From the NCBI GenBank assembly GCA_021846945.1, contig JAJZVZ010000019.1:1-44132 (forward strand): DNA of 44,132 nucleotides, written 5' to 3'. Shown piece after piece: positions 1 to 44,132 of the stretch. Below the pieces are notes generated by a model, which was given only the letters and a program-made list of their open reading frames with translations, had not been told where the DNA came from and ran no database searches. Numbering within the stretch: the stretch's first letter is position 1; every line of letters begins with the position of its first letter. The position numbers and the translations under genes were made by a program. The DNA comes from Acidobacteriota bacterium (GTDB lineage Bacteria; Acidobacteriota; Terriglobia; Terriglobales; Acidobacteriaceae).

Positions 1-123
1 GACAACGTGCAGCTTGAGGTGGACCTGATCACGCCGGTGGCGATGGAGAAGGGGTTGCGGTTCGCGATCCGCGAAGGCGGGCGGACGGTGGGCGCCGGAA
101 CCATCTCGGAGATTCTTAACTGA
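1..123 (+). CDS. tuf: Elongation factor Tu, C-terminal end (5' truncated by window)
   Basis: The frame is open from base 1 and stops at TGA 121-123, leaving 40 residues. The tail [14 protein letters not shown] followed by TISEIL is the conserved end of domain 3 of EF-Tu, the GTPase that delivers aminoacyl-tRNA to the ribosome. Its place directly before rpsJ is the usual str/S10 operon arrangement. The GTPase domain lies outside the window, so nothing can be said about the active site. It is followed by a spacer with two kinds of 7-bp repeats. Confidence 0.95.
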
Positions 124-226
124 GGGAACAGGGACCAGGGGTTAGGGATCCGTGAAGGCAAGGGCCGGAAAGGCGATTGGATTTAACCCGGCGCGACAAG
201 AACTGATCACTGACAACTGATCATTG
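124..226 (+). repeat. Heptamer arrays between tuf and rpsJ
   Basis: Directly after the tuf stop are four G-rich heptamers in perfect 7-bp phase (GGGAACA, GGGACCA, GGGGTTA, GGGATCC; 124-151). A separate array of ACTGATC/ACTGACA-type heptamers sits at 201-226, just before the rpsJ ribosome binding site. Unlike later junctions, the two arrays belong to different families and are not complementary, so no strong stem is expected here. Confidence 0.7.
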
Positions 227-236
227 GAAGGACGTC

Positions 237-554
237 ATGGTAGGACAGAGGATTCGGATCCGGTTGAAGGCATACGACTATCGCGTGCTGGATACCTCTA
301 CGGGCGAGATCGTGGACACGGCCAAGCGTACCGGAGCAACGGTAGCCGGCCCCATTCCCTTGCCGACGATCAAGAACAAGTACTGTGTGCTGCGCTCGCC
401 GCACGTGGACAAGAAGTCGCGCGAGGCGTTCGAGATTCGCACGCATAAGCGGCTGATCGACATTCTGGAGCCGACGCAGCAGACGGTGGATGCCCTGATG
501 AAGCTCGACCTGCCTGCCGGGGTGGATGTGGAGATCAAGGCGTTCGAAAAGTAG
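237..554 (+). CDS. rpsJ: 30S ribosomal protein S10
   Basis: S10 sits in the head of the small subunit and, as NusE, also takes part in transcription antitermination. The protein is 105 residues, normal for the family, and begins with the conserved [13 protein letters not shown] block; GPIPLPT and the RTHKRLIDI segment are also diagnostic. The ATG at 237 is preceded by GGAAGGA with 5 nt spacing. It is the first gene of the S10 group after tuf, and the 138 bp to rplC hold a heptamer repeat pair. Confidence 0.98.
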
Positions 555-639
555 TTGTCAGTGGTCAGTGGTCAGTAGGTGAATGGCGGCTGATGGGCCG
601 GAGTGAACTGATAGCTGTGAGCTGGCAACTGAAGACTGA
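555..639 (+). repeat. Heptamer inverted-repeat pair, rpsJ-rplC gap
   Basis: GTCAGTG is repeated three times in 7-bp phase immediately after the rpsJ stop (555-577). An opposing array of ACTGATA, GCTGTGA, GCTGGCA, ACTGAAG heptamers spans 606-639. The arms are only partly complementary, weaker than most other pairs in this operon. Confidence 0.7.
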
Positions 640-693
640 TTTTGATTCCGGCAGTGCGAGGCAAGCGTACTCGCATGATGAGGTGAGGAAGAT

Positions 694-1419
694 ATGGCAG
701 TAACGGGAATTTTGGGCAAGAAGGTCGGGATGACGCAGGTCTTCGATGAGAAGGGCGATGTGCATCCGATTACGGTGCTTCAAGCCGGGCCGTGCGTAAT
801 TACGCAACTGAAGACGGCGGCAAAAGATGGCTATGACGCCGCGCAGATTGGGTTGGTGGAGTTCGTAAAGGCTTCGCGCATGACCAAGGCGCAGGGCGGA
901 CACCTGGCTAAGACCGAGGCGCCGCCGGTGAAGGTAATCAGAGAAGTTGACGTTGAGCCGGCGGCCGATGGCGGCGATGGCGCCAAGGCGGGCGACCGCG
1001 TGCTGGTCGATATCTTCACGGACTCGAAGTTTGTGGATGTGAGCGGCACTTCGAAGGGCCGGGGATTTGCCGGCGTGGTGCGGCGGCACAAGTTTGGCGG
1101 CGGCCCCAAGTCGCACGGTCACATGTTCCAGGTGCAGGGTTCGATCGGCGCATCCAGCTTTCCGTCACGCGTTTTTCCCGGGCAGCGCATGCCGGGACAC
1201 TACGGAACGGATCAGGTAACAGTGCGCAATCTGCGCATTCGCGGCATCGACCTCGACGAGAATTTGCTGATGGTGGAAGGCGCCGTGCCGGGACCGCGCG
1301 ATGGTTATGTGCTGATTTCGAAGTCCAAGGCCCCTCCGCGCGAGCGCCGTGGCTTTGCCGGATCGGGCACGGTGGATCCGCTGAAGGCGTCGAAGAAGGC
1401 GCAGGCAAAGCGGAAGTAA
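694..1419 (+). CDS. rplC: 50S ribosomal protein L3
   Basis: L3 is an early-assembling large-subunit protein whose extension reaches towards the peptidyl transferase centre. The 241-residue product starts GILGKKVGMTQVF and contains the family signature around FAGVVRRHKFGGG and the GQRMPGHYG loop. The loop glutamine is the residue methylated by PrmB in E. coli. The ATG follows GAGGAAG. The C-terminal tail (KASKKAQAKRK) is basic. The length is somewhat above the usual 205-215 because of inserts near residues 85-100 and the tail. Confidence 0.98.
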   Translation: MAVTGILGKKVGMTQVFDEKGDVHPITVLQAGPCVITQLKTAAKDGYDAAQIGLVEFVKASRMTKAQGGHLAKTEAPPVKVIREVDVEPAADGGDGAKAGDRVLVDIFTDSKFVDVSGTSKGRGFAGVVRRHKFGGGPKSHGHMFQVQGSIGASSFPSRVFPGQRMPGHYGTDQVTVRNLRIRGIDLDENLLMVEGAVPGPRDGYVLISKSKAPPRERRGFAGSGTVDPLKASKKAQAKRK

Positions 1420-1420
1420 G

Positions 1421-1519
1421 CTACCAGCTTTCAGCTCTCAGTTTTCAGTTTGTTGCGGGAGCCGGAATGGATTGTTTTACCGATGGGTGGGCTGAAAGCT
1501 GATGGCTGACAGCTCACAG
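1421..1519 (+). repeat. Heptamer inverted-repeat pair, rplC-rplD gap
   Basis: The 5' array TTCAGCT/CTCAGTT (1421-1451) begins two bases after the rplC stop. The 3' array GCTGAAA, GCTGATG, GCTGACA, GCTC (1490-1519) ends next to the AGGAAG ribosome binding site of rplD. The two arms are reverse complements of the same heptamer type, with a loop of about 38 nt of unrelated sequence. Confidence 0.85.
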
Positions 1520-1529
1520 GAAGAAGACG

Positions 1530-2204
1530 ATGGCAAACGTAGATGTATTGAATTTGAACGGCGAAAAGGTGGGCTCGATGGAGCTGGCTGACGCGGTGTT
1601 TGCGCCGGACCAGGTGAACGAAGCCCTGCTGTGGGAGGCGGTGAAGCATTACCGCGCCTCGCTGCGCCAGGGCACGCACGCCACCAAGAACCGCAAGCTG
1701 GTGGCTGGGTCGGGCAAAAAGCTGTGGAAGCAGAAGGGTACGGGCCGGGCACGCATCGGTTCGGTGCGTTCGCCGCTGTGGCGCCATGGCGGTACGGTGC
1801 ATGGACCTCAGCCGCGCAGCTACGAGTATCCCTTTCCGCGCAAGAAGCTGCTGGGCGCGCTTCGTTCCGCGCTGGCGGCGAAGCTGGCCGATGGCAAGCT
1901 GACGGTGGTGGATTCGCTGGAGATCAAGGAAGCGAAGGCCAAGCTTTACCGCGCGGCGCTGGACAGGCTGGACGCCAAGCGTACCACTCTCCTGGTTGAG
2001 AACGGCAAGACGCTGACGCAGGCCCTGGTGCTGGGCGCGCGCAACCTCGAGGGCGTTGAGCTGGTGCTGAACAACGAAGTGCATCCCTACGATCTGCTGC
2101 GCTATGAACGGGCCATCTTTTCGAAGGCCGCTATCGAGCAGTTGGTTGGAGCGCTTGAAAAGTCCGCGTCGAAGCGGAAGGCCGCGCAGAAGGAGGCAGC
2201 GTAA
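1530..2204 (+). CDS. rplD: 50S ribosomal protein L4
   Basis: L4 lines the constriction of the peptide exit tunnel; in E. coli it also represses its own S10 operon. The 224-residue protein has the tunnel-loop signature (KLWKQKGTGRARIGS, then WRHGGTVHGP) at about residues 67-95. The start is set by AGGAAG upstream of ATG 1530. The stop overlaps the rplW start by one base (TAATG), so the two are probably translationally coupled. This tight junction carries no heptamer repeats. Confidence 0.98.
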   Translation: MANVDVLNLNGEKVGSMELADAVFAPDQVNEALLWEAVKHYRASLRQGTHATKNRKLVAGSGKKLWKQKGTGRARIGSVRSPLWRHGGTVHGPQPRSYEYPFPRKKLLGALRSALAAKLADGKLTVVDSLEIKEAKAKLYRAALDRLDAKRTTLLVENGKTLTQALVLGARNLEGVELVLNNEVHPYDLLRYERAIFSKAAIEQLVGALEKSASKRKAAQKEAA

Positions 2205-2497
2205 TGCCGACTCTCTATAACGTGATTCGCCGTCCGCTCATTACCGAAAAGGGCCTGGGCGTGAAGGAAACCGAAGGGACGCTGGTATTTGATGTGGCGC
2301 CTTCGGCTACGAAGACCGAGGTCAAAGAGGCTGTTGAAGCTCTGTTCAAGGTGAGGGTCGCTGCCGTCCGTACGGCCAATTTTGCGGGCAAAGAGCGCCG
2401 CCGGGGCAGATATGCGGGATTCCGGCCGGACTGGAAGAAGGCTTATGTGCGGCTGAAGGCCGGCGAGAAGATGCCTGAGTACGTGAGCAACTTGTAA
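2204..2497 (+). CDS. rplW: 50S ribosomal protein L23
   Basis: L23 surrounds the exit of the nascent-chain tunnel and is the docking site for trigger factor and SRP. The 97-residue sequence contains the conserved IRRPLITEKG start, the V.VRTANFAGKERRRGR loop and the DWKKAYVRL strand. A strong AAGGAGG lies inside the last codons of rplD, 7 nt before the ATG, which fits coupling to L4 synthesis. Length is typical. Confidence 0.98.
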   Translation: MPTLYNVIRRPLITEKGLGVKETEGTLVFDVAPSATKTEVKEAVEALFKVRVAAVRTANFAGKERRRGRYAGFRPDWKKAYVRLKAGEKMPEYVSNL

Positions 2498-2498
2498 T

Positions 2499-2608
2499 GC
2501 AGCTTCCAGCTTTCAGATCTCAGCTATCAGCTGGGGCATGGGAGATTGAAGGCGGCGGGCAAGACGAAGAAGTTGGTTTGAGCAGGATGGGCTGATAGCT
2601 GATAGCTC
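2499..2608 (+). repeat. Heptamer inverted-repeat pair, rplW-rplB gap
   Basis: The 5' array (CCAGCTT, TCAGATC, TCAGCTA, TCAGCTG) begins two bases after the rplW stop and runs to 2533. The 3' arm (GCTGATA, GCTGATA, GCTC) is at 2590-2608. The 3' arm is shorter than the 5' arm, and the loop is about 56 nt. Confidence 0.8.
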
Positions 2609-2624
2609 ATTAAGGGAAACGAAG

Positions 2625-3449
<825 letters not shown>

Positions 3450-3460
3450 AAAGACAGCCG

Positions 3461-3578
3461 CTAGCTACTAGCTTCCAGCTTCTAGCTGAGTGCGGCAGGT
3501 GAAGAAATCAGGCAAAAGCTCAGAGATTAGCTTGGGCAAGAAAGAGCTAGAAGCTAGGGGCTGGAAGCTAGGAGCTAA
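3461..3578 (+). repeat. Heptamer inverted-repeat pair of the TAGCTTC subtype, rplB-rpsS gap
   Basis: The 5' array (3461-3487) reads CTAGCTA, CTAGCTT, CCAGCTT, CTAGCT. The 3' array (3543-3578) reads AGCTAGA, AGCTAGG, GGCTGGA, AGCTAGG, AGCTAAG. Both arms use a CTAG/TAGC variant rarely used at other junctions, and they are complementary to each other apart from one extra heptamer in the 3' arm. The rpsS Shine-Dalgarno sequence lies within the 3' arm. Confidence 0.88.
3570..3574 (+). promoter_or_regulatory. rpsS ribosome binding site embedded in the repeat arm
   Basis: AGGAG at 3570-3574 is the only good Shine-Dalgarno sequence before rpsS (9 nt from ATG 3584), and it is formed by one unit of the heptamer array. 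In the predicted intercistronic stem it would pair with the 5' array near 3463-3474 with about one mismatch. Translation initiation could therefore depend on the stem being opened. Confidence 0.65.
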
Positions 3579-3583
3579 GTTTT

Positions 3584-3877
3584 ATGGCACGTTCGACAAA
3601 GAAGGGTCCGTTTACGGATGCGCATCTGACGGTAAAGATCGAGGCGCTCAACCGGGCGAACGACAAGAAGGTGGTCAAGACCTGGTCGCGGCGCTCGACG
3701 ATCTTTCCCGAGTTTGTGGGCCACACCATCGCCGTGCACAACGGCAAGAAGTTTGTTCCCGTCTACGTGACCGAGAACATGGTGGGGCATAAGCTGGGCG
3801 AGTTTGCGCCGACGCGCACCTTCAAGGGGCATACGGGCGGCGCCAAGTCGGCCGAGACTGCGGCCAAGCCGCGGTAA
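3584..3877 (+). CDS. rpsS: 30S ribosomal protein S19
   Basis: S19 forms a complex with S13 in the head of the small subunit and contacts the A-site side. The 97-residue sequence begins [10 protein letters not shown] and has the conserved [30 protein letters not shown] core and [12 protein letters not shown] near the end; length is normal. An alternative reading frame that opens upstream at 3490 is out of frame and has no family similarity. The ribosome binding site is part of the heptamer array. Confidence 0.98.
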
Positions 3878-3878
3878 A

Positions 3879-4025
3879 ACAGCTTCCAGCTTCCAGCTGC
3901 CAGCTTTCAGCCTTCAGCTTGATATGGGCGGGATCGACAGCAGCGGCAGCCCGGGAACCAGGAAGCGCGATGAGAGCGATCTCATCGGAAACGTAAGAAG
4001 CTGAGAGCTGAAAGTTGAAAGCTCG
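3879..4025 (+). repeat. Heptamer inverted-repeat pair, rpsS-rplV gap
   Basis: The 5' array has about six units (CCAGCTT, CCAGCTG, CCAGCTT, TCAGCCT, TCAGCTT; 3879-3920) and starts directly after the rpsS stop. The 3' array (AGCTGAG, AGCTGAA, AGTTGAA, AGCTCG) is at 3997-4025. The loop of about 76 nt contains its own short palindrome (GAGAGCGATCTC, 3973-3984). Confidence 0.85.
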
Positions 4026-4042
4026 CATTGAGGAACGCAGAG

Positions 4043-4489
4043 ATGGCAGTCGAGACAAGAGAATTCCGGGCCGAGGCCAGGTTCCAGCGCGTATCGCCGC
4101 AGAAGGCGCGGCTGGTGCTTGATCTGATTAAGGGCCGGGGGGTTCAGGAGGCGCTGGAGACAGCGGCCTTTACCAAGAAGCGCATCGCTCCGGTGATCCA
4201 TAAGCTGTTGACCTCGGCGGTGGACAACGCCAAGTTTGTGGCCGGCGAAGAGGGCATCGACCTGGATGTGGATAACCTCTACGTCAAGCAGGCATTGGCC
4301 AACGACGGGCCGCGCATGAAGCGCATTCGTCCGGCGCCCATGGGCCGCGCCTATCGCTACCAGCGCAGGCTGGCGCACATTGTTGTTTCGCTGGCTGAGC
4401 GCGAGGCTGCCGGGGATCTGGTGACCAAGGCGGAAGAGCCGGAAGCGGCGCCGAAGAAGACTGGGAAAAAGGCCGCCAAAAAGGCCTGA
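4043..4489 (+). CDS. rplV: 50S ribosomal protein L22
   Basis: L22 lines the polypeptide exit tunnel opposite L4. ATG 4043 is chosen over an in-frame TTG at 4028 because GAGGAA lies 7 nt before it and the resulting N-terminus (MAVETREFRAEAR) fits the family. The 148 residues include RVSPQKARLVLDLIKG, KLLTSAVDNA and the beta-hairpin GPRMKRIRPAPMGRAYR that enters the tunnel. The Lys/Ala-rich tail (EAAPKKTGKKAAKKA) is an extension beyond the usual 110-120 residues. Only 21 bp separate it from rpsC, with no repeats. Confidence 0.97.
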   Translation: MAVETREFRAEARFQRVSPQKARLVLDLIKGRGVQEALETAAFTKKRIAPVIHKLLTSAVDNAKFVAGEEGIDLDVDNLYVKQALANDGPRMKRIRPAPMGRAYRYQRRLAHIVVSLAEREAAGDLVTKAEEPEAAPKKTGKKAAKKA

Positions 4490-4510
4490 GAGGTTTTTGA
4501 GAGGAAAAGT

Positions 4511-5185
4511 ATGGGACAGAAGGTCCATCCTTACGGATTCCGGCTGGGAATCAACAAGCCATGGCGCTCGCGTTGGTTCTCGGAGCGCGACTATGACAAG
4601 CTCCTGGTCGAGGACGTGAAGCTCAAGGCCGAGCTGCGCGAAAAGTTGAAGGCGGCCGGCGTGAGCTCGGTGGAGATCGAGCGGCCCGGCAACAAGCTGC
4701 GCTTTCTCATCCGCACCGCCCGCCCCGGGATCGTGATCGGCCGCAAGGGCGCGGAGATTGAAAAGCTGAAGACCGAGCTCGGCAAGCGCACCAGCCGCGA
4801 CGTGTTCATCGACATCATCGAGGTGAACAAGCCGGAGCTGGACGCGCAGCTGGTATCGGAGAATATCGCCCTGCAACTGGAGAAGCGCGTCAGCTTCCGG
4901 CGGGCCATGCGCAAGAGCGTGGACTCGGCGCTGCGCTTCGGCTGCAAGGGAATCAAGGTGCGCGTTTCGGGTCGTCTGAACGGCAATGAGATCGCGCGCT
5001 CGGAGTGGTATCTGCAGGGGCGGCTGCCGCTGCATACGCTTCGCGCGGATGTAGATTACGGCTTCACCGAGGCGCATACGACCTATGGCGTGATCGGCGT
5101 GAAGACATGGATCTATCGCGGCGACATCTACGAGCAGAAGCGGCGCCATGCGCAGCCTGCTGCGGTTGGTTCAGGCGTTTTTTAG
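4511..5185 (+). CDS. rpsC: 30S ribosomal protein S3
   Basis: S3 forms part of the mRNA entry channel and contributes to helicase activity. The 224-residue product starts [13 protein letters not shown], carries a KH domain with the nucleic-acid-binding GxxG loop in [16 protein letters not shown] (about residues 70-87), and a C-terminal domain with [15 protein letters not shown] and the DYGF motif. GAGAGGAAAAGT before ATG 4511 is a good ribosome binding site. Length is typical. Confidence 0.98.
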
Positions 5186-5187
5186 AG

Positions 5188-5326
5188 ATAGCTGTCAGTG
5201 ATCAGTGGTCAGTTGGTTGTTTTTGGGTCTTTGCGGCGGTAGGTTGCTGGATTTTGTCGTGAGTGGTTGAAGCAAGGATCGAGGCAAGGACAAACTGATC
5301 ACGGGTTGCTGACAACTGACGGCTGT
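5188..5326 (+). repeat. Heptamer inverted-repeat pair of the GTCAGT subtype, rpsC-rplP gap
   Basis: The 5' array (GCTGTCA, GTGATCA, GTGGTCA, GTTGG; 5188-5218) starts two bases after the stop. The 3' array (ACTGATC, ACGGGTT, GCTGACA, ACTGACG, GCTGT; 5291-5326) is its rough reverse complement. Both arms use CAGT/ACTG in place of CAGCT/AGCTG, again matched within the pair. The loop is about 72 nt. Confidence 0.8.
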
Positions 5327-5343
5327 ATTTCGAGGTTTTCGCT

Positions 5344-5781
5344 ATGTTGATGCCAAAGAAGGTGAAGTTCCGCAAGCAGCAGAAGGGCAAGCGCCGCGGC
5401 AAGGCCTGGCGCGGTTCTACGCTGTCGTTCGGTGAGTACGGATTGAAAGTGATGGAGTGCGGTTACATCACCGACCGGCAGATTGAAGCCAGCCGTATCG
5501 CCATGACCCGCTTTATCAAGCGGGGCGGCAAGATCTGGCTGCGGTTGTTCCCGGATAAGCCGATTACCAAGAAGCCGGCCGAAGTTCGAATGGGCTCAGG
5601 CAAGGGCGCACTGGATCACTGGGTTGCGGTGGTGCGGCCGGGCAAGATCCTGTTTGAAATGGAGGGGGTTACCCCTGAGATTGCGGCGGAAGCGATGCGG
5701 CTGGCGTCGCACAAGCTGCCGCTGAAGACGAAGTTTGTGCAGCGGCCCGATGCCGAAAAGACGGTCGTGGCGGCCAAGTAA
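5344..5781 (+). CDS. rplP: 50S ribosomal protein L16
   Basis: L16 positions tRNA in the A and P sites of the large subunit. The protein is 145 residues and opens [19 protein letters not shown], matching the conserved MLxPKR start, which supports ATG 5344 rather than the methionine two codons later. [26 protein letters not shown] and [15 protein letters not shown] are diagnostic. GAGG lies 10 nt before the start. Confidence 0.98.
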
Positions 5782-5787
5782 GGAAGA

Positions 5788-5889
5788 AGCCATCAGCTAT
5801 CAGCGAGTGGCGGTAGAGAAGTGGTTGTAACTGGCGTTCACAGATCGTTATGGCAAGAGCGAATTGTGGGCTGAAAGCTAGGAGCTAAG
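5788..5889 (+). repeat. Heptamer inverted-repeat pair, rplP-rpmC gap
   Basis: A short 5' array (CATCAGC, TATCAGC; 5788-5806) and a 3' array (GCTGAAA, GCTAGGA, GCTAAG; 5868-5889). The 3' arm ends in the same 14 bases (GCTAGGAGCTAAGT) found before rpsS and supplies the rpmC ribosome binding site. The loop is about 61 nt. Confidence 0.75.
5880..5884 (+). promoter_or_regulatory. rpmC ribosome binding site embedded in the repeat arm
   Basis: AGGAG at 5880-5884, 10 nt before ATG 5895, is created by a heptamer unit of the 3' arm. It can pair imperfectly with the 5' arm at 5789-5805. The arrangement repeats the one before rpsS. Confidence 0.6.
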
Positions 5890-5894
5890 TAACT

Positions 5895-6143
5895 ATGGAA
5901 CTCGCAAAGATTCGCAGCTTGAGCGACGTGGAATTGGCGCACCAGGAGAAGGTCACCGCCGAGCAGTTGTTTCGCCTGCGCTTTCAGGTCGCGCTTGGGC
6001 AGAACGACGGTGTGAAGAAGATCCGTCTGCTGCGCAGGGAGATCGCACAAATCAAGACCGTGGCCCGGGAACGGCAGTTGGGTATTCACGGCGCGGCGCA
6101 GGATGCTGCGGCGGCGGGCGCCAGGAAGGGAATGCGTTCATAA
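5895..6143 (+). CDS. rpmC: 50S ribosomal protein L29
   Basis: L29 is a small helical protein next to L23 at the tunnel exit. The 82 residues start [17 protein letters not shown] and include [12 protein letters not shown] and [16 protein letters not shown], the two-helix hairpin of the family. A C-terminal Ala/Gly-rich tail ([13 protein letters not shown]) makes it longer than the usual 63-70. The stop overlaps the rpsQ start by one base (TAATG). Confidence 0.96.
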
Positions 6144-6466
6144 TGGCAACGACACAAGCAGAGCAGGGGCAGCCGGCTGCCTCGCGGCGCAATGAAAAGG
6201 TTGGCCAGGTGGTTTCGACCAAGATGCAGAAGACCATCGTGGTCGAGGTGGAGATGCGCAAGGCGCATCCCAAGTACAAGCGCATCGTGCGCAGCACCAA
6301 AAAGTTCTATGCCCACGACGAGCAGAATTCCGCCCGGATGGGGGATATGGTGCGTATCCGCGAGACGCGTCCGATGAGCAAGTTGAAGCGCTGGTCTCTC
6401 GAAGAGATTGTCCGGCGGTCCTCGCTGAGCCAGATTGAGGACACGGCGCACGAGCCCGTAAATTAG
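6143..6466 (+). CDS. rpsQ: 30S ribosomal protein S17
   Basis: S17 is a primary 16S rRNA binder with an OB fold. In the 107-residue product the core begins at [17 protein letters not shown] (about residue 22) and runs through [26 protein letters not shown]; the first 20 residues are a polar extension. AGGAAGGGA in the end of rpmC precedes the overlapping start. It is followed after 24 bp by rplN. Confidence 0.97.
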
Positions 6467-6490
6467 CGCGAGTGAGAAGGAGAAGAAATC

Positions 6491-6862
6491 ATGGCTGTGC
6501 AAATGAGAACCATGCTCGCGGTAGCCGATAACTCCGGGGCGCGCAAGCTGCAGGTGATTCTGCCGCTGGGTGGCGGGCTGGGTGTGAAGGCCGGTCTCGG
6601 CGATGTTGTGACCGCGGCGGTGAAGGAGGCTTCACCCGACGGCACCGTGAAGAAGGGTAAGGTAGTGAAGGCGGTTATCGTGCGCACCCGCAAGGAGCAC
6701 CGGCGGCGCGACGGCACCTACATCCGCTTTGACGAGAACGCGGCGGTGGTGATCGACGAGCAGCATGAGCCGGTGGGCACGCGTGTTTTTGGCCCCGTCG
6801 CCCGCGAACTGCGCGAGAAGAAGTTTTTGAAGATTGTTTCGCTGGCGCCTGAAGTGATTTAA
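6491..6862 (+). CDS. rplN: 50S ribosomal protein L14
   Basis: L14 lies at the subunit interface and forms bridges to 16S rRNA with L19. The 123 residues are the normal length. [19 protein letters not shown], the [32 protein letters not shown] block and [17 protein letters not shown] are the classic signatures. AAGGAG precedes ATG 6491 with good spacing. Confidence 0.99.
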
Positions 6863-6865
6863 AGA

Positions 6866-6958
6866 CGGCTTCCAGCTCTTGGCTCCCCGCTCTTTTCGAT
6901 CATTCGATGCACCGTGCGGGAGCGATAACAGAGCTAGAAGCTGGTGGCTAGAAGCTGT
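6866..6958 (+). repeat. Heptamer inverted-repeat pair, rplN-rplX gap
   Basis: The 5' array (GGCTTCC, AGCTCTT, GGCTCCC, CGCTCTT; 6866-6893) and the 3' array (AGCTAGA, AGCTGGT, GGCTAGA, AGCT; 6930-6958) keep the 7-bp phase with less conserved bases. The loop is only about 36 nt. Confidence 0.75.
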
Positions 6959-6972
6959 TCCTGGAGAATTTA

Positions 6973-7299
6973 ATGCCGAGCATGAATATTCATCGTAATG
7001 ATACGGTCAAGATCCTCACCGGATCGGACCGCGGCAAGACACAGCGCGTGCTGCGCGTTTTCCCCGACAAGGGAACGCTGCTGGTGGAGCACGTGCGCGT
7101 GGTCAAGAAGACGGTTTCGAGCAAGACGGGCCAGCGGACCCGCGGCGGCATCGCCGAGCAGGAATCGCCGATTCATGTCTCGAATGTGGCGCTGGTTTGT
7201 CCCAATTGCGGGCCCACCCGTGTCGGGTTCAAGACTGAAGGCGACACGAAGATGCGGATTTGCAAAAAGTGTGGACAGGAACTGGCCACGAAGAAGTGA
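6973..7299 (+). CDS. rplX: 50S ribosomal protein L24
   Basis: L24 is an assembly initiator of the large subunit. The 108-residue protein has the KOW motif NDTVKILTGSDRGKTQRVLRV near the N-terminus. A C-terminal zinc-ribbon-like pair follows (CPNCGPTRVGF, then ICKKCGQEL), as in many L24 proteins. The ATG at 6973 is preceded by TGGAG. A second ATG three codons in is possible. Confidence 0.97.
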   Translation: MPSMNIHRNDTVKILTGSDRGKTQRVLRVFPDKGTLLVEHVRVVKKTVSSKTGQRTRGGIAEQESPIHVSNVALVCPNCGPTRVGFKTEGDTKMRICKKCGQELATKK

Positions 7300-7303
7300 G
7301 GAA

Positions 7304-7376
7304 GGCAGCTCTCAGCTTTTAGTGACTCGCGCACGGTTGACGGGTTTGGGAAAAGCAAAATGAGCTGAAAGCTGTT
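7304..7376 (+). repeat. Heptamer inverted-repeat pair, rplX-rplE gap
   Basis: A short pair: 5' array CAGCTCT, CAGCTTT, TAGT (7304-7323) and 3' array GAGCTGA, AAGCTGT (7361-7376). The core arms are complementary. Unlike most junctions, about 75 nt of non-repeat sequence separates the 3' arm from the next start codon. Confidence 0.75.
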
Positions 7377-7453
7377 TTAGAGATTCCTTCCGCAACGGTA
7401 AACGGCCGCAACCGCGGCCACTCCGGGCGCCGGAAGAAAGAGAGCAGAGCACA

Positions 7454-8002
7454 ATGGCGGCAAGACTGAAAGAGAAGTATCACAAGGAAATCAAGCAGGC
7501 GCTCCAAAAGGAACTGGGATTGAAGAATTCCATGGCGGTGCCGCGGCTGGAAAAGATTGTAATCAACATGGGGCTGGGCGAAGCCACGCAGAACACCAAG
7601 CTTCTGGATCCGCTGGTGGCTGACCTGACGGCAATCGCCGGACAGAAGCCGGTGACCACCAAGGCCAAGAAGTCAATTGCGGCGTTCAAGGTGCGCACTG
7701 GTATGTCAATTGGCGCCATGGTGACGCTGCGCAGCGACAAGGCCTTCGAGTTTCTTGACCGCCTGATTTCTACGGCGCTGCCCAGAGTGCGCGACTTTCG
7801 CGGCGTATCGACCAAGAGCTTTGACGGCCGCGGCAACTACACGCTGGGATTGCGCGATCAGCTGATCTTCCCGGAGATCGATTACGCCAAGGTGGAGAAG
7901 CTGAAGGGCATGAACATCACGATCGTGACCTCCGCGAAGGACGATAACTCGGCGCGGGCGTTGCTGCGTCACTTCGGGATGCCGTTCCGGCAGGGTGCGT
8001 AA
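7454..8002 (+). CDS. rplE: 50S ribosomal protein L5
   Basis: L5 binds 5S rRNA and contacts P-site tRNA. The 182-residue protein has [16 protein letters not shown], the [19 protein letters not shown] block, [26 protein letters not shown] and the [13 protein letters not shown] signature. Length is normal (178-187). The region before ATG 7454 has only a weak purine stretch, so the ribosome binding site is poor. Confidence 0.98.
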
Positions 8003-8003
8003 A

Positions 8004-8147
8004 GGCAGCTACTAGCTTTCAGCTTTTAGTTTGACTAGTTGGAACGGGCCTCTGGGTCCCAGACAGAAATTGGCCGGGCACAGAGGACGAAAAATTGGGT
8101 TGAGCAGCAATGAGCTGAAAGCTGATGGCTGGTAGCTGAAGGCTGTT
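8004..8147 (+). repeat. Heptamer inverted-repeat pair, rplE-rpsN gap
   Basis: The 5' array (GCAGCTA, CTAGCTT, TCAGCTT, TTAGTTT; 8004-8031) follows the stop by one base. The 3' array (AGCTGAA, AGCTGAT, GGCTGGT, AGCTGAA, GGCTG; 8111-8147) ends just before the GAGG ribosome binding site of rpsN. The loop is about 79 nt. Confidence 0.85.
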
Positions 8148-8158
8148 GAAGAGGATTT

Positions 8159-8344
8159 ATGGCAACTACTTCAAAGAGGGTGAAAGACGCGCGGAAGCCG
8201 AAGTTCAGCTGCCGCAAGCACAACCGGTGCAAGCTCTGCGGGCGGCCGCGGGGATATCTGAGAAAGTTCGGCATCTGCCGTTTGTGCTTCCGGGCGCTGG
8301 CGCTGAAGGGCGAGATCCCGGGCGTCGTCAAGTCGAGCTGGTAG
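8159..8344 (+). CDS. rpsN: 30S ribosomal protein S14, zinc-binding type (type Z)
   Basis: The 61-residue length and four cysteines (C24, C27, C40, C43 in CKLC...CRLC) identify the short zinc-binding form of S14, a small-subunit head protein. No zinc-free paralogue is visible in the window. GAGGA 5 nt before ATG 8159 fixes the start. A longer overlapping frame from 8146 is out of frame. Confidence 0.98.
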
Positions 8345-8349
8345 CAAGA

Positions 8350-8465
8350 CAGTCGTCAGGGATCAGTTGTCAGCGGTCAGTTGCTTTGTGCATTGGGTGG
8401 CTGTCGAGGCCAAAGCAATCAGCGGCAGCAAAACTGAAAACTGACAGCTGATGACTGACAACTGC
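8350..8465 (+). repeat. Heptamer inverted-repeat pair of the GTCAGT subtype, rpsN-rpsH gap
   Basis: The 5' array (CAGTCGT, CAGGGAT, CAGTTGT, CAGCGGT, CAGTTG; 8350-8383) and the 3' array (AACTGAA, AACTGAC, AGCTGAT, GACTGAC, AACTG; 8431-8465) are well phased and complementary. The loop is about 47 nt. About 75 nt of unrelated sequence follows before rpsH. Confidence 0.85.
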
Positions 8466-8541
8466 AGTAACCATTCCCGCAGGTTTCCGCCTGGCCACTG
8501 CGAAAAGGCGCGGCGGACGAACGGGGAATGAAGGAGAAGGA

Positions 8542-8937
8542 ATGAGTCTGACTGATCCCGTAGCGGATTTTCTGGCGCGGATCCGGAATGCGATCCGGGC
8601 GCGTCATCAGAAGCTGGATGTGCCGGCTTCGAAGCTAAAGACGGAGATTGCCCGCATCCTCAAGGAAGAGGGCTATATCTCCAACTACAAAACGCAGGAA
8701 GAAGAGGGCAAGCTGGTGCTGCGCGTGTATCTGAAGTATGGCGGCCAGGAACCGGCCATCCGTGATCTGGCGCGCATTTCGCGACCCGGCTGCCGCGTCT
8801 ACGTGGGCCGCGACGAGATCAAGCGCGTCCAGGGCGGACTGGGCATCTCGATTCTCACCACGCCCAAGGGCGTGATGACGGGCCGCCAGGCGCGCCGCGA
8901 AGGCGTAGGCGGCGAGTTGTTGTGCGAAGTGTGGTAA
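8542..8937 (+). CDS. rpsH: 30S ribosomal protein S8
   Basis: S8 binds the central domain of 16S rRNA; in E. coli it represses the spc operon. The 131-residue protein begins MSLTDPVADFLARIRNAI and contains LKEEGYISNYK, the ISRPGCRVYVGRDEIKRVQGGLGISILTTPKGVMT core and ends GGELLCEVW, all diagnostic. AAGGAG precedes the ATG. Confidence 0.99.
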   Translation: MSLTDPVADFLARIRNAIRARHQKLDVPASKLKTEIARILKEEGYISNYKTQEEEGKLVLRVYLKYGGQEPAIRDLARISRPGCRVYVGRDEIKRVQGGLGISILTTPKGVMTGRQARREGVGGELLCEVW

Positions 8938-8940
8938 AGA

Positions 8941-9049
8941 CAGCCGTCAGTGATCAGTTGTCAGCTATCAGTTGGCTTGTGCCGGGTCAAGATCCTTGGC
9001 GGAACCGAAGTTTTTTGCTGAAAGCTGAAGGCTGATAACTGACAACTGT
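8941..9049 (+). repeat. Heptamer inverted-repeat pair, rpsH-rplF gap
   Basis: The 5' array (CAGCCGT, CAGTGAT, CAGTTGT, CAGCTAT, CAGTTGG; 8941-8974) begins 3 bases after the stop. The 3' array (GCTGAAA, GCTGAAG, GCTGATA, ACTGACA, ACTG; 9016-9049) is near-complementary unit by unit, including the switch from AGCTG to ACTG. The loop is about 41 nt. Confidence 0.88.
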
Positions 9050-9117
9050 TTTCCGGCTGCAGTGGAACGACGGGCGAAGGCCCGGGCGGGACTCGCAAGC
9101 CACCAAAGGATTGAAGA

Positions 9118-9657
9118 ATGTCGCGTATTGGAAAGAAGCCAATCCCGCTGCCGGCGGGCGTGAAGTACAAGGTTGAAGGCAATACCGTTCTGGTCGAGGG
9201 GCCGAAGGGCAAAGTCTCGGCGATGATTGCCGACGGAGTTTCACTGAAGACCGTTGACGGACATCTGCTGGTGGAACGCGCGAGCGAGGACAAGGCTGCC
9301 GTGCATGGACTGACGAGGGCCCTGGTCAACAACGCCGTCGAGGGCGTGACCAAGGGCTGGACGAAAGATCTGGACATTGTCGGCATCGGCTACCGCGCGG
9401 AGTTGAAGGGCAAAGGCACGGTGGTGTTCACACTGGGCTACTCGCATCCCATCGAGTTTCCGCTGCCTTCGGGCATCGAGGTGGCCATCGATCCCAAGCA
9501 AACGCACCTGACGATCAGCGGCATCGACCGCCAGAAGGTGGGCCAGGTGGCCGCCGATATGCGCGCGCTACGCAAGCCCGATCCGTACAAGAACAAGGGC
9601 GTGCGCTACTCCAACGAGAAGCTGAAGAAGAAGGCCGGCAAGACGGGAGCAAAGTAA
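9118..9657 (+). CDS. rplF: 50S ribosomal protein L6
   Basis: L6 sits near the sarcin-ricin loop and the translation factor binding site. The 179-residue product starts [15 protein letters not shown] and has [32 protein letters not shown] and the C-terminal [10 protein letters not shown] signature, with both repeats of the L6 fold. AAAGGA precedes ATG 9118. Length is normal. Confidence 0.99.
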
Positions 9658-9740
9658 GCTGATAGCAGGCAGCTGACAGCCTGCAGAGAAGAGACGGTGC
9701 CGCAACTGTTCGCTGTCTGCTGTTCGCTGCAAGCTGCAAC
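9658..9740 (+). repeat. Heptamer inverted-repeat pair with reversed orientation, rplF-rplR gap
   Basis: Here the 5' array directly after the stop is of the AGC type (AGCTGAT, AGCAGGC, AGCTGAC, AGCCTGC; 9656-9687). The 3' array is CTGTTCG, CTGTCTG, CTGTTCG, CTGCAAG, CTGCAAC (9704-9740). The arms are still inverted relative to each other, but the order is opposite to the other junctions. The loop is only about 17 nt. Confidence 0.8.
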
Positions 9741-9788
9741 AACCGAACGGGGCCGCGGGGCGGCTCCGCCGATAGGTGAGAGAATAAG

Positions 9789-10145
9789 ATGATTACGCAG
9801 ACCAAGAGGAACGCAATCCGCCAGCGCATTCACGCGCGCATTCGCCAGAAGCTGGCCGGGACCGCTGAGCGGCCGCGGCTGAACGTTTACCGCTCGCTGA
9901 ACCACATCTATGCGCAGGTGATCGACGACCAGAAGGGCGAGACGCTGGCTTCGGCTTCCACGCTGGCGCTCAAGCTCAAGACCGGTGGCAATGTATCCGC
10001 GGCCAAGGAGATTGGCAAGGTGATCGCTGAACGCGCTGCCGAGAAGGGCGTCAAGCGGGTGGTCTTCGATCGCGGCGGCTACCTCTATCACGGGCGCGTC
10101 AAGGCGCTGGCCGATGCGGCCCGCGAGGCGGGGCTGGAGTTTTAA
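9789..10145 (+). CDS. rplR: 50S ribosomal protein L18
   Basis: L18 binds 5S rRNA with L5. The 118-residue protein contains [31 protein letters not shown], the VGKVIAERA-like segment and [28 protein letters not shown] at the C-terminus, the strongest family signature. GGTGAG precedes ATG 9789. Length is typical. Confidence 0.99.
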
Positions 10146-10147
10146 AG

Positions 10148-10232
10148 CAGCGATCAGCTCTCAGCCATCAGCTTTCAGCTTATGGTGGCAGGATGATCAG
10201 CTCTTCTGAGCACGAAGAGCTGAGAGCTGCAA
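10148..10232 (+). repeat. Heptamer inverted-repeat pair, rplR-rpsE gap
   Basis: The 5' array (CGATCAG, CTCTCAG, CCATCAG, CTTTCAG, CTT; 10148-10181) and a shorter 3' array (GAGCTGA, GAGCTGC; 10214-10232). The loop of about 32 nt contains a small palindrome around AGCTCTTCTGAGC. The last 48 nt before rpsE are non-repeat. Confidence 0.82.
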
Positions 10233-10280
10233 GGGCAGGTTTTCCACGGCGCGTGGCGCCCGGAAGGACAGACAAAAGCA

Positions 10281-10790
10281 ATGACGACTTTGAAGAAGAA
10301 ACTCGATGCCGGCCAGTACAACCTGAAGGATCAGGTGGTGGCCATCAATCGCGTGACCAAGGTGGTGAAGGGCGGCAAGAATATGTCGTTCGCCGCGCTG
10401 GTGGTGGTGGGTGATGCCGCCTCGGGCGTGGTGGGCTACGGTTCGGGCAAGGCCAAGGAGGTTCCCCAGGCCATTCGCAAGGGAATCGAGAGCGCCAAGA
10501 AGAACCTGGTGAAGGTCAATCTGACGGAAACGACGATTCCGCACCAGGTACTGGGACGCTTCGGCTCCGGCCAGGTGCTGCTGAAACCGGCCCCCGAGGG
10601 AACCGGCGTGATCGCCGGCGGCGCGGTGCGCGCGGTGATGACTTCGGCCGGCGTGCAGAACGTGCTGACCAAGAGCCTGGGCTCGGCCAATCCGCATAAC
10701 GTCATTAAGGCCACCTTTGCGGCGCTGGAGCAACTGCGTGACCGGGCCGAAGTGGCTGCCACGCGCGGCAAAACGGCGGAGGAGCTGTAA
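10281..10790 (+). CDS. rpsE: 30S ribosomal protein S5
   Basis: S5 affects decoding fidelity and the mRNA entry tunnel. The 169-residue protein has the N-terminal double-stranded RNA-binding fold ([27 protein letters not shown], then [17 protein letters not shown]) and the C-terminal [38 protein letters not shown] block. Its last codons carry GGAGGA, the ribosome binding site for rpmD three bases further on. Confidence 0.99.
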
Positions 10791-10793
10791 ATC

Positions 10794-10982
10794 ATGGCGG
10801 AAACCAGGAAGATTCGCATTCAGTACTACCGCTCGGCCATCGCCACACCTACCAAGCACAAGCTGGTGGTCAAGGGGCTGGGCTTCACGCGGCTGAACCA
10901 GATTGTCGAGCGCGAGGATACGGCAGCGGTGCGGGGCATGGTGAAGACGGTGCCGCATCTTGTCCGGATTGTCGAAAAGTAA
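10794..10982 (+). CDS. rpmD: 50S ribosomal protein L30
   Basis: L30 is a small protein of the large subunit. The 62 residues contain KIRIQYYRSAIATPTKHKLVVKGLGFTRLNQIVEREDTAAVRGMVKTVPHLVRIV, the full family core; length is normal. The start ATG is 3 bases after the rpsE stop and uses GGAGGA within rpsE, so the pair is likely coupled. Confidence 0.97.
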   Translation: MAETRKIRIQYYRSAIATPTKHKLVVKGLGFTRLNQIVEREDTAAVRGMVKTVPHLVRIVEK

Positions 10983-10987
10983 TTGAA

Positions 10988-11057
10988 CAGATATCAGCTT
11001 TCGGCTCCGGCTTGCCCCGGGAGAAGTGAAAACTGAGAGCTGAAGGCTGATAACTGC
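10988..11057 (+). repeat. Heptamer inverted-repeat pair with almost no loop, rpmD-rplO gap
   Basis: The 5' array (ATCAGCT, TTCGGCT, CCGGCTT; 10988-11010) and the 3' array (AACTGAG, AGCTGAA, GGCTGAT, AACTGC; 11029-11057) are complementary. Only about 18 nt separate the arms, making this one of the tightest hairpins of the set. Confidence 0.82.
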
Positions 11058-11112
11058 TTTTATAACGCGAGTCGGCGAGACTCAATCCTGCCGGCGCTAT
11101 AGCGAGGAGAAT

Positions 11113-11574
11113 ATGGCAAAGAATCTATCGAATCTGCGCGCGCCCAAGAAGGCGAATACCGGTCGCAAGCGTGTTGGCCGGGGCATGGGCTCCGGCATGG
11201 GCAAGACCTCAACCCGCGGCCACAAGGGCCAGGGCTCACGCTCCGGTTCGAGCCTGATGCGCGGTTTTGAAGGCGGCCAGATGCCGCTGCACCGGCGCCT
11301 GCCCAAGCGCGGATTTACCAACATCTTCCGCACCGAGTACACGGTGGTGAATCTGGACCGGATCGCGGCGCTGGATGTGGCTGAGATCGGCCTCGACGAT
11401 TACGCCAAGCTCGGCCTGGCCTCGAAGCGGAATGCGCTGATCAAGGTTCTCGGCTCGGGTGAGCTGACTTCGGCAAAGACCATTCATGCCCACAAGTTTT
11501 CCAAGTCGGCGGCGGAAAAAATCGAGAAGGCCGGCGGCAAGGCTGTGGTTGCGGGCGCTCCGGCAGCGGCTTGA
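11113..11574 (+). CDS. rplO: 50S ribosomal protein L15
   Basis: L15 is a late-assembling large-subunit protein. The 153 residues begin with LSNLRAPKKANTGRKRVGRGMGSGMGKTSTRGHKGQ, the conserved basic N-terminus, followed by FEGGQMPLHRRLPKRGF and the C-terminal ISAEKI-like region SKSAAEKIEKAGG. GAGGAG precedes ATG 11113. The 230-bp gap to secY is the only large spacer in the operon without heptamers. Confidence 0.99.
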   Translation: MAKNLSNLRAPKKANTGRKRVGRGMGSGMGKTSTRGHKGQGSRSGSSLMRGFEGGQMPLHRRLPKRGFTNIFRTEYTVVNLDRIAALDVAEIGLDDYAKLGLASKRNALIKVLGSGELTSAKTIHAHKFSKSAAEKIEKAGGKAVVAGAPAAA

Positions 11575-11804
11575 GGTTGTGCGGTTTCCCACCTGCAACC
11601 TTCTTAGTCCCGGAACGGTGCAGGACATGGGTCCCCGGGTGCAAAGGCTGTGACCGCGAACACGGCGCGGGCTGTTTTCGGGGCTTGAGAATGGCTGCCT
11701 GAACCATTCCGCAGCAGGCGACAAGCTTGGCTCGTCGCGCGTAAGATGGTGGATACCGGCAGAGATTTATAGGGGCGGCAGACGCCTGAAGCGGATTACC
11801 AATT
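11575..11804 (+). other. Long repeat-free spacer between rplO and secY
   Basis: This 230-bp gap has no gene and none of the heptamer arrays seen at other long junctions. It contains CCTGCA (11592-11597) and TGCAGG (11619-11624), a 6-bp inverted repeat with a 21-nt loop. A TATAGG element lies about 30 nt before secY. It could hold an internal promoter or leader for secY-adk-map, but there is no clear -35 box and the idea is weak. Confidence 0.4.
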
Positions 11805-13193
11805 ATGCTTGAGAAGTTCCTCAATATCTTCCGAATTCCCGACCTGCGCAAGCGGGTGTTCTTCACCATGGGCATCCTGGCCGTTTACCGGCTGGGCGCC
11901 TGGATTCCCACGCCGGGCGTGAACGCGCACCAATTGGAACTGCTCTTCAGCGGGCAGAGCGGGTCGGCGCTGGGGCTGATGGACCTGTTCACCGGTGGCA
12001 CGCTGCGCCGCATGACCATCTTTGCCCTGGGCATCATGCCCTATATTACGGCGTCTATTATCTTTCAGCTTCTGACCGTCGTATATGAGCCGCTGCGGCG
12101 CATTGAAAAGGAAGGCGAACTGGGCCGGCGCAAGATCACGCAGTGGACCCGCTACCTGACCGTCATTCTGGGGGCGCTGCAGTCGATCGGCATCGCATTC
12201 ATGCTTACCCGCTCGCCGGGCCTGGTGCTCAATCCGGGCATCGGCTTTGACTTAATGACGGTGTTGACGCTGACCACGGGCACGGCCTTCATCATGTGGC
12301 TGGGCGAGCAGATTACTGACCGGGGCATCGGCAACGGCATGAGCCTGCTGATCTTTGCAGGTATTGTGGCCGGCCTGCCGCGTGGCGTGGCTGAGATGTA
12401 CCAGAAGGTACAGACCGACGCCTGGGGTTCGGTGACCATGCTGGTGGTACTGCTGCTTTTGGTTGGCATGGTGGCCGTGGTGGCCTTTATCGTCTTCGTC
12501 GAGCGGGCGGAGCGGCGCATTCCTATCCAGAGCGCGCGGCGCATCGTCGGCCGGCGCATGATGGGCGGGCAATCGAGCCACTTGCCGCTCAAGGTGAACT
12601 CCGGCGGCGTGATGCCGATTATCTTTGCCAGCTCCATCCTTTCTGCGCCGTTGATGTTCGGCACGTCGGAGTTCGTGCAGAACAGCAAGTTTCTCCAGCC
12701 CATCATGCAGGCGCTTCAGCCCGGCTATCCGTGGTATGAGCTTCTGAACTGCCTGGGCATCATCTTTTTTGCGTATTTTTATGTTTCGATCGTGATGAAG
12801 CCGGACGACATTGCCGACAACTTCCGCAAGTCGGGATCGTTTATCCCCGGCATTCGGCCCGGCAAGCGCACGTCGGATTTCATCAATGACATTCTTACCC
12901 GCATTACTTTGGTAGGCGCGCTCTACCTGATTCTAGTTTCACTGGTACCGACATTCCTGATCTCGGGCATCCGTTTCGACAAGATATGGCTCATCGGCCG
13001 GGCCTTTGAGAATCTGCCGACCTGGGCGATTCACGGCATGGGGGTCAATTTCTACTTTGGCGGCACCTCGCTGCTCATTGTGGTGGGTGTGGCTATGGAT
13101 ACGGTCAACCAGATCGAATCGCAGCTCGTCATGCGTCACTATGACGGCTTTTCCCCGCGCTCCGGTCGCATACGCGGAAGGAAAACCTGGTAA
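11805..13193 (+). CDS. secY: Protein translocase subunit SecY
   Basis: SecY is the channel of the Sec translocon in the inner membrane. The 462-residue protein opens LNIFRIPDLRKRVFFTMGILAVYRLGAWIPTPGV and has about ten hydrophobic segments. GIMPYITASIIFQLL (TM2), RGIGNGMSLLIFAGI, the cytoplasmic ARRIVGRRMMGGQSSHLPLKVN loop and GIRPGKRTSDFI are the usual signatures. The ribosome binding site is weak. The stop TAA overlaps the adk ATG by one base. Confidence 0.99.
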   Translation: MLEKFLNIFRIPDLRKRVFFTMGILAVYRLGAWIPTPGVNAHQLELLFSGQSGSALGLMDLFTGGTLRRMTIFALGIMPYITASIIFQLLTVVYEPLRRIEKEGELGRRKITQWTRYLTVILGALQSIGIAFMLTRSPGLVLNPGIGFDLMTVLTLTTGTAFIMWLGEQITDRGIGNGMSLLIFAGIVAGLPRGVAEMYQKVQTDAWGSVTMLVVLLLLVGMVAVVAFIVFVERAERRIPIQSARRIVGRRMMGGQSSHLPLKVNSGGVMPIIFASSILSAPLMFGTSEFVQNSKFLQPIMQALQPGYPWYELLNCLGIIFFAYFYVSIVMKPDDIADNFRKSGSFIPGIRPGKRTSDFINDILTRITLVGALYLILVSLVPTFLISGIRFDKIWLIGRAFENLPTWAIHGMGVNFYFGGTSLLIVVGVAMDTVNQIESQLVMRHYDGFSPRSGRIRGRKTW

Positions 13194-13915
13194 TGTCATC
13201 ATCGGTAAGTGCCGTGCAACGTGGCCGGGCAGCGGGAAGAAAGACCGCTCCCGGCCCGATTCTTTTAATGGGCGCACCGGGTGTGGGCAAGGGGACCCAG
13301 GCCAAGGAGCTGGTGAAGTTGTGGGGAATTCCGCAAATCTCCACCGGCGACCTGTTGCGCGCCAATGTGGCCCAGGATACTTCGCTGGGCCGGGTGGCCA
13401 AGGAGATCATGGGGCGGGGAGAGCTGGTTCCCGATTCCCTGGTGGATGAAATGGTGGCGGTGCGGCTCCAGCAGCCCGATGCTGCCAAGGGATACATTCT
13501 GGACGGGTTTCCGCGCACGCTGGGGCAGGCTGGCTGGCTGGACGGGCGGCTGGCCGCGCAGCCGAAGCCACTACCGGTGGTTGCTGTCAGCATTCAAGTC
13601 GACTATAATCAATTACTGCGCCGGATTACCGGTCGCCGGAATTGTCCTGTCTGCCAGACCATCTACAACATCTATGTGAATCCGCCCCGGCGGGATGGAT
13701 TCTGCGATGTGGAGGGCGCGGCGCTGGTTCAGAGGGCTGACGACACGGAACAGGTATTCAAGGAGCGCATGCGCGCCTACGCGGCCCTTACGGCGCCCGT
13801 CGTCGAGCATTACCGGGCCTTAGGACGTTTTGCGGAAGTGAATGGAGACCGGCCGATAGCGGAAGTTGCGGCCGGAATTGTTGCCGCCGTCGAGCGGCTG
13901 CGCGAGACGGCGTAG
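13193..13915 (+). CDS. adk: Adenylate kinase, zinc-type LID
   Basis: Adenylate kinase interconverts ATP+AMP and 2 ADP in the cytoplasm. The 240-residue protein has the P-loop GAPGVGKGT (27-35), STGDLLR for AMP binding, DGFPRT, and a long LID with C151, C154 and C171. The fourth zinc ligand position is E174 in place of the usual Cys or Asp. An extra 20-residue basic N-terminus precedes the P-loop strand, so a later start cannot be excluded; ATG 13193 overlaps the secY stop and has GGAAGGA upstream. The secY-adk-map order is classical. Confidence 0.97.
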   Translation: MSSSVSAVQRGRAAGRKTAPGPILLMGAPGVGKGTQAKELVKLWGIPQISTGDLLRANVAQDTSLGRVAKEIMGRGELVPDSLVDEMVAVRLQQPDAAKGYILDGFPRTLGQAGWLDGRLAAQPKPLPVVAVSIQVDYNQLLRRITGRRNCPVCQTIYNIYVNPPRRDGFCDVEGAALVQRADDTEQVFKERMRAYAALTAPVVEHYRALGRFAEVNGDRPIAEVAAGIVAAVERLRETA

Positions 13916-13945
13916 CCGGATGGCGTGTTTGCGCGTAAGAAGCTT

Positions 13946-14020
13946 TTATCAGCTGGCAGCTTTCAGTTGTCGGTTCGATTGCTGGTAACTGTCGGTGGTT
14001 AGCTGCCGGCTGAAGGCTGG
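13946..14020 (+). repeat. Heptamer inverted-repeat pair, adk-map gap
   Basis: The 5' array (TATCAGC, TGGCAGC, TTTCAGT, TGTCGGT; 13946-13976) and the 3' array (GGTAACT, GTCGGTG, GTTAGCT, GCCGGCT, GAAGGCT; 13982-14020) are complementary in their central units. The array ends only 5 nt before the GTG start of map and replaces a normal ribosome binding site. Confidence 0.78.
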
Positions 14021-14025
14021 GTTGA

Positions 14026-14775
14026 GTGGCAGTTGTACTGAAGTCGTCTCAGGAAATCGAGAAGATGCGCCGCGCGGGCCGGGTGGTTCGCGAGGTGCTG
14101 GAGCTGGTGCGAGGCCACGTAAAGCCGGGCGCCACCACGCTCGATCTTGAGAAGGCTGCGGAAGCTCGCCTTGCTCAGTTGGGCGTAAAGGCCGCTTTCA
14201 AGGGATATCACGGCTTTCCGTGCGTCCTGTGCACGTCGATCAATAGCGAGGTGGTGCACGGGATTCCGTCCTCCAAGCGTGTTCTCAAGGAAGGGGATAT
14301 CGTTTCGGTCGACTTCGGGGTGGTGGTAGACGGCTACTACGGCGATGCGGCGATCACGGTGCCGGTGGGCAGGATTGACGCGGACACTGCGCGGCTGCTG
14401 GCGGCGACGGAAGCTTCGCTGCAAGCAGGCATTGCGGTGGTCAAGCCGGGGGCGACCCTGGGTGATGTGGGCGCAGCCGTGCAAGGAGTGGTTGAGCGCG
14501 AGGGTTTTTCGGTGGTGCGGGATTTTGTGGGCCATGGTATTGGGGCCCAGATGCACGAAGATCCGCAGGTGCCGAACTTTGGCGAGGCCGGCCGAGGCAT
14601 GAAGTTGCGCGCGGGCATGGTGATCGCCATCGAACCGATGGTGAACGCCGGCAGGCCGGATGTGATGGTTTTGGACGATGGCTGGACAGCGGTGGCCAAA
14701 GACGGAAGTATGAGTGCTCATTTTGAGCACACGGTGGCGGTTACTGCCAGCGGAGCGAGGGTTCTGACCGAGTAA
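14026..14775 (+). CDS. map: Methionine aminopeptidase, type I
   Basis: This enzyme removes the initiator methionine from nascent proteins. All five metal ligands are in place: D96 and D107 (SVDFG, YGDAAI), H170 (FVGHGIG), E203 (AIEPM) and E234 (EHTVAVT), and H79 lies in the substrate pocket. Length (249) is normal and there is no N-terminal zinc-finger extension, so it is type Ia. The start is GTG 14026 with a poor ribosome binding site because the repeat array reaches almost to the start. Confidence 0.98.
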
Positions 14776-14834
14776 AAACGCTCGGTCCAACAGGCCGGCC
14801 ACGCCTGGAGCAGGTCGGCGGAATGGGATGCGGT

Positions 14835-15053
14835 TTGTCGAAGGAAGATGCGATTGAGGTCATGGCGACGGTCATTGAGACCTTGCCGAATGCCATGTTC
14901 AAGGTGAAGCTCGAAACGAATCACGAAGTGCTGGCCCATGTCTCGGGGCGGATGCGCAAGAACTTTATCCGCATTCTGCCCGGCGACCGCGTTGCCGTGG
15001 AATTGAGCCCCTACGATCTGAATCGCGGACGCATCGTGTACCGCTATAAGTAG
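14835..15053 (+). CDS. infA: Translation initiation factor IF-1
   Basis: IF-1 is a single OB-fold protein that occupies the A site during initiation. From TTG 14835 the product is 72 residues, exactly the family length, starting MSKEDAIEV and containing [54 protein letters not shown]. An ATG at 14823 would add four residues (MGCG) and is the alternative start; neither has a strong ribosome binding site. It lies between map and rpmJ, as in many genomes. Confidence 0.93.
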
Positions 15054-15133
15054 CTCTCAGCCGTCAGCTTTCAGTTTTTCTGTGCTGAGGAAGCAGCCTC
15101 AACTGTTAAAGGCTGTGAGATGAAGGCTGAGAA
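15054..15133 (+). repeat. Heptamer inverted-repeat pair, infA-rpmJ gap
   Basis: The 5' array (CTCTCAG, CCGTCAG, CTTTCAG; 15054-15074) begins on the first base after the infA stop. The 3' array (GGCTGTG, AGATGAA, GGCTGAG; 15110-15133) is its reverse-complement type. The loop is about 33 nt. Confidence 0.8.
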
Positions 15134-15180
15134 ACAATGTACCGCGCCTGGTTTTTTACGCGCGGAGAAGGGCAGCAGGC

Positions 15181-15294
15181 ATGAAGGTCCGTGCATCGGT
15201 TAAGAAGATTTGCGTGAAGTGCAAGGTCATCACCCGCCACGGCGTGGTGCGTGTGATCTGCGAGAACGCAAAGCACAAGCAGCGCCAGGGCTAG
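15181..15294 (+). CDS. rpmJ: 50S ribosomal protein L36, zinc-binding form
   Basis: This 37-residue protein starts [17 protein letters not shown] and ends [10 protein letters not shown], the unmistakable L36 pattern. C11, C14, C27 and H32 are the zinc ligands, so this is the zinc-dependent form. The ATG at 15181 follows GGAG/AAGGG. It sits between infA and rpsM at the start of the alpha operon, its usual place. Confidence 0.98.
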
Positions 15295-15295
15295 G

Positions 15296-15396
15296 GCAGA
15301 CTGGCAGACGAGGAGACTCCCACAAAGGGAACGGAGAACAGTCATAAAGCAGGTGCGAGAGCAACAAGGAGCTGTGGACTGTCCGCTGTAAACTGG
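15296..15396 (+). repeat. Weak heptamer traces, rpmJ-rpsM gap
   Basis: The 218-bp gap holds GCTGTGG, ACTGTCC, GCTGTAA, ACTGG in 7-bp phase at 15371-15396. A possible decayed partner (GGCAGACTGGCAGACG, 15295-15310) lies near the stop. The complementarity is poor. The remaining 116 bp up to rpsM show no repeat or gene. Confidence 0.45.
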
Positions 15397-15512
15397 AAAG
15401 AGGCTAGTTAGCTTGAGTCAAGGCTTGCGATGAACCTCGGGAGGCGCTCCGATTAACTCGTGCGAACCGGTTGAGGCCGGGGCACATAACCTGAAGCAGC
15501 AAAGGAATCCAA

Positions 15513-15899
15513 ATGGCACGTATTGCTGGCGTCGATCTGCCCCGCAACAAGCAGGCGCGGATTGCGCTCACATACATTTTCGGGATCGGCAATTCCCGCT
15601 CGCAGAAGATTCTGGAGAAGGCGACTGTTGATCCCTTCAAGAAGATCCAGGACCTGGGCGAGGACGAGGTGAACCGCATCCGCCAGGTGATTGAGGACGA
15701 AGGAGACGTCGAGGGCGATCTGCGCAAAGACACCTCAATGCACATCAAGCGCCTCATCGATATCCAGAGCTACCGGGGTCTGCGGCACCGGCGCTCGCTC
15801 CCGGTGCGCGGCCAGCGCACCCACACCAATGCCCGCACTCGCAAGGGCCCACGTAAGGGCACGATTGCCGGCAAGAAGAAAGCGACGGCGAAGACCTAA
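15513..15899 (+). CDS. rpsM: 30S ribosomal protein S13
   Basis: S13 lies in the small-subunit head and forms bridges to the large subunit. The 128-residue product has [26 protein letters not shown], a helix-hairpin-helix type RNA-binding region, and the C-terminal [30 protein letters not shown] signature. AAAGGA precedes ATG 15513. Its stop overlaps the rpsK ATG by one base. Confidence 0.99.
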
Positions 15900-16318
15900 T
15901 GGCGAAACCACAGCAGGGCGGAGCCGGCAAGGCCGCCAAGAACAAGAAGTTCAAGAAGCGCGAGCGCAAGAATGTGCCGTTTGGCGTTGCGCACATTCAG
16001 GCCTCGTTCAACAACACCATCGTGACCATCACCGACCAGATGGGCAACACCATCAGCTGGAAGAGCGCGGGGTCGCTGGGTTTCCGCGGCTCGCGCAAGG
16101 GTACGCCGTTTGCGGCGCAACAGGCGGCTTCGAATGCCGCCGGTATGGCCCGCGATCACGGCCTGCGCGCGGTCGATGTGCGTGTAACCGGGCCGGGCTC
16201 GGGCCGTGAGTCGGCGATTCGCGCTCTGGCTGCCGCGGGGATTGAAGTGAAGTCGATCCGCGACGCGACGCCGGTGCCGCATAATGGCTGCCGGCCGCCG
16301 AAGCGGAGAAGGGTCTAA
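15899..16318 (+). CDS. rpsK: 30S ribosomal protein S11
   Basis: S11 is a platform protein that contacts mRNA near the E site. The 139 residues include a basic Lys-rich N-terminus, [44 protein letters not shown] and the C-terminal [20 protein letters not shown], all conserved. It overlaps rpsM by one base, consistent with translational coupling. Confidence 0.99.
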
Positions 16319-16323
16319 GAAGG

Positions 16324-16420
16324 AGCTATCAGCCGTCAGCTATCCGTTCCCTGGAGCCGCTCGCTATCGTCGAGCCCTCCATATGGAAAAGAAAAGCTAA
16401 GGGCTGAAAGCTGAAAGCTA
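16324..16420 (+). repeat. Heptamer inverted-repeat pair, rpsK-rpsD gap
   Basis: The 5' array (GCTATCA, GCCGTCA, GCTATCC; 16324-16345) and the 3' array (AGCTAAG, GGCTGAA, AGCTGAA, AGCTAAA; 16394-16421) are complementary. The loop is about 48 nt, and a further 67 nt of ordinary sequence precedes rpsD. Confidence 0.8.
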
Positions 16421-16487
16421 AACCGGGCCGGGATGACATCTGTTGCAGCGGACGTAAACCGGCCGACATCCGAAGTCAGGAGAAGAA

Positions 16488-17117
16488 ATGGCTCGTTATA
16501 CCGGAGCAGTCTGCCGCCTTTGCCGTCGTGAAGGCACGAAGCTCTTCTTGAAGGGCACCAAATGTACATCCGACCGTTGCCCCCTGGAGAAGCGCAACTT
16601 TCCTCCCGGCCAGCACGGCAAGGACCGCAAGGCCAAGATTGTGGGCTACGGCCTGCAGCTGCATGAAAAGCAGAAGGCCAAGCGCATGTACTTCACGCTT
16701 GAGGGTCAGTTCCGCGAGTACTACGAGAAGGCCAACCGCGCCACCGGCGTCACCGGCGAGCTGCTCATCCAGCAGTTGGAGCGCCGCCTGGACAACGTAG
16801 CCTTCCGTCTGGGCTTTGCCATTTCGCGCCGCCAGGCCCGCCAGGTTGTCCGTCACGGGCACGTGACCGTCAATGGCCGCAAGGTGAACATTCCGTCGTA
16901 TCAGGTCAATGCCGGTGACGAGGTCGCCATCCGTGAGGGTGCCAGGAACCTGGTCATCGTGCAGCAGGCATCGCAGTTCGCGGCACAGAACCCTGTGCCC
17001 ACGTGGCTTGAGGCAAACTTTGAGAATATGTCCGGGCGCGTTCTCCATCTGCCCAAGCGCGCGGACGTCAACCTGCCGATCAACGAGCAGCTGATTGTGG
17101 AGTTGTACAGCAAGTAA
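16488..17117 (+). CDS. rpsD: 30S ribosomal protein S4, zinc-binding (C+) form
   Basis: S4 nucleates assembly of the small-subunit body; in E. coli it represses the alpha operon. The 209-residue protein has C9, C12, C26 and C31 at the N-terminus, the zinc-binding arrangement, and an S4 domain ([39 protein letters not shown]) at about residues 98-137. AGGAG precedes ATG 16488. Length is normal. Confidence 0.99.
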
Positions 17118-17119
17118 GA

Positions 17120-17230
17120 ACAGCTATCGGCTGTCAGCTATCAGCTCTCAGCTTCTTTTCTGGGAAGGCCGACCTCTGTGGCTTGCCGTAAGGAAGAGCT
17201 GAAAGCTGATAGCTGATAGCTGAGAGCTGC
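17120..17230 (+). repeat. Heptamer inverted-repeat pair, rpsD-rpoA gap (cleanest example)
   Basis: The 5' array is CTATCGG, CTGTCAG, CTATCAG, CTCTCAG, CTTC (17122-17153), three bases after the stop. The 3' array is AGCTGAA, AGCTGAT, AGCTGAT, AGCTGAG, AGCTGC (17197-17230). The arms are near-perfect reverse complements over about 30 bp, with a loop of about 43 nt. A further 80 nt lies between the arm and rpoA. Confidence 0.9.
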
Positions 17231-17311
17231 ATTTCAACCAAAAGGAGAACTTGCGCGGCCGCCGCAAAATGCATCGCGACGCACTCGCCGCGCGGGAAAC
17301 GAGAGATCATT

Positions 17312-18406
17312 ATGTTGTGGAGAGGATTTCAAAAACCGAAGCGCCTGGCAGTCGAAGCCGAGACGCTTAGCGACACCTACGGCAAGTTCAGCGCCCAGCC
17401 CTTCGAGCGCGGATTTGGCACCACCATTGGCAACGCATTGCGCCGCACCCTGCTGAGCTCCATTGAGGGCGCCGCGGTCACCGCGGTACGCATCGAGGGC
17501 GTTCTGCACGAGTTCCAGTCCATCACCGGCGTGGTCGAAGACGCCACCGACATCATCCTGAATCTCAAGCAGATTCCCTTCAAGCTTTCAGGCGACGGTC
17601 CCAAGGCCCTCTATCTGCGCGCCGACCAGCCCGGAGTGGTCACCTCCGGCATGATTGAAGCCGACGGCGATGTGCAGATTCTGGATCCGAATATCTATAT
17701 CGCCACCGTTTCAGAAGGCGGCCGGCTGGAGATGGAGATGCGCCTGAAGCGCGGGCGCGGCTATGTCTCCGCCGACAAGAACTTCGATTCGGATCTCGGT
17801 CTAGGCTTCATTCCCGTGGATTCGGTCCACTCGCCGGTGCGCCGCGTGAACTATACGGTAGACGCCGCTCGCCTGGGCCAGATCACTGACTACGACAAGC
17901 TGACGCTGGAAGTGTGGACAAACGGTGCTGTGCTGCCCGCCGATGCTGTGGGCCTGGCAGCCAAGCTGCTTAAGGACCACATGAACATCTTCATCAACTT
18001 CGAAGAGGAGATCGAAGCGGATGCGCGCGGCGAGGAAGGCCGTATTCTGCTCCGCAACGACAACCTCAATCGGAGCGTGGAGGAGCTGGAGCTTTCAGTC
18101 CGCAGCTACAACTGCCTGAAGAACGCCAATATTCAGACCATCGGCGAGCTGGTGCAGAAGACCGAGGCCGAGATGCTGAAGACCAAGAACTTCGGCCGCA
18201 AGAGCCTGAACGAGATCAAGGAGATTCTCGCGCAGATGGGTCTGTCGCTGGGCATGAAGATCGACGAGCAGGGCAACGCGGTTCCGGGGCCGACGAGCAT
18301 CCCGCCTGCGACGGCTCTGGCCGCCAGCTACAACCACTATGACGAAGAGGACGAGCCGCTCGATTCGGTGGATCTGCAGTTGCCCACCGAGACGGAGAAT
18401 TTTTAA
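17312..18406 (+). CDS. rpoA: DNA-directed RNA polymerase subunit alpha
   Basis: Alpha dimerises to nucleate RNA polymerase assembly and its C-terminal domain contacts promoters and activators. The 364-residue protein has the N-terminal assembly domain (GRF-like [26 protein letters not shown] at about 33-57) and the C-terminal domain ([23 protein letters not shown], then [13 protein letters not shown]). A 40-residue acidic tail follows the CTD, making it longer than E. coli alpha (329). GAGAG precedes ATG 17312. Confidence 0.99.
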
Positions 18407-18408
18407 GA

Positions 18409-18539
18409 ACGGCTGTCAGCTTTCAGCCATCAGCGGTCAGCCACTTGGAGGATCGCTGATGGCTCGGTGCTCCCCAGCCGCATCGCCGGCGAGGAAATCA
18501 CCGAGAGATGAGAGTTGAAAGCTGAGAGCTTTAAGCTCA
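18409..18539 (+). repeat. Heptamer inverted-repeat pair, rpoA-rplQ gap
   Basis: The 5' array (GGCTGTC, AGCTTTC, AGCCATC, AGCGGTC, AGCC; 18411-18442) and the 3' array (GATGAGA, GTTGAAA, GCTGAGA, GCTTTAA, GCTC; 18508-18538) show the same geometry as elsewhere. The loop of about 65 nt includes a stray GCTGATGGCT. Confidence 0.82.
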
Positions 18540-18566
18540 AGAATTTCGGAAAAGAGAGTTTTTGCC

Positions 18567-19055
18567 ATGCGCCATCGCAATGCAGGATTTAAGCTCGGAC
18601 GCAACACCAGCCATCGCCGCGCGCTTTTACGCAGCCTGGCCACGTCCGTTATCGTAGAAGACCGCGTGGAGACCACCGTGGCCAAGGCCAAAGCGGTGCG
18701 TCCGCACGTAGAGAAGATGATCACCCTGGGCAAAAAGGGTGATCTGCATGCGCGCCGGCAGGCGCTCAGCTTCCTCCAGACCGACAAGGCCGTGAAGCGG
18801 CTGTTTGACACCGTGGCGCCGCGCTACGGCGACCGCAACGGCGGCTATCTGCGCATCGTCCGCACCGGCTTCCAGAAGGGCGACGGAGCCGAGAAGGCAT
18901 TCATCGAGCTGCTGGGCTCCGAAAAGCAGCTTGAGGTGAAGCGCCAGAAGCGCGCCGACCTCAAGGCCAAGAAGCGCGCCGAGCTCGAAAAGCAGCTCGA
19001 AGAGCAGAAGAAGGAAGCCGAAGCGCAAGGCGAAGGCGGCGAAGAGGCCGCGTAA
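18567..19055 (+). CDS. rplQ: 50S ribosomal protein L17 with C-terminal extension
   Basis: L17 is located near the tunnel exit. The family core is clear: [29 protein letters not shown], then [27 protein letters not shown] and [30 protein letters not shown]. At 162 residues it is 30-40 longer than usual; the extra part (from about residue 125) is Lys/Glu/Ala-rich and predicted coiled coil, ending EGGEEAA. It is the last gene of the superoperon and is followed by a hairpin. Confidence 0.98.
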
Positions 19056-19097
19056 GCGAGCTTTTCTTCCGCGGAATCACCCTTCATTCAGAAGGTC

Positions 19098-19136
19098 ACA
19101 CGGGCGCATCCCCATGGTGGGATGCGCCCGTGTTTG
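19098..19136 (+). terminator. Perfect hairpin after rplQ, likely superoperon terminator
   Basis: ACACGGGCGCATCCC (19098-19112) and its exact reverse complement (19119-19133) flank a 6-nt loop, 43 bp after the rplQ stop. The 15-bp stem is followed by a short T-rich stretch (TGTTTGTT) rather than a long U-tract. Position at the end of the operon supports a termination role. Confidence 0.8.
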
Positions 19137-19570
19137 TTGATACGCGATACGGCAGACCCACGCATCCATTCAGCCGCGCTCTTGATCCCTTCGGCAGGGA
19201 TGCGGTGTGTGGCTCACTCATCGCGGCTTTATCGCGATAAGTGGGCCTCGAAGCCTCGCTATCCATTCCGACTCGATTTCAAATGCGCCGCGAATGCCCG
19301 CGGCATGGTGGGAAAGACTGCTCCATCTGTACTGGCTTCTCGAATCGCTTCAAAGCCGCATGGCGCGGTCCTGTCCTGATCGCGATGCGACTTCATCCCC
19401 AAAGCCCGCTCATCGCGATCAAACTGCGGGGCACACCTTTCACCACCCTGCAGCATATTCGGGGATCGGCGAGCGGGACACTTACCCGAATCGTTTGCAA
19501 CCCCGAAGTACTGCGTTCAAGTGGCACACGGAAACATCCCGGGCGCCATAGCAGGCTTTGCGTGCAGGAA
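19137..19570. other. 434-bp stretch without a supported gene
   Basis: This stretch lies between the rplQ terminator and the convergent yiaK-like gene. Open frames exist on the + strand (for example 19241-19813) but they run into the antisense of the next gene and show no recognisable protein features. Only a short imperfect inverted repeat (ATCGCG/CGCGAT near 19219-19238) is visible. Confidence 0.5.
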
Positions 19571-20575
19571 TTACATAGCCAGAATCTGCTCCCACAGCGC
19601 CGGCGCCACGGGCAATCCCAGCTTCATATTTTCCGCTCGCGTTGCGAGCGTCTTTTCGCCGGGATATCGCACCCTGCCTCCCGCTTCCGCGGGCGGGCAA
19701 TGACGCACCGACTCGACGATTTCATCGGCGACGTGCGCAGCCATCTCAGCGGGACCAAAAGCTTCAGGATTCAGCGCCAGAAACATCTGCGAGACGCAGG
19801 TCTCGCGCAGTGAATCCGCGGCGATCTGATGCGTGGCGTTGCCTGCCGACATCGTGGCGGCGATCATATCGAGCAGGATCGAAAGTCCGGAGCCTTTCCA
19901 GTATCCGGCGGGCAGCGGACGCAGCGACGTTTCGATCGCGGCAGGATCGCGGGTCAGCTTGCCCTCACCGTCAAAACCCCCGTCCACAGGCAGCATCTCG
20001 CCACGCGTGCGATAGCTCTCCAGAGCGCCATAAGAAAATTGCGACATCGCCATATCCAGCACCACTGGTCCATCGGCGCGCGGCACGGCGAGAATCAGCG
20101 GATTGTTCCCGATCACCGGAGCAGTTCCACCCCAAGGCGGCAGATTGGGCATGGTGTTTGTCCAGCAGATACCGATCAGGCCAGCCTCGGCCGCTTGCCA
20201 GCCGTAAGTGCCGCCGCGCATCCAGTGGTTGGTGTTGCGCAGCGCCACACAGCCCAGGCCGTGCTCTCGGCTCAGCGCCATGGCGCGCTCCATTGAGGCC
20301 AGCGCGTTCAGATTGCCCGGCCCGCGCTGCCCGTCCCAGCGCTCGATGGCCCCGAAGCGAGCCACCAGCCTGGGTTCCGCATTCACGTCAACACTGCCGT
20401 TGCGGATCGTGGCGACGAAGCGCGGGAAGCGGTTGACTCCATGCGAATACACGCCATCGCGCGTCGTTTCGGCAAAGAGGCGCGCGCAGGCGCGGGCGCG
20501 CTCATCGGCAAAGCCGAGCTTGCGCAGGACGCCGGCGAGGGTTGCAACCAGATCTTCGAACGGGATTCGATTCAT
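19571..20575 (-). CDS. yiaK: 2,3-diketo-L-gulonate reductase-like Ldh2-family oxidoreductase
   Basis: The 334-residue product follows E. coli YiaK (DlgD) closely along its length: TTRDGVYSHGVNRFPRF with the catalytic histidine H45, NHWMRGGTYGWQAAE, GICWTNT, NPL, DMAMSQFSYG, LPVDGGFD and GYWKGSGLSI. The family reduces 2,3-diketo-L-gulonate with NAD(P)H in ascorbate/gulonate catabolism, in the cytoplasm. The methionine at 20575 fits the family N-terminus; starts at 20590 or further upstream are possible and no strong ribosome binding site decides. No other gulonate genes are nearby, so the substrate here is an inference. Confidence 0.88.
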   Translation of the reverse strand: MNRIPFEDLVATLAGVLRKLGFADERARACARLFAETTRDGVYSHGVNRFPRFVATIRNGSVDVNAEPRLVARFGAIERWDGQRGPGNLNALASMERAMALSREHGLGCVALRNTNHWMRGGTYGWQAAEAGLIGICWTNTMPNLPPWGGTAPVIGNNPLILAVPRADGPVVLDMAMSQFSYGALESYRTRGEMLPVDGGFDGEGKLTRDPAAIETSLRPLPAGYWKGSGLSILLDMIAATMSAGNATHQIAADSLRETCVSQMFLALNPEAFGPAEMAAHVADEIVESVRHCPPAEAGGRVRYPGEKTLATRAENMKLGLPVAPALWEQILAM

Positions 20576-20763
20576 AGAATCAGTATCCATGAATCCGGCC
20601 GGAATTCGATGCGGTTCCTGCCTCGATCTGTTTCCCGTTGTTCCAATCGGCGCCGTTTCCCCACGAACAGATCGTTCATCCGTGCAGCGGGCATCCATGG
20701 AGTGAGCGCAAAAATACAGCTTGCAAAGCGGTGGGGAAAACAAGTGCGTGTTGGGAAACCGCC

Positions 20764-22059
20764 TTACGGCACGTACTGGTAGGCGCCGATATCGAACGCT
20801 CCATTCTGCGGGCGCGGATTCCCGTCGAAGTCGGTGGAAGGTGCGCCTTGACTGGTCGCTGCCCCGATGGCTGGGCTGCTGGATTGCAGATGGTAGTTCC
20901 CGCTCGTACTGCCGGTATCGTCCACGAATTGCGGGCCCTGAGCAATCGTCAACGACGCCGAAAGGCCGTTCATCAGGGAAAATGAGCTGTCCGCATTGGC
21001 CTCGACAAGATTGTTCATAAAGACATCGTGAATTCCGTTGCTGCTTGTAGACGCGCCCTGCTCGGAGATGCCTGAGCCACCGTTGTTGACAACGATATTG
21101 TTGGCGACGGTGATGTAATCCACGGTGAAGCCGCTGTTGTCAGTTCCCATGACAATTCCGCCGCTGGCGTTGTTGAAGATGGTGTTGTTGACCAAACCGA
21201 TGTTCGACGGCTGGTGCCAGAGCTGAATGCCAAAGCCGGAGTTGTTAAACGAGATGTTGTTTTTGGCATATCCACCTGCCCGCAGGAAGTAGATGCCCTG
21301 CACATAGCCGCAGGCCGATGGATATGGCCCGATGTTGTGCACGTAGTTATCCGTGACCTCAGCGTTGGTTCCGTCGAGGTTAATGCCTGAGCCGCCAGTT
21401 GAGTCGCAGGTATTGGGCAGCACATCGTGTACGTGGTTCTCGGTAATGATTGTCGCGTTGCCCTGGGTGTAGATGCCATTAATGCCGCCACCGGTTACGT
21501 CAAAGCCTTTGATCTCAACATAGTCGCCGGAATTCATCCAGGTGGTGTTGCTGCCGCCGATGATGCGGGGACACTGGGTCAGGTCGCCGTGGTTGGCGGC
21601 GATCTGGGCGCAGTTCACGGCACCGCTGAAGTCCGCGGTGTCAGCTTCGTAAGTGATATAAGCCGATGAGGTACCCGAACTGGACGTACTGAAGGATCCG
21701 TTGTAGATGCCGGCCGCGACGTGTACAACAGCGCCCGGCCCTGCCTGTCCGGAAGCATAGGCAATGGTGGCCCATGGGCTGCTCATCGAACCATTGCCGC
21801 TGCTGTCGCCGCCGCTCGGGGCTACATAGTAGTCTGCGCTACCGCTGGCCGGAGGCGCTGAAGGTGATGAAGGCGTCGAGCTGGGTGGATTGGAGCTGGG
21901 TGGATTGGAACTGGGTGGATTGGAACTGGGTGGATTGGAACCGCCGGGTGAACTGGTGGGAGGGATTGTTTTTGCGGTGGTTTGCCTGTTCGCGCACGCG
22001 GTCAGCGCGACAAGAAAGATCCATACCGCGCAGGGCAGTTTTCGAGAATACAGGGTCAT
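20764..22059 (-). CDS. Parallel beta-helix lipoprotein with choice-of-anchor Q-type C-terminus
   Basis: The 431-residue product starts with a lipoprotein signal (VWIFLVALTAC, lipobox LTAC, lipidated C22). A low-complexity linker of SNPPS repeats follows (residues 41-62). From about residue 75 (DYYVAPSGGD...GSMSSPWATI) it has the DUF1565-like start of secreted right-handed beta-helix proteins, then repeated NN/GI strands such as ENHVHDV, NNISFNNSGFGIQL and NNTIFNNASGGI. The end (SPAIGA...DFDGNPRP...DIGAYQY) matches choice-of-anchor Q domains. These are usually surface or periplasmic polysaccharide-binding or lyase-like proteins; no catalytic motif is recognised. The start is set by GGAGA 8 nt upstream; an in-frame start at 22095 would break the signal. 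Confidence 0.85.
   Translation of the reverse strand: MTLYSRKLPCAVWIFLVALTACANRQTTAKTIPPTSSPGGSNPPSSNPPSSNPPSSNPPSSTPSSPSAPPASGSADYYVAPSGGDSSGNGSMSSPWATIAYASGQAGPGAVVHVAAGIYNGSFSTSSSGTSSAYITYEADTADFSGAVNCAQIAANHGDLTQCPRIIGGSNTTWMNSGDYVEIKGFDVTGGGINGIYTQGNATIITENHVHDVLPNTCDSTGGSGINLDGTNAEVTDNYVHNIGPYPSACGYVQGIYFLRAGGYAKNNISFNNSGFGIQLWHQPSNIGLVNNTIFNNASGGIVMGTDNSGFTVDYITVANNIVVNNGGSGISEQGASTSSNGIHDVFMNNLVEANADSSFSLMNGLSASLTIAQGPQFVDDTGSTSGNYHLQSSSPAIGAATSQGAPSTDFDGNPRPQNGAFDIGAYQYVP
21878..21937. repeat. Four 15-bp tandem repeats in the lipoprotein linker
   Basis: The unit GARCTGGGTGGATTG (R = A or G) occurs four times head to tail without indels, then decays. On the coding (-) strand each unit encodes five residues (a circular permutation of SNPPS). 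As a multiple of three, copy-number change keeps the reading frame and alters only the length of the linker between lipid anchor and beta-helix. Confidence 0.9.
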
Positions 22060-22205
22060 GCGGGAATCTCCGCGGTAAGGTGGCCACAATCGCATGAATG
22101 GGCGCTTGCGGGGGAAGCTGCGTTACAGAATTGCGATAGGAATGAGGCTCCTTACCGGAGCGGCAGCAATCCGGCGCTTCTCTTATTGTTCCGGTCTGTC
22201 CGGAA

Positions 22206-22221
22206 AGTACACAACTGTACT
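22206..22221. promoter_or_regulatory. Palindrome upstream of the lipoprotein gene, possible operator
   Basis: AGTACA and TGTACT flank 4 nt and form a perfect two-fold symmetric site about 150 bp upstream of the lipoprotein start. The symmetry suits a dimeric regulator, but no regulator gene lies next to it, so the role is a guess. Confidence 0.35.
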
Positions 22222-22259
22222 GTAGGGCAAAAAAGGTACAGAAAAGATACAGGTGCAGC

Positions 22260-22275
22260 CCCACACCGATGTGGG
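22260..22275 (-). terminator. Possible weak terminator after the CDF-like gene
   Basis: On the - strand CCCACA-TCGG-TGTGGG forms a 6-bp stem with a tetraloop, and T-rich sequence follows about 15-35 nt later. It lies 138 bp after the stop at 22413. The stem is short and the T stretch is not adjacent. Confidence 0.3.
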
Positions 22276-22412
22276 AGGAGCACAGATTCTCCAGTGAGGA
22301 AGAGAAGACATGCTGATGTCATGAAGTTGAGGATATTTGAGGCTCGTAAGGACGGAGCGCTGGTCAGATCAAACTCCCGGAGATCGCCACCAACATGAGC
22401 TACTCCAGCAAC

Positions 22413-23060
22413 TTAGCTCGACGCGCAGCAGCCGCAGCTCTCGCCGCGCCAGGTGCGCCGGCCTTCGATCACCAGGATGGGCACGGCAACCAGCGCCGCC
22501 GCCGTGTCAACCCAGGCAATGCGCCAAATCGAGTAAGCTGCCAGCCCGGTCAGCGTAACCGCCGCCAGATAAGCGCAGGTGGCCGATTGCGCCGCGTCCG
22601 CGGCCAGCGCGCGATTGTTCATCCGATGCGCCTGCCCGCGCTTGAGCCAGGCCAGCACCGGCATCGCAACCAGTGCCAGCGCAGTGACAGCAATGCCCAG
22701 CGGGCTTGCTTCCACCGGCGCATGGTAGTGCAGCGCGGCGATGCACACCACCACCACCGCCAGCGCAAACAGCAGAATGGCGGCGGCTCGCTCCGCGTGA
22801 GTTTTCCTGAGCGGAAAGCGCGGCAAAAACTGCAGCAGCACCACCACGGCCGAGAGCAGTTCCACCAGGCTGTCCGATCCGAAGGCCATGAGGGCCACGC
22901 TATGCGCCTGTGCTGCCGCATACAGCGAGCCTGCGCATTCCAGAGTCATCCAAGCGAGAGTGATTCCCTGCAGCCACCCAACCGCGCGTGGAAGAATGGG
23001 CGGAGCCGCGCATGATGCGCAGCAGAAAGCCTCGCCTTCGCCATGAGCAGATACGGTCAT
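22413..23060 (-). CDS. CDF-like cation transporter membrane protein without cytoplasmic domain
   Basis: The 215-residue product has about six hydrophobic segments with the pattern of the cation diffusion facilitator membrane domain: FGSDSLVELLSAVVVLLQF in the second and ADAAQSATCAYLAAVTLTG in the fifth. The Asp residues in these segments correspond to the metal site, though the His of the classical HxxxD is absent. There is no C-terminal cytoplasmic domain. Both ends are Cys-rich (CCASC near residue 13 and CGCC at the end), which may bind metal. The start could also be the in-frame ATG at 23120. Substrate unknown. Confidence 0.7.
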   Translation of the reverse strand: MTVSAHGEGEAFCCASCAAPPILPRAVGWLQGITLAWMTLECAGSLYAAAQAHSVALMAFGSDSLVELLSAVVVLLQFLPRFPLRKTHAERAAAILLFALAVVVVCIAALHYHAPVEASPLGIAVTALALVAMPVLAWLKRGQAHRMNNRALAADAAQSATCAYLAAVTLTGLAAYSIWRIAWVDTAAALVAVPILVIEGRRTWRGESCGCCASS

Positions 23061-23180
23061 AGGATTGTCCAGTTCATTCCGTATGCGGATGACATGGCTC
23101 CGGTCGCGATCGAATGCCAAGGAGCCTGACTCCGCCAGTACACGCGCGGCGCAGCTCCTCCCCGCGGCGGATGAGCACCC

Positions 23181-23654
23181 CTACTCCCTCAGCGTCACCG
23201 TAATCTTGCGCGCATCGCCGCCGGCCGAAGCAATGGCGATCTCGCCTGTCGCCTTTTTTCGAATGCTTTTGAACTTCTCGCCCCACTCCACGACGACCAG
23301 CGCCTCGGGCGTCAGCAGTTCATCCAGCCCGAGCGTCTCCAGTTGCCGCTCGCTCTCCAGGCGATACACATCCAGGTGGTAGAGCTTCACCTGCCGGCCA
23401 TCCAGCGTACCGTCGTACTCGTGCACCAGCGTAAACGTGGGACTGGTCACCTCGTCAGGCTCGGCGGCGTCGAGGGCCTGCGCAATGCCCTTCACCAGCG
23501 TCGTCTTGCCGGTGCCGAGCTCGCCGCGCAGAACCAGCAGCTGCGGCGGCTTGAGCAAATGGGCCAGCTTGCGGCCCACTTCGACGGTGTCCGCGCCACT
23601 CTGGGTGGTGAACTCGTGAATTCTGCCTTCTGCGGCAGGCACCGGGTTGCTCAT
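23181..23654 (-). CDS. tsaE: tRNA threonylcarbamoyladenosine biosynthesis ATPase TsaE
   Basis: TsaE is the ATPase that drives the TsaB-TsaD complex in making t6A37 of ANN-decoding tRNAs. The 157-residue product has the Walker A GELGTGKT (44-51), SPTFTLVHEY, HLDVYRLE and VVVEWGEKF, the family signatures. The ATG at 23654 overlaps the nnr stop in an ATGA arrangement, which favours it over the in-frame methionine 20 codons upstream. nnr and tsaE are neighbours in many bacteria. Confidence 0.95.
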   Translation of the reverse strand: MSNPVPAAEGRIHEFTTQSGADTVEVGRKLAHLLKPPQLLVLRGELGTGKTTLVKGIAQALDAAEPDEVTSPTFTLVHEYDGTLDGRQVKLYHLDVYRLESERQLETLGLDELLTPEALVVVEWGEKFKSIRKKATGEIAIASAGGDARKITVTLRE

Positions 23655-25324
23655 TCCGCTGTCCCATGGGCCGCCGCGGCCAGCGAAGAATCCGCCGGCA
23701 GCCCCTGCAACCAAACATACCCGTTCGCGCCGTCCCTGTGAAGCTGCGAGATGCGCAGGCGAATCGCCCGCGACAACTCCACGAGGCTGTCCGTAGCCAG
23801 CAGCGTGTGCTCATCGGCCTTGCGCACCGCCAGGTCGGCGGCCAACCCGTGCAGATAAACGGCCGCTTCCACGGCGCGCGCCGCATCCGCAGGAAACTGC
23901 GCCAACAACCCGGCAATCAAACCGGTCAGCACATCGCCGCTGCCGCCCTTGGCCATGCCGGGATTTCCCGAAGTGTTCACGGCTACGCGCCCGTCCGGGT
24001 GGGCAATCAGCGTGCGTGCGCCCTTCAGCACCAGCGTCACACCCGTGCGCTCGGCAAAGCCACGCGCTACATTGAGCCGGTTGGCCTGCACCTCGACCGT
24101 CGTGATTCCGGCCAGCCGCGCCATCTCACCCGGATGCGGCGTGAGCACCAGCATTCGCTCGCCGCGCTTTGCCAGCTTTCCCAGCAGCACCGGCCTGGCG
24201 GCCAGAATGTTGAGCGCATCGGCGTCGATGACCGCCGGAAGCTTCGTCTCCGACAGCAAGCCGGCCGTAAATTTCGCCGTCTCCGGACCCTGTCCGAGCC
24301 CCGGCCCGATCGCCAGCACGGTCTTTCCCGCCGTCAGCGCGGAGAGCGTCTCCGCGGCAAGATTCTCCGCTGCGATCTGCCCGGCCGCCGTCGGAGCCAG
24401 CGGCCATGTCATCAACTCCGGAGCTGCTGCTGCCACTGCCGCCAGCGCCGGCGCGGGAACCGCCGCGGTTACCAGCCCGGCTCCGGCGCGCAGCGCAGCC
24501 AATGCCGCCATTGCCGGTGCGCCAGACTTTCCGCCCGCAGTTCCTAACGTGCCGCCTACCACCAGCACATGCCCGAAGTTGCCCTTGTTGGCCGCCGCCG
24601 CACGCGGGGCGTGAACAAGGGCCACTGACGAACCAGCCCAGTGCAGCCCAAGCGTGGAAACCATCGCCTCGTCCGGCGAGCCGATCGGCGCCACCACCAC
24701 CGGCTGGTCCCACCGCCGTGTCAACTGCCCAAAAACGTGCGCGGGCTTGGGCGCGGTGAAGGTAACGACCGCATCCGCGGGAAACACTGGTCCGTCCGCG
24801 GCCACGCTGGTTGCGTCGGCCGGCCAGCCGGAGGGCAGATCTACCGCCAGAAGCGGCGCATGGCTGCCCTGCACCCACTCCAGCGCCGCCAGTGCCAGCC
24901 CTTTGAGCGGCGGTTTGAAGCCGGTGCCCACCAGCGCATCCACAAGCAGATCGGCGCCGAGCGCGTCCTTGTGCCGCGCCAGGTCCCGCGCCTCCGTCAC
25001 AACACGAACCTGGCCACGCATGGGATTGGTCAGCTCGCTCCAAGCCACGGCGGCATCACCCGTGAGAAGGCCCGGCGCGCCCAGCAGCAGCGTGGTCACT
25101 TCGAGGCCCGCATCGGCCAGCAGGCGCGCAGCCATCATGCCGTCGCCGCCGTTGTTGCCGCGCCCGCACAGGACCGTGATGCGCCGCGCTTGCGGAAACC
25201 GCTCCCGCGCCAGCGCCGCCACGGCTGCCGAAGCGGCCCGCATCAGATTCAAAGAGGGGATTCCGAACCGCTCCGTCGTGGCGCGGTCGCATGCCTGCAT
25301 CTCGGCTGCGGAAAGAACTTGCAT
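23651..25324 (-). CDS. nnr: Bifunctional NAD(P)H-hydrate epimerase / ADP-dependent dehydratase
   Basis: The enzyme repairs damaged NADHX and NADPHX. In the 557-residue product, the N-terminal YjeF_N epimerase domain (about 1-220) carries the GRGNNGGDG loop (57-62). The C-terminal carbohydrate-kinase-like dehydratase domain (about 245-525) carries GPGLGQG, PAVIDADALN, LTPHPGEMARL and NPGMAKGGSGD (454-464) with the catalytic aspartate. A 30-residue C-terminal tail is unique. The start methionine fits the MKVLTAAEM-type N-terminus of the family. It is co-directional with tsaE (ATGA overlap) and lies downstream of mntH. Confidence 0.96.
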   Translation of the reverse strand: MQVLSAAEMQACDRATTERFGIPSLNLMRAASAAVAALARERFPQARRITVLCGRGNNGGDGMMAARLLADAGLEVTTLLLGAPGLLTGDAAVAWSELTNPMRGQVRVVTEARDLARHKDALGADLLVDALVGTGFKPPLKGLALAALEWVQGSHAPLLAVDLPSGWPADATSVAADGPVFPADAVVTFTAPKPAHVFGQLTRRWDQPVVVAPIGSPDEAMVSTLGLHWAGSSVALVHAPRAAAANKGNFGHVLVVGGTLGTAGGKSGAPAMAALAALRAGAGLVTAAVPAPALAAVAAAAPELMTWPLAPTAAGQIAAENLAAETLSALTAGKTVLAIGPGLGQGPETAKFTAGLLSETKLPAVIDADALNILAARPVLLGKLAKRGERMLVLTPHPGEMARLAGITTVEVQANRLNVARGFAERTGVTLVLKGARTLIAHPDGRVAVNTSGNPGMAKGGSGDVLTGLIAGLLAQFPADAARAVEAAVYLHGLAADLAVRKADEHTLLATDSLVELSRAIRLRISQLHRDGANGYVWLQGLPADSSLAAAAHGTAE

Positions 25325-25343
25325 CGCAACTATAGTACGACAG

Positions 25344-25542
25344 GGGTCAGAGATCAGAGGTCAGTTTTCAGTGGCCAGGGTCAACGGCTTCGGGTTCAAG
25401 ATGAATGTCTGGTGAGAGATGGATGATGATGGAGTAACAAGCGCAATTGCTGCTTATCAAGCGAACAAAGCTTCTTTGCGCCCATGCCTGTCAGACGCCA
25501 ATACTGATCCCTTGGTCTCTGATCTCTGATCTCTAATCTCTG
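25344..25542 (-). repeat. Heptamer inverted-repeat pair between mntH and nnr
   Basis: On the - strand an array of AGATTAG, AGATCAG, AGATCAG, AGACC starts one base after the mntH stop (25542-25514). A second array (ACTGAAA, ACTGACC, TCTGATC, TCTGACC; 25378-25345) lies 20 bp before the nnr start. The arms are complementary, with a loop of about 130 nt. The geometry is that of the ribosomal junctions, with a TCAGAGA heptamer variant. Confidence 0.8.
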
Positions 25543-26874
25543 CTATCGCCCCATCGCCGTCTGCACCAGCAGCCACGCATTCAGCCCGGCAATCAGCACC
25601 GCCGTGAACCACGCCAGCCCTTGCAGCCAGCGGCCATTCACAAACTCGCCCATGATCTTGCGGCTGCCGGTAAACTTGACCAGCGGAACCACGGCAAAGC
25701 TCAACTGGAACGAGAGAATCACCTGGCTCAGGATCAGCAGATCCTCCGTTCCCCGTTCCCCGGTAAAGGCAACCACAATAATGGTGGGTACAATCGCCAG
25801 GGAGCGCGTAATCAGGCGGCGCAGCCAGGGCGAGATCCGCATCTGAACAAAGCCCTCCATCACCACCTGTCCGGCCAGCGTGCCGGTAATCGAGGAGTTC
25901 TGCCCGGAGGCCAGCAGAGCGATCGCAAACAGCGTGCTTGCGCCGGCCGCGCCCAGCATCGGGCTCAGCAGCTTGTAGGCGTCCTGGATTGCCGCCACGT
26001 CAAAAAGTCCGCGGCGATGGAAGACCGCTGCCGCCACCACCAGAATGGCCGCATTCACAAACAAGGCCAGCGTCAATGCCAGCGCCGAATCCACGTTGGC
26101 CAGGAAGATGGCTTCGCGCTTGCCCTCCGGCGTGCGCTTGTAGCGGCGGCTCTGCACGATCGACGAGTGCAGGTAGAGATTGTGCGGCATCACCGTTGCG
26201 CCCAGGATTCCGATGGCGATGTACAACATTGCAGCGTTGGTGACGATGGCGGGAGACGGGATGAAAAGGTTGTGGAGGACCGGCACGTAGTCCGGGCGGG
26301 AGAGGAGCATCTGGATGCAGAAGAGGCCAACGATGGTCCCGATCAGGGCGATGACCACCGCCTCAACATAACGGAAGCCCCAGCGCTGCAAGAGCAGAAT
26401 CAGCAGGACATCCGATCCTGTAATGAGCACGCCGTAAAACAGCGGAATATGGAAGAGCAGCTCCAGTGCGATGGCCGAGCCAATGACCTCGGCCAGATCA
26501 CAGGCGGCAACGGCAATCTCGGCCATGATCCACAGTGCAAAGCTCGCCTTCCGGCCGTAATTCTCCCGGCAAAGCTGCGCCAGATCACGCTCTGTCGCCA
26601 CCCCCAATTTGAGCGAAAGGCTTTGCAGCAGAATGGCCATCAGATTCGAGGCCATGATGACGAACAGAAGCGTGTATCCGAAACGCGAGCCGCCGGCGAT
26701 GTCCGTGGCCCAGTTACCGGGGTCCATGTAACCCACTGAAATCAGGAATCCCGGCCCCAGAAAGCCCAGTAGTCGCCGCCAGGTAACGGGCGACTGGGAG
26801 ATGCGCACGGACGAATGCACCCCCGGAAGAGAGGGCTCAGTGAGCGAAACCTGGGATACAACCTGAGTGGACAT
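25543..26874 (-). CDS. mntH: Nramp-family divalent metal (Mn2+) transporter
   Basis: The 443-residue protein is a proton-coupled Mn2+/Fe2+ importer of the inner membrane. It has about eleven hydrophobic segments, the metal-binding DPGN in the first (D51-N54), and MPHN in the sixth (M229-N232), plus the conserved GQNSSITGTLAGQ segment. Its length is slightly above E. coli MntH because of a 30-residue N-terminal tail. It follows mntR on the same strand with an 86-bp gap holding a palindrome, so control by MntR is likely. The adjacent regulator favours Mn2+ as substrate. Confidence 0.95.
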   Translation of the reverse strand: MSTQVVSQVSLTEPSLPGVHSSVRISQSPVTWRRLLGFLGPGFLISVGYMDPGNWATDIAGGSRFGYTLLFVIMASNLMAILLQSLSLKLGVATERDLAQLCRENYGRKASFALWIMAEIAVAACDLAEVIGSAIALELLFHIPLFYGVLITGSDVLLILLLQRWGFRYVEAVVIALIGTIVGLFCIQMLLSRPDYVPVLHNLFIPSPAIVTNAAMLYIAIGILGATVMPHNLYLHSSIVQSRRYKRTPEGKREAIFLANVDSALALTLALFVNAAILVVAAAVFHRRGLFDVAAIQDAYKLLSPMLGAAGASTLFAIALLASGQNSSITGTLAGQVVMEGFVQMRISPWLRRLITRSLAIVPTIIVVAFTGERGTEDLLILSQVILSFQLSFAVVPLVKFTGSRKIMGEFVNGRWLQGLAWFTAVLIAGLNAWLLVQTAMGR

Positions 26875-26887
26875 CAGATACCGTGGC

Positions 26888-26905
26888 AGAGATAAATAAA
26901 TCTCT
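26888..26905 (-). promoter_or_regulatory. Palindrome in the mntH leader, candidate MntR operator
   Basis: AGAGAT-N6-ATCTCT is a perfect inverted repeat ending 13 bp before the mntH ATG. On the - strand a plausible promoter lies just upstream (TTAACC-N18-CATACT). A second imperfect AT-rich inverted repeat (TTAATAAT/ATTATGTTAA) is at 26938-26959. Binding here by the adjacent DtxR-type regulator would block mntH expression. Confidence 0.5.
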
Positions 26906-26960
26906 ATCGCCAGTATGCCACAGACCGTTAATTATGGTTAATAATTTTTATTATGTTAAA

Positions 26961-27632
26961 TTACGACGAAATTTCGGCTCGAAGCCACACCGCCTCGGCC
27001 GCTGGCCGACCCAGGATTGAAGTCCCTGTAGGCATCTCAATTGAAACGGTTTGGTCGTAGTTCTGTGCGGTCACTCGCAGGCTTTGCCCCGGACCGATGC
27101 CGGCGCGGTGCAAAAAGAGCAGCAACTTGGGATCGCGCTCCTGGAGGCTGACGACGGTATAGCGCCGGCCTTCGGCAGCCTCCGAAAGCGGCAGTTCGCC
27201 GCGCCGTTTGCGCTCGGCGGGACTCTCCGGCAGCACCGAATTGCCGTGCGGACAGGCGCCGCCCTCGCCCAGTTTGTCCCTCAGTTTGGCCTCGAAGGCG
27301 GGCGAAACGGCGTGTTCCAGCCGCTCCGCCTCCTCGTGAATTTCGTACCACTCCATCCCGAAGATCTCGCTGAGCATCCGCTCGACAAGGTGGTGGCGCA
27401 GCGCGGTACGGAAGGCGGTTTCGCGTCCGGCTTCAGTCAGCCGCACAATTCCCTGCGGGTCCACTTCCACCAGGCCGTCGCGCTTCAACCGCTTGAGGGC
27501 CATGGTCACGGCTGGCGCCGACACTTCGAGCCAATGGGCCAGCACCGCCGGAATCACCTCGCGCCCCTCAGCCTCGGCTTCCAGGATGGCCTTCAGATAG
27601 TTCTCTTTCGAGACGTTGATGGAGTCTTTCAT
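26961..27632 (-). CDS. mntR: DtxR/MntR-family metal-dependent transcriptional regulator
   Basis: The 223-residue protein has an N-terminal winged helix (NVSKENYLKAILEAEAEG to LVEVDPQGIVRLTEAGR, residues 6-70), a dimerisation/metal domain with H99, E106 and H107 in the HEEAERLEHAVS motif, then CPHG. A C-terminal FeoA-like SH3 domain (about 155-220) makes it the long DtxR/IdeR type rather than short MntR. The assignment to manganese comes from its neighbour mntH. The AT-rich DNA downstream holds candidate operators. Iron regulation remains possible. Confidence 0.88.
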   Translation of the reverse strand: MKDSINVSKENYLKAILEAEAEGREVIPAVLAHWLEVSAPAVTMALKRLKRDGLVEVDPQGIVRLTEAGRETAFRTALRHHLVERMLSEIFGMEWYEIHEEAERLEHAVSPAFEAKLRDKLGEGGACPHGNSVLPESPAERKRRGELPLSEAAEGRRYTVVSLQERDPKLLLFLHRAGIGPGQSLRVTAQNYDQTVSIEMPTGTSILGRPAAEAVWLRAEISS

Positions 27633-27740
27633 GGCATTGCTTGAAACAGTCTAACGAAATCCACCTATGCCGCGATCCATACCCCTCAAAAACCTGCGAA
27701 AAAGCCGTGATTTTCAGGAGTCACACAAAACAAAGCGCGG

Positions 27741-27746
27741 TATAAT
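27741..27746 (+). promoter_or_regulatory. -10 element of the M16 peptidase gene
   Basis: A perfect TATAAT lies 30 bp before the ATG at 27777, with no good -35 hexamer at 16-18 bp. AAAGG in the leader is the likely ribosome binding site. The gene is divergent from mntR, whose start is 109 bp away. Confidence 0.55.
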
Positions 27747-27776
27747 TCGGCCCAATTTCCAGAAAGGTTAGACGGT

Positions 27777-30518
27777 ATGCGCCTGAGAAGATTCTTCGCG
27801 ATCTTTGCTGCGATTCTTATGCTGGCCGCTGCGGGCCTCGCCCAAACACTGCCGCAGGGCGTTCAGAAGGTGACCTCCATCGAAGGCGTCACCGAGTACG
27901 CCTTTTCGAACGGCCTGCACGTCTTGTTGTGTCCGGACAACTCCAAACCAAAGATCACGGTCAACGTCGTCTACCTGGTTGGCTCGCGCAACGAGGGCTA
28001 TGGGGAAACCGGGATGGCGCATCTGCTGGAGCATATGGTCTTCAAGAGCACCAAATCAGGCCGGGAGATCTTCAAAGAGCTGACCGAGCGCGCGGGCGGG
28101 TTCTTTAATGGCACCACGTCCTACGATCAGACGATGTACTTCGAAACCTTCAATGCGAGCGACGACAATCTGCAGTGGGCGCTGGGACTCGAAGCCGATC
28201 GCATGGTGGATATGACCATGCTCAAGAAGGATCTGGACACTGAGATGACAGTGGTCCGAAACGAAATGGAGATGGGCGAAAACAGCCCGGTCAATATCCT
28301 CAATCAGCGCGTGATGGCAGCGGCCTACAACTTCCACAACTACGGAAAGAGCGTCATTGGCAACCGCACGGATGTGGAGCGGGTGCCGATTGAAAATCTG
28401 GCGGCCTTTTATCACAAGTACTATCAGCCGGATGACGCCTATCTCATCATTGCGGGGCAATTCGATGAGGCAAAGGCCCTGGGGATGGTGTCGCAAACAA
28501 TCGGAGCCATCCCCCGTCCGCAGCGCACTTTGCTGCAGCCCTACACGGCGGAGCCCACCCAGGAAGGCGAGCGATCGGTCATGCTGCGCCGGGTGGGCAA
28601 TATTCAGGCGATCCTTGCGGTCTATCACATTCCGGCAGCCCTGCATCCCGATACGGCGCCACTGGAAGTGATGGCACAGGTTCTGGGCGCGCCGCAGACG
28701 GGCCGTCTCTATAAAGCCCTGGTGGATAACAACAAGGCTGTTTCCACCTTGATGCGCGCCGAGGATCAACACGATCCCGGCGTCGCGGAGGCATTCGCGC
28801 AGCTCAAGCCGGATCAATCGATCGACGTCGCGCGGCAGATTCTGCTGAAAACGGTCGAGGGCCTGGCCAATGATCCGCCTACCCAGGAAGAAGTGGATCG
28901 TGCCAAGGCCCGCATCCTGAAAAACGTTGAGCTCGCAACAACGAACTCCCAGAACCTTGCCCTGATGCTGGGTGGATATGAGGGGGATGGCGACTGGCGC
29001 GCCTTCTTCCTGATCCGGGACGAGGTGAGCAAAGTGACGCCGGCGGACGTGACCCGGGTCGCCAAGGAATACCTGAAATCTTCAAACCGCACGCTCGGCG
29101 AGTTTATTCCGACCTCGGCTCCAGACCGCGCCGTGATTCCGGCTACGCCGGACGATGCCGCGCGGTTCAAGGACTATAAAGGCGGTGCGGCCATTCAGCA
29201 GGGCGAAGTCTTTGATCCTACGCCGAAGAACATCGAGGCGCGCGTGATCCGCACAACACTGCCAAACGGCTTGAAGCTGGTGATGTTCCCCAGGAAGACG
29301 CGGGGCGGCACGGTGGTGGCTGACATCAATGTTCGCTTTGGCGATGAGAAATCGCTGTTTGGGACGTCCACCGCCGCGTCGATGACCGCAGCCATGCTGA
29401 TGCGAGGGACGAAGAACAAGAACCGCCAGCAGATCCAGGATGAAACTGATCGCCTCAAGGCTCAGGTCAACATCTACGGCGGGGCCGACTTTGTCTCGGC
29501 AAACATTCGAACGCTGGATGCGAACCTGGCTGATTCACTGCGGCTTAGCCGGGAACTGCTCCGCGAGCCATCATTTCCCGAGCCTGAATTCGAGCAGATC
29601 CGCCAGCAGCGCATCGCCAGCGCGGAGAGCGCCAGGACGGAACCAACGAGTCTGGCCTCGCTGGAGATGGCCCGGCACTTCAACGCGCGTTACCCGCGCG
29701 GCGATGCGCGGTATGTCTCGACCCTCGATGAGCAGATCGAGGATCTGAGGAAGGTGACCCTCGACGATGTGCGCCAGTTTTACGCGCAGTTCTACGGCGC
29801 CGGCGAAGGTGAAATTGTTGTCAGCGGACAGTTTGATCCAGCCCAGGTGAGCAAGCTTGTCAATGAACTGTTCGGCGATTGGAGAAGCGCGAGCCGCTAC
29901 GAGCGAATCCCACACACCTACGCCAGACTGGACACGATCAACGATAAGATCGAAACGCCCGACAAGCAGAATGCTCTTTTCCTTGCCGGCATGCCGATGA
30001 AGATCACCGATGAGGACCCGGATTACGCTGCTCTGACGATTGCGGGCATGATCTTCGGCGGCTCTCCAACCTCCCGCCTCTTCCAGCGGATTCGCGTCAA
30101 AGACGGGCTCAGCTACGGCGCCGGCGCGGGATTCATGATGCCCACCAGAGACGACGACGGCCGGATGACGGGGTATGCCATTGCGGCGCCGCAAAATATG
30201 CCCAGGGTGGAAGCTGATTTCAATGAGGAGCTGGCGCGCGCGCTGAAAGACGGCTTTACTACTGACGAGGTTGAGAAGGCCAAGAAGACCTGGCTGGACG
30301 AGCGCGCCCAACAACGCACCGAAGAAGGCTCGGTCGCAATGCTGCTGATGAACCGCGAGCGCTGGGGCCGCACGTTGCAATGGGACGCGCAACTGGAGGC
30401 GGCCGTAACCGCGCTGACACCGCAGCAGGTGAATGCCGCATTCAAGCGGCGCGTCGATCCGGCCACGATCTCGATTGTCAAAGGCGGTGATTTCAAGAAG
30501 GCAGGCGTGTACCAATGA
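27777..30518 (+). CDS. Secreted two-domain M16 (pitrilysin-family) zinc peptidase
   Basis: The 913-residue product has a signal peptide (FFAIFAAILMLAAAG, cleavage near residue 22). The first M16 half carries the inverted zinc motif H82-LLE85-H86 with the third ligand E163 at the expected spacing. The second M16 domain (about 495-900) lacks a zinc motif and would form the inactive half of the clamshell, with typical FGGSPTSRLFQRIRVKDGLSYGAGA near residue 760. The family degrades peptides in the periplasm; the substrate is unknown. Its neighbours give no operon context. Confidence 0.93.
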   Translation: MRLRRFFAIFAAILMLAAAGLAQTLPQGVQKVTSIEGVTEYAFSNGLHVLLCPDNSKPKITVNVVYLVGSRNEGYGETGMAHLLEHMVFKSTKSGREIFKELTERAGGFFNGTTSYDQTMYFETFNASDDNLQWALGLEADRMVDMTMLKKDLDTEMTVVRNEMEMGENSPVNILNQRVMAAAYNFHNYGKSVIGNRTDVERVPIENLAAFYHKYYQPDDAYLIIAGQFDEAKALGMVSQTIGAIPRPQRTLLQPYTAEPTQEGERSVMLRRVGNIQAILAVYHIPAALHPDTAPLEVMAQVLGAPQTGRLYKALVDNNKAVSTLMRAEDQHDPGVAEAFAQLKPDQSIDVARQILLKTVEGLANDPPTQEEVDRAKARILKNVELATTNSQNLALMLGGYEGDGDWRAFFLIRDEVSKVTPADVTRVAKEYLKSSNRTLGEFIPTSAPDRAVIPATPDDAARFKDYKGGAAIQQGEVFDPTPKNIEARVIRTTLPNGLKLVMFPRKTRGGTVVADINVRFGDEKSLFGTSTAASMTAAMLMRGTKNKNRQQIQDETDRLKAQVNIYGGADFVSANIRTLDANLADSLRLSRELLREPSFPEPEFEQIRQQRIASAESARTEPTSLASLEMARHFNARYPRGDARYVSTLDEQIEDLRKVTLDDVRQFYAQFYGAGEGEIVVSGQFDPAQVSKLVNELFGDWRSASRYERIPHTYARLDTINDKIETPDKQNALFLAGMPMKITDEDPDYAALTIAGMIFGGSPTSRLFQRIRVKDGLSYGAGAGFMMPTRDDDGRMTGYAIAAPQNMPRVEADFNEELARALKDGFTTDEVEKAKKTWLDERAQQRTEEGSVAMLLMNRERWGRTLQWDAQLEAAVTALTPQQVNAAFKRRVDPATISIVKGGDFKKAGVYQ

Positions 30519-30758
30519 GGCGTTGACCGGCTGTGGCATTTTCAGCGCTGGCTTCTGTGAGCACGCGCCGCGCCCCGGCGTCTCTGGTCCTGAGGAGGGT
30601 GGGCGGCTTTCCGTTGTGCTGCGCTGTGGGACTCCGGCACTCGGTTCGTGGTGATCCGCCTCTTTGCCTGCGCGGCACATTGCGCTCCCTGCCGCCGGAT
30701 GACACAATAGACCCTCTACCCCTTTCCAGCAGGCGCTTTAGGGGGAAAGTGTGAACGG

Positions 30759-31988
30759 ATGAAGATCTGCCCGCAATGCGATGCCAATTATCCCGATAGT
30801 TTCACTGCTTGTCCGATCCATGGCTGCGCATTGGACACCGTAGCCGTGGCTCCGAGCGAAGACGAGGAGCAGCACAAGAAGCCGTCAAAGACCCTCTACC
30901 GGACTGATCTCTGGGAACCGTCCCGAGAGCGGCGAACCGTCTGGATATGGGTAGCCGCTGCGGTGGTATTGGTCGTAGTGGGGGGATTTGCCGCGGTCAG
31001 GCTGATGGCGCCGGCCCGCCCGCATCAGAGGACGGATGAGCGGGCAGCCGATACCTTGCCCCCGCCGAAGGACAGCCTTAATTCCGGGACCATCGTGGCC
31101 TTCAGTCCGGATCGCCGCCGGCTCGTCTCGGGAAGCCTCGACAGCGAGATCAAGCTCTGGAACCTGGAAAACGGCGACGTACTACGAACCTTCCAGGGCC
31201 AGACCGGCTGGATCGACTCGTTGACGTTCAGTCCTGACGGACGCACCGTAGCGTCGGGCACCGTTACCGGCGCCGTCAAGCTGTGGAATGTCGTCAGCGG
31301 CGAGGTGGAGCGCACGCTCCAGGACGATGCCGGCAAGGTGAACGCCGTAGCCTTCAGTCCGGACGGGCGGATGCTCGCATCGGCCGTTTGTTTCTCTGAC
31401 GGCAACGCGCCGGGCAAGCTGGCCGGCTCAGCCGGAACCGTTGAGCTGTGGGATTTGGCCAGCGGCCACGTAGCGCGTTCCATGCAGAAAGACGCGCCTT
31501 GCGCCATCTCGGTAGCCTTCAGCCCCGATGGCCGCACGCTGGCCTCGGGAAATGCCGACTCCTCTATCAAGCTCTGGGATGTGACCATCGGAGATCTGAA
31601 GAAGACTCTGCAGGGTCATGATGGCGCTGTTACCGCAGTAGCCTTCAGCCCCATGAACCGCACTGGACGCGTGCTGGCCTCGGGCAGCGACGGCCATAGT
31701 GTCAAAATTTGGGATGTCACCAACGGCACGGTAATCCGAACCCTACAAGGTCACACCGGAGCAATCACCACGATCGTCTTCAGCTCAGACGGCCACCTGA
31801 TGGCTTCAGTCAGCAGGGACAAAACCGCCAAGCTCTGGAATGCGATGAACGGGACCCTGCTGCGCACGCTCGACGATCCCACTGGGCCGATTTATTCCGT
31901 GGCTTTCAACCGGGGCGGCCTTACGCTGGTGTCAGGCGCCGACCAGCAAACCATCCACGTGTGGGATCTGACCGGCATCGGAACCTAA
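30759..31988 (+). CDS. Membrane-anchored WD40 protein with N-terminal zinc ribbon
   Basis: The 409-residue protein begins with a small Cys cluster (C4, C7, C18, C23: CPQCDANYPDS...CPIHGC). A transmembrane helix follows at about 61-80, then seven WD40 repeats from about 108 to the end, recognisable by repeated VAFSPDGRTLASG and KLWDV motifs. Seven repeats would close a beta-propeller outside the membrane, the zinc ribbon being cytoplasmic. Such propellers act as protein interaction platforms; the partner is unknown. The third repeat has a 13-residue insertion. The head resembles that of bacterial Ser/Thr kinase-associated proteins, but there is no kinase domain. Confidence 0.85.
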   Translation: MKICPQCDANYPDSFTACPIHGCALDTVAVAPSEDEEQHKKPSKTLYRTDLWEPSRERRTVWIWVAAAVVLVVVGGFAAVRLMAPARPHQRTDERAADTLPPPKDSLNSGTIVAFSPDRRRLVSGSLDSEIKLWNLENGDVLRTFQGQTGWIDSLTFSPDGRTVASGTVTGAVKLWNVVSGEVERTLQDDAGKVNAVAFSPDGRMLASAVCFSDGNAPGKLAGSAGTVELWDLASGHVARSMQKDAPCAISVAFSPDGRTLASGNADSSIKLWDVTIGDLKKTLQGHDGAVTAVAFSPMNRTGRVLASGSDGHSVKIWDVTNGTVIRTLQGHTGAITTIVFSSDGHLMASVSRDKTAKLWNAMNGTLLRTLDDPTGPIYSVAFNRGGLTLVSGADQQTIHVWDLTGIGT

Positions 31989-32129
31989 AGCAAATCGCAG
32001 TTCCTCTACCTATCGCGGAAACCGTGCAGTAGCCGCTGTCTCTGGGAATCACCGTGCTCGACGGCAGAGGCCACCCTCGCATCAGCGCTGATTCCGCTGG
32101 GAGGGGCGGACGCCGCGGGGCCGTTCTCC

Positions 32130-33359
32130 TTACTTCACACGTACAGACGGTTCGAGCGACAATCCCGGCCTCAGTTCATGATTGGGATCCTCTTTCGCAA
32201 GATCCGTAAAGTCGATCCGCACCGGAACCCGCTGCACTACCTTGACGTAGTTCCCTGTCGCGTTTTCCGGCGGGAAAAGCGACAGCACCGAGCCCGTGGC
32301 TCCTCCGATCTGTGTCACCCGCCCCGAGTAGTCCTTATCCGTGGCGTCCACGTGAATCTTGACCGGCTGGCCCGCCTTCATACGCCGCAGTTGCGTCTCC
32401 TTGAAGTTGGCGGTAACCCACAAATCTTCGAGCGAAACCAGGGTCAGCAGATTCTGCCCCGTCGATACGTTCTGATTGATCTCCACGCTTTTCCGGGTGA
32501 TGATGCCTGACACCGGCGCTACGATCATGGTGTAGCTCAAATTGAGCTTGGCCTGGTCCAGTTTCGCCTGCGCCTCTTCCACCTGGGCGAGCGCCTGCTT
32601 GGCCCGGGCGGACTGCAAAGCCACCTGCTGCGGTCCCGTTTCGGCGTATTTCAAATTTGCCTGAGCTTGTGTCTCGCGCTGGTGCGCCACTCGCACGCCG
32701 TCAGCGGCCGCCTGCTCACTGGCGCGCGCATCGGCCAGGGCGGCCTTGGTTGCGTCTGCCGCCGCCACGGCTGCATCGTACTGCTGCTTGCTGATCACAT
32801 CTCTTTCCACCAGCGGTTTATACCGCGTCAGGTCGGATTGTGCCTTGAAATAGTTGGCCTGGGCCTGCGCCACACGGGCCTTGGCCGCGTCAAGTTGCTG
32901 CTCCGCCTGCGATACGGCGGCCTGCGCCCCGGTCACGTCGGCAGTCGCCGAACGCAAATTGCTGCCCGTGTTGACCGTGGTGATCGGCACATACACCTTG
33001 GCTGCCACGGCATTGGCTTTGGCGCTGTCCAGAGCGGCCTGCGCATTCTCCACTGCCACTTCGTAATCCCTCGGGTCCAGTTCGGCGATGAGATCGCCCT
33101 TCTTCACCTTCTGGTTTTCCTCGACAAAGACCTTCAGCACCTGGCCGTTGATGCGCGAGCTGATCTGAATCAGGTGACCGCTGATCTGGGCATCATCCGT
33201 ATCCTCGGTGAAAGTGGAGCTCCACCAGATACCTGCCGAAATCAACACTATGACCGCAATCGCGGCCACAATGAAGCCCTTGCGGCGGGGCTGCGGCTCT
33301 ACGATCTCAGTGTCTGCAACCGGCTCGGTCTGAGCCGGTGTTCGAATCGATTCCGCCAC
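32130..33359 (-). CDS. HlyD/EmrA-type membrane fusion protein
   Basis: The 409-residue product has a single N-terminal transmembrane helix (about 29-47), the TDDAQISGHLIQISSRINGQVLKVFVEENQKVKKGDLIAELD biotinyl-lipoyl half-motif, a long Ala/Gln-rich coiled-coil hairpin (about 95-265), and the second lipoyl half (IVAPVSGIITRKSVEINQNV) followed by the beta-barrel. This is the EmrA layout, the periplasmic adaptor of tripartite drug efflux. The start is GTG 33359 with GGAGG 9 nt upstream inside the end of the TolC-type gene. No EmrB-type pump lies downstream. Confidence 0.92.
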   Translation of the reverse strand: MAESIRTPAQTEPVADTEIVEPQPRRKGFIVAAIAVIVLISAGIWWSSTFTEDTDDAQISGHLIQISSRINGQVLKVFVEENQKVKKGDLIAELDPRDYEVAVENAQAALDSAKANAVAAKVYVPITTVNTGSNLRSATADVTGAQAAVSQAEQQLDAAKARVAQAQANYFKAQSDLTRYKPLVERDVISKQQYDAAVAAADATKAALADARASEQAAADGVRVAHQRETQAQANLKYAETGPQQVALQSARAKQALAQVEEAQAKLDQAKLNLSYTMIVAPVSGIITRKSVEINQNVSTGQNLLTLVSLEDLWVTANFKETQLRRMKAGQPVKIHVDATDKDYSGRVTQIGGATGSVLSLFPPENATGNYVKVVQRVPVRIDFTDLAKEDPNHELRPGLSLEPSVRVK

Positions 33360-33361
33360 GT

Positions 33362-34810
33362 CTACTTTCCTCCCAGATAGCTCTTGTAATTCTTTGCGTC
33401 GCCCAGGGCCCGCGCCAGATTAAGCTTGGCTACATTATCCCGGTAGAGGCTGGTTACATACTGATCATTCGCCTGCGCGACCGATTGCTGTGCCTGGCTC
33501 ACCGCCAGATTGTCGCTGACGCCGTTGGCATACCGCTCCTGCGCCTCTTTCAGAGCTTCCTCGGCCAGCGCAACGCTGGAATGGGCCACCTCAACCTGCT
33601 TTTGCGCCGCCGCAATGTCCAGCAGAGCATCGCGCACGTCCGCATCGATCTGCGCGCTCTTGTCGGATTGCTGCGCACGGGCCGTGTCCAGTTGCGCCTG
33701 CGCTACCTGCGCATCGCCGCGCAGGGCAAATTCCTTGAAGACCGGAACACTCATTGTGGCCGAGGCATCCACGGTACCGTGCGAGTTGTTCACATTCACG
33801 CCGATGTCGCCGTAGTCCCCATTGATCTCCAGGGTTGGCAGCCGCTCCGCGGTAGCGGCTTTGCGCTGCTCTTCGGCCATCTCGGTCTGCTCTACCAGCG
33901 CAGCCAAATCCTTGCGGTTGGCCTGAGCTTCATGAATTGCCTTATCCACATCCGTCTGGTCGAAGGCCGCATAGGGCTCTTTCTCACTCAGATTGAATTG
34001 TTGCGCCAGGGGCAGCCCGATCGCGCGAGCCAGCACCAGCTTATCCTTCTCCAGGGCGTTCCGAGCCACGATCAACTGCTGTTCGAGCGACTGGTAATCC
34101 ACCCGCGCCCGCAGTTCGTCGAGCATGGGCGCCGTCCCCGCTTCGTGGTTTGCCACCGCCTGATCCAGCGAAACCTTCGCCGTAGCCACCTGCGCCTCCA
34201 CACTGCTGACGCGGGATTCGTCTGCCAGCCCCAGCAGGTAGGCATTGCCCACCGTCAGCACCACCAGGTCGTGTGCATCCTGCTCCGACAACTGCGCCGC
34301 GGCAAAGTTATGGCGCGCGGCCAGGTAGTTGTGCAGCGAAGTGAGTTGCACCGGTGACCAGCTCAACGCCGCCCGCAGGTCAGTGAAGCCGAACGGTCCG
34401 ATGATCGTCGGAAAGCCGGGGATACGCAATCCTTCAGCCGCCAAGTCAGTCTGCATCACGGTTTCATTAGCCTTGAAGTCCACTGAAGGCAGCAGCCCTT
34501 GCAGTTCGCTCAGCCGCTGGCCGCGCGCCGCCTCAGTCTGGGTGCCACTCAAAATAATGCCGAGATTCGCCTTCAATCCCCGCTGGATGGCGTCGTCCAG
34601 AGTGAGGTTGATTGGCTGCGCCGAAACCTGGCCGCCGGCCACGCTGCCCTGAAAACTGGAAGCTGTGGGCGCCGTCTGATTGGGTACCTGGGGCGTCTGG
34701 GCGTCCAGTCCGAATGGCGCCGCCAGGTATGGAGCGATCGCCAATCCCAAGACCAGCCCGCGGGCACAGACGTAGACCGTGCGATTTCCTGAATGCCGTG
34801 AAAAATTCAA
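33362..34810 (-). CDS. TolC-type outer membrane efflux protein
   Basis: The 482-residue product has an N-terminal signal (VLGLAIAPYLAAPFG, ending near DAQ) and two OEP repeats with LTLDDAIQRGLKANLGI near the start and the long helices typical of TolC trimers (AQAQLDTARAQQSDKSAQIDA, EEALKEAQERYANGVSDNLAV). It would form the outer membrane channel for the adjacent HlyD-type protein, 2 bp downstream. The only credible in-frame start is TTG 34810, since a stop codon lies three codons upstream; the ribosome binding site is weak. Confidence 0.92.
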   Translation of the reverse strand: MNFSRHSGNRTVYVCARGLVLGLAIAPYLAAPFGLDAQTPQVPNQTAPTASSFQGSVAGGQVSAQPINLTLDDAIQRGLKANLGIILSGTQTEAARGQRLSELQGLLPSVDFKANETVMQTDLAAEGLRIPGFPTIIGPFGFTDLRAALSWSPVQLTSLHNYLAARHNFAAAQLSEQDAHDLVVLTVGNAYLLGLADESRVSSVEAQVATAKVSLDQAVANHEAGTAPMLDELRARVDYQSLEQQLIVARNALEKDKLVLARAIGLPLAQQFNLSEKEPYAAFDQTDVDKAIHEAQANRKDLAALVEQTEMAEEQRKAATAERLPTLEINGDYGDIGVNVNNSHGTVDASATMSVPVFKEFALRGDAQVAQAQLDTARAQQSDKSAQIDADVRDALLDIAAAQKQVEVAHSSVALAEEALKEAQERYANGVSDNLAVSQAQQSVAQANDQYVTSLYRDNVAKLNLARALGDAKNYKSYLGGK

Positions 34811-34886
34811 AATGATTCAACTCACTGAGAAGCGATTCTGCCGGGAAAATGCGCGTCGTTAAATGGATGCGTCTACGTGGCAGCAG

Positions 34887-34911
34887 GGTTCTAAATCTAG
34901 AGTATAGAACC
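34887..34911. promoter_or_regulatory. Inverted repeat over a -10-like element before the efflux genes
   Basis: GGTTCTA and TAGAACC flank 11 nt, 77 bp upstream of the TolC-type start. On the - strand a TATACT hexamer overlaps the repeat, so a bound dimer would block transcription. No regulator gene of the TetR or MarR type is adjacent, so the link is inferred from position alone. Confidence 0.45.
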
Positions 34912-35021
34912 GCCCCCGGGTCTACACGTTCATCCCCTGCCAGGTTCGCGAGCCGCTGCAAAATCTGGCTTTTGCCTCCTGTGCCCAGGAGACGGAATCT
35001 CTCTGAGGTCCACCACGCCGC

Positions 35022-35717
35022 TTATCGTGCCGCCGAATTCTGAATCAGCTGCGAGGCGAGCGAGCAGAGCGCCTGGCGGAACAATTCGCGTACCGCCTGT
35101 GCGGTCCATCCCGCGGCCCGCTCTCCTCCGTGCCCGGCGAGCATACCGGCCGTCTCGGCCGCCGTGAATCCCGCCACGGCCCTCAGGACAAAGACTGTCC
35201 GCAGTTCGGTGGAAAGCTGCGCCAGCCACTGCCGCACCCGGTCCCGATCCGGTCCGGCGATCATCCGCTCCAGTTCCTCGCGCGACACGCCGGCTGACTC
35301 CAGGTCGTCCTCCTCAATGCAGCCACCCGCCGCTTCGAAACCCTGCGGAGCGGCCAGGCTGCCGGCATCGCGCCGGGCGATAGTGTCGAGGGCAGCCCCG
35401 CACAGCGCGGTCCGGCAGCGCTTGCGCGCCTGCAGAGGATCATCGCAGGGTGAGACCTCGGTCGTCGCTACCGCCTTCTCGACCAGCCGCACGCTCTCTT
35501 CGCCCTCGCCCACCAGCATGGAGGCCAGCGTATAGAGACCCGCGGCGATACGGTCGAACATATCGTCCATGCCGTCGAAGGCCTTGGCCACGGTGGCGTC
35601 GTCCTTGGGCCGGCCATCGAGCAGGCTGTGCACCTGTTTTGAAAATGCCTGCGCCCCCTCGGGAATGGGCTGAGGAGGAATCAGGCTCTCGACGCGAGAA
35701 TCGGGTTCCTGGGACAT
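35022..35717 (-). CDS. Degenerate ECF-sigma-like protein
   Basis: The 231-residue product has a C-terminal region resembling sigma-70 region 4: WLAQLSTELRTVFVLRAVAGFTAAETAGML followed by a helix with TAQAVRELFRQAL (about residues 164-217). The N-terminal half (AAGLYTLASMLVGEGEESVRLVEKAV, 58-83) looks like a weak region 2.1-2.2. The DNA-melting residues of region 2.3-2.4 are not recognisable, and the linker is Cys-containing (C91, C101, C106). The methionine at 35717 follows GGAGAA with good spacing. The gene is upstream of, and co-directional with, the efflux pair. It may be a divergent sigma or anti-sigma-like regulator; function is unproven. Confidence 0.55.
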   Translation of the reverse strand: MSQEPDSRVESLIPPQPIPEGAQAFSKQVHSLLDGRPKDDATVAKAFDGMDDMFDRIAAGLYTLASMLVGEGEESVRLVEKAVATTEVSPCDDPLQARKRCRTALCGAALDTIARRDAGSLAAPQGFEAAGGCIEEDDLESAGVSREELERMIAGPDRDRVRQWLAQLSTELRTVFVLRAVAGFTAAETAGMLAGHGGERAAGWTAQAVRELFRQALCSLASQLIQNSAAR

Positions 35718-36184
35718 GCTGAAACTTCTCCGGAATGGGGCTTGTGCAGTCAGACCCTCATCTTTATCCTCAACCTGCCGCGCCCAAGCGTCAATGCAAG
35801 CCACGCCACCCGATCCGCCAAAACCCTGCCCCGCCGGTCCGCGCGGATGCAAGAGACAGAAAACAAAGGAACGTGCTCATTTTTAGCGGCGCCAAGACAC
35901 CATGAGCGGCTTGCTCCCGAAATCCCGTGCGGATCGCCGGTTATGGCCTCAAGGCGCGAGTTGAGAGCGCAAAGGATGGATGGCCGAGCGGAAGCCACGT
36001 TGTGTCTCCCACCTGCGGCTCAGACCGCGCGGAGCGCTGTGCTCCCCCGACCCATTCGTGCCTTGACTGCAATCGCAATTGCTTACACAATGTGTGACTA
36101 ACTAGCGCAAATGGAATGGGCGTGGATCAGTATCTGTGGATCAGCATCCTCGTCCGGAAAAGCGCCCTGCTCCAGGGGTGGAAC
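35718..36184. other. 467-bp divergent intergenic region
   Basis: It lies between the sigma-like gene (- strand) and the VWFA-related gene (+ strand). No gene is supported. It contains a + strand promoter candidate (36063-36091), within which GCAAT-N4-ATTGC forms a palindrome (36069-36082). A stretch near 35977 resembles the D-arm of a class II tRNA, but no tRNA can be folded from it. Confidence 0.5.
36063..36091 (+). promoter_or_regulatory. Candidate promoter of the VWFA-related gene
   Basis: TTGACT (36063-36068), a 17-bp spacer and CACAAT (36086-36091) form a sigma-70-type promoter about 94 bp before the ATG at 36185. The spacer contains a short palindrome (GCAAT/ATTGC). Confidence 0.55.
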
Positions 36185-37237
36185 ATGAACGATCTTCTCC
36201 GCTCTCTCGCAGCCGCTGCAAGCGTAGCTATTCTTGCGCTCAGCGCACAGCCTTCCCCGCGGCTCGCGCGGGCGCAATCCCAGCCATCGCAGGCTCCCGC
36301 AGCCGCAGGACCTGAAACGAAGGCCACGCAAGACTCCCCTGAAACGGCCAGGCCCGACCCCACGCTGGTGACCCTGAATGTCCTGGTGACCGACGAAGAC
36401 GGACGTGTCCTCACAAACCTGAAACGGGGCAACTTTCGTGTCCTCGACAGCGGATCGCCGCAACCAATCCTGAGTTTCGAGCCGACCAAAGCGCCGATCA
36501 CCTTGGTGATGCTGCTGGAGTATAGCGCCGCGACTTATGGCTACTTTGCGGATAAATCAGCGGAATGGGGCAGCCGGTTCCTCGATCATCTTGAGCCAAC
36601 CGATTGGGTAGCGCTCGTCACATTCGACCTCAATTCGAAAGTCCAGGTCGACTTCACGCATAAACGCTTCGAGGTTCGCGACACGCTGACGACCCTCGGC
36701 TATCCCAAATTCAGCGAGACCAACCTCTTTGATTCCCTCATCGACACCTTGGACATGCTGGATCGAGTCAAGGGAAGAAAGTCGATTCTGCTCATGGCCA
36801 CCGGCATCAACAGCTTCAGCGCGGCCAACCTCGACGAAGTGACCCGGCGCCTGCAGAAGACCGACGCCACCATCTTTTGCGTGGGCCTGGCCGAAGCGGA
36901 GGCAACCCAATCCGGTGGCTCCAATCTCGCATACGTTCAGGCCAAAAACCAGATGAGCGCGTTCGCCAGGCAGACAGGAGGAATTGCCATCTTTCCCCGC
37001 TTTGAGGGTGAGTTGCCCGGCATCTTCCGCAGCGTGGTCGGCTACCTGCGCAGCGAATACACCCTCACCTTCCGGCCGCCCAAGGAGTACCGCGACGGCC
37101 GTTATCACCGCCTCAAGGTTGACATTGTGGGGCCTGAAGGCCAGCCCCTGAAAGCGACTGATGAGAAAGGAAAACAGCGCAAAATCGAAGTCTTTACACG
37201 CGAAGGCTACACAGCAATGAAAGAAAAGACTCCGTGA
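36185..37237 (+). CDS. Secreted VWFA-related protein with altered MIDAS
   Basis: The 350-residue product has a signal peptide (LLRSLAAAASVAILALSAQ), a Pro/Ala-rich linker, and from about residue 58 a beta-domain (LVTLNVLVTDEDGRVLTNLKRGNFRVLDSG) typical of the VWFA-related Acidobacterial family (TIGR03436). A von Willebrand A fold follows (about 105-300). The metal site normally DxSxS reads E112-Y-S-A-A, so only one serine is kept and metal-dependent adhesion is doubtful. The start at 36185 follows AGGGGTGG; a GTG at 36116 would destroy the signal. Such proteins are abundant in Acidobacteriota; their role is unknown. Confidence 0.85.
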   Translation: MNDLLRSLAAAASVAILALSAQPSPRLARAQSQPSQAPAAAGPETKATQDSPETARPDPTLVTLNVLVTDEDGRVLTNLKRGNFRVLDSGSPQPILSFEPTKAPITLVMLLEYSAATYGYFADKSAEWGSRFLDHLEPTDWVALVTFDLNSKVQVDFTHKRFEVRDTLTTLGYPKFSETNLFDSLIDTLDMLDRVKGRKSILLMATGINSFSAANLDEVTRRLQKTDATIFCVGLAEAEATQSGGSNLAYVQAKNQMSAFARQTGGIAIFPRFEGELPGIFRSVVGYLRSEYTLTFRPPKEYRDGRYHRLKVDIVGPEGQPLKATDEKGKQRKIEVFTREGYTAMKEKTP

Positions 37238-37310
37238 GTGCGCAATGTGAAGGGAGTACGCCGGCTTGGCCCGGAAGAACAAAGCCGGTTGAAGAGAAAG
37301 GAGGCACGCA

Positions 37311-38786
37311 ATGAAAGAGCTGTGCCGCAAATGCATTGCAGTGGGCCTGAGCCTGCTGTTGGTTCTCCTGCCGGAAATAAGTACTCAGGCACAAGCGCAG
37401 CTTTCCACTGCGCCACAAGTCTCGCAGCTTCCCCTTCACGATTACCTCCAGAAATCTTATCTGGATCTCTTTACACTGGCGCCGAAGCTCACCTTCAATG
37501 CGTCCGACGTGGAAAAGGAGCGCCAGGCGCTGAAGAGCGGAGAAAACAGTTGCAAGAGCAGGTTCAAGGATCATGCCAAGCTTTATGAAAAGCAGATCGA
37601 TGCGGCGCGAGCGGATTTGAAGAGGGGCGGCGCCCAACTTGCGGATCAGCCGCGTCACGAGCTGCACTGCAGGATCCAGAACCTTGAGCTGCTCCACAGC
37701 GAGGCGGACGTTCTCTCCAGCCAGGCCATTCCCAACGCCTATGACAATCTGAACGCCAAGCTCGATCTGCTTGTGCGTTGGCCCGAACAATACGGGCGCA
37801 TACAGGCTGCGATTGACGACGGCTCTTATCACAACAGACGCTGGGGCGACGTCAAGGACATCGGCTTTCGCGAGATTGCCGCGGGCCAGAGGGACGACAT
37901 CAAGCGTGGCAAAGATGCCGTGACTGAGCTGAAAGCGGCCGGCCTGCTGCCGCCGGAATTGGAGAACAAAGCCATCCAGCAATACGTAAAGTCAGTAGCA
38001 GACCGTGTGGCGCAGCACTCTGACCTGAAAGTTCCGCTCCATATCACCGTCCTGCAGTCCAAAGAAATTAACGCATTTGCCTTGCCGGGCGGTTATCTGT
38101 ATGTGGAGCGCGGGTTGCTGGAGGAAGCAGACGATGAGGCGCAGCTCGCCGGCGTAATTGCCCATGAAATTGCACATGATACGGCGCGGCACAGCGCCAA
38201 GCTGATGAAGCGCGCCAGCATCGCCAGCCTCTTTTACCAGGCCGCGCAGGTAGCGGCGATGGTGCTCACAGGCGGAGTCGCCGGAATCGGCCTGTATTAT
38301 GCCCTCCAGTATGGCTTTTACGGGCTGGGCATGGTTCTCAGTCTGAAGCTGCTGGGCGTCAGCCGCGACTATGAGTTGGAGGCCGACCAGCTCGGCATCC
38401 AGTACGCCTGGAATTCCGGCTACGACACCTCCGGCTTTACGCGCTTCTTCGACAAGATGGCGACCAAGGTCGGCTATGTGAATGGCGTAAGCTGGTTTCG
38501 CACCCATCCGCCCTTTTACCAAAGGATGGTTGATGCCCAGCGCGAGATCATGTTCATGCCCAAGAAGGAGGGCGGGACCGTCCAGACTCCGGAATTTCTT
38601 GAAATGAAGAAAAACCTGGCTCCCGTCACGGCTGAAGCCGAGAAGGAGGAAGCGGACAAACCCAGTCTGCTGCTGACCAAAGAAGAGGGCTGCGCGCCGC
38701 CCAAAAAGCTGGAATACAAGCCCGGCCAGCCCATTGAGCAGCTTTGCTCGGCTGAGCCGCGCAGCGTGGAGGGCACAATTAAATAA
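37311..38786 (+). CDS. Secreted M48-family metallopeptidase
   Basis: The 491-residue product has a signal peptide (CIAVGLSLLLVLLPEISTQAQA), a helical region of about 180 residues with several Cys (C81, C120), then an M48 domain. H285-EIAH-289 gives two zinc ligands and the catalytic Glu, and SRDYELEAD (E357) gives the third ligand. NAFALPGGYLYV is the typical substrate-side strand. Two hydrophobic segments (about 304-345) are inserted between the motifs. It resembles periplasmic quality-control proteases such as BepA/LoiP but lacks a clear TPR tail. A strong AAGGAGG precedes ATG 37311. Confidence 0.92.
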   Translation: MKELCRKCIAVGLSLLLVLLPEISTQAQAQLSTAPQVSQLPLHDYLQKSYLDLFTLAPKLTFNASDVEKERQALKSGENSCKSRFKDHAKLYEKQIDAARADLKRGGAQLADQPRHELHCRIQNLELLHSEADVLSSQAIPNAYDNLNAKLDLLVRWPEQYGRIQAAIDDGSYHNRRWGDVKDIGFREIAAGQRDDIKRGKDAVTELKAAGLLPPELENKAIQQYVKSVADRVAQHSDLKVPLHITVLQSKEINAFALPGGYLYVERGLLEEADDEAQLAGVIAHEIAHDTARHSAKLMKRASIASLFYQAAQVAAMVLTGGVAGIGLYYALQYGFYGLGMVLSLKLLGVSRDYELEADQLGIQYAWNSGYDTSGFTRFFDKMATKVGYVNGVSWFRTHPPFYQRMVDAQREIMFMPKKEGGTVQTPEFLEMKKNLAPVTAEAEKEEADKPSLLLTKEEGCAPPKKLEYKPGQPIEQLCSAEPRSVEGTIK

Positions 38787-38985
38787 GCGATTCTCACCGA
38801 CCGGCAGCAGAAACGTCTACTGCTGTAACGGCGCCGGGAGGGAGAGAGTTGCTTCGTCGTATCGCGCGTAAACCGGCCGTTATCCCGCCTGAATCAAGCC
38901 GGACAATCGGCGCCTCCCTGGGGCTGTTCCGGTGCGATTGCCTGAAAAACGCGGTAGACTGCCAACACAGCGTACGGATAGATTT

Positions 38986-41130
38986 ATGCCTAGAACCACG
39001 CGGAAATTAAAGCTATTTACCGGCCGGGACCACTCCTGGATGCAGTTCAACCGGCGTGTCCTTGAAGAGGCGGAGGACCCGGCCAATCCCCTTCTGGAAC
39101 GCGTCAAGTTTCTGGCCATTACCGGCAGCAATCTCGACGAGTACGTCGAGATTCGCCAGGCCGGACTCCTGCAACGTATTGAGGACGGCTACCGCGAGCC
39201 GGGGTACGACGGCCTGCGCCCGGAGGAATCCCTGGCTCAGCTCACCGCCGACATCCACGAGTTCGTGGCCGCCCAGTATCGCTGCTGGAATGAGCAGCTT
39301 CTCCCCGAGCTGCGCAGGCAGGGGATCCGGCTGCTGGAGTGGAAGCGCCTGAGCGAAGAGGCCCGCGAATATGCTCAGAGCTACTTCCAGCGCGAGGTCG
39401 ATCCACTGCTCACGCCGATCTCGATCGACCCCGCCCATCCTTTTCCGCGTGTCATCAACAAGGCCTTGTGCCTGGCACTGCTGCTTCGGGCCAAGCGCCG
39501 AAGCTCCGGCCCGCACGTGCTGGGAGTGGTTACCGTGCCCCGCGCCCTGCCCCGCTTTGTGCGTCTGCCCGCCGCCGAGGGCATGTTCGACTATTTACTC
39601 CTGCAGGACCTGATCGCGCAGAATCTCACCGGCATGTACCGGGGCTACGAAGTGCTGGCTCACGGCTCCTTCCGCGTCACCCGCAACTCCAACCTGTACT
39701 TCGAGGAGGAAGAGGCGCGCTCTCTGCTTGAAACCATCCGCGTAGAGCTGCACAACCGCCGCAAGGGTGACGCCGTGCGCCTTGAAATCGAGACCGGCGC
39801 CGCCGCCGAAATCGTCGAGCGGCTGCGGGTGAACTTCGAGCTCGACGAAAGTCAGGTCATCCGCTGCGAGGGACCGGTCAATCTCTCCAGGGTCATGTTT
39901 TTCTATGAAGATGTCGCGCGGCTGGACCTCAAGTTCCAGCCGTTCACGCCCAAGCCGTTCGTGCTCAGCCGCAAATCCACCGGCATCTTCGACGAGTTGC
40001 GCCGCCGCGACATCCTGCTCCATCACCCTTATGACTCCTATGACCCGGTGGTCGAGTTCATCCAGCAGGGCGCGCGAGACCCCTCAGTCGTCACCATGAA
40101 GCAGACCCTCTACCGCACCAGCCATGACTCACCCGTCTTCCAGGCCCTCACCGAGGCGGGCGGCAACAAGGAAGCCACGCTGGTGGTCGAGCTGATGGCC
40201 CGTTTTGACGAGGCCTCCAACATCCGCTGGGCGCGCAGCATGGAAGACGCCGGAGTGCAGGTCTTTCACGGTGTCGTCGGCCTCAAGACCCACTGCAAAC
40301 TGGCTATGCTGGTACGCCGCGACGAGGACGGCGTCACGCGCCGCTACTGCCACCTGGGTACCGGCAACTACAACCCCGTCACCGCCCGTTTCTATACCGA
40401 CCTGAGCCTGCTCACCTGCGATCCGCAGTTGACCGAGCGCGTTCACATGGTCTTCAACTACCTCACCGCCCACGCCGAGCTGGATGACTACAGCCCGCTG
40501 CTCGTGGCTCCCCTGACCATGGCCGAGAACTTTCTGCGCCTCATCCGCCGCGAGACCGAGCATGCCCAGGCCGGCCGTCCCGCGCATATCGTCGCCAAAA
40601 TGAACTCGCTGCTTGAGCCCAGCGTCATAGAGGCTCTCTACCAGGCGTCACAAGCGGGGGTCGAAATCGACCTGATCGTCCGCGGCGTGTGCATCCTGCG
40701 CCCGGGCGTCAAGGGGCTTTCGGAAAGGATTCGCGTCCGCTCCGTCGTGGGCCGCTTCCTCGAGCACTCACGGATCTTCCACTTCGCCAACGGCGGCAAA
40801 GACGAGATCTACCTTGGCTCGGCCGACTGGATGCCCCGCAACCTCTTCGAGCGCTGCGAGGTTATCTTCCCGGTTCGCGACCCGGCCGCGCTGGCCCGCA
40901 TCCACGACGAAATTCTGCCCGCCTATCTGGCCGACACCGTGAAAGCTCGCCTGCAGCAGCCCGACGGAACCTACCTCCGCGCTTCCAAGGTGTTCCGGGA
41001 CGTTCCGCTCTTCTCCAGCCAGGACTTTCTCATCCGGCTGGCCGAGGGCAAAACCGACCTGGATGCGATTCCCGCACCGAGCAACCTCCATCCCCCGGCA
41101 AAGGCCACCAAAAGAGCCGCTGCCGACTGA
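38986..41130 (+). CDS. ppk1: Polyphosphate kinase 1
   Basis: PPK1 reversibly makes polyphosphate from ATP. The 714-residue product has the N-terminal domain start DHSWMQFNRRVLEEAEDPANPLLERVKFLAI, and the catalytic histidines H436 (GLKTHCKL) and H594 (FLEHSRIFHF), matching H435 and H592 of E. coli. LGTGNYNP and LGSADWMPRNL are conserved. ATG 38986 is preferred to an in-frame GTG at 38932, since the family begins near it. A hairpin surrounds the stop codon. Confidence 0.96.
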   Translation: MPRTTRKLKLFTGRDHSWMQFNRRVLEEAEDPANPLLERVKFLAITGSNLDEYVEIRQAGLLQRIEDGYREPGYDGLRPEESLAQLTADIHEFVAAQYRCWNEQLLPELRRQGIRLLEWKRLSEEAREYAQSYFQREVDPLLTPISIDPAHPFPRVINKALCLALLLRAKRRSSGPHVLGVVTVPRALPRFVRLPAAEGMFDYLLLQDLIAQNLTGMYRGYEVLAHGSFRVTRNSNLYFEEEEARSLLETIRVELHNRRKGDAVRLEIETGAAAEIVERLRVNFELDESQVIRCEGPVNLSRVMFFYEDVARLDLKFQPFTPKPFVLSRKSTGIFDELRRRDILLHHPYDSYDPVVEFIQQGARDPSVVTMKQTLYRTSHDSPVFQALTEAGGNKEATLVVELMARFDEASNIRWARSMEDAGVQVFHGVVGLKTHCKLAMLVRRDEDGVTRRYCHLGTGNYNPVTARFYTDLSLLTCDPQLTERVHMVFNYLTAHAELDDYSPLLVAPLTMAENFLRLIRRETEHAQAGRPAHIVAKMNSLLEPSVIEALYQASQAGVEIDLIVRGVCILRPGVKGLSERIRVRSVVGRFLEHSRIFHFANGGKDEIYLGSADWMPRNLFERCEVIFPVRDPAALARIHDEILPAYLADTVKARLQQPDGTYLRASKVFRDVPLFSSQDFLIRLAEGKTDLDAIPAPSNLHPPAKATKRAAAD

Positions 41131-41136
41131 GGCAGC
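41119..41136 (+). terminator. Hairpin around the ppk1 stop codon
   Basis: GCTGCC-GACTGA-GGCAGC is a perfect 6-bp stem with the stop codon TGA in its loop. No T-tract follows, so it may be a weak or factor-dependent 3' end signal only. Confidence 0.35.
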
Positions 41137-41258
41137 GTCGCCGGCCGATCCAGCGTTACAGCCAGGCTCGGAAATCAGGAACATGTTGCGCTAATTTACG
41201 GAGATATTTCATTACTTTTCAACAGGTTATGTACTAAATAGAGATTAAGATCAGTCGG

Positions 41259-41286
41259 TTGACATTATTTCCGGCAAGAATATGCT
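41259..41286 (+). promoter_or_regulatory. Near-consensus promoter predicting a leaderless mRNA
   Basis: TTGACA (41259-41264), a 16-bp spacer and TATGCT (41281-41286) form the best sigma-70-type promoter in the window. The expected start site, 6-8 nt after the -10, falls on or next to the ATG at 41293. There is no Shine-Dalgarno sequence in the 6 nt between. Confidence 0.75.
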
Positions 41287-41292
41287 CCAACC

Positions 41293-42732
41293 ATGCAAGA
41301 GATCACTTCCGCGGAGATCGTTCAGCGAATCCAAACGGAGAATCCTTGGTGGCAAGGCGACCACATGGTCGGCAAGTTCTTCGGCGACATGAAACGCCGC
41401 GCATATTTCAATTTGCTTCTTCCTCTGGTGAAGGATCGAAAGACACGCAGGGCGGTCGTGGTGATGGGTCCGCGGCGTGTCGGAAAGACGGTAATAATCC
41501 ATCATGCGATCCAGGCACTAATTGAAGAGGAGATATCGCCCCCGGCGATTGCATATTTTTCGGTCGACCACCCAATTTACAACGGCCTGAGCCTGGAGAA
41601 ACTGCTTGAACACTACAGCCTTGCCAGCGGCGTGAACTACAAACGCAACAGAATTTTTGTCTTCTTCGATGAAATTCAGTATTTGTGCAATTGGGAAGTT
41701 CATCTTAAGTCCGCGATCGACACCTACCCCAACATTAAATTTGTTGCTTCCGGGTCGGCGGCTGCCGCCCTCCGGCTTAAGTCACGGGAATCGGGAGCAG
41801 GGCGGTTTACCGACTTCCTCCTGCCTCCACTTACCTTTTACGAATATCTCGAGCTGATGAACATGAACGGGTTGCTTGAACTGCCCGAATCCACAAAAGG
41901 ACGCTCGCCAGGCTTCTTCATCGCAAGCGACATTGAGCGGTTGAATGCGGAGTTCATCAACTACATGAATTATGGCGGGTATCCAGAGGTGATCTTTTCA
42001 CCGCAAATTCAGGCCAGTCTCGAGAGATTCATCAAGAGCGACATTATCGACAAGGTCTTGCTGAGAGATCTTCCCAGCCTTTACGGAATTGGAGATATTC
42101 AGGAACTCAATTACCTGTTCACCACATTGGCATTGAATACAGCAAACGAGATTTCACTGCAAGAGTTGGCCAAAAACTCTGGCGTCGCCAAGAACACCAT
42201 CAAACGGTACATTGAGTACCTCGAAGCCGCCTTTCTGGTCAAGATTGTCCATCGCGTCGATCACAATGCGAAAAGATTCCATCGAGCCAACTTCTTCAAG
42301 GTTTATCTCACGAATCCGACGATGCGCGCAGCTCTTTTCTCGCCCATGAGCGCCAGCGACGAAAGGATTGCACACCTCGCAGAGAGCGCAATATTCTCGC
42401 AATGGTTGCATAGCGATGAGACTCTTCATTACGCCAGATGGGACAAGGGAGCCGATAAAGGAGAAGTAGACATAGTGCGGCTCGCCGGCATCACGCAAAA
42501 GCCGGAATGGGTGGTTGAAGTGAAGTGGTCTGACCGCTATTGCGAGAATCCCGGCGAGCTAAGCAGCCTCATCAGCTTCTGCCGTCAAAACGATTTGAAG
42601 GACGTCTTAGTTACCTCAAAGACACGAACGTTGACCCGACAGGCGGAGAACGTCAGCATCGAATTTCTGCCAGCGAGCGTCTATTGCTACACCGTCGGAT
42701 ACAACATCATCCATTCAAAGAACCTGCAGTGA
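41293..42732 (+). CDS. AAA-type ATPase with C-terminal DUF4143-like domain
   Basis: The 479-residue protein has an AAA_14-type ATPase domain: Walker A GPRRVGKT (59-66), Walker B FVFFDEIQ (D126, E127) and a sensor in VASGSAA (151-157). A winged-helix-like region follows (LQELAKNSGVAKNTIKRYIEYLE). The C-terminal DUF4143-like domain has a PD-(D/E)xK nuclease-like core, D393 in GEVDIV and E409-V-K411 in VVEVKWS. Such proteins are patchily spread, mostly of unknown function. Its DNA is visibly richer in A+T than its neighbours, a sign of transfer. Transcription is probably leaderless. Confidence 0.85.
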   Translation: MQEITSAEIVQRIQTENPWWQGDHMVGKFFGDMKRRAYFNLLLPLVKDRKTRRAVVVMGPRRVGKTVIIHHAIQALIEEEISPPAIAYFSVDHPIYNGLSLEKLLEHYSLASGVNYKRNRIFVFFDEIQYLCNWEVHLKSAIDTYPNIKFVASGSAAAALRLKSRESGAGRFTDFLLPPLTFYEYLELMNMNGLLELPESTKGRSPGFFIASDIERLNAEFINYMNYGGYPEVIFSPQIQASLERFIKSDIIDKVLLRDLPSLYGIGDIQELNYLFTTLALNTANEISLQELAKNSGVAKNTIKRYIEYLEAAFLVKIVHRVDHNAKRFHRANFFKVYLTNPTMRAALFSPMSASDERIAHLAESAIFSQWLHSDETLHYARWDKGADKGEVDIVRLAGITQKPEWVVEVKWSDRYCENPGELSSLISFCRQNDLKDVLVTSKTRTLTRQAENVSIEFLPASVYCYTVGYNIIHSKNLQ

Positions 42733-42894
42733 GTCGAAGAACCTGCTCATGGAGTCGCCGGCAGATATGCTTTGAGCAATCGGGCCACGCCCTTTGTAGG
42801 GACAGCAAAGCAACCGCTCACGCCTCATGCAGATCATTCATCATCGAAATGCTACGCTCGGAAATTGAAACCGACCAGACGATCCGTCTTTGCC

Positions 42895-43185
42895 ATGATC
42901 GACCTGGAACGATTCGATGGAGGAGTCGTGTCCCAAAGCGAACCACAAACCTTTGCCGGCGTTACGCCGGCGCAGTATGCCGCGCTGCTCGAAAAGGCCC
43001 AGGCCGCCGGTCTCGGCCTCAGCGGGAACAGCGGAAGTGCCTCCAGGTTCGGTGTGGAGGTGGCCTGGAATTATTCTCCTGAGACGCAGGAGCTTACGCT
43101 CCAATGTCTCCGCACACCCTTCTTTGTCCGCGCGGCAGAGGTCAATGCGCGGTTGAAAGCGCTGGTAACGGAAGCCCTCAACTGA
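42895..43185 (+). CDS. Small protein of unknown function
   Basis: A 96-residue frame with no recognised domain: residues FAGVTPAQYAALLEKAQAAGLGLSG, then GVEVAWNYSPETQELTLQCLRTPFFV and a helical end RAAEVNARLKALVTEAL. The alternation suggests a small alpha/beta protein, with no signal or membrane segment. The ATG at 42895 is one start; GTG 42928 with GGAGG 4 nt upstream would give 85 residues and is equally likely. Confidence 0.6.
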   Translation: MIDLERFDGGVVSQSEPQTFAGVTPAQYAALLEKAQAAGLGLSGNSGSASRFGVEVAWNYSPETQELTLQCLRTPFFVRAAEVNARLKALVTEALN

Positions 43186-43234
43186 CGTTTTTCCAGCCTC
43201 AGGCTGAATCCGCCGCGATCCCTCTTTCTTTACA

Positions 43235-44132
43235 ATGAAGGCAGTGCCGCTTCCCCTGGCCAATCCGCCGGCGCAACGCCGCTTGTGCGTTCCGAAGTCT
43301 GCCCCAAGTTTGCCGAAAGGCCGCGCTGTTCAGAACCGGCCCAGTTCGAGCCTCGAACCCCCGCGCCCTCTCGCCCGTATCAGCGCGCCGGCGCTGCTGG
43401 CTCTCTGGCATCTGGCCAGCTTTGATGCTCCCACGGTCGCCGTCGTCTGGGCGGCGAGCTTTGCGTGGTCAATGCATCTCCGGCTACCGCTGTGGGTGCT
43501 GCTGCTGCTGGCGCTGGTTACGTGGTCTGTGTATATCGGCGACCGCCTCCTCGACGCTCACGCTGGCTTGCATTCCCCGCATCGCCGCCAGCTCCGCAAG
43601 CGGCATTTCTTCCACTGGCGTCACCGCCATATCCTGATCCCCCTGGCCGTTGCCGCCGCCGCGACCGCCGCCGCCATCGTCTTTTCACTCATGCCGCCGC
43701 TTACGCGCGCCCGAGATTCGCTGCTGGGCGCGGCTGCTCTCATGTATTTCTCCGGTGTGCACTCGCGGCGCCGGCCGCCTGCGTGGCTGGCCCCCTTGCT
43801 TTCCAAGGAATTCCTGGTTGCCGTGCTGTTCACGGCGGGCTGCGTCCTGCCGGCCTGGACGCGGCTGCACGCACTCGCGGCCTCGTTCTCCGCACTTTGG
43901 CCTCTGGATGTATTCGTCCTCTATTTCGCCGCTCTCGCATGGCTCAACTGCCTTGCGATCAGCCGATGGGAATCCCAGGCGCACGCCGCGCGGCAAACTG
44001 GAGTCTTTCCTCTCGGATGCTGGCTCGGCCTCGCCGGAGCAATCCTTGCCCTCATGCTCTCGGCTGCAAGCCCGCGCGCCGCCGCAGTGCTGGCGATGGG
44101 CGCCCTGAGCGCTTTGCTGCTGACGCTGCTTG
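43235..44132 (+). CDS. UbiA-like polytopic membrane protein (3' truncated by window)
   Basis: The frame opens at ATG 43235 and runs off the end, giving 299 residues. After a Pro/Arg-rich N-terminus of about 48 residues there are several hydrophobic segments. VYIGDRLLDAHAG (D103, D107) recalls the DxxxD prenyl-diphosphate motif of UbiA-type prenyltransferases, and SKEFLVAVLFTAGCVLP recalls their later loops. Similarity is distant and the second aspartate motif is not visible, so enzymatic activity is unproven. The upstream region has no good ribosome binding site. Confidence 0.6.
   Translation, partial: MKAVPLPLANPPAQRRLCVPKSAPSLPKGRAVQNRPSSSLEPPRPLARISAPALLALWHLASFDAPTVAVVWAASFAWSMHLRLPLWVLLLLALVTWSVYIGDRLLDAHAGLHSPHRRQLRKRHFFHWRHRHILIPLAVAAAATAAAIVFSLMPPLTRARDSLLGAAALMYFSGVHSRRRPPAWLAPLLSKEFLVAVLFTAGCVLPAWTRLHALAASFSALWPLDVFVLYFAALAWLNCLAISRWESQAHAARQTGVFPLGCWLGLAGAILALMLSAASPRAAAVLAMGALSALLLTLL

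Follow-up and report, generated by a model that had tools for sequence, protein, structure and literature searches.

The Shine-Dalgarno site of rpsS lies inside one of two heptamer arrays that stand in inverted orientation as the arms of a stem, an arrangement common to 22 other recognized elements of the genus. With modest confidence, the array is best explained as a dispersed DNA-level repeat that overlaps an older S19 ribosome site, and that may exert a moderate constitutive damping of translation rather than act as a switch under the control of termination at rplB. The window, i.e., the whole stretch of DNA analyzed, comprises 44,132 nt of contig JAJZVZ010000019.1 from an Acidobacteriota bacterium.

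Layout of the rplB-rpsS spacer

The spacer between rplB and rpsS is 134 nt long (3450-3583) and contains, together with its flanking genes, the following features.

2625..3449, + strand: rplB (ribosomal protein L2), with Pfam L2 N and C domains; stop codon TAG at 3447-3449
3455..3487, + strand: 5' heptamer arm, CAGCCGC TAGCTAC TAGCTTC CAGCTTC TAGCT (inverted-repeat search, register alignment, and sequence)
3488..3544, + strand: centre between the arms, 57 nt, alignable by eye with many of the 27 related rplB-rpsS inserts
3545..3577, + strand: 3' heptamer arm, AGCTAGAAGCTAGGGGCTGGAAGCTAGGAGCTA (inverted-repeat search, register alignment, and sequence)
3570..3574, + strand: Shine-Dalgarno AGGAG of rpsS, within the final unit of the 3' arm
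3584..3877, + strand: rpsS (ribosomal protein S19), with Pfam Ribosomal_S19

The inverted-repeat search matched 3462-3487 with 3552-3577 at 88%, and 3456-3487 with 3545-3576 at 78%. An earlier, sequence-only reading of this DNA had placed the only AGGAG before rpsS in the 3' heptamer arm, which was confirmed: the motif occurs a single time in 3450-3583, within the last unit and 9 nt before the rpsS ATG at 3584. The same reading had proposed that the motif can pair with 3463-3474. The minimum-energy fold agrees with this, as its predicted partners lie at 3465-3469: the AGGAG letters 3570, 3571, 3573, and 3574 pair with 3469, 3468, 3466, and 3465, respectively, and 3572 is left unpaired. Folding of the transcript 3440-3620 gave -68.5 kcal/mol (z -4.0), and none of 200 shuffles was equally low. 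An alternative register, shifted by one heptamer and pairing 3455-3487 with 3545-3577, is also possible. No Rfam family matched the window at the gathering score.

Heptamer arrays in the window, genome, and phylum

Many spacers in the window's S10-spc-alpha region carry inverted heptamer pairs. Three spacers illustrate how the arrays stand relative to the ribosome site of the next gene.

2498..2624, + strand: rplW-rplB spacer, inverted heptamer pair, with a separate purine-rich stretch between array and start codon (from sequence)
3878..4042, + strand: rpsS-rplV spacer, inverted heptamer pair, with a separate GAGGA between array and start codon (from sequence)
5782..5894, + strand: rplP-rpmC spacer, where the AGGAG of the following gene, for L29, lies at 5880-5884 inside the 3' array

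Periodicity was scored in spacers between genes called by script. Among the tandem spacers of 1-19056, 10 of 22 passed the strict threshold for a 7-nt period and 14 passed a looser one. Elsewhere, one of 10 tandem spacers from the remainder of the window passed the strict threshold, as did one of 61 (two at the looser threshold) in stretches of 20 other contigs. None of the 42 convergent or divergent spacers passed the strict threshold, and one passed the looser one; hence, the pooled strict counts were 12 of 93 tandem spacers versus 0 of 42. The period is heptameric: 12 of the 135 spacers reached the strict score at lag 7, while the other lags from 4 to 12 together yielded one.

A three-unit pattern had 216 matches genome-wide versus 36 for a reversed control, so the heptamer arrays exceed chance. 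All 54 matches in the window fell within 1-19056, and five were found in the 242 kb of the 20 contigs. Among the matches listed, which cover about half of those in the genome, 21 places (16 loci) outside the window were inspected: 16 are between co-directional genes, three between divergent genes, one between convergent genes, and one overlaps a gene end. The neighbors of these inspected places, named from their translations, include atp genes, rplM-rpsI-rpsB, rplJ-rplL, a gene upstream of EF-Tu, and mdh-icd, as well as genes outside the ribosomal protein and atp-like kinds. Across the phylum, a four-unit pattern occurred in 109 of 247 Acidobacteriota genomes with a patchy distribution, a count that is an upper bound because the reversed control was equally common or commoner in a good number of genomes.

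Several variants were seen alongside these arrays. The rplE-rpsN spacer of six species (L158, L165, L168, L179, L186, and L204) carries an AGTTCAC-like unit, not AGCT, in both arms, which are matched. Outside the ribosomal region, the spacer at 25325-25542 of the window has heptamers of another flavor at either end, ATCAGAG and CTCTGAT. The stretch 21787-22412, which was called as a spacer and is perhaps a proline-rich coding part, contains tandem repeats of about 15 nt (GAACTGGGTGGATTG). A spread of the CTAG flavor from the ribosome-site unit into both arms was also considered and dropped, because TAGC units at rpsS-rplV (0.52) and rplC-rplD (0.53) match those at rpsS (0.55) in frequency.

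The same spacer across the genus

For the genus, which includes Terracidiphilus gabretensis, 80 genomes were searched and rpsS was found in 58. The spacer was compared at 58 loci in 57 genomes (two loci in one genome; a partial match, G047, was left out). Its length fell into distinct classes: 26 spacers were 10-15 nt (23 of them exactly 15), three were 21 nt, two were 62 nt, and 27 were 115-145 nt. The 21-nt spacers look like remnants, and the 62-nt spacers hold another insert. The close species L152 and L151 have a different 47-nt insert, with GC-rich palindromes 5' of an AGGAGC.

Both arrays were recognized by pattern in 24 of the 27 long spacers, and the ribosome site was within an arm in 23 of these 24; one array was lost or changed in G067, G075, and G078. 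The long spacers end on their 3' side with AGGAGCT in 26 cases and GGGAGCT in one. The 26 short spacers begin with AGGAGCT (8), AGGAGCG (11), or AGGAGCA (1), and the other six differ but are purine-rich. Since AGGAGC stands at the start of 20 of the 26 array-free short spacers, the S19 ribosome site exists without the array and is probably older than it.

On a tree of 57 rows, where G010 was dropped for gaps and the 21- and 62-nt spacers were scored as lacking the array, array presence changed 12 times, and 11 of these changes were forced by starred branches. For example, G001 (15 nt) and G009 (133 nt) differ in the array, with one difference within the 60 nt compared on each side. Short and long forms were also found for several other spacers. 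The centre common to many inserts would fit an old presence followed by repeated loss, or recombination, as well as it would fit gain.

Matching of the two arms

Exchange of arms between species was applied to all spacers of 85-260 nt, whether or not they had recognizable arrays. Own arms paired better than swapped arms in 14 of 21 spacers (at most 1 in 2000 permutations); in the remaining seven they were not clearly better, and rplO-secY went the opposite way. At rplB-rpsS, the values were -48.7 for own and -43.3 for swapped arms. Of the 27 inserts at this site, 19 have at least 20 of 33 positions paired in one register; whole-arm swaps reached the observed pairing in four of 2000 trials. Four of the 19 were then set aside because their inner sections do not align in register, leaving the 15 best in-register species. 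In these, two or more Watson-Crick types occurred at seven stem positions outside the ribosome-site unit and at none inside it, where the 3' side hardly varies and pairing is frequently lost. Thus, the two arms have changed in concert, and the letters of the ribosome site have been retained. An avoidance by the 5' arm of perfect pairing with AGGAG was also considered but was indistinguishable from a general rarity of C: a C opposite the middle G was absent in 19 of 19 inserts, but the equivalent positions carried C in only 1, 2, and 3 of 19.

If pairing in the RNA had been preserved, G-U oppositions should far exceed A-C oppositions on the sense strand. Over 273 ungapped helices, detected with a scoring that favors neither, G-U was counted 378 times versus 325 for A-C (p 0.05), or 107 versus 76 when counted per element (p 0.03). 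The tRNAs gave 12 versus 0; these few oppositions come from 14 of 16 tRNAs, counted in the acceptor and T stems, and the finder that located the tRNAs itself favors pairs. At rplB-rpsS alone the counts were 46 versus 25, and they were 32 versus 13 outside the ribosome-site unit in the 15 best in-register species; coming from related species and from one locus of 22, this excess is at most a weak sign of selection on RNA. Some such selection is possible given the slight overall excess and that at rplB-rpsS, and transcription-linked mutation could also shift the ratio. As judged from these sequence comparisons, the complementarity of the arms fits best with a mainly DNA-level origin.

The same data bear on whether the array is an intercistronic RNA element selected for its structure, for instance as a long imperfect duplex that serves mRNA stability or is processed by RNase III or RNase E. 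Arms matched within species would be expected of such an element, and the confinement of strict periodicity to tandem spacers, the ribosomal protein and atp neighbors, and the G-U excess at rpsS all point in its direction. However, A-C is nearly as common as G-U over the helices as a whole, the array comes and goes at the site, and five of the 21 sampled places are not between co-directional genes. Selection for RNA structure as the main explanation is accordingly considered unlikely.

Possible mobility of the arrays and possible supply of ribosome sites

Presence or absence at a fixed site is also the pattern expected of a REPIN- or MITE-like element moved by a Y1 (IS200-type) transposase. 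Consistent with this, near-full-length relatives of the rplB-rpsS element were found at other loci, for example in the atpG-atpD and rplM-rpsI spacers (names from translations), and the genome has seven Y1 transposase matches. Nevertheless, none of the seven Y1 loci (2.0-3.4 kb) contained a three-unit array, no target duplication was seen by eye in the rplB-rpsS spacers, and the centres of the elements in the window differ by eye, which makes transposition of this kind quite unlikely. Two of the seven matches (L258 and L260) are interrupted by a stop codon.

REP and REPIN sequences associated with RAYT transposases are, in the available description, dispersed hairpin-forming repeats thought to be mobile (PMC3733652). 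As far as that source describes them, they are built on a 20-40 bp palindrome with a GTAG or CGTC tag, whereas in layout the element here has a centre of 57 nt between arms that are each about 33 nt long (PMC3733652). The RAYT gene is there flanked by the repeat; no three-unit array was found at the Y1 loci of this genome, taken together whether or not they encode RAYTs.

Edges with AGGAGCT also stand before atpD, rpsI, and other genes, although these came from a similarity search with the rplB-rpsS copy, which favors such finds. Their recurrence could indicate an element that brings a ribosome site with it and does not merely meet one. The atpG-atpD spacer (assigned by translations; L250, near 1090-1240 on the reverse strand) has a 3' arm in which AGGAGCT and AGAAGCT alternate, giving several possible ribosome sites in a row. 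Taken to its full extent, this idea would make the AGGAGCT heptamer the ribosome-binding site itself and the inverted array a travelling translation module, which supplies the site, sets its exposure by a heptamer-slipping stem, and keeps its arms matched by copying across the hairpin. That proposal is considered quite improbable.

Predicted hiding of the ribosome site

The mean predicted unpaired probability of the S19 site was 0.26 in the 27 long spacers and 0.59 when the 5' arm was removed. Among array-free spacers it was 0.54 in the 29 short ones (10-21 nt) and 0.43 in the two of 62 nt. The sequence-only reading placed the rpsS site within a repeat unit and expected it to be hidden in the stem; the placement stands, and the hiding is predicted to be partial, both here and in related species with both arrays.

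Such hiding was infrequent among other genes. Of 864 spacers of 10-260 nt with a recognizable ribosome site, 246 had an element, and the site was in an arm in 32 of them (23 at rpsS, seven at rpmC, and two elsewhere). The other 214 element-bearing spacers had a site accessibility of 0.553, versus 0.559 for the 618 element-free spacers. When 5' halves were taken from other species, the S19 site was unpaired at 0.292 versus 0.258 with its own (p 0.29), and the own-arm folds were somewhat stronger (-74.5 versus -71.7, p 0.03). The hiding of the ribosome site is hence real in prediction and peculiar to a few genes, without visible tuning, and a moderate damping of S19 translation by the stem is possible.

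The stem begins a median of 3 nt after the stop codon in 248 elements and 5 nt at rplB-rpsS. Of 20 spacers, 12 had an unpaired remainder, from stop to stem plus stem to start, of 10-29 nt, and eight had one of 54-81 nt. At rplB-rpsS the median remainder was 10 nt, compared to the 15-nt spacers free of elements. A folded element that brings stop and start close would therefore fit rplB-rpsS and a majority of spacers but not all, given the eight exceptions.

Systems in which secondary structure sequesters a ribosome site until the upstream gene is translated are known. The earlier suggestion that ribosomes finishing rplB open the stem, and so couple S19 translation to that of L2, was not supported by the fold predictions. 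Masking the end of rplB plus 9 or 13 nt past its stop left the site at a mean of 0.28 or 0.29, and in this genome the value was 0.29 in both cases as well as unmasked. With 28 nt masked, the mean was 0.40 and the site exceeded 0.5 in nine of the 27 long spacers; only with about 33 nt did the site exceed 0.5 in 21 of 27. The site presumably stays hidden until then because the inner 5' heptamers re-pair in a shifted register. Coupling is considered quite improbable: although the loss of hiding without the 5' arm, the site-in-arm arrangement at nearly all recognized rpsS elements, and the stem start so close to the rplB stop would suit it, a terminating ribosome is predicted to leave the site hidden, swapped arms hide it as well as own ones, and the array is absent from the 26 of 58 spacers that are only 10-15 nt long. 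Systems with hidden sites hold the ribosome site of the downstream gene in a stem (PMC8092293), as is predicted for rpsS. The rpsS arrangement differs in that a ribosome at the upstream stop, that of rplB, is predicted not to open the stem.

Proposed origin and effect

Under the preferred explanation of a dispersed DNA-level repeat over an older site, the element consists of two arrays of YAGYNNY heptamers that face each other across a centre, which is 57 nt long in this copy. It begins right behind a stop codon, precedes the start of the following gene, and in most cases separates genes of the same direction. The 3' end of the rpsS copy runs into AGGAGCT, and the older ribosome site may have become the edge unit of the array. 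The arms would be kept complementary mainly by a DNA-level process, such as heptamer slippage with copying across the hairpin, or the insertion of matched pairs; no RNA switch would need to have been selected as the main cause of their complementarity. In the mRNA, the site would be partly covered by a stem whose registers are interchangeable, and S19 initiation would then depend on breathing of the stem or on the small subunit unfolding its base. The expected effect is a moderate and constitutive damping, with stop and start held close at the stem base.

Relation to known repeats and implications

The layout is close to that of the GGGAATC heptamer arrays of Xanthomonas, most of which are described as intergenic; the majority lie between co-directional genes and nearer the upstream gene, with 70 and 75 cases of two inverted arrays close together (PMC4692102). 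As in that description, the acidobacterial arrays occur in close inverted pairs and mostly between co-directional genes (PMC4692102). The Xanthomonas unit is G-rich and has been studied for quadruplexes, and overlap with a ribosome site is not among the features described in the portion of the source consulted; the acidobacterial unit, unlike it, is YAGYNNY, with arms matched within species (PMC4692102).

Similarly, TAACTGA direct repeats of Beggiatoaceae are reported just upstream of start codons, some of them in ribosomal protein operons; about 90% of these spacers lack a Shine-Dalgarno site, and the unit has little such character (PMC4679880). Read on the opposite strand, TAACTGA fits the YAGYNNY of the acidobacterial arrays (PMC4679880). 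Whereas the Beggiatoaceae repeats, as far as that account goes, are direct and replace the ribosome site, the acidobacterial arrays are inverted and AGGAG is present in the unit (PMC4679880).

No account of acidobacterial heptamer arrays was found in the open-access literature searched by topic and by repeat stretches as text. The arrays are classed here as a variant of inverted heptamer repeats that is apparently new in that literature.

Matched arms in a spacer need not imply a selected RNA switch, and near-equal counts of A-C and G-U provide a simple check. Pairs of species such as G001 and G009 form a natural experiment, in which one essential gene has a hairpin covering its start in one species and none in the other. 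Arrays of this kind, should they indeed set translation levels, would represent a repeat-based tuning device in the housekeeping operons of a common soil phylum.
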